Assembly (NCBI GenBank): GCA_021904315.1
Contig: CM038911.1
Span: 20,867,390-20,931,389 of the forward strand
Reading direction: 5' to 3'
Source: Sphagnum magellanicum
Lineage: Eukaryota; Streptophyta; Sphagnopsida; Sphagnales; Sphagnaceae
Length of the DNA: 64,000 bases
This document shows positions 1 through 64,000 of the stretch, piece by piece (position 1 is the first letter of the stretch; each line of letters opens with the position of its first letter). The notes under the pieces were generated by a model. It was given only the letters and a program-made list of their open reading frames with translations, searched no databases and was not told where the DNA came from. Made by a program: the position numbers and the translations under genes.

Positions 1-584
1 ATCCTTGGGCCCAATGGAACACAAGAGATATTTCATCCTCCAATCAAAGAGGATAACAATCCTCATGACTAATGGGATTGGAGGATCCAATCTCCCCCTT
101 ATCTTGGAATCTTGATGAGGTCTCTTGCTTGATCTTTATCTTTTTCGTCCATTGACCTCACATCCTAATTACTTCAAGTAACTAACTACTAGGATAAATA
201 ATCGGTAGTAACAAGGAAGAGTCCTTGAGTTCTTACTTGACTAATTCAATGGTTGAAGTAACATTTCCGTGTAACATTTACTCCTTGATATTCCCTACCT
301 ATTTATTTTACTATGCACTAATTAACTATGTAGTACATAGTAAATTGAAATTACAATTTGCATCACAAAAGAAAACTCTCACACACTTTTAGATCCACCG
401 TTGAATTTAGGGTTTGATGAATCCCTTAGATCTAGGGTGTTCGAGTTTTGATAAGGTTCCGCCGTCACTCCCACACTTTATGCCTACCCTAATTTGTTAA
501 ATAAAAGGCCTTAACCCTTTTTGAACGCAAGTACCACCTTGTTTGCACCTTCTTGGTTTTTTGTTGATGTAGGCGCAACTAGTC
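1..584. other. Non-coding upstream region of family A gene copy A1
   Basis: No reading frame or known element was recognised here. It lies directly 5' of the small reading frame at 585 and ends in a TATA-like stretch. An odd palindrome with arms ACTATGTA and TACATAGT around a central G lies at 325-341. The other family A copies carry a CCAAT-rich minisatellite upstream; none is visible here, so this copy has a different or strongly diverged upstream region. Confidence 0.4.
497..508 (+). promoter_or_regulatory. TATA-like box upstream of copy A1
   Basis: TTAAATAAAAGG lies about 77 bp before the ATG at 585. The position resembles the TATAAATT boxes about 95-100 bp before the start codon in copies A2 and A3. 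Assigned by position only. Confidence 0.3.
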
Positions 585-998
585 ATGGCGGACGATGACG
601 CTCCGCCTTCAAATCCTCCAGTCGCACCCGTACAACAAGAAGAGCTTGAAAAAACACCGTTCGACTTGAATGTTTCTAAAAGGCCGCGCGAAGAAGAACC
701 GCCCAGGAGAGTGGTGCGCACTCAAGTCGCTCGTTCGGTATAGGATCGTCGATTGTCTCCTAACCCACGTGCTTTAACAATTTATTTAGAGTTTGTTCCT
801 GCTCATGGAGCCGCGCCAGAAAGATTTGAAGAATGTCAGTGCGAAGATGATGATGTCCGTCTCCATTGTCGAATGTGGGTTCCCGGTGATGGCCATTATC
901 GTTGGTTACGAGGCCCGATCAACCCACTTCCCCTAGAGCATCGAGCCGAGTACCTCGCTCGCACTATTCGCCGCATCCTAGATTTTTTACAACTGTGA
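585..998 (+). pseudogene. Family A small gene, copy A1 (unknown protein, 137 codons)
   Basis: I do not recognise this protein. One frame runs from the ATG at 585 to the TGA at 996, interrupted once by an in-frame TAG at 741-743 (codon 53). The N-terminal third is acidic and proline-rich (starts MADDDAPPSNPP) with a basic run RPREEEPPRR. The C-terminal part contains GHYRWLRGPI and ends RILDFLQL. The same C-terminal signature recurs at 12433-12853, 31863-32282 and, on the minus strand, 46924-47346, always followed by an AATAAA. Length (137 codons, against about 140 in A2) and ends are therefore conserved. A1 is more diverged than A2-A4 are from each other, and it has the fewest interruptions. 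It could be a decayed host gene, a translated stop-containing gene, or cargo of a non-autonomous repeat. No membrane segment, signal peptide or catalytic motif is visible. Confidence 0.55.
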
Positions 999-1500
999 TC
1001 TATCCTTTAAATTAGTTATTCAGTTGTAATTCACATGAGGCTACTCAGGCAGAAGTGTTTGATACTTAAGTTTGAATTGATTCTATTTAGAAGTCTGATA
1101 GAAGTGGAACTAAATAAAGATGTACTAGGACTACATCCTAACAATCTTACAAGTACATCATTAGTGCTTGAAGATTCTTCTACATACTAACTTAACCTTG
1201 TCATGGCGAAATGCTATTGTTAATTATGGGCTTGTATTTCTATCTATCAATAAATAAATCACATCTGATTCTACATCCCCTTTCCCTTCTCTTCAACATA
1301 AAAGGGATAATGTACTCTAAAAGGTTTACTAGGTGCTTAATTGATTAAGCGTTACATCAACTAAAATAAAAAAAATATTATATGCCTGGAAATATCACAA
1401 AGGTTTATTCAACTATTAATAATCACTACTTGGAGGCTTATAAGCATTCCAATCATTAGTACTAAAGAAAATTAAGGAACTAAGGCTTAACTAATCATTG
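999..1500. other. Downstream region of copy A1
   Basis: AT-rich sequence with no recognisable gene. It ends where reversed Tat-like gypsy sequence begins near 1500. Confidence 0.4.
1113..1118 (+). terminator. Poly(A) signal of copy A1
   Basis: AATAAA lies 115 bp after the stop codon. An AATAAA also follows the reading frame in A2 (71 bp), A3 (about 68 bp) and A4 (about 70 bp), which supports a genuine transcript 3' end. Confidence 0.45.
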
Positions 1501-3172
1501 AGCTATAATCCATGGCTCACACATGGTCTCCCCAACAACATGGAATAATTAAAATTTACCACACTATTTTGAAGTACAGTAAACGTAGTTATGTAAGGAA
1601 TGCCATGAACATATATTTTCAGATCTCTGATGAACCCCATTGGTTTTATGGTTGTTTGATTTGCCATCCTCAGATTATATGGTGTAGGTTTAGGCTTTAG
1701 AAGCCCCAACCTCAATCTCAACTATTCTATGATAATATTAATTCTAAAACCTTCATCCAGCAACACATCTTCTATTATATTGTTCCCAATCTGTACTTGG
1801 ATAACTACCATACAATTATCTATTGTTACAATAGTTGTCCCCACCTTTGGTATTGAAGAACCAACTTGTTTTTCTATGGTTGTTTTACTTACATTTTGAG
1901 TTTTCTCTAATTTTAGCTTCTGCCAAAGATTTTTTTTAACTCAAGAGCTATTTCAAGCAATTGTCCCAAGCTCAAAGTATAATTTGTTTCTAACATCTAC
2001 TTACCAATGTCTAGAAAAGTCTCTTCTAGTGTGATTAGTTTTTCTCTTGTGAATTCATTAATTCCTAATATTTATGTGCTTCCACAAGGATAGTATTTGG
2101 CATACTTGGCCAGGTTGTGTTCCATCCCTCCATGGATGTGGATGGCCCTTCTATCTAGGTTTATATTTTCTAATTCTATTAAATTGTTTCCACCATTGAC
2201 TTTTTCAAGCATTTTTTTTTCTCCTAGTTAACAACACTCTTTGCTTTTATTGGTTTTCTATCCTTGAACACCTATTCTGCAATTATTTTACATCTTGTGG
2301 TAACATTAACATCCACCACATTCACATCTACAATAATTATTTGTGTCTTAGCAACAAGTTGAACCTTTGCTATTGCCACAAATTTCCCATGAAACATATT
2401 TTGCATTTTAACAAACTTTGGACAATCTGTCATTTTATGTCCATTCAAACCACATATGTGGCATGCACATGAAAATTTCTTTTATGGTTTTTGACTTGGT
2501 TGCAACCTTTGTGGTTACCACCATGGTCTGTTCTTTCTTCTTTTTACATGTTTCCACATTATGATTCGTCATCCCATAATTTGTGCAATGTTTGTTAATC
2601 TTCCTTGTATTATTTTGTGTTTTCACTGGTGTTGGATGTTTGGGACTTTATGGTACTAAAAGGGCACTCCTTGTTTCTATAGTAGTCAAACCTTCTTCAC
2701 ACAACATTTTCACCTCCTTATGTTGTAGTGTTGACCATTTAATTCCTACAGTTGTAATTCTGAGGTATGATTACAAATTCGTTTTAAACACAATAGTCAG
2801 AAAATTGTATGTGGTTAGTACTTGTAAACCATGAACGAGCTTTTGAATCCATTCATATTAAACCTCCACCCTTTCAATCTCCTCCTACTTCATGTTCTTC
2901 AGCTCCATGTATATTTGCTAATCATTCTCAGTCTTGCGATGACATTTACAAAATGATTGCGTAAATTTCGAAATAGAGTCATGGAATTCTAACATGTTAT
3001 TATGACACCAATCTGATGTTATCTCTTAGCGTATAGCTAAACACATTAATGATAAACTTTTCAGAAGTTTTTACATTTACTTTTACTATAGAATTGAACA
3101 CTTTGACATGAACATCTAGATCAACATCTTTTTTGAAATTAGGATACTTAAAAGCTACCATGTTTGGTGTAA
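1500..3172 (-). mobile_element. Tat/Athila-like Ty3/gypsy fragment (gag to protease)
   Basis: This stretch is the reverse complement of the better preserved element at about 55370-57000. Read on the minus strand it covers the late gag, the zinc-knuckle region and the protease region, including the shared peptide YNLRMANQTT. It is a fossil with many interruptions and no LTR. It meets forward-oriented sequence of the same family at 3172/3173, so the locus has been rearranged by inversion or by independent insertions. Confidence 0.75.
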
Positions 3173-3374
3173 CATTGAGGAAAATTACCTATGATCATCT
3201 AAATATGTAGAAACATAAGTGAATGTGTTAGATGAAGTACCATAGTCATATTCACATCAAGGGAATCTAGAGTTGGATCAAACAAAGTACACAACCGAAA
3301 CATAGGATCATGAACATGTGGATTCAGAGATGGTCAAATTACTTTCAAGGGTTTGTGCATTTTGTGAAGGACAT

Positions 3375-4348
3375 TGATGCATTCCTAACTCCTGGAAAGA
3401 CTCAAATGTGAGTCCAAGTAGAAGACAGCGAAAGAGGGAAAAATTGGGGCACGCTCCCTAGCTCACAACACTTCGAGGGGTAGAAGGGCGTGTTGGAGCT
3501 CTAGGATGGGACTAGGAAGAGTTAACAAGCTTCACTCACTCACACGGGCTTGCACACAACCCACACAAAGTGATTAGTGCATAGTTGGAGCACCCTTGGT
3601 GCGAGGATGAGCCACGAGCAACACGGACACACTAGACTCACCATGGCCCGAACTTGGGGGAAGCCACCACCTTCCCCCTTATAGTATACTTTGTGGCTGG
3701 CCACGGAGCCTACATCCAAATGGCTTTTCTCTCTCCGGGATTCTCGAGTAGGAGTCCCGAAATCACGCCGATTAGGACTCTTGCAAATTTGGAGCCCCAT
3801 AACTTTCTGAGTAGACCTTGGATCAAGATGCGATCTAAAACAAAGTTATAGCTGTCATCGAGAGCTTTCCAATGGTATGTCACACGCCCCTTGCAGCCAA
3901 GTAAATCGGGTTGATTCTTGATTTTTTCTGGTCGAGAGTCAAACTGGCAATTTGACTTTCGACCCTTCTTTTGGCCATAACTTGTGTTTTAGATGTTCAA
4001 ATGAACAATGCAAGCCCATTTTAGACATGTATGTTCCAAGAATTTTTTCATGATATAAAGAACGCCACAAACCATTGAGTTTTGACCCCTGAAATTGCTC
4101 TCTAAAATTTTAGGAGTCCACTAGAACTCCATCTCCCAAAGTGGGAGTTGCCTTGGGAGTGTGAAGGTTCACTCCTTCATACTCTCTCACACTTTCTTAC
4201 ACTCCCAGGAGTATGTGATGTGACTCCCAGGCTTTTTCTTGGCCCGCAACCTTACGGCCTTTTTGCCTTGATTCCTGGGCTCCTTGTTGGCCCGCAACCT
4301 TGTAACCACTTTGCTTTGGTTACGAGCCTAAAGCTAGGGTTGCGAGAG
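3375..4348 (-). mobile_element. Solo LTR, chromovirus family B1, TSD GACAT
   Basis: A 974-bp LTR homologous to the LTRs of chromovirus 1. On the minus strand it starts like TGTCGCAACCCTAGC and ends near the TGATGC end at 3375. A perfect 5-bp target duplication GACAT lies at 3370-3374 and 4349-4353. No internal region is attached, so it is a solo LTR left by LTR-LTR recombination. The conserved TTGACT palindrome of this family lies at about 3934-3960. Confidence 0.88.
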
Positions 4349-4718
4349 ACATGCAATCATGGATTTTCTTTTTTGTATCTTTTCAAATTGGAGCAAATAT
4401 TGCTAAACATGTGGAATTATAGAATGTGGCAAGAACATTAATGGATCAACCACATGAAAAGGAACTAAAAATTTTGGTAATCCAAAATAAATTGAAAGGC
4501 ATGGAATTAGGAAGCCAATTAAGACCACAAAGTCGACATATTTGTCCATATATTCAGACCAAGAATAAAAAACCAGAGGGGTATTCATATCCACATTCTA
4601 CACCACAGAAGATATTAATGGGTAACCACAAAATGGAACATTATCGATTTCGAATCAACATAATTTCACTAATAGTGTCAAAAACGACAATTGTTGAAAC
4701 CCAAAAACAACTTGTTGG

Positions 4719-5179
4719 TGTCACAAACACCACCATCACCCATTGTTTGCATCATCATTTGCACCAACATAATCACCTACATCATCACTTGCATCATCAT
4801 TAACTCTTAGTGAATTTCTAGTTCATTATTAGTTATGAAGCGTTTCAAGAAACTTCCTTGGTCGGCACACACGTGGAAGCTTTTATGAAGCTTCCTTAAA
4901 CTAGGTCCCCAATGGGGTATAAATAGGATTAGGACCTCTCATTACCTTCAGTATGTTCAACATTAGTTTTGGGTACACTTTCTTGTCATAATCTTTGTTT
5001 TCATACATTATCAAAATAAAATTCTGTTTGAATCATCTTTTAACATATACCTTGTTCTTGCTTTACGTCTTTATTTTTCTAATCTTGAATTAGATTTAGG
5101 CTTGCATTTCTTGTGATTTGTTTTCCTTGTTGTGTCCTAGGCTCAATCCATATTCTTATAGTTTTTCATGCTTATAACA
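4719..5179 (+). mobile_element. Solo LTR of a different family, with TATA box
   Basis: A 461-bp insertion starting TGTCACAAACACC and ending CTTATAACA. It interrupts Tat-like sequence that is continuous at 54960-55000, next to the shared CAACTTGTT. It holds a good core promoter, TATAAATA, at 4918-4925. TG...CA ends and the internal TATA make a solo LTR the best reading. The target duplication is not clean and no other copy is in the window. Strand is set by the TATA box. A CAT-rich stretch near 4730-4800 translates into a histidine-rich run that I regard as meaningless. Confidence 0.6.
4918..4925 (+). promoter_or_regulatory. TATA box of the 4719-5179 LTR
   Basis: TATAAATA in the middle of the LTR, the usual place for the U3/R boundary signal. 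Confidence 0.5.
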
Positions 5180-5545
5180 ACTAAAGTAGTAGTTACTTAA
5201 TCATTTGATGTGGGTACAATAACCATAGGAGGTTAAATGGTTGTTGCACCCACCATGGATGTTGTCAAAAGGGGAGTACTAATTGGATATGTATCAAAAT
5301 TGGGTAGTGGATCAAATGGAATTTTAACAAGAAGGAATTTGAGTTGAAGTTTAGCATTACCAACAATAATTACTCGAGTTGTTGGGACACTTTAGATGGT
5401 GTTTACCAATATGATAATAACTACTCATGTGAACATCAACCATCAATGAATTCAATGGTTGTTGAAGGGTACAAAAATCATGTAGATGCGACGAATCTTA
5501 AAGGAGGATATCGAGAACCATTTGTTGTAATTCCACCTATTCCTG

Positions 5546-5968
5546 ATCACATTTTCCACCTCCGAGTCTTTTAATAATTCATAGTAATCTATGGAGATTG
5601 ATACAAACATGGGTTGTATACCTCCTATAACATCCCTTCCTTGGTTAGTCACCAACTTTAGATTTCAAATTTCTTATAGTTGATCAAGTATTATAGAAGT
5701 CTTTATTATGTTTGAACTTTTCAACTCTGAACCATAGATTACGATTGAGAAATATATTGCCCCCATGCATAGTGAGTAGTCAATTTCATCTCTTTTCGTG
5801 GATATCATTATCTGTAATTGTACCTTTTTTGAAAACTCGAGTCCATAATTCACGTTGTACCACCTCTTGTGGTAGAAACACGACCTATGCCCCACAACCT
5901 TTTTTCTATTCTCAAAAATTCGTCTATCCAACATCAGATTCCAATATGGGGTTTCTATAAGCCATTTC
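5546..5968 (-). mobile_element. Inverted Tat-like fragment
   Basis: The reverse complement of 45510-45900, including the shared stretch ACCACCTCTTGTGGTAGAAA. It abuts forward sequence of the same family at about 5545. Its other edge is cut by the 5' LTR of chromovirus 1. Confidence 0.65.
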
Positions 5969-6790
5969 TATCATAACCCTAGCTTTGAGTCGTAACCAAA
6001 GCAAAGGGGTTACCAAGGGTGCGGGCCAAGAGGAAGCTTGGGAGTCAAGGCAAAGAGGTCACAAGGGTGCTGGCCAAGAAGAAGCCCAGGAGTCACCTCA
6101 CATACTCCCATGAGTGTAAAAAAGTGTGAGGGAGTATGAGGGAGTGAACCCTCACACTCCCAAGGCAACTCCCATTTTGGGGGATGGAATCCTGGTGGGC
6201 TCCCAAAACTTCAAAGAATGATTTCAAGGGTCAAATCTCTATGGCTTGTCGCGTTCTTTATATCATTAAAAAGCTCTTGGAACGTACGTGTCTAAAATGG
6301 GCTCGCATTGCTCATTTGAACATCTAAAACACAAGTTATGACCAAAAGAAGGGCCGAAAGTCAAATTGCCAATTTGACTCTCGACCAGAAAAAGTCAGGA
6401 ATCGACCCGATTTACTTGGCTACAAGGGGCGTGTGACATACCGTTGGAAAGCTCTCGATGACAGCTACAACTTTGTTTTAGACCGCATCTCGATCCGGTG
6501 GCTTCCCCCAAGTCCGGGCCATGGTGAGTCTAGTGTGTCTGTGTTGTTTGTGGCTCGTCCTAGCACCAAGGGTGCTCCAACTATGCACTAATCACTTTGT
6601 GTGGGTTGTGTGCAGGCCCGTGTGAGTGAGTGAAACTTGTCAATTCTTCCTAGTCCCATCCTAGAGCTCCAACACGCCCCTCTACCCCTCGAAGTGTTGT
6701 GAGCTAAGGAACGTGCCCAAATTCTTCCTTCTTCCGCTGTCTTCTATTTGGACTCACATTTGACTCCTTCCAGGAGTTGGGAGTGCATCA
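5969..6790 (+). repeat. 5' LTR of chromovirus 1 (family B1)
   Basis: Homologous to 10680-11611. The end GTGCATCA lies 2 bp before the primer-binding site. It contains the conserved TTGACT palindrome at about 6358-6382. Confidence 0.85.
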
Positions 6791-6792
6791 CG

Positions 6793-6804
6793 TGGTATCA
6801 GAGC
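6793..6804 (+). other. Primer-binding site (initiator tRNA-Met)
   Basis: TGGTATCAGAGC, the standard plant complement to the 3' end of initiator tRNA-Met, just inside the 5' LTR. Confidence 0.85.
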
Positions 6805-6840
6805 TCTGGGAGAGCTCGATCTACTTATTGGGGAGTTCCA

Positions 6841-7910
6841 ATGGCACCAAAGAAAACCCGCAAGGTAGTCTAAGAACCCGTGGTGGAAGAATCCACCCAA
6901 GACCTTGATGTTCCACCCCAAGCCATAAGGGGGGAAAAACAAAAGGATTCTAAAAGTGAGGAAGACCGTGATAGCCATGAAGACCATGAAAGTGAAGAGG
7001 AGTAACCAAATACAATCCTCTTCACCCTGGAATAATTGGAGGTCCTACTCAAAATGAATAGGCCTAATTTCAATGAATTGGTTGCGGCCCTCGAGGATCA
7101 TCCAAAGGTGTGGAATTCAAGCGCGCCAAGCTCGAAAACTTTGATGGGGCCCGGGATCGAAAGGTTGTGGATGCTTGGCTTGCGGAAATGGGAGATTACC
7201 TTCATGCCGCTAAGGTTGGTCGACATTCAGCCGTGGAACTTGCCCAATCCTATTTGAAAGGCTATGCTTCCACATGGTGGAGGATGGTGAGGCAAGAGGA
7301 AGGGAAGACCCATGGTTACACATGGGAATTTTTCAAAGAGCGTAGTGAGTGAGAATTCATTCCCAAGAATTTCGACTACATTTCGAGGTGCAAACTCCGT
7401 GACCTTGTGAATGTAAACAATGACAACTTGCGTCAATATGTGAGGGCTTATTTTGAACTCATGCTTGAAATTAGGCATATGCATGAGTTAGACCGGGTGT
7501 GCCACTTTGTGATGGGGCTTCCAACTTGGGCCAAGCGCAAGCTTGAAGAGAATTGGCCCACCTCATTAACCGAAGCCATCATGAAAGTGGAAGGCTTTTC
7601 AAATGTGGGACGGGGTGAAAAGTTTGGATTCAAAAGGGATAGCAAGTTCCATCACAAGAAGGCACGCCATGAAGGGGAATAGAACCGAAGGCAAGGAAGC
7701 CCAAGGAAGGAAAAGCCTAAACAATTCCAAGGCTCGGGTTTTAAGCCCAAAGGAAATTTTGTCAAGAAGGGGGCTCCTTTCAAAGGGAGCCAACCCAAGG
7801 GGGATGCTAGTGGGAAACCCAAAGGAGCGTGTTTCAATTGCAATGAAGTGGGGCACTACTCCAAGGATTGCCCCAAACCCAAACCTGGGAATGGGGCTTC
7901 TAAGGTAATT
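6841..7910 (+). pseudogene. Chromovirus 1 gag with zinc knuckle
   Basis: Remnant of the capsid and nucleocapsid polyprotein. Recognisable pieces include DRKVVDAWLAEMGDYLHAAK and the lysine/glycine-rich tail before a CCHC knuckle (CFNCNEVGHYSKDC, about 7830-7872). The same protein region is seen at 36081-37110. Fossil, several breaks. Confidence 0.8.
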
Positions 7911-7985
7911 GCCCTTACCACCAACCTAGCCCAAGGTGAATGTAATCGCCTCATTTTCTTAAAAGGGAAGTTTTCTAAATGAGAA

Positions 7986-8560
7986 GTGTTATGTCTTTGG
8001 GACACAAGGGCTTCCCACAACTTCATAACCCAAGAAAGTGCCGAAAGAATGGAGCTATCGTTGGAGGAGTTCAAGGCACCCATTGAAATGCACTTTGCGG
8101 ATGGGATTCCCCATCCCACCAAGTTACAAGCAAAAGATGTTCCTCTCCAATTAGGGAATTGGAGAGGCACGGTGGACTTGTTAATTTCCACCTTAGGGGG
8201 AATGGATTGCATTTTGGGAATGGAATTCATCACACGTAACAATGTGCTCATAAAAGGGCACAATAGGTTAGTTAAGATCCCATCCAAAAATGGGATCGTG
8301 CGAATGAAGGTGCATGAAGTGCCTAGTGTGGGTGGGACCACCATCCACTTGATGTTGGGAAAGACCTTGGAAAGAGAATGTGTGGGAGGCTATGCCATGT
8401 TGTGTGTGATGTGGGTGTTAGATTCGTTTCAACCAAAGGAAGCCACCAAGGTGGTGAGCCTCCACAAGTGCATCAAGCAAATGTTAGAGGAATTTTCGGA
8501 TGTGTGTTTGAAGAGTTGCTCGATGAGTTACCCCCGAGAAGACAAGTGGACCATGTGATC
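7986..8560 (+). pseudogene. Chromovirus 1 protease and RT N-terminal linker
   Basis: Retropepsin-like remnant with the catalytic neighbourhood LWDTRASHNFI, followed by the ILGMEF flap-side signature and the acidic linker leading to RT. Fossil. Confidence 0.75.
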
Positions 8561-8589
8561 GAGGTGATGCCAGGAGTGGCACCTCCACC

Positions 8590-8850
8590 AAGGCCCCATA
8601 TCGAATGAATCATGAGGAGTTAAAAGAGCTTAAGGTTCAACTCAAAGAACTCCTCGCAAAGGGATACATCAAGCCTAGCAAGTCACCATATGGGGCTCCC
8701 GTCTTTTTTGTTCACAAGAAGGATGTGGCTTTGAGAATGTGTGTGGATTATAAAGCCCTCAACAAGGTGATGGTGAAGAATTGATACCCATTGCCTTGGA
8801 TTGATGATTTGTTCGATCAACTTTCGAGAGCCAAGGGGTTTCGATACCAT
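8590..8850 (+). pseudogene. Chromovirus 1 reverse transcriptase, N-terminal part
   Basis: The RT beginning is recognisable from [15 protein letters not shown] and the [10 protein letters not shown] signature. Only the front part of the domain is present before integrase sequence follows. Fossil. Confidence 0.75.
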
Positions 8851-9275
8851 CATGGTGGTGGTGGATCGATTTAGCAAGATGGCACACTTCATTCCCACCA
8901 AGGAAAGTGCCATGGCCCAAGAGACGGGAAGGTTGTTCTTGACCCACGTGTTCAAGCATCATGGCCTCCCGAAGGAGATTGTGTCGGACCGAGACCCGAA
9001 GTTCACAAGTAAGTTTTGGAGATCCTTGTGGAAGCGCATGGGGTCGAAGCTCAAGATGAGCACCTCATTCCGACCCCAAATGGATGGACAAACCGAAAGG
9101 GTGAACTCGATGATCCAACAATTCCTAAGGAATTATGTGGCAGCGGATCAACAAGATTGGGTGGACCATTTGGAGTTGGTCAAGTTTTGTTTCAACAATT
9201 TGGAGCACTCGGCAACAGGGGCCACCCCCTTTCAAATGGTGACGGGCAAGTCACCAATTGTGCCCACAAATTAGG
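8851..9275 (+). pseudogene. Chromovirus 1 integrase core
   Basis: The DDE integrase core is recognisable from MVVVDRFSKMAHFIPT, VSDRDPKF and DGQTERVN, the usual spacing for Ty3/gypsy. Fossil. Confidence 0.82.
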
Positions 9276-9295
9276 TTGGGCAACCTCCAAGTGAT

Positions 9296-9889
9296 GTGAG
9301 TGAGGAAGTACCCATGGTCACACAACTTGATGAAGAGAGGCGGCGCTTGTGGGAAATGGCCAAGGCCAATCTTGAGAAGGCGCATAAAAGGTACAAGGAC
9401 TTTGCGGACAAGTCCCAGCGAGAGGTGAATTTTGAAAAAGGGGATGAAACGTGGTTGAACATCAAGAATTTCCAGTTACCAAAAGGTTTGAGCCACAAGT
9501 TCTTGGGCCCATATGCGGGCCCATTCAAAGTGTTGGAAAAGAAATTTCCTGACACTTACAAATTAAAACTACCGGAAAATCTTAAGGTTCATCCCGTATT
9601 TCATGTTTCCCTTTTGAAGCCAGTCGCCCGTGATACCTCAAGGCCCAATCGAAAGCACAACTCAAGGCCCCCTCTGGACTTGGTTCATAATGAACCAGAA
9701 TTTAAAGTGGAGGCTATGCTCAAGTCGAGGCAATTAAGGGGGCAAGAGTGGGAGTACTTGGTCAAGTGGAAAGGATGCCATCCAATAGAGGCATCTTGGG
9801 TGAATGAGTCCGACATGGAACATGCCCAAGAAACCATAGAGGAATTCCACAATAGACCGGTAAAGAGGCAAAGGAAACATAGAACATGA
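9296..9889 (+). pseudogene. Chromovirus 1 integrase C-terminus with chromodomain
   Basis: This 198-codon stretch contains the GPY/F module (KFLGPYAGPFKVLEK), then HPVFHVSLLKP, then a chromodomain with EYLVKWKGCHPIEASWV and a C-terminal helix. Chromodomains at this place define chromoviruses and are thought to direct integration to modified histones. It is the longest open stretch of the element, but it is one part of a broken fossil. Confidence 0.85.
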
Positions 9890-10679
9890 TGAGGACATCA
9901 CCTTTCTTTTCGTGGGGCGAAAAACTACACAAATGTACCTCATCAAGTTGCAAGTGAAATAAAGGCTAAGTTTTAAAACTTCCAAGAGATTGCATCACAA
10001 ACATAATGAGTATGATAAAAAGGGGGTTATCAAGTGGCATGGACAAATGGAATTCTCTTGTGTAAGCCCAAATCAAAATTAGACTCCTAGGTGGGGGCTA
10101 AGAGAAATTTTGGCCCCAAAAAAGGAGGCAAGCAAAGTGAGCTTGCGGGGACGTGCACATGCCCAAAGTGCATCCCAAAGGGTTGGTTGGTAGTGGCGGC
10201 CAACACGGGAAGTCATGACCCCGTTTGCGTACTATAATCGCGTAGCTTGGGACTTAAGCTTTTGTAAAACCTAAACATTCCTTTTGGTACCTTGATAGGC
10301 ACACCTTTAGTTAGGCTTGATTGTTGTGATCAAGGCGCAAGGGTGAGAAAGGAGTCATGTCAAGTAACTTAGGTCAAGAGTAGACTTGACTTGAGTTCCT
10401 CATGAGGGGAGGGATGGAAATTGCCTCCCAAATGAGGGTTTTATCAACTAGGCTACTTTAGGTCTTTTGACGAAGCAATGGTTAAGGGTTTTTATGAGAT
10501 ACCCTTGGACTTGCCAAAAAATATTGGAAACTTAGGGACGCCTGAATTAGCTTGAGGCAAAGTCCTGCCGCAAAAGTTGGCATTTGACGACCAATGATCC
10601 AAAAGAAAGCAATTGCAATTTTTGAAAGAAATTCTAAGCGTCAATGAGGACATTGACCTTTTTTTCTAGTGGGGGAGAG
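9890..10679 (+). other. Chromovirus 1 3' non-coding region and polypurine tract
   Basis: Non-coding spacer matched by 41243-41879 in chromovirus 2. It ends in a purine-rich tract, GTGGGGGAGAG (about 10669-10679), directly before the 3' LTR, the expected plus-strand primer. Confidence 0.75.
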
Positions 10680-11611
10680 TGTCGCAACCCTAGTTTTGGG
10701 CTTGCAACCAAGGCAAAGGAGTTACAAGGTTGCGGGCCTTGAAGGAACTCGGGAGTCAAAACAAAAAGGTCGCAAGGGTGTAGGCTAAGAAGAAGCCTGG
10801 GAGTCACATCACATACTCTTGGGAGTGTAAGAAAGTGTGAGGGAGTATGAAGGAGTGAACCCTCACACTCCCAAGGCAACTCCCACTTTGGGAGATGGAG
10901 TTCTAATGGATTCCTAAAACTTCAGAGAGTAATTTCAAGGGTCAAAACTCAAGGGTTTGTGGCGTACATGTCTAAAATGGGCTCGCATTGCTCATTTGAA
11001 CATTTGAAACCCAAGTTATGGCCAAAAGAAGAGCCGGGAGTCAAACTACCAGTTTGACTTCCGACCATAAAAAGTCAAAAATCGACCGATTTATTTGGCT
11101 TCAGAGGGCGTGCGACATACCGTTGAAAAGCTCTGGACAACATCTACAACTTTGTTTCAGACCATGTCTTGATCCGAGGTCTGATTGCAAAGTTATGGGG
11201 CTCCAAATTTGCGGGAGTCTCAATTGGCGCGATTTCGGGACTCCCACTCGGGAGTCCCGGGAGAGAAAAGCCATTTGGATGTAGGCTCTGTGGCCAACCA
11301 GAGAATATACTATAAGGTGGTGGCTTCCCCCAAGTCCGGGCTGTGGTGAGTCTAGTGTGTCCATGTTGCCCATCACTCATCCTAGCACCAAAGGTGTTGC
11401 AACTATGCACTAACCACTTTGTGTGTGTTGTGTGCAGGCCTGTGTGAGTGAGTGAAACTTGTTAACTCTTTCTAGTTCCATCCCGGAATTCCAACACGCC
11501 CATCTACCCTTCAAAGCGTTGTGAGCTAGGGAGCGTACCTTGACTCCTCCCTCTTTGTTGTTTTCTACTTGGATTCACATTTGAGTCCTTCAAAGAGTTG
11601 GGAGCGTGTCA
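10680..11611 (+). repeat. 3' LTR of chromovirus 1 (family B1)
   Basis: Starts TGTCGCAACCCTAG and ends GGAGCGTGTCA; 932 bp. The palindrome lies at about 11037-11060. Family A sequence follows immediately. Confidence 0.87.
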
Positions 11612-11833
11612 ACTACCCACCCCCATTCCTTTAAAACCATTACAAGATTTTCATTCTATTATCTTTCCTTCTCCCCTCTACCAAAACTAATCATTATTTT
11701 CCTCTTTAAGAAGCTTGTGGGAACAAATATTCAAGATTGAATGAAAATTATGTCCGAGGAAAAGAGAGCCTCTTAATGATCCGAGTCCGCCTTTTAAAGA
11801 AAAGGAAAAGGGAGGTGAAGGTAGATCCAAAGC

Positions 11834-12190
11834 TTAGTGGCCAATGAAAGGTTGCATGCTTAGTGGCCAATGGAAGGTTGCATGCTTGGTGGCCAATGGA
11901 AGGTTACATGCTTGGTGGCCAATGGAAGGTTCCATGTTTCATGGCCAATGGAAGGTTCCATGCTTCGTGCCAATGGAAGGTTCCATGCTTCGTGCCAATG
12001 GAAGGTTCCATGCTTCGTGGCCAATGAAAGGTTCCATGCTTCGTGACTAATGGAATGTTCCAAGTTTGGTGGCCACTGGAATGTTCCAAGCTTGGTGGCC
12101 ACTGGAATGTTCCAAGCTTCGTGGCCAATGGAATGTTCCAAGTTTCGTGGCCAATGGAATGTTCCAAGCTTCATAGCCAATGGAAGGTGA
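11834..12190 (+). repeat. CCAAT-rich minisatellite, about 14 units of 26 bp
   Basis: Tandem units of the form GGCCAATGGAAGGTTCCATG with a short CTTCGT-type linker. Each unit carries a CCAAT box. The array ends about 140 bp before the TATA box at 12332. A4 has about eight units (53883-54096) and A3 only one to two (31580-31625), so the array length varies between copies. A promoter role through NF-Y is inference. Confidence 0.85.
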
Positions 12191-12331
12191 AGGAAAAACA
12201 CCTTTTCACCTCTTCCCATTTTCCCCCTAACAAACTTTATTTAAACCTTCAATTTTTTCCTTTGACCTTACGGTTTTACTTTACCATGGTTCTAAACTAT
12301 TACTCACGCCTTTCTCTCATTTTCTTTGATC

Positions 12332-12339
12332 TATAAATT
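12332..12339 (+). promoter_or_regulatory. TATA box of copy A2
   Basis: TATAAATT, also present in A3 (31766-31773) and A4 (47434-47441, minus) at nearly the same distance from the reading frame. Confidence 0.6.
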
Positions 12340-12432
12340 ACGATTATGCACCTCAATGTAACAAGTCCTTCACACCTTCATTGTCGATTTGATTTTGATT
12401 GAAGATTTGACCTTTTTCCTCTCCTTGAAATT

Positions 12433-12853
12433 ATGGCATCACGCATGGTCACATCTTACAAGGCGCAAGCCGCATAAGCGAATGAAGAACCACCTCCGGA
12501 GTCATCTCTAGATCTTACCTTAGCACATCATCCTCGTGATGAAAAACTCAAACCTCGAGAGGTGCGTGCTCGTCTTAAAGTTGAACCCCCTCAAGCCTAG
12601 TATTATCATATTTCCGAACTTTTGCACCTTGGTGATCTTCTTGCAAGTCGACCCCGCTTCTAATGACGAACCTAAGATTGTTTGTGAAGGTTGTTACAAA
12701 ACTGAAGATACTTCTATCTTTGCATGGTCTTCAATTCCCGGCATTGGACACTATCGTTAGTTGCGCGGTCCGATTCGTCGACTGTCTCTTAATAGCAAAG
12801 CAGACTACCTAGTTCGTAATGTCCAACGCATCCTAGATTTCTTGCAATTATGA
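12433..12853 (+). pseudogene. Family A small gene, copy A2
   Basis: A reading frame of about 140 codons from ATG 12433 (MASRM...) to the TGA at 12851, of unknown function. The N-terminal part matches A3 (PESSLDLTLA, then PREVRARLKVEPP). The C-terminal part has SIPGIGHYR, LRGPI and RILDFLQL, as in A1. It is interrupted by in-frame stops near codons 15, 56 and 110 and by a frame change near 12650. The upstream TATA and the downstream AATAAA at 12924 are kept. Either a decayed member of a host gene family or the coding unit of a non-autonomous repeat. Confidence 0.6.
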
Positions 12854-12923
12854 ACTATCACTATGACATAGCCTAGGATTTCACATGTACTTGCAGCTCC
12901 TTGTTGAGCTCATTCACAAACTA

Positions 12924-12929
12924 AATAAA
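12924..12929 (+). terminator. Poly(A) signal of copy A2
   Basis: AATAAA 71 bp after the stop, aligned with the signals of A3 and A4. Confidence 0.5.
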
Positions 12930-14039
12930 TGTTTTAGTTATTATGAAACTCCTGTTGCCATTGGCACACTATTATACTATCTATTTAATTGTTGACTTAT
13001 CACGAACTAACGTTATGTTCAACAGCTTGAAGATTGTTCTAACTCTATTAGACCTTTCATTAACATCCTTTCAATTGCTTCAAGAATTTCTAACATCCTT
13101 GCTACTCACTAAATACTAGAGCAAAATTAATGTTGTGCTAAACATCGCAAATTCTGGTGTCTACTTCTACCCCCAACCCTCTAAAGATTTTTCACCCCTA
13201 ATTACGCCATAGAGTTTCTAAAACTATGGTTACTGGCTTTTTGTTGAAGAAAAGAATTAACCCAACACCTTATTCACCAGTAATGCATTTCATAAAAGAA
13301 AACAACCCTTCCACGCACCCAATGCATTCATCATTCTCTATGAAGTTGATAAAAGCCCTTAATAACCTTACCCCACTCAAATAACCCTAATGCAATTTTA
13401 AAAAATTGAGACTATCGCACATGGTTATGTTAATATGGCTCACACCAAATGGTAGAAATGAAATTAAATTCATGTATAATTATTCAACAATATTATAACA
13501 ACAAATTTGCACTTCGCATGCATGCATTCATTATTTTTTCCTTAATTCTCAACACGCTTAACCCTGCCATTCATTAAAACACCAAATTCATGGTTATTTC
13601 ATATAATTAGAATTTGCATTTCAGAATACATTGTAAAAAGAACTCCATAAACAATATTACAATTCATTTCATCATATTATAATACTATAAAAAATTCACA
13701 CAACGATATAAACATAAAATTCACTACAGAAGTTTGGGCTTCTTTATATTATTGAAAACATGAATCAAAATTATAGCAGAATCCCATGTTTTGTTGAAAA
13801 AAATCAAAAAAACAATTAAAATCTATGGTATATCAAAAACATTATCTATGGTTTTCTACTACAATTACCTATAACTCCTCTTACACTTCCCAAAACTATG
13901 TGTCTTAAAATGTCCCTTGTTTTCCAAAATTCTCCCCTTTTGGATTGTCCCAAGTCACATCACCATGATTCAAAACCAACAAGAATTTAAAATTCAAACT
14001 AACAAGGCTCCTTGATCAATCCCTATCCTAAATGCTTTA

Positions 14040-14420
14040 TTCATCCAAAACCCTTAACAACCAACTCTAACCATTTAGAAAAATGCTCGATCATAACTTG
14101 AACATATTGGTTATGTCAAGGTGTCAAATTCAATGGGCTGGCAAAATCTAAGCTCCATTGATAACCTAGCCCCATAATCAATAAAGGTTGTAGTTGGGGT
14201 GTTGGTGTGTTGAATGATGCCCATATTTGATCATACACCACACCTAGAAACAAATTGCTAAACTTGTAGTTGCATCCCATGCCACCAGTATTATGCATGG
14301 AATAAATTGTAGGTCCGTCAAACCCCAAAATGGCCCAACTCTTCACAAGCATGTCGTACAAGGCCCTCATGCTACTTTGGGTGTGGTATTACATGTGCTA
14401 GCCCAATTGTCCACACACAT
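14040..14420 (-). pseudogene. Integrase part of the methyltransferase-bearing gypsy
   Basis: Remnant recognisable from YQWSLDFASPLNLTP followed by VMIEHFSKW, the start of the DDE core. It ends abruptly at family A sequence. Fossil. Confidence 0.75.
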
Positions 14421-14659
14421 AATAAAAAATTACCTTCACATCGGAACCATTTTGCCCTATGGACAACCTAACCTACTCCTTGGGTGTCAATCCCATCGGA
14501 ACCTGACCTACATGTAGATATGCAATGACAAATAAACCTAGATGGATGTCCAAGGCACCATTTCCTTCTGGTTCATCATTATCACTATGAGAATTCTCAT
14601 TACTCGTGTTGCCTTGGGGTACATCCCCAAAACATCTCAACAAAATACACATGTATGTA

Positions 14660-15190
14660 AAGGCATGCCATCTTGGTGTTGCCTCCAAATCCACCTCTCC
14701 ATGCCGCTTGGCACCTATGGTATCCTTTTCACTAGAACTTGGGTTCCAACTCAACCCATTGGCATCCCGATTAACCCTATCAACCTTATGAACAATATCA
14801 AAATTGTATTCCTAAAGGATAAGTGCCCATTTGGCCAACTTTCCTGTGAGTTGATTTAATTCCATTAGAAATTTCAAGGGTTGGTGATCGATAACCAAAG
14901 TAAACGGGCTACCATATAAATAACACTTTAAAGAAAAAACTACCCAAACAATAGCAAAGCCCTCCCCTTCATATGAACTATATTTGGCCTTTGTTTTGTT
15001 GTTGGACCAATTGGCTTATGCCACCACAAATTCCCAACCATTGTCATCCAATTGGGTAAGCATGGCTCCCAGCCTTAAGGTATTGCAACTGAAAAAGATG
15101 TCGAATGGGTTACTTCAAGATGGGGGCTAAGGAAAGTTGGGCCTTCAACTCTTGAAATGCCTATTCCTGTTCCTCACCCCAAACATATTC
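14660..15190 (-). pseudogene. RNase H part of the methyltransferase-bearing gypsy
   Basis: The tail of RNase H and its connection to integrase are recognisable from DHQPLKFLMELNQLTGKLA, then NFDIVHKVDRVNRDANGLS. Fossil. Confidence 0.8.
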
Positions 15191-17000
15191 CTAGTCAATT
15201 TGTGTCAACCTAGTTAAAGGTTTAGTAATGCCACTAAATCCTTTAACAAATCTTCAATAATAATTACACAAGCCTAGGAAGGCTTGTATCCTATTGACAT
15301 TTTTCAACTAGAATACTTATGAAATGGCCTCAACTTAGGCCTTTTGTACCCCCAATCCATTTAAATACATCATGTGACCTAGGTATTCCACATGTGTCTG
15401 GAAAAATTGGTATTTGCCTGGATGAAATTTAAGGTTATGATCTTTAAGTCTTCCAAATATTTCCTATAGATGATGCTTGTGATCCTCTGATGTTAGGCTA
15501 AAAATGATAATATCATCGATGTAACATTTGGCAAAACCAAATCTTACTAATACTCAATCCATCACCCTCTGAAATTTTGCAGGGGCATTTTTTAAACCAA
15601 ATGGCAAAATTTGCCACTCGTATAAACAATCCTTCCCATGAAGATTGATTCCCCAAAATGTTGTTTTGACCTTGTTGCCTTCCCTCAATAACATTTGATG
15701 GTAGTGAAACTTCAAGTCTAAAATACTAAAAACCTTGGCCTAACCAAAGTTATCAAAGATCTCCTCTGGTAGGGGCATGGCATATTGTTTGAATGTGTGT
15801 GCGACACAACCCAAACTCCTTGAAAGATTCAAAAAAGAATCCCAAAATGAAAACAATAAAAGGAAAAAAAAAAAATTAGGTACTTTCCCTTGCTTGTAGC
15901 ACTTCGAGGGTAAAAGGGGCGTGCTAGAACTCCAAGATGGGGATTAGGATGAGTGACAAGCAAGTTAATTATTCATATTGATCTACACAACCAAATAACA
16001 AGTTGGTTAATACATAATTGGAGCATTTTTAGTGCACGAATGAACCACGGGCATACACAGATTCACAAGATTCACCACAACCTGGACTTACGGGAAGCCA
16101 CCACCTTCCCCTTTATAATATTTTCTATGATTTGCCATGAGGGCTACACCCAAATGGTTTTTTTCCCAAGATTCCAAATTAGGAGTCTTGCACTTCTTGA
16201 AATTGAAACTCTTGTCACTTTGATGCCCATAACGTTTTGTGCAAAACTTTGATTAAGGCGAGGTTTTAAACAAAGTTGTAGCTCTTGTCAAGATCTTTGC
16301 AACGATATGTAGCATGCTTCCTACACGGATGTAAATCATTGCGATTCTTGACTTTTAATGGTTAAGAATCAAATTGACACTTTGACTCCCAACCCTTCTT
16401 TTGACCATAACTTATGTTATAATTATTTAAATGGATAATGCGACCCCATTTTATACATCTAAGTCTTAAGACTTTCCAATGGCATAAAGAAGTTTTCAAT
16501 CCAATGATTTTTTACTCTTCAAATTGCTTTTTAAAAATCTGGGAATCCATCGGGACTCCAACTCCCAAAGTGGGAGTTTGCTTAAGAATGTGTGAGTTCA
16601 TTCCCTCACACTCTTCCACATTCTCAAGAATGTGAATGTGATTCATGGGTTACATTCCCAACCCACACCTTTCCATGCACTTACTTTAATTGCGAGCCCA
16701 AGGCTAAGATCATGACATTATGCTTATTGATTGGGCAATAATCCCCACACATGCGTTGTTCCGTCCAATTGCCAAAAATATCCTTCTTGGCTAACATCAC
16801 TATGGCTAACGCATACTCACCTTTTGACAATTCCATCAAGTTTGCATCCAACAACTTTATTATCCAAGCCTAAACCAAGGCCTTCTCCATCTCACTCAAA
16901 CTATAAGGTCATTTAAAAATAGAATTATCATCCTACAATACAATTTGAACTTCCTGTCCTTTCAACTATCCCAATCTATTCAAATTAAAAGTAAAACAAC
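15190..17000 (-). pseudogene. Reverse transcriptase of the methyltransferase-bearing gypsy, split by an LTR
   Basis: RT signatures on the minus strand are KKDIFGNWTEQRMCGDY and PINKH (16718-16860), and beyond the LTR FSILDLKFHYHQ, LPFGLKNAPAKFQRVMD, the YIDDI catalytic box (about 15510) and VEYLGHMMYLNG. The two parts flank the solo LTR at 15800-16717. Fossil. Confidence 0.85.
15800..16717 (-). mobile_element. Solo LTR, chromovirus family B1, inside RT
   Basis: A 918-bp LTR matching the B1 family on the minus strand. The flanking sequence on both sides is RT of the surrounding element. The target duplication is no longer recognisable and the LTR is among the more diverged B1 copies, so it is an old insertion. 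A degenerate TTGACT palindrome lies at about 16365-16390. Confidence 0.82.
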
Positions 17001-17389
17001 CAACATAATCCTACAATAGTTGTCATACTTCTTACACCTCATCTTTTGTAATTGTGGGACCAATACTTGGCTCCCATGACTTTGCAAATCCTATACCTTA
17101 GGCTAAGATGATGACACATCCCCAACACTTGAGGTTGCGAGTGAAACTTATGATTATTATGCAAAATGTGACGTAGCACCATAATGCCTTGGTGCCCCCA
17201 CATCAAAAACCTCCTTCTCATTACCTATAAATCTTTAATCTCATAAATGCCAAGGATGACCCCCCTTTACACCAACATAGTTGACCCAAATGTAGGTGTA
17301 ACAAAAGTAAAGGAAGGGTGGGTGGGTGAGAAAGACTATGCAAATCAACTTGCTTAGCCCAACAAAGGTTAAAAATCCATGTGAGATAG

Positions 17390-18350
17390 GTAAGACCTAT
17401 AACCTGTCCCAATATCCGTCTACGAGCACCTTCAAAAATCCCTTACACAACTATGGTGCATGTGCGAAATCCCATGGTTCGTTCTTGTTCATCAACATTG
17501 GGCTTTTAAATGGATGAATTGGCATCCCAAATCATGCTTGGATTGCCATCCCAAAATGTGTGAGAATGTGGAAAACTAAAATGAGTAGGTAAGGCTACCC
17601 GAGGTAGGCCAACCCTGTTGATTACAGCCAAAGGTGGTCAATCAATGTGTTGAATGGTAAAAGAATGTTGTCATGGATCCAAAATATCATCCACCAAGCA
17701 TGTGGGTGACCTCAAAATGAGCCGATATGTGTTCTGAAACCCCTTTAGTGGATTTAGGTTAATCCATAACCACCAAAAATGGTGGGCATGTGAACTAACT
17801 ATTATAGCATCCACATGCATTGGCTCCTTGATCCAAGCCTTAATTTGTTGCCATGTTGCCAATATAACTAGCTAATAATCCCCCAAAGGTGGAACATTCT
17901 CCAACACATATGTACATGAATGCAATTAAAAGGTCTACAAATATTATAACACTCAAATTAATTCCCAAAATAACCTTGATCTGGGGTTTTTAAATCCCTA
18001 ACATATGCCAACCTATGATAAACCCTGACATGGCCATCTTAATATGACCAGGTACACTAGTTTGATCTTGTCCAAATCTTGTGCCCCTAACAATGTGATG
18101 TTGTTCATTATGGCATGTTAGTAACCCTAGATCACTGATGTAAGCAACAACTTAGCATGTTGTTGTCGTAGCATCATAATATGGTGCATGGAAGCTTATC
18201 GAGTTTGAGGATCCTTCTCCACATAATAGTATAACGCAAACCTTGATGCTAAATTGAAGGATCGTTACAAGGTTGGAAGTAATGTCTCCAAAAAGCTCTA
18301 CCAAGCAAATCCCATCCTTATGAATATGCCATTGGATAACCCTAGAATCC
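17390..18350 (-). pseudogene. Cytosine-5 DNA methyltransferase domain within a gypsy element
   Basis: On the minus strand the C5-methyltransferase motifs occur in canonical order. Motif I is LVELFGDITS (18284-18301; AdoMet binding). Motif IV is RWPCQGLS (about 18016-18041), with the catalytic Pro-Cys. Motif VI is LENVPPLGD (ENV at 17893-17901). Next comes a DNMT3/DRM-like stretch, MHVDAIIVSSHAHHFWWLW (about 17755-17830), then the motif IX-like ERTMGF (about 17458-17485), then the motif X-like RRRILGQVIG (17396-17424). The span, about 320 codons, suits a complete catalytic domain without regulatory domains. It sits between the protease-like region and RT of the same element and strand, so it looks like polyprotein cargo rather than a chance neighbour. 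Retrotransposon-borne methyltransferases have been reported in a charophyte alga and in dinoflagellates. The copy is a broken fossil and cannot be active. Confidence 0.85.
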
Positions 18351-18649
18351 AAAGGTCATAAACTAGTTGGTCCATGGCTTGGCTCTACAAGTACTTATGG
18401 GCCTGGTGATGGTAGAATGTGCCAAGCTTGATGAATATAATGTCTGGTTGATGCCTGAACTTTTGACAACATTCCCCATGATGGTGCAAGATCATGTGAT
18501 GAGCCTTGAATGAATGACCCAACCTGGGCACTTGACATCTCCAACTCATGAATAGGGGGGGGCCATCCATAACCTGGACATTACCTTCAAATAAATCAAA
18601 ACCACGGGGAAGCCTTGAAAATCATGTTAACATTATTGAATTACTAGAT

Positions 18650-19050
18650 TTTCCTGCATGCCCCCCAATGAAGGTAGTTAGGAAAGCCTTACGACTATTT
18701 CTTGTTTGCCATCATGGTTGATAATAAGTAGTCTCCTCCCAAAAATCCAAGTTGATTCCCAAGGGATACAAAACTACCCCCGCCAACCAGCACATCATAC
18801 AATGTAACCTACATAACCATTACCTTAGCATAGACCATGGTATAATTTGCAAGTTTGACGAGATTAACCTAAATGACGACCTCATGTTTGGTTATCCCCC
18901 AAGCTCTTTATGACCCGCCCATCGATATCAAAATTTGGTATGAACATGGTTCCAAATTAACATCGGTCAACCCTAGACCCTCCACTACTACTTTGTCCAA
19001 CATCAAAGGTTAAGCTCTTGAATCCAATCGTATTTTCTGGGGTTGGTAAT
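18650..19050 (-). pseudogene. Protease-like region of the methyltransferase-bearing gypsy
   Basis: A weakly preserved retropepsin-type region. The minus-strand peptide VTLYDVLVGGGSF resembles the ..YDVLLGMDF.. stretch that follows the catalytic Asp in gypsy proteases. Assigned mainly from this and from its place between the knuckle and the methyltransferase. Fossil. Confidence 0.5.
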
Positions 19051-20194
19051 ATTTTCCTGGAACCCCTTCATCTAAAAAACACCTTCTTAATTCCACACCA
19101 CCATTACACCAAGTAGAACCATGATTGATTGATGGGTGGGCATGCTAGAAGCTCTTGGAGTTTGGCTACTACAACATGCCAAGGTGGTACCACCATAACA
19201 GGTGGTTGGCTTACAAGTGATCGACCAACAAATATCCTGCTGATAAGTAGTCCATCAACAAATGGACCAACATAAGCTCAACAAGTAAATGGTTGACAAG
19301 TATGTCACCAACAATACCTAACCGATTAATGGTTAAGTGAATATGAACTCTTGGGAATTTTTGACATGTGTAGCCACCAAGTGTATCCACACCATCACAT
19401 AATGTGGCTACCATCCAAAATATTGCAACCGGTCAAAAATCAGGCATTGCCAAAGTCATAGTGAAAAACAATGGTGTCTAGCACACCAACCTAGCCACCT
19501 CCCCCAACACACTATTGGGCGCTTGGGTTCTTGAAATGGAATCACAAAATCTAATGGTAGCAACCAATCCCTTACTAGGGTTGGATGCGTCCATCAAGGT
19601 GTGGATTGTGTTGATCAACATAAAGGATTATGGTAGACAAACCTAGCGTTGGCCTCCCCACGCTGAGGATCCAACCTTTCGTTAACACCTCATGGTTTTT
19701 GCACTTGAACATTTGCCCTAATAATTGGTGCAATTATCAAAACCCTAACCAAGCTTTTATCATCAATTGCCCATAAAACATGATCATTAGGAATATTTGA
19801 TTTCATTTCATTTGGACCTAATGGCCCTTAAAATCTAACCCCACAAAAAAATCCAAGGTCAAAACCCTAAGCTGAAAAATCACATAGCATAGGTGTTGTG
19901 GGTTTCACATGTGTCACCATGATAGATGCCATACTTGTCATTAGTGCCTTCAAATGTGCAAATCGTTCTCCCATGGTATTAGGTTGGTTTAGAACTAACT
20001 TGGTGGTTGGCCCTTTATTGGTCGCACCTTTCACCTTCTAACCTTTGCTAAAACCTAGGGACTTCCTTGCATTTTCCATATGGGATTGACCTTGCCAAAG
20101 CTCTAGATGAAGCATGAAGCAATGATCTACATCATGGCCATATGCCTTGCAATGGGAGCAAGGTTGGTTGGGATTGGGGTTAGAATTGGTTGTT

Positions 20195-20950
20195 TGAAAA
20201 GGATTAAGACAATCCTTCTTTTGATGCAGCCCACCACAGCTCCAACACTTATCCTTTCCCCCGTGTTTAGCAATGTAGGATGGGGAACCCCCATAGGGTT
20301 TTTGTTTGGGCCCTTTGCCCTTTTATGGTATAGTCCTTAATGGCTAACCATGTGACTATTGAGTCGATGAGGGCAGATAAGGTTTTGGGGTTTCCTTATT
20401 AAACCTTAAAGTGATAACCTTCTCCTCCATCATGTTGAGCTCAATGCATTCATAAGCCTAGAAAAGTAATGCCAATGTGGGTTGGGTCGACTAGGTGAAC
20501 ATTATGTCTCGCACTTGTCGTCTTAGATCCTTTTCTAGGATCCCATACCAAAATTGTACATCATGAGCCTCTCTAACCCCCTTGGTCACATTGATTAACC
20601 TTCACATCCATGTGTACGCCTCTTGCAAACTTTCATGGGGTTGTCCTTAAAACTCTTGCAATGTGCGGAGTTTTTCAGTCTTCACACCCTAGTAATGGGT
20701 GCCAAGCTCCTCAAAAAACTCAATGACAAGGTTAAAAGTGAAAAGAGCCCGTGCCCTAATAGTCGGATTGTTGCCACCGCCCCTAGGAGTGGAAAGATTT
20801 GCACCAATCCCTGTGATAGTGGTTGATGGGGTAGGTGTTGAGACAACTGATCGACCTTTTGTGATGGAGAAATAATTTGGTGACTAATACCTACGCCATT
20901 CCTCAATGTTACCGTCATGGGCATCAAAAAACTCATGCTAGTCATCCATG
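20195..20950 (-). pseudogene. Gag with zinc knuckle of the methyltransferase-bearing gypsy
   Basis: Capsid-like remnant with PHESLQEAYTWM, VQFWYGILEKDLRRQVRD and ECIELNMMEEKVI (about 20640-20400), followed by one CCHC knuckle, CWSCGGLHQKKDC (about 20195-20250). This places the 5' side of the element at higher coordinates. Fossil. Confidence 0.78.
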
Positions 20951-22582
20951 GGTGGTCTTTCTAAATGCTAGAATAAACCCTTCCATGCCAGGAAAGGTGT
21001 AAATTGTTGTGGATTATGTAATTATTACACATCACAAGAAGTATTGAACTCTCGGATGAAATCATCTAGTTCAATGGTGTTGACCGCCCCCCAAAAATTG
21101 ACAGGGCCCTTTAAAGATGCCATACATGTCCTCCATGTCCCACACAAATGGTATCGACAATACTAGTGGTAGTTATGTTTCAAAATCAAAAAAATATCCC
21201 TTAAGTGATAATGTACGTGGGGTAGGTAGTTAGAATCGCACCCCCTGCCTAATAAATCCTCCAACAAACCTATCTCCAAAATCCAAATCCTGACACTTAT
21301 TTGTGATGAAACCCTAACTTTAATCCAAATCTCCTTGAAAATCGTAAACTTGTAACTGTGAAACCCCACTATGACCAAAATTGCTACATTTGTATTAATT
21401 CAACTAATTCTACAAGGATGCTAACCTAGTGTGGCTTTCCCTAACCCTAAAATCCTCTAAACCAAAATGGTAACCAAGGTTCATGCAAATGTATGGTTGG
21501 GGCACTTGCATCCACAAAAACATTCTATGGGGCCAAGCACGCACTTGGGGCTATAATAACCATAAAAACAATAAATGTGATCTCACTAGTCATTACCTCA
21601 ATCGTACCGCCACAAAAAGTCCATTAGTCATCAACCCAATCTCATTTAACAACAAAGACAAGCACTAGGTACAACCTACTCGCCACTAAACCCTAATATT
21701 TATGTCTAGGCAAACCAAGGGTCGAATAGGACCTATTTAGTATTCAGAGTTTGGTGGTAGCCTTATCCCATACCTAACCATTAACCACACCAACTACAAC
21801 CTTTGGGCTCATTATATGTTGCAATTAGCACACATGGGAGGGCTCGTACACTTTTAACCAAAGTTTCTTACTGAATAGTATGCAAAAATTTACATGAAAT
21901 CATCACACAAGCTTTTATTCACCCTGTGACGTAGCCGAAAAACACATAACCTAACAAATTTCCCTACCCCTAGATAAAGAATTGATAATCCCAAACATAG
22001 ACATAGGAAACATGTGCAAAAATCCACAACACAAGGGGCAAGAACTCTTTAACATAGACACACCTCCACCCCTGTAAGCTCCACTAGGAGACTTACAACA
22101 ATAGGTATGCAAAAATTCAAAAGTTGATGACACAGCTTGATGGCTTGACACTCCACCACCTCTGGGTATCAAAAGTACTTACAAGTAAGTTACCCGTGTG
22201 TTGTTGCAACATTCCTTGCCTTCCTATGCCTCACACCTCCCTACACCCCTCATGCCACACCACCAGAAAAAGGGTTGGAAAATGACCCTCCGCCAATCTA
22301 GCTAAAACCTCCTAAAATGATAGCCTCCTTCACCACAAGAGCAATGGTGAAGATGGCACCCCCGAAACAAGCATCCTATGTGTGAAATATCAATTTTTGG
22401 GATTTTATGTGAAATATCACCCAAAAATAGGAATATTAATCTCTGGACTCCCAAAATCACAATCTCCAAAAGTGGCTATATGCTCACTATTGTGTAGTGC
22501 TTGCCAAGACGAATCCAATGATGTGAGAATCATCGAAATCTAAGCCCGTATGTGGAAGATATGACTTGCCAAAAATCACAGA

Positions 22583-22603
22583 TGGATGAAAAGTTTTCAT
22601 CCA
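22583..22603. repeat. Perfect short palindrome
   Basis: Arms TGGATGAAAA and TTTTCATCCA around a central G. GGATGAA/TTCATCC words recur several times up to 22730. Confidence 0.6.
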
Positions 22604-22962
22604 AATGTTTGATTGAAAATTTTTTTTTAAAAAAAAAAATGATGAAAAATCATACCTCCAAATCATGGATGAAAACCCTTATACTTGGATGAACCCCACT
22701 TCATCCAAAATTATGGACGAAATAAAAATAAAAATAAAAATATATATGTTGGTAGGTTTGGATTGGTGCTGAACATGTGCCCTAGGTTCAGAAAATTAGA
22801 AAAAAAATGAAAAAGGAGGTCCAAATTAAACCCCCCTATCCTCCCCTGAAGCACGTGAGCCTTTGCTCGTGCCCAAACTTTGAATGTTTGGAAGAAAGCT
22901 CAAGCTCTTAGCGGTGGCAATTGGAGCTTGGTTCTTTCCACTACCACCCACCTTGTTTTTTT

Positions 22963-23060
22963 TTTGTTTTGTTTTTCTTCCTTCTTTTACCCTTATTTTT
23001 TTTCTCTTCTTCTTCTTCTCTATCTCTTTCTCTTCTCCTTCTCTTGCTTTTCCTCTCTTG
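22963..23060 (+). repeat. Polypyrimidine tract
   Basis: About 100 bp of almost pure C/T on the plus strand (CTT/TCT runs). It opens long low-complexity reading frames in several frames, which I do not take as genes. Confidence 0.75.
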
Positions 23061-24768
23061 CAAGTGTTGCCCACAAAAATCACAAAGGCAAGAAGCTCCT
23101 CTCCCCATCGTTCCTACTCCTCCCCCTTAGCTTTGCGCTTTGTTAAGGAGAGAAAAAACGACCACCACCAAGAAGACAAAGGGGAGGTTGGTGCATTGTT
23201 AGGCTCCCCCTACCCTAGCTCTTCTAGTGGATGTTGTTGTAACCACAACAACTCTCATTGTTGGTAGTTCAACGAAAATGCCAACACTCTTCTTTTTGCC
23301 TTTTTTTTTTCCCCTCTTGAGCTAGGCAACTAGTTGAGCTCTTGGCGATAGCAACGATAGCTTACCAAATCTAATGTTATACTTATAGGGTACTAAGAGA
23401 GGTGGAAAAAAAGGAAAAGAAATGAAAGGGAAGGGGGCGAACCTCTACAATAATGGAAGGGGGCCCTCATTTGTGAGTTTTTTTTTTCTCACCACTCTAT
23501 GCAACCTTTAAACTCAGTGCTAAAACAACTATAGCCCAATTGTAGCACAAAAACAATTAATTAGACTTTTGGTGATTCAAAAGATTGACTCGTAACAACA
23601 CAAGAATCCAAGCCTAAAACATAGAAACCAAAACACTTGCATAACAACAATACTTAAAAATATAAATTATGCTATAGAATTTCAAATCACCAAAAGTGAT
23701 TTGAAATGACACTCCATGGGATTTTATCCCAAAACCAAATATTTTGAACCATGTTCACACTCAAACCAATTCAAGACAAATTAATTAACCTAACTAACCC
23801 AATTTAGCTTAATTATAACCTAATTAGGTAGCTAAGGTAAAACTCCTGACACCTCAAAGGGTTATAAACTTGAAGAATGGAACTTTGAATTTTTTTGGAA
23901 TTTACCATAATAATAAGGGTTTCATGTGGTTACAAAAAGATAAATATAAAAATGTAATGGCTCCTAAAAAGTTTTAATTCATGGTAAGTTCATTGGGAAT
24001 TCATGACATGTATCAATTTTGAATTGGGGTCAATGTCCTTCTTTTGTAAGCTTGGGTGTCAATATGATTCTTGAAATGGCATGCCTTTGGAACACACCAT
24101 ATCTTTTCTTAATTAGTTTTGTTGACGAGTCATGTAAAGCATAATTGAAGTTTGAAGAATCTCCTTGTAAATTTAAGAATTGACATCAATACCATTTGGC
24201 AAGCCTAAGGACCACAAATCACCAACCTTATGTTGGTTTAGGCTCTTTTTCATTATTACTTAATCTTCTTCCAATCATGGATGAAAGCACACTATAGGTG
24301 ATTACATAATTCTATCATGTAATGATTAAGAATCAATAACTAGCCACATACAAAAGAAAAATGATCAAAATATGAATTGGATTCAAGATGATTCAATAGT
24401 CATATTGATTAAGTTTTTTGGCAATATGGAATATACATGATGACATTTATACAAAACAGAACAATTTTGAAAGATGTTGATGACCAAAATATCGAGATGT
24501 AATTTGACATGTATTATTTTTATAAAGTTATTTATTCATTCAAATTAATAATTTAGATATTATCATCTTTCAAATATAATATTTTCATATGATATTAGGG
24601 TGGATAAAGTCCAAAAACTAAAAAAATACTTGTTTAGCCTTGCCATATGGCTTGTGCAATACAACATATCATCCTTACAATGTATTTATGATGTTATTTT
24701 GGTAATTTAAAACCTTGGTATGAAGGTTACTAGTGTTTGGGACATTATCCCTTTTCATAAGGTCATCA

Positions 24769-24802
24769 TTGGGATGTCTTGTTGAGCTACAAGACATCCC
24801 AA
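24769..24802. repeat. Perfect 14-bp inverted repeat with 6-nt loop
   Basis: Arms TTGGGATGTCTTGT and ACAAGACATCCCAA separated by TGAGCT. GACATCCC/GGGATGTC words recur over the next 500 bp. It could be a recombination scar, a MITE core or an RNA hairpin; there is no further evidence. Confidence 0.7.
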
Positions 24803-25779
24803 ATAAGGTGTCCCTAATAAAAATTAGGCGAATTATAGCATTTTCCTAGTTCAAAGGACATCACATCCAAGTTTGGGGAATGCTAAGAACAATGAGAAGA
24901 TGTCGAGAGGTGTTATGTGAAAACATCAAGAAATAATGAAATGATGACAACACAATGAGAAATGATGAGAATAATGATGGAATGACAAGAAAATGATAGG
25001 GAATGAAAGGATAGTAGGAACAATAGAAAAATGGTGTAACACCAAGAAATATGTTAGGGGATGTCATGGGGGAAAATTGAATGACAAGGGCCAATAGAGG
25101 ACAACAAAGGACAACAACAATGTTGGGAAGCATGTTCAACAATGTCAAGGGACATTGGGATTTTTTTTTTCATTTTTAGGTGACATCAAAGGATGATTGC
25201 AACATTGGGGAACACATTAAACGACACTAAAAGGTATATCAAGAGATACCATGAAAAATAATTCAAGAAAGGAAAAATATTTAGAAAACAAATATTATAT
25301 ATTTTTTCAAATAACAATGGATGTCAAGAGACACACCAAGGAAAAGTAAGAAACACTTCAAAGGATGTCAAAAAGGACATTGCACTAGTAGAAATCTACC
25401 AAAATACAACCATTGCATTTACGATTACATGTGATTTCTAATCATTTACAGTTTTGGAAATATTTGTAATTATAAAATCAAATTTCAACTATTTTGGTCA
25501 TTTTTGTGACTATGTTGCAACTATTGATAACTTCATCCTATGGGCTAGATGGTTTTTTTAAATTTATTTTCATCCATGAATACGTTAATATGTTTCACTA
25601 GTGACAATAGTCACCATGTTAGTCACACCCCTAGAGATATTCTATGGTTATTTAGGTGTAAGTTTTTATATATGTATTAAAATAGTATTTGAAGATATAT
25701 TAGCCATCTAATAAAAAAATTCATATATTAATTATGCTTATATATGTATAATTTTCATATATTGAATATAGAATTTCAT

Positions 25780-26760
25780 ATTTTAAATCTGAAAATTTCT
25801 ATTTGAATTTGAAAATTAATATTTGAGTTCTGAAAATTATTATTTGAATATAAATTTTTTTAGTTCAATTCCAAAAACCTTTCTTTGAATTTGAAATTTC
25901 ATATTTGCATTCTAAAAATTGTTATTTGAATATCAAAATCGACATTTAAATTCAAATAATTGTAATTTGAGTCTGGAATTTTTTTTTTCAATTAAATTTT
26001 TTTTTCAGTTTGAAAATTGATATTTGAGATCGGAAAATTGTTATTTGAATATGAAATCTTCTATTTCAATCATAAGAATTCTTATTTGAATTTGAAAATT
26101 CATATTTGAGTTCTGAAAATTGTTATTTGAATCTCAAAATCAATATTTAAATTCTGATCATTTTTATTTCATCTGAAAATTTTATCTCAATTTGAAAAAT
26201 GTTATTTCAATCTGAAAATCCATATTAAAATTTGATAATTTTTTTTTGAAGCTGAAAACTGTTATTTGATTCTAGAAATTGTTGTTTGAATTTGAAATTT
26301 GACATTTGAGATCTGAAAACTGTTTGTTGAATCTGAAAAAGAAATCTTTCAATTTTGGTCATTGTTATTTGAATCTGAAAATTACTATTTCAATTCTTTA
26401 AAACTTATTTGAATTTGAGAATTTTTATTCAAGTCTGAAAAATTTTGTTCAATTATTTTTGAAAAAAATTGAATTTGGAAAGTTTCATTTGAATCTGTAA
26501 TTGATATTTCAACTCTAAATTATTTTATTCGAATCTAAATTTGTATTATTTCAATTCTGAAAATTATTAATTGAGTCTAAAATGGTTATGTCAAATTTGA
26601 AAAATTTTATTTGGATCTAAAAGTGGATATTTCTATTTGAAATTGAAAAAATTATTTCAATTTAGAAATTTATATTTGATTTCTGAAAAAAATTATTTGA
26701 GTTTTTAAAAAACTTATTTGAGTCTGAAATTTCATATTTGAATTCTGAAAATTGGTAATA
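25780..26760 (+). repeat. AT-rich degenerate tandem repeats inside the CACTA element
   Basis: Dozens of diverged units built on ATTTGAATTCTGAAAATTG with variable spacing of about 20-28 bp. They probably derive from expansion of a short subterminal motif. Confidence 0.75.
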
Positions 26761-27289
26761 GGAGCTATAACAATTGAAATAATAACAAAAGTAATAATTC
26801 CAAAATAGCTCGCTACTAGCCACATTAGTACTTTGATAGTTATTATTATTATCATTAAATATTCAATGTATTGAAATATAAAATTTTATTTATTAATATT
26901 ATATTTAACATTATGATATGAATTATTATTAAAGGGTTACCAAAGCTATTAAAATTATTTATTCTATTATTTTATTGTTAGTATTATTAAATATTGATTA
27001 TTTATAATTAATAAATAGATATAACAAGTGAGGTAATAATAATAATAAAATAACTAGTTAATCTAGCTACTAGCTACATTAATAATAATATAATATTGTT
27101 GAATCTAGCCTAACCTAAAATAGTTAGTTAATTAGTAGTTGTTTGTACTTATTCCATGTTTTTTGTCTTTGTTTTTAAATTTGGAAACTATATGAACAAG
27201 TGCATTAGAACATTGAAAATACACAAAGAACATTAAAAACCAAGTGTCATTTGGGATGAGCCAAACAAACCTAATAAAGCTACATACCT

Positions 27290-27790
27290 AATAAGCCTTA
27301 GTGGCCTAGGTTAGGTTACCTAACTAGCAGGCCTAGGTGGGTTGTGATATGTAACTACCAAATAAACTTTGATAGCCTAGGTTAAGCTATTTACCTAATA
27401 GGCCTAGGTGGCCTAGGCTACTTATTTACTAGGCTTAGGTGGACTATGTTATTTACCTAGTAGGTCTAAGTTACATACCTATAATAAACCTAGGCTAATA
27501 GGCTACCTACATGGTTAATAGGTCTACATAATAAACCTAGGTCACCTAAAATACTTACCTAGAAAGCGTACACTACTTAGTAGGTTACTTAATAGTCTTA
27601 AACTATGTCCTAGGTAGCCTATTGGGTAGGTCTAGGCTAGGTTACCTAATTAAGTTACTAATTAGGTTATTACCTAATAAGTAACCTATTAGCTTATTAG
27701 TTATGTTAAACTAGATAGGTAGTATAAACCTAACCTAACCTACTAGCTATGGTAAATTAGGGTAGCCTAGGCTTAACAAGTAGGTTAAGT
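27290..27790 (+). repeat. CCTAGG/TTACCTAA-rich repeat field
   Basis: Repeated words such as GCCTAGGTGG, TTACCTAATAGG and GGCTACCTA over about 500 bp, inside the CACTA element. Not coding. Confidence 0.7.
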
Positions 27791-27799
27791 CATTAAATG

Positions 27800-28060
27800 A
27801 ATATGGATCATTTGATTAAGTGTCAAATCATAATGGTCAATTTGACTAAACCCTATCCATTCAATATGGCCAATTTGATTAAGCTATGACCATTTTAATG
27901 AACATTTGTCCATTTTGACTAAATCTTCAACCTGACACTTGGTTAAAAAGGTCATTTTAGTCAAATGTAACATGTTTTTTCATGTCCCAAACCTTTAGTC
28001 AAAATGGACATACCCTTTGGTCAATGTGAACAATTTGATCAAGTTAACCTTTTGAAAAGT
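27800..28060. repeat. Subterminal GGTCAATTTGAC-type repeats at the CACTA 3' end
   Basis: At least eight variants of TGGTCAATTTGACTAA or its complement, in both orientations, within 260 bp and about 350 bp from the right end. Arrays of short motifs near the ends are where CACTA transposases bind. Confidence 0.65.
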
Positions 28061-28677
28061 CGTGATTTTTTGTAGTGCCCTTTAATTTGCCAAAGATTAC
28101 ACCTCATTAATCTAAACCAAGTTTCCTTTGGTTAATAATTTTGCCACATGTCACATTGACATTTGTTGTTCGTTGTATACATGGTATAATGTAAGGTCCA
28201 ACCAATTTAATTGCATCGCAATTGCATAAAACATACATTTTGCATATGAATGAAATCGTATATGTTGATTTTGATTTCATCTATCATCTATAATTAAAAA
28301 TGCATGCAACTTGTCCAAAACAATTAGGGGGATTTTAGTTACATATGACATAAATGATTAAAAACTAGTTACATAAGCTAATTGTAAAAAACCATTTTTT
28401 TTCTAGTATTAGGTGCATGTGAGGCGACTTTCTAACCCCCTACCCCTAGTTCTATGAGGTAACTATATTTGAAAGTACATATGTTATTAGTGAAGGAAAA
28501 ATGCAAAATGTATTTCGTTAAATTGCGTTTGTAGTTGAAACCAAATAACTTACCTCCTATGCATCATTTACAATTAAAAATTTTTAGATATATTTTCCAA
28601 GCTCAAACATTCCAAATCCTAGAATTTTATGTTAAATTGTTGCCATTTAAACCAACTTTTAAGGATTCAACACCATG

Positions 28678-29583
28678 TGACATGCCCTCAAGCTCCTTGA
28701 TAGACTCAAATGTAAGTCTAAGGTGAAAACAACAAAAGAGTAAAAAGTCGAAGCACGCTCGCTGGCTTGCAACACTTCGGGGGTAGAGGGGCGTGTTGGA
28801 GCTTTGGGATGGGGATTAAAAAGATTGACAAGCAACTCAATCACTCACATGAACTTACACAAACCAAACAACAAGTTGGTTAGTGCATAACTAGAGCACT
28901 ATTGGTGCACGGATGAGCCATGGGCAAACACGGACTCACAAGACTCACCACGGCCCAGACTTGGGGGAAGCCACCTTATAATATACTCTATGCATGGCCA
29001 TGGGGCCAGCACCCAAATGGCATTTTGTCCCGGGACTCCCAAATGGGAGTTTCGAAATTCCCGAAATTAGGACTTTTGTAACTTTAGAGGCCCATAACTT
29101 TGCGTGCAAACCTCCGATTGAGATAAGGTTCAAAACAAAGTTGTAGCCTTAGTCGAGAACTTTCTAACATTATGTGGCATGCCACCTACACACAAGGAAG
29201 TTAGGGCGATTTTTGACTTTTAGTGGTAGGGAGTCAAATTGCTAATTTGACTTTCGGCCCTTCTTTTGGCCATAACTTATGTTTTAAATATCCAAATGGG
29301 TCATGCAAGCCCATTTTAGACATGTAAGTTCTGAGAGCTTTCCAATGATATGAGGAAATTATTAATCCAATGAGTATTGACCCCTGCAATTGCCCTCTGA
29401 AAATTCGGGAGTCCATTGGAGCTCCAACTCCCAAAATGGGAGCTCATTTGGGAGTGTGAAGGTTCATTCCCTTACACTTTCTTACACTCCCGAGAGCATG
29501 AAATGTGACTCCCGAGCTCACTCTTGGCCCACACTTTTGTAAGCCCTTGTCATGGTCACGAACCCAAGGCTAGGGTTGTAACA
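28678..29583 (-). mobile_element. Solo LTR, chromovirus family B1, TSD CCATG
   Basis: 906 bp, flanked by a perfect CCATG duplication at 28673-28677 and 29584-29588. Removing it restores continuity with copy A4 (AAGGATT...TGTTCAA). The palindrome lies at about 29230-29254. Confidence 0.88.
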
Positions 29584-29599
29584 CCATGTTCAATTTGGC

Positions 29600-30170
29600 A
29601 ACAAACCTCCAATCACTTCAAATATTATTCCTATCACATAAGTTATCCAAATCTAGCTTATTTTAGCTCATTAAAAAATTAGCTACAAGATGCATCTACC
29701 TACCAAATTCCAAGTTTTGCACCTAAACCAATAGTAAATTATGTTACCAAACTCGAGAGGGTTTTACGAAAATAGAAAGTTTATCTTGGCTCTAGAACAC
29801 CAATCACTTAAAATATTATTCCTATCACATACATTATTGAAATATATCTTGTTTTAGCTCATTAAAAAGTTAATTACAAAGCACATTAGCTTACCAAATT
29901 CCAAGCCTTGCACTCAAACCAATAAGAAGTTGTGCTACCAAACCCGAGAGGGTTTTACGAAGGTAGAAAGTTTAATTTGGTTGTAAACCACCAATCATTT
30001 AAAATAATATTCCTATCACATACATTATTCAAATGTAACTTGCCTTAGCTCATTAAAAAACTTATTACAAGGTACATTTGCTTGTCAAATTTTAAGCTCT
30101 CCACTTAAACCAGTAATAAGTTCTGTTACCAAACCCGAAAGGGTTTATGAAATTTCTCTAAAATTTCAAA
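29600..30170 (+). repeat. Three tandem units of about 190 bp in copy A3
   Basis: Units start near 29603, 29805 and 29990, each with CCAATCA...ATTATTCCTATCACATA and ending ACCAAACTCGAGAGGGTTTTA or similar. A4 has a single unit (minus strand, 54350-54510), so the units were amplified locally in A3. Confidence 0.7.
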
Positions 30171-30280
30171 CTCCCAACACTATCCCTACTCATTTCCATT
30201 CTTTCAAAAGTATTATAATCATCCAATCTATTCTCCTTCTTTCCACCATCTATTAAGACTCATCATTCTTCTCCTCCCAA
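30076..30280 (+). repeat. Left 205-bp arm of a direct repeat flanking an LTR
   Basis: Matches 31246-31450 over the same 205 bp, from (A)TTTGCTTGT to CTCCTCCCAA. It ends in CTCCCAA, which is also found at the end of the LTR. Confidence 0.75.
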
Positions 30281-31245
30281 CTCCTTGAAGGATTCAAATG
30301 TGAGTCCAAGTGAAAAACAGCGGAAGAGGGAGGAGTTAGGGCACGCTCCCTAACTCACAACATTTTAAGGGGTAGAGGGGCGTGTTGGAGCTCCGGGATG
30401 GGACTAGGAAGAGTTGACAAGCTTCACTCACTCACACGGGCCTACACACAACCCACACAACCCACACAAAGTGGTTGGTGCATAGTTGGAGCACCCTCAG
30501 TGCTAGGACGAGCCATGGGCTATTTGGACACACTAGACTCACCACGGCTCGGACTTGGGGGAAGCCATCACCTTCCCCCTTATAGTATACTTTGTGGTTA
30601 GCCACAGAGCTTACATCCAAATGGTTTTTCTCTCCCGGGATTCCGGAGTGCGAGTCTCAAAATCGCGCCAAATGGGACTCCCACGACTTTGGAGCCCCAT
30701 AACTTTGTGAGCAAACTTCGGATCGTAATGCAATCTAAAGTAAAATTGTAGCTCTCGTTGAGAGCTTTCCAACAGTATGTGGCACGCTCCCGGAATCCAA
30801 ATAAATCGAGTCAATTCTCGACTTTTTGTGGTCAGGAGTCAAATTGGCAATTTGATTCCTGGCCCTTCTTTTGGCCATAAATTGTGTTTCAAATTCCAAA
30901 TGAGCAATGCGAGCCCATTTTAAACATGTACGTTCCAAGAGCTTTCCAATGATATAAAGAACGCCACAAACCATTGAGTTGTGACCCCTGTAATCACTCC
31001 CTGAATTTTTGGGAGTCCACTGGGACTCCATCTCCCAAAGTGGGAGTTGCCTTGGGAGAGCGATGGTTCACTCCCTCATACTCCCTCACATTTCTTACAC
31101 TCCCGGGAGTGTGTGATGTGAATCTCGGGCTCTTTCTTGCCTTGATTTCCGAGCTTCTTCTTGCCTTGACTCCTGGGCTTCCTCTTGGTTCACAACCTTG
31201 TAACCCCTTTGCCTTGGTTAGGCGCCCAAAGCTAGGGTTGCGACA
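30281..31245 (-). mobile_element. B1 LTR between 205-bp direct repeats
   Basis: A chromovirus B1 LTR on the minus strand. Its TGTCGCAACCC end is intact at 31245. At the other end the terminal bases merge with family A through a shared CTCCCAA (30274-30280), and no 5-bp target duplication exists. Instead, 205 bp of family A is present on both sides. This fits recombination between family A copies rather than simple insertion. The palindrome lies at about 30834-30859. Confidence 0.8.
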
Positions 31246-31450
31246 ATCTGCTTGTTAAATTTAAAGCTCTCCACCTAAACTAGTAATAAGTTCTGTTACC
31301 AAACCCGGAAGGGTTTATGAAATTTCTCTAAAATTTCAAGCTTCCAACACTATCCCTACTCATTTCTATTCTTTCAAAAATATTATAATCATCTAATCTA
31401 TTATCCTTCTTTCCAGTATCTATTAAGACTAATCATTTTTCTCCTCCCAA
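31246..31450 (+). repeat. Right 205-bp arm of the direct repeat
   Basis: Second copy of 30076-30280, continuing into AAGGAAGTTGTAGG, the normal family A order as in A2 and A4. Confidence 0.75.
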
Positions 31451-31765
31451 AGGAAGTTGTAGGAATAAATATTTTCAAGATTCAAATCAAAAATTATGTC
31501 AAAAAAAAAAACGTTAAATGATCCGAATTCGTCTTTTAAAGATAAGGAGAAGGAAGGAGGTGAAGAAAAATCCTAACTCAATGGCCAATGGAAGGTTCCA
31601 ATGTTTGATGGCCCTTGAAAGAAGAAGGAGGAACACTTTTCACCTCTTTCCACTTTCCCCCTAACAAATTTTACTTAAACCTTCATTTTTTCTTTTGATC
31701 TTAAGGTTTTTACTTTATCATGATTCTAGGCCGTTACTTATGCATTTCCTTCCTTTCCCTTGACT

Positions 31766-31773
31766 TATAAATT
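31766..31773 (+). promoter_or_regulatory. TATA box of copy A3
   Basis: TATAAATT aligned with A2 and A4. Only one to two CCAAT units (31580-31625) lie upstream. Confidence 0.55.
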
Positions 31774-31862
31774 ACAACCACGCATCTTAATGTAACAAGT
31801 CCTCCACACATTCATTGTTGAATTGATTTTTATTTAAGATTTTTTTTCGTTTCCTTAAAATT

Positions 31863-32282
31863 ATGGCATCGCGTATGGCCATGTCTTATGGGCCTCAAGC
31901 TACACAAGTGAATGAATAACCGCCTCTAAAATCATTTTTAGATTTGACATTGACGCAACATCTTCATGATGAAGATCCCGAACCGTGAGAGGTGCGTGTT
32001 CATCTTGAAGTTGAACCCTTTCAATTTAATATTATCGCATTTTCTAAACTCACGCACCTTGGTGATTTTGTTACGAGTCGACCCTGCTCATGTGATGAAC
32101 TTGAAATTGTCTATGAAGGTTATTAATAAACTGAAGACATTTTTATCTTTGCATGGTCTTCAATTTTCGATGTTGGATAGTATCATTGGTTACGTTGTCC
32201 GATTTGTTAATTACCTCCTAATAACAAGGCAGATTACTTAATTTGCACCATTTGACACATCCTAAACTTCTTATAATTAACT
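31863..32282 (+). pseudogene. Family A small gene, copy A3
   Basis: ATG at 31863 (MASRMAMSYGPQA), then the same order as A2: SFLDLTLTQHLHDE, EVRVHLEVEPF, and a C-terminal part related to GHYRWLRGPI. It has several in-frame stops and frame changes and ends near 32282. An AATAAA follows at 32350. Function unknown. The N-terminal third, the promoter and the poly(A) site are better conserved among A2-A4 than between them and A1. Confidence 0.55.
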
Positions 32283-32349
32283 ATAATTGTGGCATAGCCC
32301 ATGACTCGACATGTAATTGCAGCTCCTCATTGAGCTTATCCATAATTTG

Positions 32350-32355
32350 AATAAA
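32350..32355 (+). terminator. Poly(A) signal of copy A3
   Basis: AATAAA at the same relative place as in A2 and A4. Confidence 0.5.
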
Positions 32356-33224
32356 CACTTCATTCATTATGAAATTCATGTTACCATTACCACCCTATCA
32401 CATTATTTATTTAATTGTTAAGTTGTTTCGAATTAATCTTACGCTTATAATGTTTGAAAATTATTTTGTTTCAACTAGACCTTTTAGTGACACCCTTCAA
32501 TTGCTTCATGAATCTCAAACATCTCTGTTTACATGACTACCCATTAAATACCATAACAAGACCCATGTTTTGTCTAACATAATGAATTTTGCGTCAATTT
32601 CTAACCCTAACCTTCTAGAGATTTCTCACCCCTAATTACGTAACTAAAATTCTAAAACTATGAATAACAACTTTTTGCTAAAAAAAAAAAAAACCTTATA
32701 CCTCATTCATCTAATATTAAATTTTGAAAAAAAACAACCCTCTATGCAACCATGCGCCTTTATCATTCCTTATTCTAACATGAAATTGCAAAAAACCCTA
32801 ATATTTTTATCATACTTGAATATCCTTGATGTAATTCTTAAAAAAATGAGACTACCACACATGGTTGTGTCAGTATGGTTCACAATGCATAAAAAAAGGG
32901 TAATTAAAATTTCACCCAAACCAAAAAAGAAATTGATTAAAAATGTGTTGTTGGTAGGGATGTTAGGAGAAACTATAAAAAAATCCTAACATGTTTTTAA
33001 AGATAGTCCTTTTGGCAACCTTGCTTGGTAAAGACCAATGTTCGGCAATTTTACTATCATTTTTTTCACTAATTACATATGCATATTAGGAAGAAAGGTC
33101 ATTTCATCAAAGATAGCCCCTAATTCCACCTTAGAGAATCCCAAATTCTTCATACTCACCCTTTATTTCAATTTGATAATATAATTTTCTTTAATTTTGA
33201 ACCCACCTTCATCTTTTGACACCA

Positions 33225-34200
33225 ACTTTAGAAGAAATATGGGGTTTTGTAACCACTATATTTGTGACTACATGCAATTCAATGGTGTTTACAACTAGTT
33301 TTGGTCATGCTTGTGATTATGTTGAAATTAGTTTGTGATTTTTTTCCCCATCCTTCCAAGATGATAACTTTTAGTTTGGTATCATTCAAGAAGGGCCATA
33401 TATGTCCCATTAATTACAAACAAAATCAAAATTAGTTGTAATTTTATGTGCATATTAAGGTCTATTAAAAATACTTTAATAATATTAAAGGCATATTAAG
33501 ATGTACAAGTGTATAATAGGGGTATGTATAATGGATGTATTATAATCATATGCAACTTGTATTTAGAACATATTAAAATAAATGAATCATACATATAGGT
33601 ATATATATAATTTGAATATATGAAAGCTATATATTTAAAATATATATGGAATATATTTGGTAAATTTTAATCTTCTTATGTTCTTCTGATTTTTACTTCT
33701 ATACTTTAACATATTGTCATTAAAACTATTAAAATCTATAACACAATAAAACTTTAGAAAAGAAAGAATTAAATGTACAAAAATGATCAAAGCTCCATAT
33801 CTATACCATAATCATTTCTACAATGGATTGAAAACATAATTCAAAACCACCTAGAATTGAAAAAAAGATCAAATACAAGTACCAAGAATATATATATTTT
33901 TCCCCCATTAGAGTACTAGCTCTAATATGATCTCTAAGAAATCTACAACGTTTAATTATTCAAAATTAAAATTCCTCCAAAGATATTTCCCCATTTCCCA
34001 CCATAATCCAATTCAAATTGCCATCTATCTATCCTAATCAATTTAGCCCCTTTCTACCCTATAACAATAACATAATTTTGCCTTTAACACTACCCCCCTT
34101 GTACTTTGGATTATGTTTTCAAAATCCTGTGAATTGGCAAATATAGAACTCCAGTGTAAAAGAACAACCACAAAATTATTTTAAGTGTACTAAATGGGCT
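33225..34200 (+). mobile_element. CACTA-like left end and AT-rich body
   Basis: ACTTTAGAAGAAATATGG near 33225 resembles the CACTAGAAGAAA end. The next 120 bp match the subterminal part of the element at 25383 (the TTTTGGTCATGCTTGTGATTATGTTG stretch). The partner end was not found. The AT-rich body (33420-34100) shows no gene. Confidence 0.5.
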
Positions 34201-35206
34201 GGTTGTGTTTTTTAAATAACAATTATATGAATAGACTCTTGTATTACACTATTAACATCATGAACTATTGGTAATGCCACATCTATTACAAGTAACTCCT
34301 TAGTCTAAGGCTTAGCATGTGGAATTTGTTGATGTAATTGCTAATGTGCTTCCTTAATGGTCCATTGTATGACCATTATCACCATTTTCTAGAAAATTGC
34401 ATCCTATTGAAATGTAGTTTAAACTATCATGTATTCAATCAAATTTGTACTTATTGGTTCTTGTGGTTTCAACTGTTCTTCAGCTAATGTGGACACTATT
34501 ATAGATTGAATTGCTAATTATATGGCATCTTGATCAGTAGAGACATCTTCCAATCCACTTGCACCCTTCATCTCCTTAGGTGCCTTAAGCTTTTGGTGGT
34601 TCCCCATTAAGACCTACTTAATATCGCTCCTTATTTAACTTTGTAAAATTATCTGTTGGGGGTTCAAAATATTACTTCAAGTTGTTGAGATTGTGTGTCC
34701 CCCACCTCCTACTAGAATAACACAATGAATCTATATGTGAGAATTTCAAGCAATAACATTAGGGTTTCCATCGCACCTTTCTAATCAACTCACATAACCC
34801 ATGTAGTGAAGTGCGATTTCAAGCACATTTTCATTAAAAAAATTTCTTTTCATAACTTCATGTTGTACTATCGAATAAAAATAACTATGATCGAAACTAA
34901 TTGTTTTGGCCTCTGATTTCATGTCTAAAAATATGCTGAAAGTCCAAAACTTGTGTATCAGTCACAAAAAGATATTAAGCATTTTTTTGAAAATAATAAT
35001 GGGAATTTCTTCAATGATTCAAAACAAATTCTTTCAAAACATTATAGTCCACATAATTTATGAGATAAAAGTTTTTGCCTCTTCAACCTAAAGACTTTGC
35101 GTAAAAAAGAGGTTTCACCTCATATCTTTTATTAATTGAAGTTTTTTTTTTGCTGACATCTTCATATTCCTTTTTTGTTATTTGGGGTTTTTCCCCTAAA
35201 AACTCA
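34200..35206 (-). pseudogene. Unidentified coding remnant, one side of the chromovirus 2 insertion
   Basis: On the minus strand long stretches keep coding character: DHSYFYSIVQHEVMKRNF and NENVLEIALHYMGYV (about 34770-34890), EEIPIIIFKKML, and farther on KLKAPKEMKGASGLEDVS and LAEEQLKPQEP (about 34480-34630). The series is broken by many stops. I recognise no family. It may be a host pseudogene, the accessory frame of a retroelement, or cargo of the CACTA-like element starting at 33225. More sequence of the same strand and character lies beyond chromovirus 2 at 42701-42880. Confidence 0.45.
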
Positions 35207-35211
35207 CTTTT

Positions 35212-36030
35212 TGTCGCAACCCCACTTTGAGGAAAGTGTGAGGTCGCCACTCATAATCCCGAAAATGGGACTTGGGAGTCCTCTGGGACTCCTAGAAACT
35301 CAGAGCGCGATTGCAAGGGTCAAAACACCTTGCATTGAACCATTCTTTATACCGTTGGAAAGGTCTTGAAGTGCATATTTCCAAAATGGCCTTGCATGAG
35401 CCATTTGGACATCTGCAACACAAGTTATGGTCGAAAGAAGGGCCGGGAGTCAAACTGGCAGTTTGACTCCTTATCACTAAAAGTCAAGAATTGACCCAAT
35501 TCTGGTGCGTGCAGGGGGAGTGCAACACACCGTTGGAAAGCTCTCGAGGAGAGTTACAACTTTGGTTTAGATCTCGTCCCGTTCCGAGTTTGGCACGAGA
35601 AGTTATGAGCGTGCAAAGTCCCAAGAGTCCCCGGGACAATTTCGGGACTCCACTTTGGGAGTCCTGGGAAAAAGAGCCATTTGGATGCAAGTGCGGCAGA
35701 GAGCTGTAAAGAATACTATATGGGGGAAGGTGGAGGCTTCCCCTGAGTCCGGGCCGTGGTGAGTCAAGTGAGTCCAAGGTAGCCCGTGGCTTGTCCCAAC
35801 ACCAAAAGGGTGCAAAATGAGTTATAACCAACTTGTTGGTTGGATTTGGATGCAGGACCGTGTAATTGAGTAAGCTTGTCCCTCTTCCTAGTCTATCCCG
35901 GAGCTTTCAGCACACCCCTCTCACCCCCTTTAGTGCTAGAAGTTGGGAGCGTGCCCCGAGTCCCAGAATTTCCGCAACTTGAGTGAATTAGCCCCAACTT
36001 GGGGCTAATTAGGGACTTGGGAGCGTGTCA
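35212..36030 (+). repeat. 5' LTR of chromovirus 2 (family B2)
   Basis: Starts TGTCGCAACCCCACTTTG and ends GGGAGCGTGTCA. The palindrome at 35446-35470 has perfect arms GGAGTCAAACTG and CAGTTTGACTCC. Confidence 0.92.
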
Positions 36031-36032
36031 CA

Positions 36033-36044
36033 TGGTATTACAGC
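36033..36044 (+). other. Primer-binding site of chromovirus 2
   Basis: TGGTATTACAGC, the tRNA-Met type site seen at 6793 with small differences. Confidence 0.75.
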
Positions 36045-36080
36045 TCTGGTTGAGCTTAGTGCATTTCTTGGGAGTTTCGG

Positions 36081-37120
36081 ATGGCGCCCAAGAAGAATCG
36101 GAAGCAAGCCCAAAACACCATGTTCAAAGAACCCAATGAAGACCATGTAGTCGTACTGGAATCAATTGGGGAGGAGGAACCAATAACCCGAGAGGACCAA
36201 GATGAGCCCGAAAGTGAGGAGGAACAACGGAGCTCGGTCCTATTCACCCAAGAACAATTGGAAGTCCTCCTCAAGATGAATAGGCCCGACCTTAGTGAGT
36301 TGGTTACGGCCCTCAAGGGAGAAGCATCCAAGGATACGAGGTTCCAACTAGCCAAACCCGGGAACTTCGATGGTGCCCGTGACCGAAAGGTTGTGGATGC
36401 TTGGCTTGCGAAAATGGAGGATTATTTGCATGCCGCCAAGGTTGGACGGCACTCGGCCGTGGAGCTTACCCAGTCCTACTTGAAAGGCTATGCCGCCACA
36501 TGGTAGAGGACCGTGAGACAATAGGAAGGGAAGAACCATGGCTACATTTGGGAGTTTTTCAAAGATCTTGTCGAGACCAAATTTGTCCCAAGGAACTCCG
36601 ACTACATTTCGAGGTGCAAACTTCGTGACCTTGTGAATGGCACAAATGAAAATTTGAGGCAATATGTGAGGGCTTACTCCGAACTCATGCTCGAAATCCG
36701 ACACATGCATGAGTTGGACCGTGTGTGCCAATTCGTGATGGGACTTCTAACTTGGGCCAAGCGAAAGCTTGAGGAAAATTGGCCCTCCTCACTATCCGAA
36801 GCCATCAGGAAAGTGGAAGGCTTCTCGGATGTGGGGCGGAGTGAAAAATCCAGGTTAAAAAAGGACAACAAATTCCTTCACAAGAAACCAAGGCATGATG
36901 GCGAATGGAACCGTGGGCAAGGAAGCCCAACCAAGGACAAGCCCAAACAATTCCAAGGCACGGGGTTTAAACCCAAGGGGAACTTTGTGAAGAAGGGGGC
37001 TCCTTTCAAGAGGAGCCAACCCAAGGGAGATGTTGGGGTGAAACCCAAAGGAGCATGTTTCAACTACAACGAGATGGGGCACTACTCCAAGGATTGTCCC
37101 AAGTCCAAAACGGGGAATGG
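36081..37120 (+). pseudogene. Chromovirus 2 gag with zinc knuckle
   Basis: Capsid/nucleocapsid remnant: ATG in MAPKKNRKQAQN, the acidic segment, DRKVVDAWLAKMEDYLHAAK, RQYVRAYSELMLEIRHMHEL, a basic tail and a CCHC-type knuckle around CFNYNEMGHYSKDC (about 37058-37100). Closely related to the gag of chromovirus 1. Fossil. Confidence 0.85.
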
Positions 37121-37149
37121 GGGCTCTAAGGTAATTGCCTTCAATGCCA

Positions 37150-37830
37150 ACCTAGCCCAAGTTGAATGCAATCGACTTATCTTCTTGAAGGGGAAGATTG
37201 CTAAGCGGGATTTGTTATGTCTTTTGGACACATGAGCTTCTCACAACTTCATAACACGAAAAAGCGCCAAAAGGATGGAGCTCCACTTGGAGGAGCTCAA
37301 GGCACCCATCGAGGTGCATTTCGCGGATGGGGTTCCCCATCCCACTACGTCATAAGCAAAAGAGGTGCCTCTCCAACTAGGAAATTAGAGAGGAAAGGTG
37401 GACTTGTTGGTGTCCTCCTTGGGTGGAGTGGAATGCGTTTTGGGAATGGAGTTCATCACCCAAAACAATGTGCTCATAGAAGGGCACAATAAGCTAGTTA
37501 GGATTCCTTCCAAAAGTGGGATTATGAAAGTGAAGGTGCATGAGATGCCTTATGTGGGTGGGCCAACCATCCACATTATGTTATGAAAAACCTTGGAAAG
37601 AGAATGCGTGGGAGGTTACGACATGTTATGTGTCATGCGGGTGTTGGATGAGTATGAGCCCAAGGAAGCCACCAAGTTGGTGACTTCCACCAAGTGCATA
37701 AAGCAAGTTTTGGAAGAATTCTCGGATGTCATGCCCGAAAAATTGCCCGAAGACCTGCCCCCGAGAAGACGAATTGATCATGCAATTGAGGTGGTACCGG
37801 GAGTGGCACCTCCCGTCAAGGCCCCATATA
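37150..37830 (+). pseudogene. Chromovirus 2 protease region
   Basis: The retropepsin neighbourhood (LLCLLDT at about 37205, then VECVLGMEFITQNNVLIEGH) precedes the RT linker with [18 protein letters not shown]. Fossil. Confidence 0.78.
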
Positions 37831-39330
37831 GAATGAGCCATGAGGAGTTGAAAGAGCTTAAGGTTCAACTCGAAGAACTCTTCACGAAAGGTTACATCAA
37901 ACCAAGCAAATCACCATATGGGGCACCTGTCCTTTTTGTTCACAGAAAGGATGGGACGCTGAGAATGTGTGTTGATTATAGAGCAGTCAACAAGGCAACG
38001 ATGAAGAACTGGTATTGTCGCAACCCCACTTTGGGATAAGTGTGAGGATGAAACTCACACCCCCAAAAATGGGAAGTTGGGGTCCTCCGGAACTCCCAAA
38101 AACTCAGAACTCGAGTTCAAGGGTCAAAAAACCTTTCATTGAGGTGTTCTTTATATCAATGGAAAGGTCTTGAAGTTTAGATGCCCAAAATGGCCTTGTA
38201 TGTGCCATTTGGACATCTGCAACCCAAGTTATGGGCAAAAGAAAGGCCGGAAGTCAAACTGGCAGTTTGACTCCCGACCACTAAAAGTTGGGAATCAACC
38301 TCTTCCCAACGTTTGCTGAAGGAGTGCAACATGGCGTTGAAAAGCTCTCAAGGAGAGCTACAACTTTGGTTTAGACCTCACTCCAATTGGAGGTCAGAGG
38401 CGGGAGATATGAGCTCCCAAAGTCTTGGGACTCCAACCCGGGACAATTTTGGGACTCCTCCTTGGGAGTCCTGGGAAAAAGAGCCATTTGAATGTAGCCT
38501 CCACTGAGAGCTGCAGAGAATATTATATGGGGGAAGGTGGTGGTTTCCCTCGAGTCCGGGCCGTGGTGAGTCAAGTGAGTCCAAATGCCCATGGCTTGTC
38601 CCAACACCCAAGGGTGTTCTCGAATGTGAACTAACCCTCTTGTGGTTGGTTTTGGATGTAGATTCAAGTGAGATAACACTTGTCCCTCTTCCTAGTCTAA
38701 TCTCGAGACTTTTAGCATGCCCCTCTACCCCCTTTTAGTGTTGGAAGTCGAGAGCGGCCCTCAAGTCCTAACTTTCTGCAATTCAACGTACTTGGACTCT
38801 CAAGTGGGTCTAGCAAGGGACTTAGTGTCGCGTTAGGTATCCTTTGCCCCAAATCGATGATCTATTTGACTGTCTCTCGAGAGCCAAAGTGTTTAGTAGG
38901 ATTGAACTACATTTGGGATATTACCAAATTCGGATCGTGGAAGGGGATGAAAAAAAGACCGCTTGCCACACAAAGCATGGCTCATACAAGTTCTTGGTGA
39001 TGCCTTTTGGGCTCACCAATGCACCCGCCACATTTTGCACTTTCATGAATGACATTTTCCGGGAATGGCTTGATAATTTTGTGGTCGTCTACATAGATGA
39101 CATTTTGATCTATAGCGGCTCCTTGGAGGAGCATGCAAAGCACCTTCGCAAGGTGTTCCAAAGGCTAAAGGAAAACAAGTTGTATGCTAAGCTTGAGAAG
39201 TGCGAATTTGGGGTGACGGAAATGGACTTCCTTGGGCATAGGATAACTCAAGAAGGTTTGAAAATGGATGATCACAAGGTCAAGGCAATTATGGATTAGG
39301 AACCACCCAAGTCGGTGGCGGCCTTAAGAT
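37831..39330 (+). pseudogene. Chromovirus 2 reverse transcriptase, split by an LTR
   Basis: RT remnant: [20 protein letters not shown] and [10 protein letters not shown] before the nested LTR (38016-38835), then PQIDDLFDCLSRAKVFSRIE, VMPFGLTNAPATF, the catalytic VVYIDDILIYS (about 39085) and FLGHRITQEG after it. The domain order and both flanks match a standard Ty3/gypsy RT. Fossil. Confidence 0.88.
38016..38835 (+). mobile_element. Solo LTR, family B2, nested in chromovirus 2 RT, TSD GGTAT
   Basis: 820 bp with a perfect target duplication GGTAT at 38011-38015 and 38836-38840. The palindrome lies at about 38250-38273. This LTR family inserted into a member of its own lineage. Confidence 0.92.
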
Positions 39331-39389
39331 CCTTTTTGGGTTTAGCCTCCTACTATCGCAAGTTCATCAAGAACTTTGCGAAGATAGCG

Positions 39390-39870
39390 CGCCTTTGACA
39401 AACCTCTTGAAGAAGTCCATCGTCACTTACGAATGGGAAGAAGCATGCGAGAAAGCTTTTGAAACCTTGAAAGGTATTTTGGTGAAGGCACCCGTGTTGA
39501 AGTTGCCCGACTTTGATAAGGACTTTGAGATCCATTCCCATGCCTCCGACTTTGCAATTGGAGGAGTCCTAGTGCAAGAAGGAAGACCGGTGGCATTTGA
39601 GAGCAAGAAGTTGAATGAGACGGAGCAAAGGTGGCCAACACATGAGAAGGAAATGTGGGCGGTCATACATTGCCTCAAGACTTGGGGCCATTACATAGGC
39701 TCCAAAGATGTGGTAGTGTGGACCGACAATGTGACCTTGAAGTACTTTGCAACTCAACCCAAGTTGTCCTCAAAACAAATGAAATGGCAAGACACATTGG
39801 CCTTGTTCAATGTAGATATTCGTCACAAGCCCGGGAAGGATAATGTGATGCCCGATGCGTTAAGTTGAAA
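39390..39870 (+). pseudogene. Chromovirus 2 RNase H
   Basis: RNase H remnant with HSHASDFAIGGVLVQEGRPV, the TxxEKEMWAVIHCL helix, VVWTDNVTLKYF and the end HKPGKDNVMPDALS. Order and length match the family. Fossil. Confidence 0.87.
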
Positions 39871-39879
39871 ACACCAACT

Positions 39880-40425
39880 TAAAGTGGTGTATGTGGGAGA
39901 GACGGAACTTCAAAAGGAAGTTCGACTAGCAAGCTGCCGAGATGCATTTGCCAAGGAGGCAAGGCAAAACATTCAAAATGTAGCCAAGTCCCACTTCCAT
40001 TTGCAAAATGGATTATTGTGGTACAAACAAAAACAACTCTATGTACCGGAAGGGAAGATGAGGGACACCATTTTGAAGGAGTGTCATGATGGACCGCTTG
40101 CGGACCATGGTGGTGCAAAGCGCACCACAACACTCTTAAAGAAGTCCTACTATTGGCCCAACTTGAAGGATAGTGCGGAAGAGTATGTGAAGACTTGTTT
40201 AAATTGCCAACAAAACCGAACCCTCAACAAGAAGCAAACGGGTTTGTTGCAACCTTTGTCAATTCCGGAAGGGCCGTGGGAGAGTGTGTCCATGGATTTC
40301 ATGGTAAGCTTGCCCCCATCAAGGGGGTTCAATGCCATCATGGTGGTGGTGGATCGATTTAGCAAAATGGCACATTTCATTCCCACAAAGGATGAGGCCA
40401 CGGCCCAAGAAATTGGTAGGTTGTT
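39880..40425 (+). pseudogene. Chromovirus 2 integrase, N-terminal and core start
   Basis: The zinc-binding HHCC region (ILKECHDGPLADHGGAKRT, then CLNCQQNRT) is followed by the core start MDFMVSLPPSRGF and VVVDRFSKMAHFIPT. A reversed LTR begins at 40426. Fossil. Confidence 0.87.
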
Positions 40426-41242
40426 TGACGCGTTCCCAAGTCCCAAGTTAGCCCCAAGTTGGGTTAAAGTCACTCAAGTTGCAGAATTTTTCGGACTCGG
40501 GGCATGATCCCAGCTTCCAACACTAAATGGGGGGGTGAGAGGGGCATTCTGAAAGCTCCGAGATAGACTAGGAAAAGGGACAAGCTTACTCAATTAGATG
40601 GTCCTGCATCCAAATCCAACCAATAAGTTGGTGATAACTCATTTTGCACCCTTTTGGTGTTAGGACAAGCCACGGGCTACCTTGGATTCACTCAACTCAC
40701 CACGGCCTAGACTCGGGGGAAGCCACCACCTTCCCCCATATAGTATTCTTTGCAACTCTCCGCCGCATTTGCATCCAAATGGCGCTTTTTCCCGGGACTC
40801 CCAAAGTGAAGTCCCGAAATTGTTCCGATTTGGACTCCCGGGACTTTGGACGCTCATAACTCCTTGCCTCAAACTCGGATTGGGGCGAGGTCTAAACCAA
40901 AGTTGTAGCTCTCCTCAAAAGCTTTCCAATGGTGTGTTTCACTTCACCTACACGCACTAAAATTGGGTCGATTCCCAACTTTTAATGGTTGGGAGTCAAA
41001 TTGCCAGTTTGACTCCCGACCCTTCTTTCGACCATAACTTGTGTTGCAGATGTCCAAATGGCTCATGCGAGGCCATTTTGGAGATATAAACTTCAAGACC
41101 TTTCCAATGGTATAAAAAATGCCTAAATGCAAGGTGTTTTGACCCCTACAATTGCGCTCTGAGTTTTCAGGAGTCCCGGAGGACTCCCAAGTCCCATTTT
41201 CAGGAGTGTGAGTGGCGACTTCACACTTCCCTCAAAGTGGGG
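40426..41242 (-). mobile_element. Isolated LTR, family B2, nested in chromovirus 2
   Basis: B2 LTR in reverse orientation, beginning TGACGCGTTCCCAAG. Its left flank is integrase and its right flank is the 3' spacer of chromovirus 2. No target duplication was found, so more than a simple insertion has happened here. The palindrome lies at about 40991-41016. Confidence 0.82.
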
Positions 41243-41879
41243 AAAAATGGAACTTCTTGCGTAAGCCCAAATCAAAATCAAACTCCTACTTTGGGGTGGA
41301 GAGAAATCTTAACCCTAAAAGAAGAGGCAAGCAAGGTGAGCTTGCGGGGACATGCACAAGCCTTAAGTGCCTCCCAAAGGGTTGGTTAGTAGTGGTAGCC
41401 AACACGGGAAGTCATGACCCCGTTCGTGTACTTTATCGTGTAGTTTGGGATTTGAGTTTTGGCAAAACCTAAATGTCACTTCTCATACCTTGATAAGCAA
41501 ACCTTTTAATCAAGGCTTGATTGTTGTGATCAAGGCGCAAGGTTGGGAAAGGAGTCATGTCAATAGCTTAGGTCAAGAGTAGACTTGACTTGAGTCCTCA
41601 TGAAGGGAAGGTTAGAAGAATGGCCTCCCAAATGGGGGCTCCGTCAATTAGGCTAATTTAGTCTTTTGACGAAGCAAAGGTTAAGCGTTTTCTATGAGAT
41701 GCCCTTGGACTTGTCAAGAAAGTGTTGGAAACTTGGGGGCGCCTAAGTTAACTTGAAGCAAGGTCCAGCCGCAAAAATCGACATTTGATGGCCAAGGATC
41801 CAAAGAAGCAATTGCAATTGTGGAAGGAAAATTATAAGTGTCAATGAGAACATTGACCTTTTCTTCTAGTGGGGGAGAG
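41243..41879 (+). other. Chromovirus 2 3' spacer and polypurine tract
   Basis: Matches 10040-10679 of chromovirus 1 closely (for example GTAAGCCCAAATCAAAAT and GGTTGGTTAGTAGTGG). It ends in the purine tract GTGGGGGAGAG before the LTR. Confidence 0.8.
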
Positions 41880-42695
41880 TGTCGCAACCCCACTTTGAGG
41901 GAAGTGTGAGGTCGCCACTCACACTCCCAAAAATGGGACTTGGGAATCCTCTGGGACTCCTGAAAATTCAGAGTGCAATCGCAGGGGTCAAAACACCTCA
42001 CATTGAGGCGTTTTTTATAATGTTGGAAAGGTCTTGAAGTTTATATCTTCAAAATGGCCTCGCATGAGCTATTTGGACATCTGTAGCACAAGTTATAGTC
42101 GAAAGAATGGCCAAGAGTCAAACTGGTAGTTTGACTCCCGACCACTAAAAGTCCGGAATTGACCCGATTCCGGTGCGTGCAGGGAGAATGTAACCCATCG
42201 TTAGAAAGCTCTCGAGAAGAACTACAAATTTGGTTTCGTCCCAATCCGAGTTTGGGGCGAGAAGTTATGAGCGTGCAAAATGCTGAGAGTCTAAACCGAG
42301 ACATTTTTGAGACTTCACTTTGGGAGTCCCGGGAAAAAGAGCCATTTGGATGCAAGTGTGGTGAAGAGCTATAGAGAATACTATATGGGGGAAGGTGGAG
42401 GCTTCCCCCGAGTCCGGGCCGTGGTGAGTCAAGTGAGTCCAAGGTAGCCCGTGGCTTATCCCAACACCAAAAAGGTGCAGAATGAGTTCTAACCAACTTG
42501 TTAGTTGGATTTGGATGCAAGATCATGTAATTGAGTAAGCTTGTCCCTCTTCTTAGTCTATCCCGGAGCTTTCAGCACACCCCTTTCACCCCCTTTAGTG
42601 CTGGAAGCTGGGAGCGTGCTCCGAGTCCCAAAATTTCCGCAACTTGAATGACTTAGCCCCAACTTGAAGTTAACTAGGGACTTAGGAACGCATCA
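41880..42695 (+). repeat. 3' LTR of chromovirus 2 (family B2)
   Basis: 816 bp, starting TGTCGCAACCCCACTTTG. The palindrome at about 42114-42138 is slightly degraded. Confidence 0.9.
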
Positions 42696-42700
42696 CTTTT

Positions 42701-42880
42701 CATCTTCTTCATTTGGGAGTTCTTGAATTTTGTTCACTTTCTTCAGGAACCTATGAAACTTTTGATTCATATGAAAATAAGCTTCCTTGTCTAATGAAGT
42801 AAGCAATGATTCACTCCTATAAACTTTCATTCTTTTAATAAGAAAACACATAAGTGTTTTTATTTATTCATATCGACACA
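42701..42880 (-). pseudogene. Unidentified coding remnant, other side of the chromovirus 2 insertion
   Basis: A minus-strand open stretch of about 55 codons with SESLLTSLDKEAYFHMNQ, FHRFLKKVNKIQELPNEEDE, ending at the target duplication. The composition is amphipathic and charged, unlike random AT-rich sequence. Family unknown. Together with 34200-35206 it shows that chromovirus 2 landed in a formerly coding region. Confidence 0.45.
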
Positions 42881-44544
42881 CATTTATTATCCATTAGTAT
42901 TGGAGGGTTTTAGATATTTGATTACGAAAATATAGATTAATCCATTTTCAATATTATTTTAAAACAAATTTACCATAGCTATGGTCTCATTAGTGGTTAT
43001 GAAATTTAATTACAAAATAATAAAAATTCTAAATATTCTTCTAAGTATCCTTAGTATTTTCCAAGAATATTCAAATTTATTTATTTATATTGTAAAAATA
43101 CAATAATCTCACAACTTTTGAACAAATAAAATTTATTATAGTTAACCTTCTAATACTCCATGCCTAGACATAAAACTTTATTTCAAAAGAAACTTACTTA
43201 TGTTAATATTTTTAAATAACTTTTCATTATTATAATTTTCTTTTTGGGGAATTTCCTGGCATTATGTTGTTTTAATATCTATTTTCTTTTGGAAAATATT
43301 CGACCCCTTTGGCCTTTTCATATACATTTATGGGAATGATATCTTTGTAAATTGAATGTAATTTTTTTGTCCTTTATGATAATGAATGTTGTTATTGACA
43401 TTAGATTGTTGTACTTAATTTTATTTTGTTAATAAAACAAAGTAGGTGATGATATTTTTAAATTCTACAATGAAGAAGGTTCAATTGAAAATATTACAAC
43501 TATCTATGGAAGCAATTTTTTATCCATAAATATTTTCTATGCCAAGTTCACCCTTGTATTATTTTTTTTTTGTTGAGTTTTTGTTAGGAGATTGTTACCC
43601 GGTAAATGGAAGCAATTTAATAAGGTAGTGATTACTTCGTGAACAACATGATGCAACAAGACATTTGATTAGTTGGATAGGATTAAAAATGTTGATCATT
43701 TGATTTTGAATTACTTTTGGAGGGAAAAAAACTTAGTTTTGGAATTTGATGGAGTTTGGGAGATTGTTTTTGTTTTACACACATAATTAGACTTAAAGAG
43801 CTAATAGAGTTAAAACAAAGGCATAGTATGAAGTTCAAAGTTTTGTTGGTATTGGAAACCACATATTTTTCATGTTTTCATTTTTTATTTACATTTTTAA
43901 GACTATAAATCTTTTATATGTTCAATTTTGAGTAAAGAGAGTAGTGTGAAATTAATAAGGAAATAGTGATCACACTTTGTACTATTGTGTTTTTTTTATC
44001 TCTAATTATAATTTTGACCATAGAATTATTTTTTCAAGAATGAATTAGAATTTGAGGATAACGAACAATAGCTATAATGAGAAAATTATGTAAAATCAAT
44101 CTACCAAAATTATTTTGAACAATTAAAACCACAAATTGTAAGTGTTGGAATAAATGATTAAAGTTGAGTTTGTATTGTTTGAAGCAAGTAGAGAATAATT
44201 CTAAGATAGAATCTATGCCCACTAGATATAAAATGCAATCATTTTGACAAATTTGTGGACTTGGGATATAACATATACATAAGAATAATGGGAATAATGT
44301 GAACAAAAACTAGGAAATTATCTCAATAAATTGGAATGCTGATGTTTGGCCTTAATATGGATAAACTTTAAACCCACCCTTGCATCATTTGAAAACAAGT
44401 GTATTTGTCAATGCCATGATTTATTTTCCTTCTTCATAAATACGTCATTTGCCACTTGTCCTTTATTTCTCGCTTCCAATTTCGGTATTCCTCTTCTCTA
44501 TGTGATTATGCATCAAGAGATAAGTATGCTAACTATCACTATTG
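42881..44544. other. AT-rich interval without recognised genes
   Basis: No element or gene was recognised. A 90-codon minus-strand open stretch at 44034-44306 has a composition expected by chance in AT-rich DNA. Confidence 0.4.
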
Positions 44545-45179
44545 TTAAGGGGGTTGGATGATTACATGATTTTGGATGAACAAACATTTAGGATAGGGAC
44601 TGATTAGGGAACTTTGTTAGTTTGAATTTTGAATTCTTGTTGGTTTTGAATCATGGTGAAGAGATATGGGACTACCCAAAGGGGGAGGTTCTAGAAAAAA
44701 GAGGAATTCTTAGACACAATCTTGGGGAAAAGTAAGAGGAGATGTAAGTACTTGTAATAAAAAACCATGTATTTTGTTTTTGATATACCACAAATTTTAA
44801 TTTTCTTAAAAAAAAATTTCAACAAAACATGGAATTTTGATGTAATTTTGATTCATGTTTTTAGAAATATAGATAATCACATACTTTTGTAATGAGTTCT
44901 ATGTATATATTGTTGTGTGAATTTTTTGTAGTATCAAAGTATGATGAAATGAATTGTAATTTTATTTCTAGAGTTTTTTTTATAATGTTTTATAAAGTAT
45001 AAATTCTAGTTATATGAAATAACCATGAACATGGTGTTTTAATGAATGGCAATGTTAAGTGTGTTGAGAAACAAGGCATAAATAATGAATGTATGCATGT
45101 GAAATGCAAATATGTTGTTATAATACTATGGAATAATTCTGCAAGAATTAAATTTCACTTCTACAATTTGACCATCTTG

Positions 45180-46315
45180 TGGGGAAATTTTTTCTGTTTT
45201 TTTTTACATTAATGAAAGGGTTTGTAATAATTTATGTTGTTATATTATAGATGAAAATGTTTAAATGAATAGTGTTGTTTTTTCAATTCAGAATTTAAAG
45301 GGGTATGTTAGAAAGTATATGAGGTTTAAGTAGTTGACGTTATAAGGATTGTAGAGTGATCTACAAACTTTGAAGACAAAGAATTGTGAAACAAGATGAA
45401 TCGAATGGTGACCCAAAGTTTATAGCAACAATTGAACTTGGAGGTAAATTGGCAAGTTATTAAAAAACAAATAGAATACAATCTTGAAAATGGAGATGAG
45501 TATGCAAGGCTTACAAAAACCCCATATTAGAATTTTATGTTGGATACACAAGTTCTGATAACAGAAGAAAAACTTACATGGCATAAGTTGTTTCTACCAC
45601 AAGAGGTGGTACGACATGAAGTATGGACTTGGGAGTTTTTAGAGAAGGCAAAATTATAGATGACAATCTCCACAGATAAATGGAGTCGACTATTCACCCA
45701 AATGAATGGGTGTTGTATACTTCTTAGCCACAATCTCTGGTTTAAAGTTGAAGAGGTCAAGACACAAGGACTTTTATAGTACCTAATCAACCACATGAAA
45801 TTTCAAGTCTAGATTTGGTGACTAACTAAGGAAGGGATGTTATAGGAGGTATATAACCCATGTTTGTGTATCAATTTGCATCTCTAAATTATTATGAACC
45901 AATGGAAGATTAGGAGGTGGAAGAAAACACCAATATCAATGTGGTTGAAGAGATTGAGGAAAATTACCTATGATCATATGAGTTGTAGAGGCACAAGTGA
46001 ATGTGTTGGATGAAGTACCATAGTTATACTCACATCAAAGGAATCTAGAGTTGGATCAAACAAGGTACATAACTAAAACACGAGATCATGAATTTGTGGA
46101 TTTAAAAATGGTCAAATTACTTTCAAGGGTTTATGCATTCTATGAAGAAAAATGACATGTACTCATGGGTTGTCCTTTTGTGCCTTTTCACATCAAATCA
46201 AGTATTGCTAAACATGTGGAGTTATAAAACGTGGTAGGAACATTAATGGATCAACCACATGAACATGTACCAAGAATTCTTGCAATTTAAAATAGATTGA
46301 AAGGCACGGAGTTGT
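45180..46315 (+). mobile_element. Tat-like gypsy fragment inside copy A4
   Basis: Matches 5546-5968 (inverted) plus 3173-3374 and 4354-4530, in one continuous orientation here. That indicates the native order of this element region and that the arrangement at 1500-5968 is scrambled. Both edges lie in family A sequence. Fossil, non-coding part. Confidence 0.65.
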
Positions 46316-46847
46316 GTGAGCCATACTGACACAACCATGTGCGATAGTCTCAATTTTAAAAAATTGCATCAAGGATATTGAAATGTGATAAGGCTATTAA
46401 GGGTTTTTAACAACTTCATGTTAGAATAAAAAATGATGAGTGCGCATGGTTGCATGCGGGGTTTTTTTTTTTTGAAATTCAATATTGGATGAATGAGGTA
46501 TAGGGTTAATTCTTTTCTTCAACAAAAGCTAGTAATCATAGTTTTAAAACCTTAGTTGCATGATTAAGGGTGAAAAATCTCTAAAGGGTTGGGGTTAAAA
46601 TCATACACCAAAATTCGTAGTGTTTAGCAAAACATTAGTCTTGTTCTAGCATTTTAGTGGGTAATCATGCAAATGAGGATGTTTGAGATTTGTGAAACAA
46701 TTGAAGGGGTGTCAATGAAAGGTCCAATGGAGATAGAATAATCTTCAAACATTATAAACATAAAATTAATTCGAAACAACATAACGATTAAAATAAATAA
46801 TGTGATAGGGTGGCAATGGCAACATGGATTTCATGATGAATGAAGCT

Positions 46848-46853
46848 TTTATT
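46848..46853 (-). terminator. Poly(A) signal of copy A4
   Basis: AATAAA on the minus strand, about 70 bp after the end of the reading frame. Confidence 0.45.
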
Positions 46854-46923
46854 CAGGTTATGGATAAGTTCAATGAGAAGCTACAATTACATGTTGAATC
46901 TTGGGCTATTCCACAATGATAGT

Positions 46924-47346
46924 TCATAATTACAAGAAATTTAAGATCCGTCAAATGGTGCGAATTAAGTAATTTGTCTTGCTATTAGGAAGTAGTTGAT
47001 GAATTGGACTGCGCAACCAACAATAATGTTCAACATCAAAAATTGAAAACCATGTGAAGATGGAGGTGTTTTTAGTTTTGTAAAAACCATCATGAACAGT
47101 TTTTGGTTCATCACTAAAAGTGGGGTCAAACTACAACAAAATCACCAAAGTATGAAAGTTCAAAGAAATGCAATAATACGAAGTTCAAGGGGTTCAACTT
47201 CAAGACGAAGGTGCACCTTTCACGGTTTGGGATTTTCATCATGAGGATGTTGCGTCAATGTTCAATTTAGGGATGACTCCCGAGGTGGTTCTTCATTCAC
47301 TTATGTGGCTTAAGGCCCATAAAACGTGATCATGTGTGACACTACG
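46924..47346 (-). pseudogene. Family A small gene, copy A4
   Basis: Minus-strand relative of A2/A3. The region aligned to the start codon no longer has the ATG. Recognisable pieces are NEEPPRESSLN and, near the end, HYCWLRSPIHQLLPNSKT and RILNFL. It has several stops and frame changes. TATA (47434-47441) and AATAAA (46848-46853) are kept. The most decayed copy together with A3. Confidence 0.5.
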
Positions 47347-47433
47347 AATTCAGGGGAAAGAAATGAAAATTCAATTAAAATCAACTAGGCGATGAATGTG
47401 TGGAAAATTTAGTACATCAAGATGTGTGGTTTT

Positions 47434-47441
47434 AATTTATA
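47434..47441 (-). promoter_or_regulatory. TATA box of copy A4
   Basis: TATAAATT on the minus strand, about 90 bp before the former start codon. Copia has inserted 130 bp upstream, separating it from the CCAAT array now at 53883-54096. Confidence 0.5.
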
Positions 47442-47570
47442 GGTCAAGGAAACGGAAGGAAAGGTGTAAAGTAATGATTTAAAACCATGGTAAATTAAAA
47501 CATAGAGATCAATTGGGAAAAAAAAATTTAAGTAAAATTTGTTAAGGGGGAAGTGAAAAAAATTGAAAAG

Positions 47571-48101
47571 TGTTAGAAATACTATTTGTTTCTAATTCTC
47601 AATGTTGATGAATGTGTTAAACATTCATCAAAAGGATGAATAGTATTCACATCCTTGTAGTAGTTAGGTTAAGGTTTAGAAGTGGAAACTACTTAAGGTT
47701 TGGCACGGCTAGGGTTAGGGTTTGGTGGCGACTAGGGTTAGGCGGCAACTAGGTTAAGGTTCAGTGACGGCTAGGTTATGGTGAAGTGGTGGCTAGGGTT
47801 AGGGTTTGGTGGCAGCTAGGGTTAAGGTTTGGTGACGACTAGGTTAAGGTTAAGTGGTGGCTACTTTAGGGTTAGGAGATAATATACAATGGAGTGGTTT
47901 TGAGTTGTCTTCCATCCTCTCCTTTCATGGTTTTGAATGCACATAGAACTTTCAAGCCTTGTTAGTAGTTACAAGCCATAATTTTGTGATTGTAGCATTT
48001 GAAACATAAACTTTTGTGATTTCTTATTAGTTAATATGATTGTTCCATTTCATGAACCTTGAATGTTTCATTTCTTACTTGTTTTCAAGTTGTTTCCAAT
48101 A
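47571..48101 (+). repeat. 5' LTR of the copia element
   Basis: Starts TGTTAGAAATACTATTTG and ends TTTCCAATA directly before the primer site. Contains a telomere-like minisatellite (about 47690-47880). Confidence 0.85.
47690..47880 (+). repeat. Telomere-like minisatellite in the copia LTR
   Basis: Roughly nine degenerate units of about 20-25 bp of the form CTAGGGTTAGGGTTTGGTGG. A shorter version lies in the 3' LTR at about 53450-53610, so the LTR length difference is partly due to array length. Confidence 0.75.
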
Positions 48102-48118
48102 GGTTATGGGCCCACACC
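48102..48118 (+). other. Primer-binding site matching an internal tRNA-iMet segment
   Basis: GGTTATGGGCCCACACC follows the LTR directly. It resembles the Drosophila copia site, which pairs with the anticodon arm of a half initiator tRNA-Met, rather than the usual TGGTATCAGAGC. Assigned from recall of that sequence. Confidence 0.6.
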
Positions 48119-48598
48119 AAGCAAGAGAAAGGACATTGTGTTAGAACAAGAAATAGTCAAAGGTTTAACTTGTATAACATAAAAAGGGAAAATCTTTTTG
48201 AGAAAAGGCTTTTAGTTTGCAAGGTTACAAAGAGAATAGAAGTCCATTTCTAAGTGAATGGGAGGTGTGGAAGAGATTTTTTCAAAGTGTTGTAAGTTTT
48301 TCAAGCATGAAAAACTTGTTCTTCATGTTTTTGAAAGTATCAAGTTTCAACGTGAAAGTGTGAGGAAGAGAGTTCTTCGATTCATTGAAAGTTTGAAGTG
48401 TGTGGAAGAAAGGTCTTTAAGTTGTTGAAAGTGTGAAGTTTTCAAGTGTGTCAAAAAGATTTTTTCGCATTATTGCAAGTTTCAAGTGAAATTTCAAACT
48501 TGTGTAATAAAATATTTGTAAGTGATAGAAGTTTTTTTCCTTTCAAGTTTACGTGAGGGGTCAAAGATTTCTTCCAAAACTTTCAATCTTTTGAGAGA

Positions 48599-49430
48599 AT
48601 GTTTGTTGTAGCATTTGTGTTCAAAATGTTTTCTTTTCAAATGGAGTCCTTGAAAATCATGGAGAAGTTTGATGACTACAACTTTCACCTTTGGAAGTTC
48701 AAAATGCGCATGATGCTTTCTAAACATGGGTTTTGGAAATTTGTTGATGGGAGTGCCACCTTGCCAAGTGAAGAAGTTGCAAGGGCCAATTATAACGAGA
48801 AAGAGACAAAGGCTTTTGCATTGTTTTGTGAACATCTCACGGATGCCTAACTTGCACACGTTTAATATTATGACAATGTGAGAAGTGTGTGGGAGGCTAT
48901 TTGTGGTGTGCATGAAGCTGAGACAATTGGCAACAAGTTGTTCTTTCGAAGGAGATTCTTCACCATCAAAATGCAATAAGGAGATGACATGTTTGTGCAC
49001 ATCAACACGGTGAAAGCCCTTGCGGACCAACTACGTTCCATTGAAGTGAACATTACGGATGAAGATGTTTACATGGTATTCCTCATGAGCCTTCCTCCAT
49101 CCTTTGTAACTTAGTCACAAGCTTAGAGTCAATGTCCACAAAAGATGTAAACCTTCAATTCATTGTAGCAAGGTTGCTTCACGAAGTGTCCAAAAGAAAA
49201 GAATGTGAGAGTTCCAAAACTATCGCATTAGTGAACAAAACTCACAAGTCAAATGAGAAGCTTTGTTTCTATTGTAAGAAACCTGGACATTTTGTGAAAA
49301 ATTATTTAAAGAAGAAAAATGATGAAAAAGAAAAAGTCAATCAAGTTTGTGAAGATCACGAACAAATGTTTGTTACGACATTAAGTGCCAATGATCGTAC
49401 CACGTATGATTGGATTGTTGATTCTAGTGC
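48599..49430 (+). pseudogene. Copia gag with zinc knuckle
   Basis: Copia gag remnant: KFDDYNFHLWKFKMRMML (the YxxWxxxMxxxL signature), KETKAFALFCEHLTDA, then a CCHC-type knuckle around CFYCKKPGHFVKNY (49264-49305). Order and spacing suit copia. Fossil. Confidence 0.85.
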
Positions 49431-50520
49431 AACCTAACACATGACATTCGAACAAAAATGGTTTATCACGTATGAACGCATTTCCCCAAGGAGGATGTTC
49501 ATGGGCAATGACATCGTTTTGGAGGCCATTGGCAAGGGGAACATCAAAGCCACAATGCAAGTGGGAGGCGAATTAACACACACAACCATCACCCAAGTTC
49601 TTCATGTTCCAAAAATGAAGAATAGTCTCATTTCCGTGAATAAATTCATTTTTGAAGGTTTCAAAGTGGAGTTTGACAAGGATGGTTGTAAGGTCAACGA
49701 TGTTCGAGGAGTTGTTGTGGCAGAGGCACAAAGGGACAAGAAATTGTACCTTCTTAATGTGAATGTGCATAAAGACATGACACACATTGCAAATTCTTTG
49801 GAAAAAGGTGCGATGCTTTGGCATGAAAGATTTAGCCATCTCAACATAGCAAGCCTTAAGGAGTTGGATGCCATGGTGGATGGCATGAATTTGAAAGAAG
49901 TGTTGTTGCATCGCATTTGTGAAGGATGCATCAAAGGCAAACATCAAAGAACATCATGTCCCAAGGACGAAGCAATGGGGGCTTCACAACTTTTAGAGAT
50001 TGTCCACACCAATGTGTGCGGGCCAATGAAGATTACATCGCATAGTGGAGCGTGATACTTTCTCACTTTCATTGACGATTTCTCAAGGAAAATTCATGTT
50101 TATTTTTTGAAGGCCAAAGGAGAAATGTTTGAAAAATTCAAGCAATACAAGGCGTTGGTGGAGAACGAAATTGGTCACAAAATCAAAGTGCTATGATTCG
50201 ACAACAGAGGAGAATTTGTGTTTAAGAAATTTGACGCATTTCTTGCGAAATGTGAAATTTAACAACAAACAAGTGCGCTCTATTCCCCACAACAAAATGG
50301 TGTTGTGGAACGTGCCAATAGAACCATCATGGAATGTATAAGAAGCATGATTCTTACACTAGTGTTGGAATTTGAATTTTGGGGCGAAGAGGAGAATATA
50401 ACGATGTACATCAAAAATCGATGTCCAACCAAGGTTCTTGATTCCAAGACCCTTCAAGAAGCGTGGAGTGGTGGAAACCCGATGTGTCTCATTTGAGAGT
50501 TTTTGGTTATAAAGCCTTTG
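49395..50520 (+). pseudogene. Copia protease and integrase
   Basis: The protease active-site region DWIVDSSAT (about 49408) is followed by the GAG-pre-integrase domain (MLWHERFSHLNIASLKEL, CEGCIKGKHQRTSCP, the HHCC zinc site) and the integrase core (FLTFIDDFSRKIHVYFLKAK, then VVERANRTIMECIRSMI). Protease and integrase before RT is diagnostic for Ty1/copia. Fossil. Confidence 0.88.
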
Positions 50521-50559
50521 CGCACGTCCCCGATGAGAAAAGGACCGAATTATAGTCCA

Positions 50560-51790
50560 ATTCCATGCCTTGTGTGTTTTTAGGATATCATGAAAGCACC
50601 AAAACGTATCGCTTGGTATGTGTAGAAACGAAGAGAATCATCAAAAGTAGAGATGTCATGTTCATTGAAGGGTCAAAGGAAATAGGTGGTGTGTTCCATC
50701 CCGAGAAAGAAGAAAATGTAATTATGCATGAAGAAGTTGAAGGAGAAAAACCATTGACTTTTAGCCGAGATACACCTTTGAATGAAACAAGAATGGAAGA
50801 TGTGCAAAGTGAATCCACACCAAGTTCTTCATTGGAAGAAGAATTTATTGTTTCAAATGATAACCCATCTAGTGAACCTTCACAAGACGTGCCAAGGGAA
50901 AGACCTCAAAGGCAACGAAAGGAATGGCTTTGGGATTAGTGGATTGCTACCAAGGAGGTGGAGTGTGCCACCGTTGCATTTTTGGAAGAGCCCCAAAATG
51001 TTGAAGAAGCATTGACATGTGAAAATTCCAAGGAGTGGAAGTGTGCAATGCAAGAAGAATATGATTCCCTCATGACAAATAACACATGGACTTTGGTACC
51101 ACTTTCCGCTAGTAGGAAACTCGTTTCTTGCAAATGGGGAGGTGGAATGCTACAAGGCCAGATTAGTGGCAAGAGGTTTTACCCAAACCTACGGAGTGGA
51201 TTACAACGAAACTTTTGCGCCCGTCGCAAAGTTTACATCTATTCATTGTATTCTTGCATTGGCGGCCTTGGAAGACATGGAGATCCATCAAATGAATGTG
51301 AAAAGTGCATTTATCAATGGCGAGCTTAAAGACGAAATTTACATGGAACAACCTCAAGGGTTTGTGCACCAAGGAGGTGAACATCTTGTGTGTAAGCTTC
51401 ATAATTCCTTGTGTGGTTTAAAATGATTCCAAGGGCATGGAATCGAAAGTTAGATGTGTTTTTCAAAAACATTGAATTTATGAAGAGTGAGGTCGATCCT
51501 AGTGTGTATGTTGCATAAGTGGGAGATGTGAAATTTCTCATTGTGGTCTATGTGGATGACCTCATTTTGGTGTGCAACAATCAAAACAAACTTTTGCAAA
51601 TAAAAGAGGAACTAAGTCAAAAGTTTGAAATGAAAGACCTGGGGGAGTTGCATTTCTTTTTGGGGATGGATGTGGAAAAAAGTCATGATGAATGATTCTT
51701 ACGCATCAACCAAATCAAATACCTCAAGGAAATGTTGAAGCATTTTCAAATGGAAGAATATAAGCCCATTGGAGTTCCATTCGATCCCAA
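50560..51790 (+). pseudogene. Copia reverse transcriptase, split by an LTR
   Basis: The linker (CVFLGYHESTKTYRLV) leads into RT: WTLVPLSASRKLVSCKW, KARLVARGFTQTYGVDYNET, FAPVAKFTSIH, then VVYVDDLILVCNN with the catalytic DD (about 51545-51585) and FEMKDLGELHFFLGM. The nested B2 LTR starts at 51791. Fossil. Confidence 0.88.
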
Positions 51791-52614
51791 TGTCGCAACC
51801 CCACTTTGAGGCAAATGTGAGGTCACCACTCACACTCCCGAAAAATGGGACCTGGGAGTCCTCCGAGACTCCCAAAAACTCAGAACGTGATTACAGGGGT
51901 CAAAACACCTTGCTTCAAGGCTTTTTTTATATCATTGGAAAGGTCTTGAAGTATAGATGTCCAAAATGGCCTCGCATGAGCCATTTGGACATCTTCAGCA
52001 CAAGTTATGGTCGAAAGAGGGGCCGGGAGTCAAATTGGCAATTTGACTTCCGTCCACTAAAAGTCGGGAATCGACTCGATTTGGGTTTGTGTAGGGGGTG
52101 TGCGACACACCTTTGAAAAGCTCCCGAAGAGAGATACAACTTTGCTTTTGACCTCGTCCCAATCGGAGGTTGGAGCGAAAAGTTATGAACGTGCAAAGTC
52201 CCGAGAGTCCTAACCGGGATAGTTTCGGGACTCCACTTTGGGAGTCTCGGGAAAAAATGTCATTCGAATGTAAGTGCGGTGGTGAGATGCAAAGAATACT
52301 ATATGGGGGAAGGTGGTGGCTTCCCCCAAGTCCGGGCCGTGGTGAGTCAAGTGAATCCAAGGTTGCCCGTGGCTTGGCCCAACACCAAGAGTGTTCCGAA
52401 TGAGTATTAACCAACTTGTTAGTTGGTTGTGGATGTAGGACCGAGAAATTAAGTAGCTTGCCCCTCATCCTAGTTTAATCCCGGAACTTTCAGCACACCC
52501 CTTTTACTCCCTTTAGTGCTAGAAGCTGGGAGCATGCCCCGAGTCCCCCGCATTTTCGCAACTTGAGTGAGTTAGCCCCAAGTTGGGGCTAACTAAGGAC
52601 TTGGGAGCGTGTCA
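51791..52614 (+). mobile_element. Solo LTR, family B2, nested in copia, TSD CCCAA
   Basis: 824 bp with a perfect duplication CCCAA at 51786-51790 and 52615-52619. The palindrome at about 52025-52050 has the T/A version of the variable pair. Confidence 0.92.
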
Positions 52615-52619
52615 CCCAA

Positions 52620-53290
52620 AATGAAATTACAAAGGAATGCGAATGGAAATGATGAATAAAAAGGATTTCCATATCAACAAGGGGTTGGGTCCTTGATGTA
52701 TGCCATGTTGTGCACATGACCCAACTTGGCATACCCAATAAATGTGTTGAGTCAACACATGGCGAACTCTAACATGGAGCATTGGATGGCCATCAAACGA
52801 ATCTTTTGATATTTGCAAGGTATGTTTGCAAATGAAATTACAATTCGGTGCAACACCATCCAAAGAAGTGCTTGGATATTATGATGTGGATTGGGGTGGT
52901 GATCTTGAAGATAGGAGGTCCACCACAGAGTTTGTTTTCATGATCAAAGGGGGAGCCATTTTTTGGAGTAGCAAACAACAACCTACAATAGCATTGTCCA
53001 CCACTGAGGCGGAATACATGGCGAACACACAAGCCACAACAAAAGCCATATGGATAACAAAATTGATGATGGATTAAGATACATGGACGAGAAGAAAATG
53101 ATGGTGATTCGATGCGACAATCAAGGTGCAATATCATTGACCAAGAATCCCACTCACCACGCATGAATAAAACACATTGATGTACAACATCATTTTGTTA
53201 AAAAATGAGTTGAAAATGGAAAAGTTCAATTTGAATATTGTCCAATGGAACACATGGTGGCAGATGTCCTTACCAAGGCATTATCGAAAT
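52620..53290 (+). pseudogene. Copia RT end and RNase H
   Basis: RNase H remnant: LGYYDVDWGGDLEDRRSTTE, IFWSSKQQPTIALSTTEAEY, then a DNQGAISLTKNPTHHA-type region and the C-terminal DVLTKAL. Standard copia end. Fossil. Confidence 0.86.
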
Positions 53291-53335
53291 AATGACATCA
53301 TAAGTTGATAAACATGTTCGGATTATAAACTTCAT

Positions 53336-53345
53336 AAAGTGGGAA
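53336..53345 (+). other. Copia polypurine tract
   Basis: AAAGTGGGAA directly before the 3' LTR. Confidence 0.6.
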
Positions 53346-53832
53346 TGTTATAAATACTATTTGTTTTTAATTTCCAATGTTGATGAATGTGCTAAACATT
53401 CATCAAAAGGATGAATAGTATTCACATCCTTGTAGTAGTTAGGTTAGCGTTTAGAAGTGGAAAGTACTTAGGGCTTGGTGGCGGCTAGGGTTAGGTGGCG
53501 ATTAGGTTAGGGTTTGGTGGCATCTAGGTTAGGGTGAAGTGGCGGCTAAGGTTAGGATTTGGTAGCAGTTAGGTTAGGGTTAAGTGGTGGCTACTTTAAG
53601 GTTAGGAGATAGTATATAATGGAGTGGTTTTGAGTTGTTTTTCATTATCTCCTTTCATGGTTTTGAATGCACATAGAACCTTCAAGCCTTGTTAGTAGTT
53701 GTGAGCCATAGTTTTGTGATTGTAGCATTTGAAGCATACAACCTTTGTAATTTCTTGTTAGTTAATATAATTGTTCCATTTCATGAACCTTGAATGTTTC
53801 ATTTCTTACTTGTTTTCAAGTTGTTTCTAATA
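53346..53832 (+). repeat. 3' LTR of the copia element
   Basis: 487 bp, homologous to 47571-48101, starting TGTTATAAATACTATTTG and ending TTTCTAATA. Confidence 0.85.
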
Positions 53833-53845
53833 AAAAACATGTTTC

Positions 53846-53882
53846 TCCTTCTCCTTCTCCTTCTCCTTTTCCTTCTCCTTCC
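53846..53882 (+). repeat. CTTCTC microsatellite
   Basis: About six CTCCTT-type hexamers, next to the CCAAT-rich array of copy A4. GAAGGA-type runs occur at the equivalent place in A3. Confidence 0.8.
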
Positions 53883-54096
53883 AAAGGCCACCAAGCTTGG
53901 AACCTTTCGTTGACCACCAAGTTTGGAACCTTTCGTTGACCACCAAGTTTAGAACCTTTCGTTGACCACCAAGTTTGGAACCTTCCATTGGCCACTAAGC
54001 TTGGAACCTTCTAAAGGCCACCAAACATTGGAACCTTCCAAGGGTACCAAGCATTGGAGCCTTCCATTGGCCACCAAGTTGGGGTTTTCCTTCACC
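53883..54096 (-). repeat. CCAAT-rich minisatellite of copy A4, about 8 units
   Basis: Minus-strand form of the array at 11834-12190, with unit core GGCCAATGGAAGGTTCC and several units mutated at the CCAAT box (GGTCAACGAAAGG). Now cut off from its gene by the copia insertion. Confidence 0.8.
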
Positions 54097-55029
54097 TCCC
54101 TCCTTCTCCTTCTCTTTAAAGGCATGAATTTGAATCATTTGGGCTCTTTTTTTTGGACATAATTTTTTATTTGAATCTTTGAAAACTTGTTCCTACAACT
54201 TTCTATTGGAGGAGAAAAGTGATTAATCTTAGTAGATGGTGGAAAAAGGGAGAATAAATTAGATGATAATAGTACGTTTGAAAAAATGAAAGTGAGTACG
54301 GGTAGTTTTGGGAGCTTGAAATTTTAAAGAAATTTCATAAAACCTTTCGAGTTTTGTAGCATATATTTTTTCTCATTTATGTGCAAAGCTTGAAATTTGG
54401 TAGGCAGGTGCGCCCTATAGTTAGTTTCCAATGAACTAATGCAAGCTATATTTGGATAATGTATGTGATAAGAACAATGTTCTAAGTGACTAAAGATCTG
54501 ATATCAAGTTGAACATATTGTCAAATCCTTAGAATTTGATTTAGGTGGGTGACAATTTAACATAAAATTCTAGGATTTAAAATGTTTGAACTTAGAAAAT
54601 ATATCTATCAATTATAAATCATAAATGATGCATAAGAAGTAAACTATTTATTTTTAACTACAAACGCAATTTAATATCTAGAAATACATTTTGCATTTTT
54701 CCTTCACTAATAACATATGTACCTTCGAATATAATCATCTCATATAATCGAGAGTAGAGGAACAAAAAGTCGCTTCACACGTTGAGAAGCTAATTGGGAT
54801 CACATAGTTGACAAATAAACCAGGAGGAAAAAACCAAAGGAGTATTCACATCCACATTCTACACCACAAAGGATACCAATGGGTAACCACAAAATGGAAC
54901 ATCATCGACCTCGAATCAACATAACTTCACCAATCAGGTCAAAAGTAATAGTTGTTGAAACTTAGAGACAACTTGTTAGAATAATAGTTACCCAATCACT
55001 TTATGTGGGTACAATAACCACATGAGGTT

Positions 55030-55895
55030 AAATGGTTGTTGTGCCCACCATGGATGTTGTTAGAAGGGGAGTATTAATTAAATCTACAACAAAATTGGGT
55101 AATGGATTGAGTGGAGTCTTAGCAAGAAGGAATTTGAGTCAAAGTTTGGCATTACCAACAATAATTACTCTAGTTGTTCGGACACCTCAAATGGTGTTTA
55201 CCAATTCGATAATAACTACTCATGTGAACATGATTGTAGATCGACCATCAATGAATTCAATGGTTGTTAAAGGGTACAAAAATGTAGATGCAACAAATTT
55301 AAGAGGAGGATATTGAGAACCATCTATTGTAACTCCACCAATTCCTAGTCACAGAAATGGCCATTATGTTAAACCAAACATGGTAGCTCTTAAGTATCTT
55401 GATTTCAAAAAAGATGTTGATCTAGAGGTTCATGTCAAAAAGTTCGATTTTATAGTAAAAGTAAAAGTAAAAGTAAAAGTAACTTTTGAAAAGTTTACCA
55501 TTAATGAGTTTAGTTGTACGCTAAGAAACATAACATCAGACTGGTGTATAATTACATGTCAAAATTCCATGTTTCTATTTTCTCGGAATTTACACAAGCA
55601 TTTTGCAAATGTCATCGCAAGATTAAGAATGACAAACAAATATACATGCAGCTGAAAAAACATGAAAAGGTGGAGGTTTATTATGAATGGATTCAAAAGC
55701 TCACTCATGGTTTACAAGTACCAACCACATACAATTTTCTGACTATTATGTTTAAAGCGAGTTTGCAATCATACCTCAGAATTGCAACTATAGGAATGAA
55801 GTGGTCAACACTACAACATAAGGAGGCGGAAATGTTGTGTGAAGAAGGCATGACTATTATAGAAACAAGGAGTGCCCTTTTAGTACCATAGAGTC
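55030..55895 (+). pseudogene. Tat-like gag
   Basis: Gag remnant with VDRPSMNSMVVKGYK, VALKYLDFKKDVDLEVHVK and capsid pieces KKHEKVEVYYEWIQKLTHGL, ASLQSYLRIATIGMKWSTL, KEAEMLCEEGMT. The same region is found reversed at 2570-3170. Contains a (GTAAAA)n run at about 55454-55483. Fossil. Confidence 0.8.
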
Positions 55896-56077
55896 CCAAA
55901 CATGTAGCATTAGCGAAAACACAAAATAATACAAGGAAGATTGACAAACATTACACAAATTGTGGGATGACAAATCACAATGTGGAGACATGTAAAAAAA
56001 AGAAAAAGTAAACCATGGTGGTAACCACAAAGGCAACACAACCAAGTCAAAAACCACAAAAGAAATTTTCATGTGCA

Positions 56078-56119
56078 TGCCACATATGTGGTTTGAATGG
56101 ACATAAAATGATAGATTGT
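56078..56119 (+). pseudogene. Tat-like zinc knuckle
   Basis: CHICGLNGHKMIDC, a CX2CX4HX4C nucleocapsid knuckle, about 180 bp after the capsid region. Confidence 0.85.
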
Positions 56120-56699
56120 CCAGAGTTTGTTGAGATGCAAAATATGTTTCATGGGAAATTTTTGGCAATAACAAAGGTTCAACTTGTTGTTAAGACATAA
56201 AGAATCACTATAGATGTGAATGTGGTGGATGTTAATGTTACCACAAGATGTAAAGTAATTACAGAATAGGTGTTCAAGGATAGAAAGCCAATAAATGTGA
56301 AGAATGTTGTGACTAGAAGAAAAAAGAATGTTTGAAAAAGTCAATGGTGGAAACAATTCAATAGATTTTTAAAAAAAACCTAGACAAAAGGGCCATCCAC
56401 TTCCATGGAAGGATGGAACACAACTTGGCTAGGTATGCCAAATATAATTCTTATGGAAGCACATAAATATCATGAATTAGTGAATTCACAAGAAAAACTA
56501 ATCACACTAGAAGAGATTTTTCTCGACATTGGTAAGTAGATGTTAAAAATAAGTTATACTTTGCTCTAAGAACAATTGTTTAAAATAGTTCTTAAGTTCA
56601 AGAAATATCTTTGGTAGAAGTTAAAATTAAAGAAAACTCAAAATGTAAGTAAAACAACCATAGATAAACAAGTTGGTTTTTCAATACCAAAGGTGGGGA

Positions 56700-57070
56700 C
56701 AACTGTTGTAGCAATAGATAATTGTATGGTAGTTATCCAAATATAGATTGGGAAGAATACAATAGAGGATGTGTTGCTGGATGAAGGTTCTGGAATTAAT
56801 ATTATCATAAAATAGTTGAAATTGAGGTTGGAGCTTCCAAAGCCTAAACCTGCACCATATAATTTGAGGATGGCAAATCAAACAACTACAAAACCAATGG
56901 GGTTCATCAAAGATCTATTCATGGCATTCTTTACATAATTACAATTACAATACTTCAAAATAATGTGGTAAATTTTTATTATTCCGTGTTGGGGAGACCA
57001 TGGTTTAGGGATGCTAAAGTTGCACATGATTCGGGGAGTAACATTATTACCATATAAGGGAATGGGAAAA
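56700..57070 (+). pseudogene. Tat-like protease
   Basis: Retropepsin-like region with VLLDEGSGINII, then YNLRMANQTTTKPMGFIKDL and a VLGRPW-like end. Reversed in part at about 1500-1860. Fossil. Confidence 0.72.
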
Positions 57071-57559
57071 TCAGAATAATTAAAGCCACTAAACATTTGG
57101 GAGGTGAACGAAAAAGACCAAAAGTGTTATTGTGCTACAATTATCAGAATGGCATCATAGATGAAAAAGAAGATATCATCCTTGCTATATAGCCAAAATT
57201 GTTCTCAATAGGAACGATAAGTTTACCCAAGACAATTAAATATGTGAAAACCACATATGTGGAGATCATGGATATAGATGTGAAGACTATTATTTTGAAG
57301 TAAAAATTTGAAGTACAAAGCACAAAGAAAAAGATAGCTGGAAACATATATGAGCCAGAAGTAGCTCTGGAGGATAAAGTGTATCCTGAAATGTATTACA
57401 ATCATCAACTAAGGAATGTTACAATGGATGAAGCTCCAACAAAAATCAAAGCACATGAATTATAGATTGCTAGATGGACGTTAATTAAAGATTAACAATT
57501 GATGAAATTCAATATGGGAATTGATGCAAAACCATAAATGGTGAAAATTAATGCACAAT

Positions 57560-58340
57560 TAGAAATAGGCAAGGTGTTGGAACTAGAGCAACTGTTGAAG
57601 GAATTCAAAGATGTTTTCACATGGACATACAAAGATTTGAAAGGAACTCCACCAAAGTTGACACAACAGATAATGGAATTAGACATTACTATACCATTGG
57701 CACATTAGGCTAGGTACAAATTAAATCCAAACTATGCTACAGTAGTCAAATAAGATATAGATAAGTTGTTAACAGTTGGATTTATTCAATCTATAGAAGA
57801 GGTTATATGGTTGTCACCCATAATAGTAGTACTAAAGAAAAATGGCAAATTGAGAATCTATATAGATTTCAGAAAACTAAATGTAGCCACAAAGAAGGAT
57901 CCATACCCATTACCTTTCATAGATGAAATGTTGAACATAAAAGCAAGTTGTGAAACATATTATTTCTTAGATGGATATTCAAGATATCATCAAATTTCTA
58001 TAGCTCCAAAAGACATGTACAAGATTGCATTTGCTACAAATTAGGGGGCCTTTATATAGAAGGTGATGTCGTTTGGAGTGAAAAATGGACCTCCAACATA
58101 TTAGAAAGCTATTACCAAAACATTCAGAAAATATTTAGACAATTTAATGAAGATATTTTAAGATGATTTTACAGTGTGTAGTAACATGGAAAGTCATCTA
58201 CAAAAGCTTAGATTATGTATTCAAAAGTGTAGAGAATATGGCATTAGTCTAAATTTAGACAAATGTGCATTTATAGTATTTTCAGGGATGATATTGGGTT
58301 TTATTATTTCCAAAGAACGGAAATTACCAAATCCATAGAA
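57560..58340 (+). pseudogene. Tat-like reverse transcriptase
   Basis: RT signatures: GFIQSIEEVIWLSPIIVVLK, RIYIDFRKLNVATKKD, PYPLPFIDEMLN, FLDGYSRYHQISIAPKDMYK, then FGVKNGPPTY-like and the DDF catalytic region (about 58155-58180), and GISLNLDKCAF. Closest in style to plant Tat/Athila-type elements. Fossil. Confidence 0.85.
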
Positions 58341-58569
58341 GATACAAGTAATAGTAAACATGCCACCACCCAAGAATCCACAACAAATTGAAGTATTCAA
58401 TGGGATGGCACAATTTTACAAATGTTTTAACAAAAAAATTGTTGCTATTATGGCACCTATCACTAAACTGACCAAAAAGACATAGACTTTTCTTTGGACA
58501 GAAAAATGTCAAAAGGCTTGGGAATTGATCAAACAAAAGTATATTGAAACACTGATATTGATATCACTA

Positions 58570-58985
58570 AACTGGTAGGTGGAATTTCATGTTCATATAG
58601 ATGCATCTTTGTTAGCTATGGGGGCAATGTTGTTTCAGAACGTAACAAGGAAAAATGATTAACCAATAATGTATGATTTTAGGCTTTGGAATAGAAGAGA
58701 ACATAATTATAGCACAAGAGAAAAAGAAGCTTTAACAATTGTTTTTACTTTGCATAATTTTAGACATTATTTGCTAAACAATAAGTTTGTTTTTTATGTA
58801 TATCATATGGCATTGGTCTATTGGGTCAACAAACCACAAGTTTGAGGGATAATAACTAAATGGTTGTTATTGTTCCTAGAATATGATTTCATAGTAGTGT
58901 ATAAGCCAAGCAAAATTCATGTAGTTGTAGATGCATTGTCAAGACTACCAGATATTAGAGAAACCGCATGTGTGTTTGATTAAAC
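58570..58985 (+). pseudogene. Tat-like RNase H
   Basis: RNase H with HVHIDASLLAMGAMLFQ, STREKEALTIVFTLHNFRHY, the MALVYWVNKPQV strand and the end VVVDALSRLPD. Fossil. Confidence 0.85.
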
Positions 58986-59159
58986 TACAGATGCAAATTT
59001 GTTTTGCACATAGCTTAAATGGTTGAAGGATGTGAAAGAATTTTTTAGGAGAGGACAAAATGAGGGCACATTATTGATATAACAGAAGTAGAGATTGGTT
59101 AGGAGAGCATAATCTTTCACATTGAAGAATGGCAAATTGTATAGAATGGGCTAAGATAA

Positions 59160-61115
59160 TAGATTGTGATGATGTTTCAAACTACAAAAGCACAAATGGT
59201 GATAAAAGAATTGCATGAAGGACCATCAGGAAAACATTTTATAATTGAAATAACGCAAGGAAATATATTAGATGCTAGTTATTGGTGGCCAATTATGTAC
59301 AAAGATGTGGATGATTACTATAGATCTTACAATGCATGTCAAAGAACAAGAGGATTAGCAACTCAAAGTCTTGCAAAGTTAGTGACAAGTCTTCTAGAAA
59401 AACCATTTATGAAATGGTGACTTCATTTTGTGGGGTCAATTAAGTTAGCAAGAAGATATATAAGAAACACATATATTCTTGTAGCCACATATTATGCTAC
59501 CAAGTGGATGGAAGCAAGAGCATTGAGAATTAATATTGTAGCAATCATAGCAAAATTTTTGTATGAGTGCATATTAACCAAGTTTGGATGTCCTTTAACT
59601 ATAATAACATATTAAGGAGTTCATTTCATTAATGATGCCATCAAGTATTTGACAGATCATTTTATATTAAAACACGTGAATTCTACAACCTATTATTTTC
59701 CAAGAGAATGGGTAGGTTGAATCTACTAATAAGGTATTTAGGACATTGTTGACCAAGTTAGTTAGTGAAAATAGAACATATTGGGATGAACGTCTATATA
59801 CAATGTTATTTTCATACAAAACTCCATATAAAGTAACAATAGGGTATACACCATATCAATTAGTGTATGGATTACATCCATTGATGTCCACGGAGTACAT
59901 AGTTCCAATGGTTGGTCGAAATGAAAGAAATAGTGTCGCAACCCCACTTTGAGGGAAATGTGAAGTCGCCACTCACACTCCCAAAAATGGGACTTGGGAG
60001 TCCTTTGGGACTCCCGAAGACTCAGAACATGATTGTAGGGGTCAAAACACCTTGCATCAAGGCGTTTTTTATACCGTTGGAAAGGGCTTGAAGTGTAGAT
60101 ATCCAAAATGGCCTCGCATGAGCCATTTGGACATTTGCAGCACAAGTTATGGTTGAAAGAAGGGCCGGGAGTCAAATTGGCAATTTGACTCCCGATCATT
60201 AAAAGTCAGGAATCGACCCGATTCCGGTGTGTGTAGGTGGAGCGAAAAACATCATTGGAAAGCTCTCAAGGAGAGCTACAACTTTTCTTTTGACCTTGTC
60301 GCAATCGGAGGTTGGAGTGAGAAGTTATGAACGCCCAAAGTCCCGAGAGTCCTAACTGGGACAATTTCGAGACTCCATTTTGGGAGTCCTAGGAAAAAGT
60401 GCCATTCGGATGCAAGTGCGACGGAGAGTCACATAGAATACTATATGGGGGAAGGTGGTGATTTCCCCCGAGTCCGGGCCATGGTGAGTCAAGTGAGTCC
60501 AAGGTTGCCCGTGGCTTGTCCCAATACTTAGAATGTTTTGAATGTGAACTAACCCACTGGATTGTTGGTTTTGGATGCAAGACCGAATAACTAAGTAGCT
60601 TGTCCCTCTTCCTAGTCTAATCTTGGAGCTTTCAACACGCCTCTCTCACCCCCTTTAGTGTTGGAAGTTGGGAGCGTGTTTCGAATCTTTCGCATTTCCG
60701 CAACTTGAGTGACTTAGCCCCAACTTGGGTTAACTAGGGACTTGGGAGTGTGTCAAATAGTATTCCAATGAGAATTTTAATTAGCAAAATTAAAAAGTTG
60801 GAAAAGTTGCAAGAAGCTAAAATGTGGGTTATAGAAATTATAGGAATTCAATAATGGAATAGTACATTATGGAATCAACAAAATAATCTATAAAAAAAAT
60901 TCAATTATGGTGATTATGTTCTGTGGTTTTCCAAAGTGCATAAGTCACACCTAGGGAAGTTTACTAAGAAATGGTTTGGATCATACAAAATACAGTATGT
61001 GTTGCCAAATCACATTGTGTGATTGGCGACCATTGAGAAGTTTAAACCTAACCCTATGTTGGTCGATGTGAATAAGTCCAAACCTTATAAATACATGGAA
61101 TTTGAAGTTCAAAAA
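59160..61115 (+). pseudogene. Tat-like integrase, split by an LTR
   Basis: HHCC region (ELHEGPSGKHFIIEI, YNACQRTRG), core pieces (YYATKWMEARALR, LTKFGCPLTII, LFSYKTPYKVTIGYTPYQLV) up to the LTR at 59934. Beyond 60755 the C-terminal GPY-like part follows (KKWFGSYKIQYVLPNHIV, KFKPNPMLVDVNKSKPYKYM). No chromodomain follows. Fossil. Confidence 0.83.
59934..60755 (+). mobile_element. Solo LTR, family B2, nested in Tat-like integrase, TSD AATAG
   Basis: 822 bp with a perfect duplication AATAG at 59929-59933 and 60756-60760. The palindrome at about 60167-60193 has perfect arms in the T/A version. Confidence 0.92.
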
Positions 61116-61462
61116 TAAAAACAACATGTGCCAGTATATTGGGAATAGAGTGAAGGTAAAGTTCATGCGGAGAATTCTGATATGGAAGAAGAAGATGAAG
61201 ATTATGAAATACAAATACCACATATGCAGAATACTGAAGATGAAGAACAGATGGAAAATCTTATGGTCAACACAATATTGATTTTTGATCTATAGATGAC
61301 TAATAAGTCCGTGAGTATTAACTGTAGAAGTGAAGGATTTGGGATGTAGAGATCTAAAGATGATCTATCAAAAGTATTCACTGAATCAATAGAAGTATTT
61401 GCCTAATCATCAGGGGTATCTACACAATCATTAGATTTGTTGGCACAGTTAGTAAAAAGATG

Positions 61463-61600
61463 AGTACTATCAACATATGTATTATCATAATCAATAAATG
61501 AGTTGACACAATCAACAGATAGCTAACCTTCTGCTGATTATGTTCATTTATCTATTGATTATGTCAACTCATATGTTGATAGTACTCTTTATTCCACATC
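61463..61600. repeat. Imperfect long inverted repeat
   Basis: Arms of about 60 bp share AGTACTATCAACATATG and TTGACA(C/T)AATCAA blocks in opposite orientation around a centre near 61530. It lies in the 3' region of the Tat-like element. Confidence 0.6.
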
Positions 61601-61639
61601 CATAGTCATTATACCTAATGTAAAGAGATTATGGATGTG

Positions 61640-63060
61640 GAATAATCAATAGATGAAATCTGTGGTGTTCATTCATAATGATGACATGAAATGCTTCCAC
61701 GTGATTGTATAAGGGACACATAAACTTGTAGTGATGGGCTATATTAATTTTGAGGATCATGCGTTAATTAAAAGACAATGGGCATGTAAAAGGGTGACAA
61801 GTGGGAAATTCAACAATGAAGAAAACAAGGCAACTGTCAAAAGCAATTTGCAATTATTTTTAGAAGTTGTGCACATTTTCAAAGTTCTAAAGTTCACAAC
61901 AACGTGAATGTAAAGAGTGCGAGTGATAAATTATAAAAAATAGCAAAGGAAAACAAAATGCAAAGGAGTGAACACAAACAAAGGCATGAAGAAGAAGCAT
62001 AATTGTTGAAAAGAACAAAAGTAGAAAAATAGTTTGAAAGAGCAAAAGAAAGTAGGTGTGTTGAATATTCAGCCATTGGCTATGAGGTCGTTGCCACATT
62101 CATTATCATCTTCAAAATGTGCAAAAGGAAAAACGTATAATTAGAATATGCAATTTGGGCAAATGATAATTCATGATATATATAGAACTAGAACATTTGT
62201 AGCTAAGTTTTTGTGTAGAAGAAGAAGAAATTAACATGCAAGAGAGCAAACAAGACCAAAAATTATCAATAGATCTTGTGTTCATTGAAGAATCATAGGA
62301 AGAAGAAGCTATGGAGTAGCACTTTATGGAAGCAAAGACAACATAAACAAACGCATGGGAGGAAAATAATTTTGAGGTGGAAGTACAACCATCCACAAAG
62401 GTGTAGGTGGAAGTACAACAATCCACAGAGGTGACGACGATGGTAGAAGCACAACGAAGGGCGATGGAGATGGAGAGCCATAAATCGGAAACTATAGAGA
62501 AAAGAAGATGTGCAAACCTAAATAGACCTACACTTCTAGAGAAAGGTATTAAGATTCCGAATCCTAACTAATTCATGTGGACATAGACAAAACATAATTA
62601 TGATAAGCATGTTAAATGGATGGAGAATTGGAAGGATATTGCTCAAGAAGAAGACTAGGCTTCTAAAGCAAGACTTGTTCTTTTATTTTTAATGGATTAG
62701 CAAGCACCAATGCTTGATGTAATGTTAGAATTTTTAAACACATTCTTGATCAAAGGCATAGATATATACTTTGGCATAAGGATAAGATATATGTAATTAA
62801 CAAATAACTAATTATAGATGTCTTCGGAGTGTGTGCGGATGGGTATGTAGAAGAACTGAAAGGGCAAGTCAGTAAATCATTAGTAGTTTAGGCATTACAG
62901 AGTTGTAAACTTACACTTACAAATTCTTTTGTAGATCAATGGAATGTAAAGAATTTGGGTCTACCGTACTCTATCAAATGTCTTGCCATTATATCTGTCA
63001 TTTATCAGAGGGAGAAAGTGCAATATTTTAATAACAAGAGTGTTATTACATTAGTGAGAG
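61640..63060 (+). pseudogene. Extra coding-like region 3' of Tat-like pol
   Basis: Pieces with coding character on the same strand as pol: FEDHALIKRQWACKRVTSGK (about 61750), HVKWMENWKDIAQEED (about 62605), MLDVMLEFLNTFLIKGIDIY (about 62710), SVIYQREKVQYFNNKSVI (about 62996). I recognise no domain. Sense-strand frames after integrase are not part of the basic gypsy plan, though some plant Tat and Athila elements carry extra frames. Broken; cut by the CACTA end at 63064. An independent pseudogene is the alternative. Confidence 0.45.
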
Positions 63061-63063
63061 TAA

Positions 63064-64000
63064 CACTAGAAGAAAAACCTTTATTTACAACTAGTGTTTA
63101 CAACTGTTTTTTAGTCAAAAGAGACATTTTATAACTAACTGTCTAATAGTCGCCTAAGACAAGTTACAGACGACAAATAGTCGTAAAACATTACATTAGG
63201 ATGATGTCATCAAATAGTAGATGAAGCCTACATTTAGTATAAATTGTTTCATCCGATGGGGCCAGTATATACATAATGTATACAAGGCATCATTTTGCGA
63301 CTATAAATTGCAACTATTTTGGTGGATCCAAACTCCAACCATGTGGAAACACATGTTAACTCTTGAAATACTTTCGATTAACTAATGGGTTGTTGCCACA
63401 TGGCATGGTTTCTAATATTTGGGAAACCAGATTGTGATATTGGATGATCTAGAATTTTCTAAATCTTATGGTTAAGAAATGGCCACGTCTTTTGTGTTTG
63501 GCTAATCAAAATGTGCCACGTGTCTCATTATGAGCATCATGACATTTGAATATTTATTAAAAAACCCTAGATATATCCCATTCATCAAATGTCAAGAATG
63601 AGGATCTTGACACGTGTCACATTATTATTTGAATGGAAATTTCAAATTTGCCACATCTTTTAAAAATCGAATAATAGAAACTTGCCACATGACAATGTTA
63701 AATAATTTGGAAAATATTTTTATTGAAAAGGAATAATGGACCCTAGTTTAACATTATGAATTGAGGTTAGCATTTTAGGGTTTAATTAACAATGTTCTAG
63801 GGTTACGGTTACCATGGCTCACTAATCACACACAAAATGGACATGGAAAATGGTTTCCATTGAGTTAATAAAAACTCAATGAGCACATTCACATTAAGTT
63901 TTGCAAAGATGGAAAAATGTTTTGTATTGAACATGGGTTCCTACCTTAATGTAATCAACAATACTTAACTTGAATAACTAAATGATCCAAGTCCAAAAAG
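63064..64000 (+). mobile_element. CACTA DNA transposon, left end, continues beyond the window
   Basis: Starts CACTAGAAGAAAAACC and shares the TTTACAACTAGTGTTTACAAC-type subterminal sequence with the starts at 25383 and about 33225. At least six CCACATG/CCACGTG-type motifs lie at 63390-63690, a subterminal array as expected for CACTA transposase binding. No coding region is visible before the window ends. Confidence 0.7.

Follow-up and report, generated by a model that had tools for sequence, protein, structure and literature searches.

A dead DNMT3-type methyltransferase domain in an old Ty3/Gypsy-type retrotransposon copy of a moss genome, and its relatives in that genome and in other bryophytes

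Introduction

What is a run of cytosine-5 DNA methyltransferase motifs doing in the middle of a Gypsy-type retrotransposon in a moss, and might it have served the element that carries it? The question arises in a stretch of 64,000 nucleotides (the window, by which we mean this whole stretch), where an earlier note had read a C5-methyltransferase between the protease and the reverse transcriptase (RT) of a gypsy element, and had suggested that the element may have methylated its own DNA or host chromatin.

Such combinations have precedents. Retroelement DNMT3s are known from Klebsormidium and dinoflagellates (PMC5890265), and the earlier note had pointed to reports in a charophyte and in dinoflagellates. 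Streptophytes and dinoflagellates are also the groups for which PMC12344493 refers to previous reports. According to PMC6338049 (2019), land plants such as tracheophytes have no transposons that encode a methylase.

Results

A decayed methyltransferase within a Gypsy-type element

Positions 17335-18373 of the window hold, on the minus strand, a decayed C5-methyltransferase spread over two neighbouring frames. The segment VELFGDITS (~18298-18240) stands in one minus-strand frame, and WPCQGLS, LENVPPLGD, VDA..SSHAH..W.N, QERTMGF and RRRILGQVIG follow in order in the next (18231-17335); these correspond to motifs I, IV, VI, VIII and IX/X, whose order on this strand is as the earlier note had described it. 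Motif I reads FGDITSN here and FGGISTG in several other copies. The profile search of the translated interval that had been proposed as a check returned PF00145 at E 9.5e-5 and 22.4 bits for a piece joined over the frame change, barely over the Pfam cut-off of 22, while the single-frame piece alone scored 21.8 bits, slightly below it; open copies lie well over the cut-off. On sequence grounds the decisive match for the identity of the domain is that to the open-frame relative P0001 (37% identity over 226 aa, E 8.6e-42), itself a 281-residue piece that stops short of motifs IX/X. Set by itself against PDB sequences, the fossil gave no significant match (best E 0.33).

The flanking domains lie on the same strand, collinear with polyproteins of Marchantia from gag through protease, methyltransferase, RT and RNase H to integrase:

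23578..23826, minus strand: likely 5' terminal repeat A (77% to L039:3650-3908, blastn E 3e-47)
19648..21123, minus strand: gag with zinc-knuckle region, decayed (tblastn with P0029, P0028 and P0062, ~35-36%, E 2e-72 to 1e-78)
18743..19066, minus strand: aspartic protease region, decayed (tblastn with P0025, P0036, P0038 and P0041)
17335..18373, minus strand: DNMT3-type C5-methyltransferase, decayed (motifs, PF00145, alignments to P0001 and Marchantia polyproteins)
16717..17121, minus strand: RT, N-terminal part (tblastn with P0034 and P0025, ~47%)
15798..16721, no strand assigned: nested interspersed repeat of ~0.9 kb that splits the RT (blastn of L010, L012 and L029; similar sequence elsewhere in the window)
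15101..15796, minus strand: RT, remainder (tblastn with P0025, 46%, and P0039, 57%)
14641..15084, minus strand: RNase H (tblastn with P0039 and P0025, 55-56%)
14056..14392, minus strand: integrase, zinc-binding region and start of the core (tblastn with P0040, P0051, P0056 and P0061)

This is the Ty3/Gypsy domain order (gag with zinc knuckle and aspartic protease, then RT, RNase H and integrase), and alignment upholds the claim that gag, knuckle and protease lie to one side of the methyltransferase and RT, RNase H and integrase to the other, the knuckle of the window copy being recognised by eye. The gag also aligns to P0026 at 38% over 21120-19927 (tblastn), and PF13975 is found at the place corresponding to the window protease in an open sister ORF; among the copies scanned, a Pfam CCHC match comes only from a subfamily A copy and a Pfam protease match only from a subfamily B copy. 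The stretch L039:3650-3908, to which the likely repeat A aligns, lies past the integrase of a sister copy, the L012 element, ~1.1 kb further downstream. The sister copies L010, L012 and L029 lack the 0.9-kb repeat at the place in the RT where the window has one. Toward the 3' end of the window element no terminus was found: similarity ceases at 14056-14059 (the L039 alignment ends at 14059), so that recognisable sequence stops at the start of the integrase core, with no recognisable PHD finger in what is left. It is close to certain, as a matter of identity alone, that 17335-18373 is a dead methyltransferase domain of DNMT3 type belonging to an old copy of a Ty3/Gypsy-type retrotransposon.

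The window also holds other repeats. Further copies of the 0.9-kb interspersed repeat, at 66-73% identity (12 alignment pieces, both strands), occur at about eleven more places, for example 28689-29511, 3384-4191, 30276-31092, 51923-52526 and 60065-60651, and the ORFs at 42041-42526, 51995-52468 and 59762-60199, alike by eye, overlap copies of it. On the plus strand are two more Gypsy-type elements with long open frames (7986-9889 and 36081-40507), probably chromovirus-like by eye, the second with an RT at 38835-39392 that matches a Marchantia RT by tblastn; another decayed RT/RNase H region (57547-58959; tblastn with Marchantia polyproteins); and a 204-aa open frame (49441-50055) with, by eye, the look of a Copia-type gag-pre-integrase/integrase. 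A tandem array of a 41-base unit occupies 25721-26226 and a 191-base direct repeat array 29588-30160. Rfam and tRNA scans of the window found nothing.

DNMT3-type identity of the domain

Profile match, predicted fold and unrearranged motif order together indicate that the methyltransferase domain is DNMT3-type. A profile of 12 domains (A1), run against PDB sequences, matched DNMT3A at E 7e-23 and DNMT3B at 2e-21, followed by 4onj (5e-12), HaeIII (7e-9), DRM2 (4e-8), HhaI (2e-7) and the tRNA methyltransferase DNMT2 (2e-6); 4onj, named only 'DNA methyltransferase' in the PDB listing, we take to be a DRM. The predicted structure of a subfamily B domain (pLDDT 90.7, pTM 0.90) drew its best 50 PDB structure matches all from DNMT3 entries, with E values from 2.9e-17 and TM-scores of at most 0.85 by target length.

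A DRM origin is ruled out, for the motif order in A1 is linear, with IX/X after I-VIII in the same frame rather than rearranged, and the matches to DRM2 and 4onj span only profile positions 6-137 or less. The profile likewise rules out a DNMT1 or CMT origin: no chain so named is among the 57 PDB sequences listed at E <=0.01, some of which are named only 'Cytosine-specific methyltransferase'. Motif IV reads PCQ in the land-plant lineage and ECQ in subfamily B, as against PCN in DNMT3A. The reading WECQ in place of WPCQ, which keeps the catalytic Cys, is seen in L033, P0027, P0058 and P0060, that is, in subfamily B and in several algal or unnamed relatives. Because the domain is DNMT3-type, maintenance of CG methylation is less likely than de novo action.

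Copies in the host genome and their ends

The genome searched comprises 438,994,042 bases (439 Mb) in 31 contigs. P0001 gave at least 138 scored matches there (905 candidates), the window copy not among them; 16 of these, counted by eye, have no stop in the matched stretch, and the other 122 have stops. When the 30 best-scoring loci were fetched, the order protease-methyltransferase-RT, assessed in 3.8-kb loci, proved to be kept in 26, with no protease match in L003 and L029 and no RT match in L008 and L024. The other genomic copies of this arrangement, for which the earlier note had proposed to look, do exist. Motif IV Cys-Gln was found in 27 of the 30 loci, motif VI Glu-Asn in 29, and the exact SAM-binding motif FGGI.TG in only 18; all three are kept in 9 of the 12 loci without stops. 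In the alignment of the relatives, the columns of these four residues, C, Q, E and N, show no variation.

Similarity groups the loci into subfamily A (L001-L004), subfamily S (nine loci), subfamily C (L010, L012 and L029) and subfamily B (fourteen loci). Two copies were scanned with Pfam in pieces. A 2379-aa ORF on contig C17, covering L034 and L033, carries PF13975, PF00145, RVT_1, two RNase H families, Integrase_H2C2, rve and a PHD finger; no Pfam family was matched by residues 1-424, and a zinc knuckle was not found in it. The ORF pieces of a subfamily A copy carry a CCHC knuckle, PF00145, RVT_1, RNase H, integrase and PHD, with no protease match below 0.01 in the scanned pieces. A family protein of Sphagnum fallax, in a search that scored 37 of 4276 candidates, matched at least 147 pieces of the window's genome, most at ~67-94% and the subfamily A pieces at 40-71%. 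A near-perfect palindrome of 160 bases (98.75%) also lies in L034, at 4629-4788, which places it some 3.3 kb upstream of the ORF on C17. A long open frame of 1866 aa belongs to L026, on the 4.72-Mb contig C20, which, if the host is a Sphagnum, we presume may be a sex chromosome.

In L020 and L026 (subfamily B) and in L001 (subfamily A), a repeat A stands ahead of the ORF and B-A-B after it, so that three of the four copies examined read A-coding-B-A-B; the fourth, the C17 copy, has only A upstream and B downstream. The A pairs of L020, L026 and L001 agree at 99.0% over 315, 97.8% over 324 and 98.6% over 287 bases, and the B pairs at 97.8% over 185, 98.3% over 178 and 100% over 107 bases, the downstream A of L001 having an extra stretch. 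Simple LTRs at both ends, as in Ty3/Gypsy, were accordingly dropped as a description: none were found around the C17 copy when looked for, and the split direct repeats of L020, L026 and L001 are of DIRS type. No tyrosine recombinase, the enzyme of DIRS elements, was among the matches of the ORF pieces of the two scanned copies, which have rve and Integrase_H2C2 instead and no phage-integrase-type family.

Relatives and phylogeny

Three protein searches returned 5 relatives from 438 candidates, 22 from 3753 and 52 from 7710, and reach only relatives that share exact words, within a length range. An organism is named for 27 of the 52 (20 Marchantia polymorpha, 2 Calypogeia fissa, 2 Sphagnum and 3 Closterium) and for 25 none; the tag 'Mesvir' on one relative we take to mean Mesostigma. 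Given the matches to the Sphagnum fallax protein, the host is very probably a peat moss (Sphagnum), and a vascular-plant reading finds no support. The named relatives are from liverworts, mosses and streptophyte algae, with no vascular plant among the 27, which for an exact-word, length-limited search does not prove absence there. Two scans found no relatives in viral contigs.

P0025 has the order protease-methyltransferase-RT-RNase H, its protease being recognised by eye and alignment. A partial methyltransferase with a PHD finger makes up P0050, and P0007-like proteins end soon after the methyltransferase. In three proteins of unnamed source the methyltransferase sits elsewhere than between protease and RT: P0056 and P0058 have it behind RNase H, and P0056 and P0061 have it ahead of the integrase, P0056 reading RT-RNase H-methyltransferase-integrase and P0061 methyltransferase-integrase-PHD.

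In a tree of 35 rows, which includes neither host DNMT3 genes nor Klebsormidium copies, the window copy forms one clade with L010, L012 and L029 (100/100). Subfamilies A and S join proteins of Marchantia, Calypogeia and Sphagnum (90/95), two subfamily S copies pairing with the two Sphagnum proteins (100/99), and subfamily B joins the Closterium, Mesostigma and RT-RNase H-methyltransferase proteins (99/93); the placement of C relative to A/S and B is unsettled, and a long-branch warning for DNMT3A, Mesostigma and P0058 leaves the deep forks unsure. Judged from these sequences, at least two deep methyltransferase lineages seem to be present in one moss genome.

Decay and selection

The window copy is dead and cannot act now, because its methyltransferase frame has 14 stops in 299 codons, leaving no intact catalytic frame, because at least one frame change falls inside the domain (near 18235), and because the ~0.9-kb repeat is inserted in its RT. 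Ten of the 14 stops fall where at least three of four land-plant-clade relatives (P0029, P0028, P0035 and P0037, picked after the data had been seen) have Arg or Gln, for which, with an Arg+Gln background of 15% in the P0029 domain, the binomial value is 2.8e-6; by the majority of all nine compared relatives the count is 8 of 14. CpG o/e comes to 0.27 in the window copy and 0.12-0.33 in the C copies; for A, S and B, six copies were computed, with values of 0.33-0.75. Several copies without stops are low as well (0.33-0.43), the depletion thus being common to several open copies. CHG o/e is 0.36 in the window copy, whereas the pair of no-stop copies for which it was computed gave 0.89 and 1.28. 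The stops and the base depletion are consistent with decay by deamination of methylated cytosine, whichever enzyme had placed the methyl groups, and low CpG or CHG can arise from host methylation alone.

For the subfamily B domain, median dN/dS is 0.24 over 91 pairs and 0.23 over the 36 no-stop pairs, with corresponding RT values of 0.35 (78 pairs) and 0.33 (36 pairs); the pairs are not independent, and the loci were picked by methyltransferase score, which biases the domain value downward. Between A and S the domain value is 0.18 (36 pairs), and within A, S and C it is 0.59 (6 pairs), 0.65 (36) and 0.63 (3), so that the domain looks near relaxed within these three; the domain is saturated when B is compared with any of the other subfamilies, and likewise when C is set against A or S. 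As a signal read from sequence, the low dN/dS in subfamily B suggests a working enzyme in recent elements.

Discussion

What might the domain do in elements that still carry it open? Self- or host-methylation by the open-frame relatives is plausible on the sequence evidence. The Pol-borne DNMT3 would there be an active enzyme. As it is made in one polyprotein with RT and integrase, it may methylate de novo, at CG sites and perhaps elsewhere too, either the element's own cDNA inside the particle or the freshly inserted copy. The integrase's PHD finger would steer integration to chromatin with a particular state of the histone H3 tail, and the new copy would enter the genome already methylated and pass as host heterochromatin. 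The cost would be that deamination wears the copy down faster; the Arg/Gln stops and the low CHG seen in the window would be in line with this. In sequence, the finger of the C17 element comes closest to those of KMT2D, KMT2C, KDM5, WSTF and KAT6, with DPF, ATXR5 and UHRF1 lower in the list, and several of these bind unmodified H3 tails. Animal DNMT3 reads histones through its ADD domain, and an element that carries a PHD finger beside its DNMT3 would mimic that arrangement.

Self-methylation of retroelement DNA by an element DNMT3 is also proposed in PMC5890265, where two Symbiodinium domains expressed in yeast acted as de novo enzymes on CG. With the domain from Klebsormidium no methylation was obtained in that system, a result that the authors call inconclusive, human DNMT3B having failed there as well.

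Several points stand against working self-methylation: the Klebsormidium yeast result, the near-relaxed dN/dS within A and S (~0.6), an exact FGGI.TG in only 18 of 30 loci, and the fact that, to our knowledge, Gypsy elements generally manage without a methyltransferase. Those without one do so in the hosts treated in PMC5890265 too. Weighing all this, we regard self-methylation by the element-borne DNMT3 as evenly poised, and the joint reading of identity and mechanism, a dead DNMT3-type domain of an old Gypsy copy whose open-frame relatives methylate their own fresh DNA, as somewhat probable.

Four other accounts have to be weighed. The domain might mainly promote methylation and silencing of sister copies, limiting harm to the host and so benefiting the element indirectly, a possibility offered in PMC5890265 and one under which most copies should be silenced and decaying, as the stops in 122 of the 138 matches would have it. 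We think this rather unlikely, since, as a general argument, such restraint is selected at the level of competing hosts, a weaker force than the one acting on a step of the copying cycle, and the domain sits in Gag-Pol beside the enzymes that make cDNA. It is quite unlikely that the domain acts on element RNA, or shields cDNA from cytosine-editing enzymes, rather than steering chromatin: both roles are raised for retroelement DNMTs in PMC5890265, and the unusual motif IV that subfamily B shares with the Mesostigma-tagged relative, WECQ rather than WPCQ, might speak for them, yet profile and predicted fold place the domain with the DNA-methylating DNMT3s, far ahead of the tRNA methyltransferase DNMT2 (E 2e-6).

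Might the domain instead be catalytically idle, retained in the polyprotein just for its structure or for binding nucleic acid? The presence of an exact FGGI.TG in only 18 of the 30 loci would allow this, as would the failure in yeast of the one Gypsy homologue tested, that of Klebsormidium (PMC5890265), but the retention of Cys-Gln in 27 of 30 loci, of the motif VI EN in 29 and of all three motifs in 9 of the 12 no-stop loci, together with the invariance of C, Q, E and N among the relatives, makes it improbable. Chance nesting of a host methyltransferase gene or exon in an unrelated element has nothing for it beyond the poor state of the window copy and can be dismissed, given 138 further matches, the kept order in 26 of 30 loci, and fusion with retroelement domains in liverwort, moss and algal proteins as well.

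The nearest described system is KnitGypsy-Dnmt3 of Klebsormidium nitens, which, as described in PMC5890265, resembles the moss elements in its Gypsy-type composition, an unrearranged DNMT3-type domain in Pol, repeats described as a DIRS arrangement and purifying selection on the domain. The moss elements differ, in a comparison made by description only, in their land-plant host, in an integrase with a C-terminal PHD finger (a term absent from the main text of PMC5890265) and in the number of methyltransferase lineages, of which a single genome seems to hold at least two deep ones; no Klebsormidium sequence under that name was among the relatives from the protein searches. The order A-coding-B-A-B is given there for SymbioDIRS-Dnmt3 of Symbiodinium, a figure legend assigning a DIRS repeat structure to the Klebsormidium Gypsy element. 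SymbioDIRS-Dnmt3, too, has a DNMT3-type domain in Pol, which in isolation methylates CG de novo in yeast (PMC5890265); it uses a tyrosine recombinase, whereas the moss elements have a DDE-type integrase (rve, Integrase_H2C2).

Marchantia polymorpha polyproteins, among them MARPO_0091s0058 and Mp_2g26090 (P0025, P0039), share the order protease-methyltransferase-RT-RNase H with the window copy at ~34-57% identity for methyltransferase, RT and RNase H. They differ from it in having open frames with the methyltransferase kept, and their database names, shown truncated, are of a general kind, for example 'hypothetical protein', 'CCHC-type', 'DNA (cytosine-5' or 'Reverse transcr'. Chromoviruses, which are Ty3/Gypsy elements with an integrase chromodomain, are like the moss elements in having a chromatin-reading domain at the C-terminus of a Gypsy-type integrase; in the moss elements that task falls to a PHD finger, and there is a methyltransferase besides. 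No C-terminal integrase chromodomain was encountered in the moss elements and relatives scanned, which have the PHD finger instead.

In the literature within our scope, with bioRxiv and most subscription papers outside it, no description was found of such elements in mosses or liverworts, or of an integrase PHD finger in them; nor do PMC9516144, PMC10952607 and PMC6453930, in their available text, describe them in mosses or liverworts. The bryophyte copies contradict the absence statement of PMC6338049, for land plants at large. Apparently new here are the land-plant hosts, the PHD finger and what seem to be two lineages in one genome. A bolder picture, which we hold doubtful, is that a single Gypsy lineage took up DNMT3 and PHD before land plants and has persisted in streptophytes since, with DIRS-style split repeats, as a chromatin reader-writer in which the PHD finger would pick a target H3 state and the DNMT3 would pre-methylate the new copy, the element itself supplying de novo methylation to bryophyte genomes.

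DNA methylation is a main plant weapon against transposons, and an element with a de novo methyltransferase of its own inverts the usual picture. The methyltransferase is under purifying selection in at least one subfamily and has well over a hundred genomic matches, and with open frames present in mosses and Marchantia, what a retroelement methyltransferase does could be tested directly.
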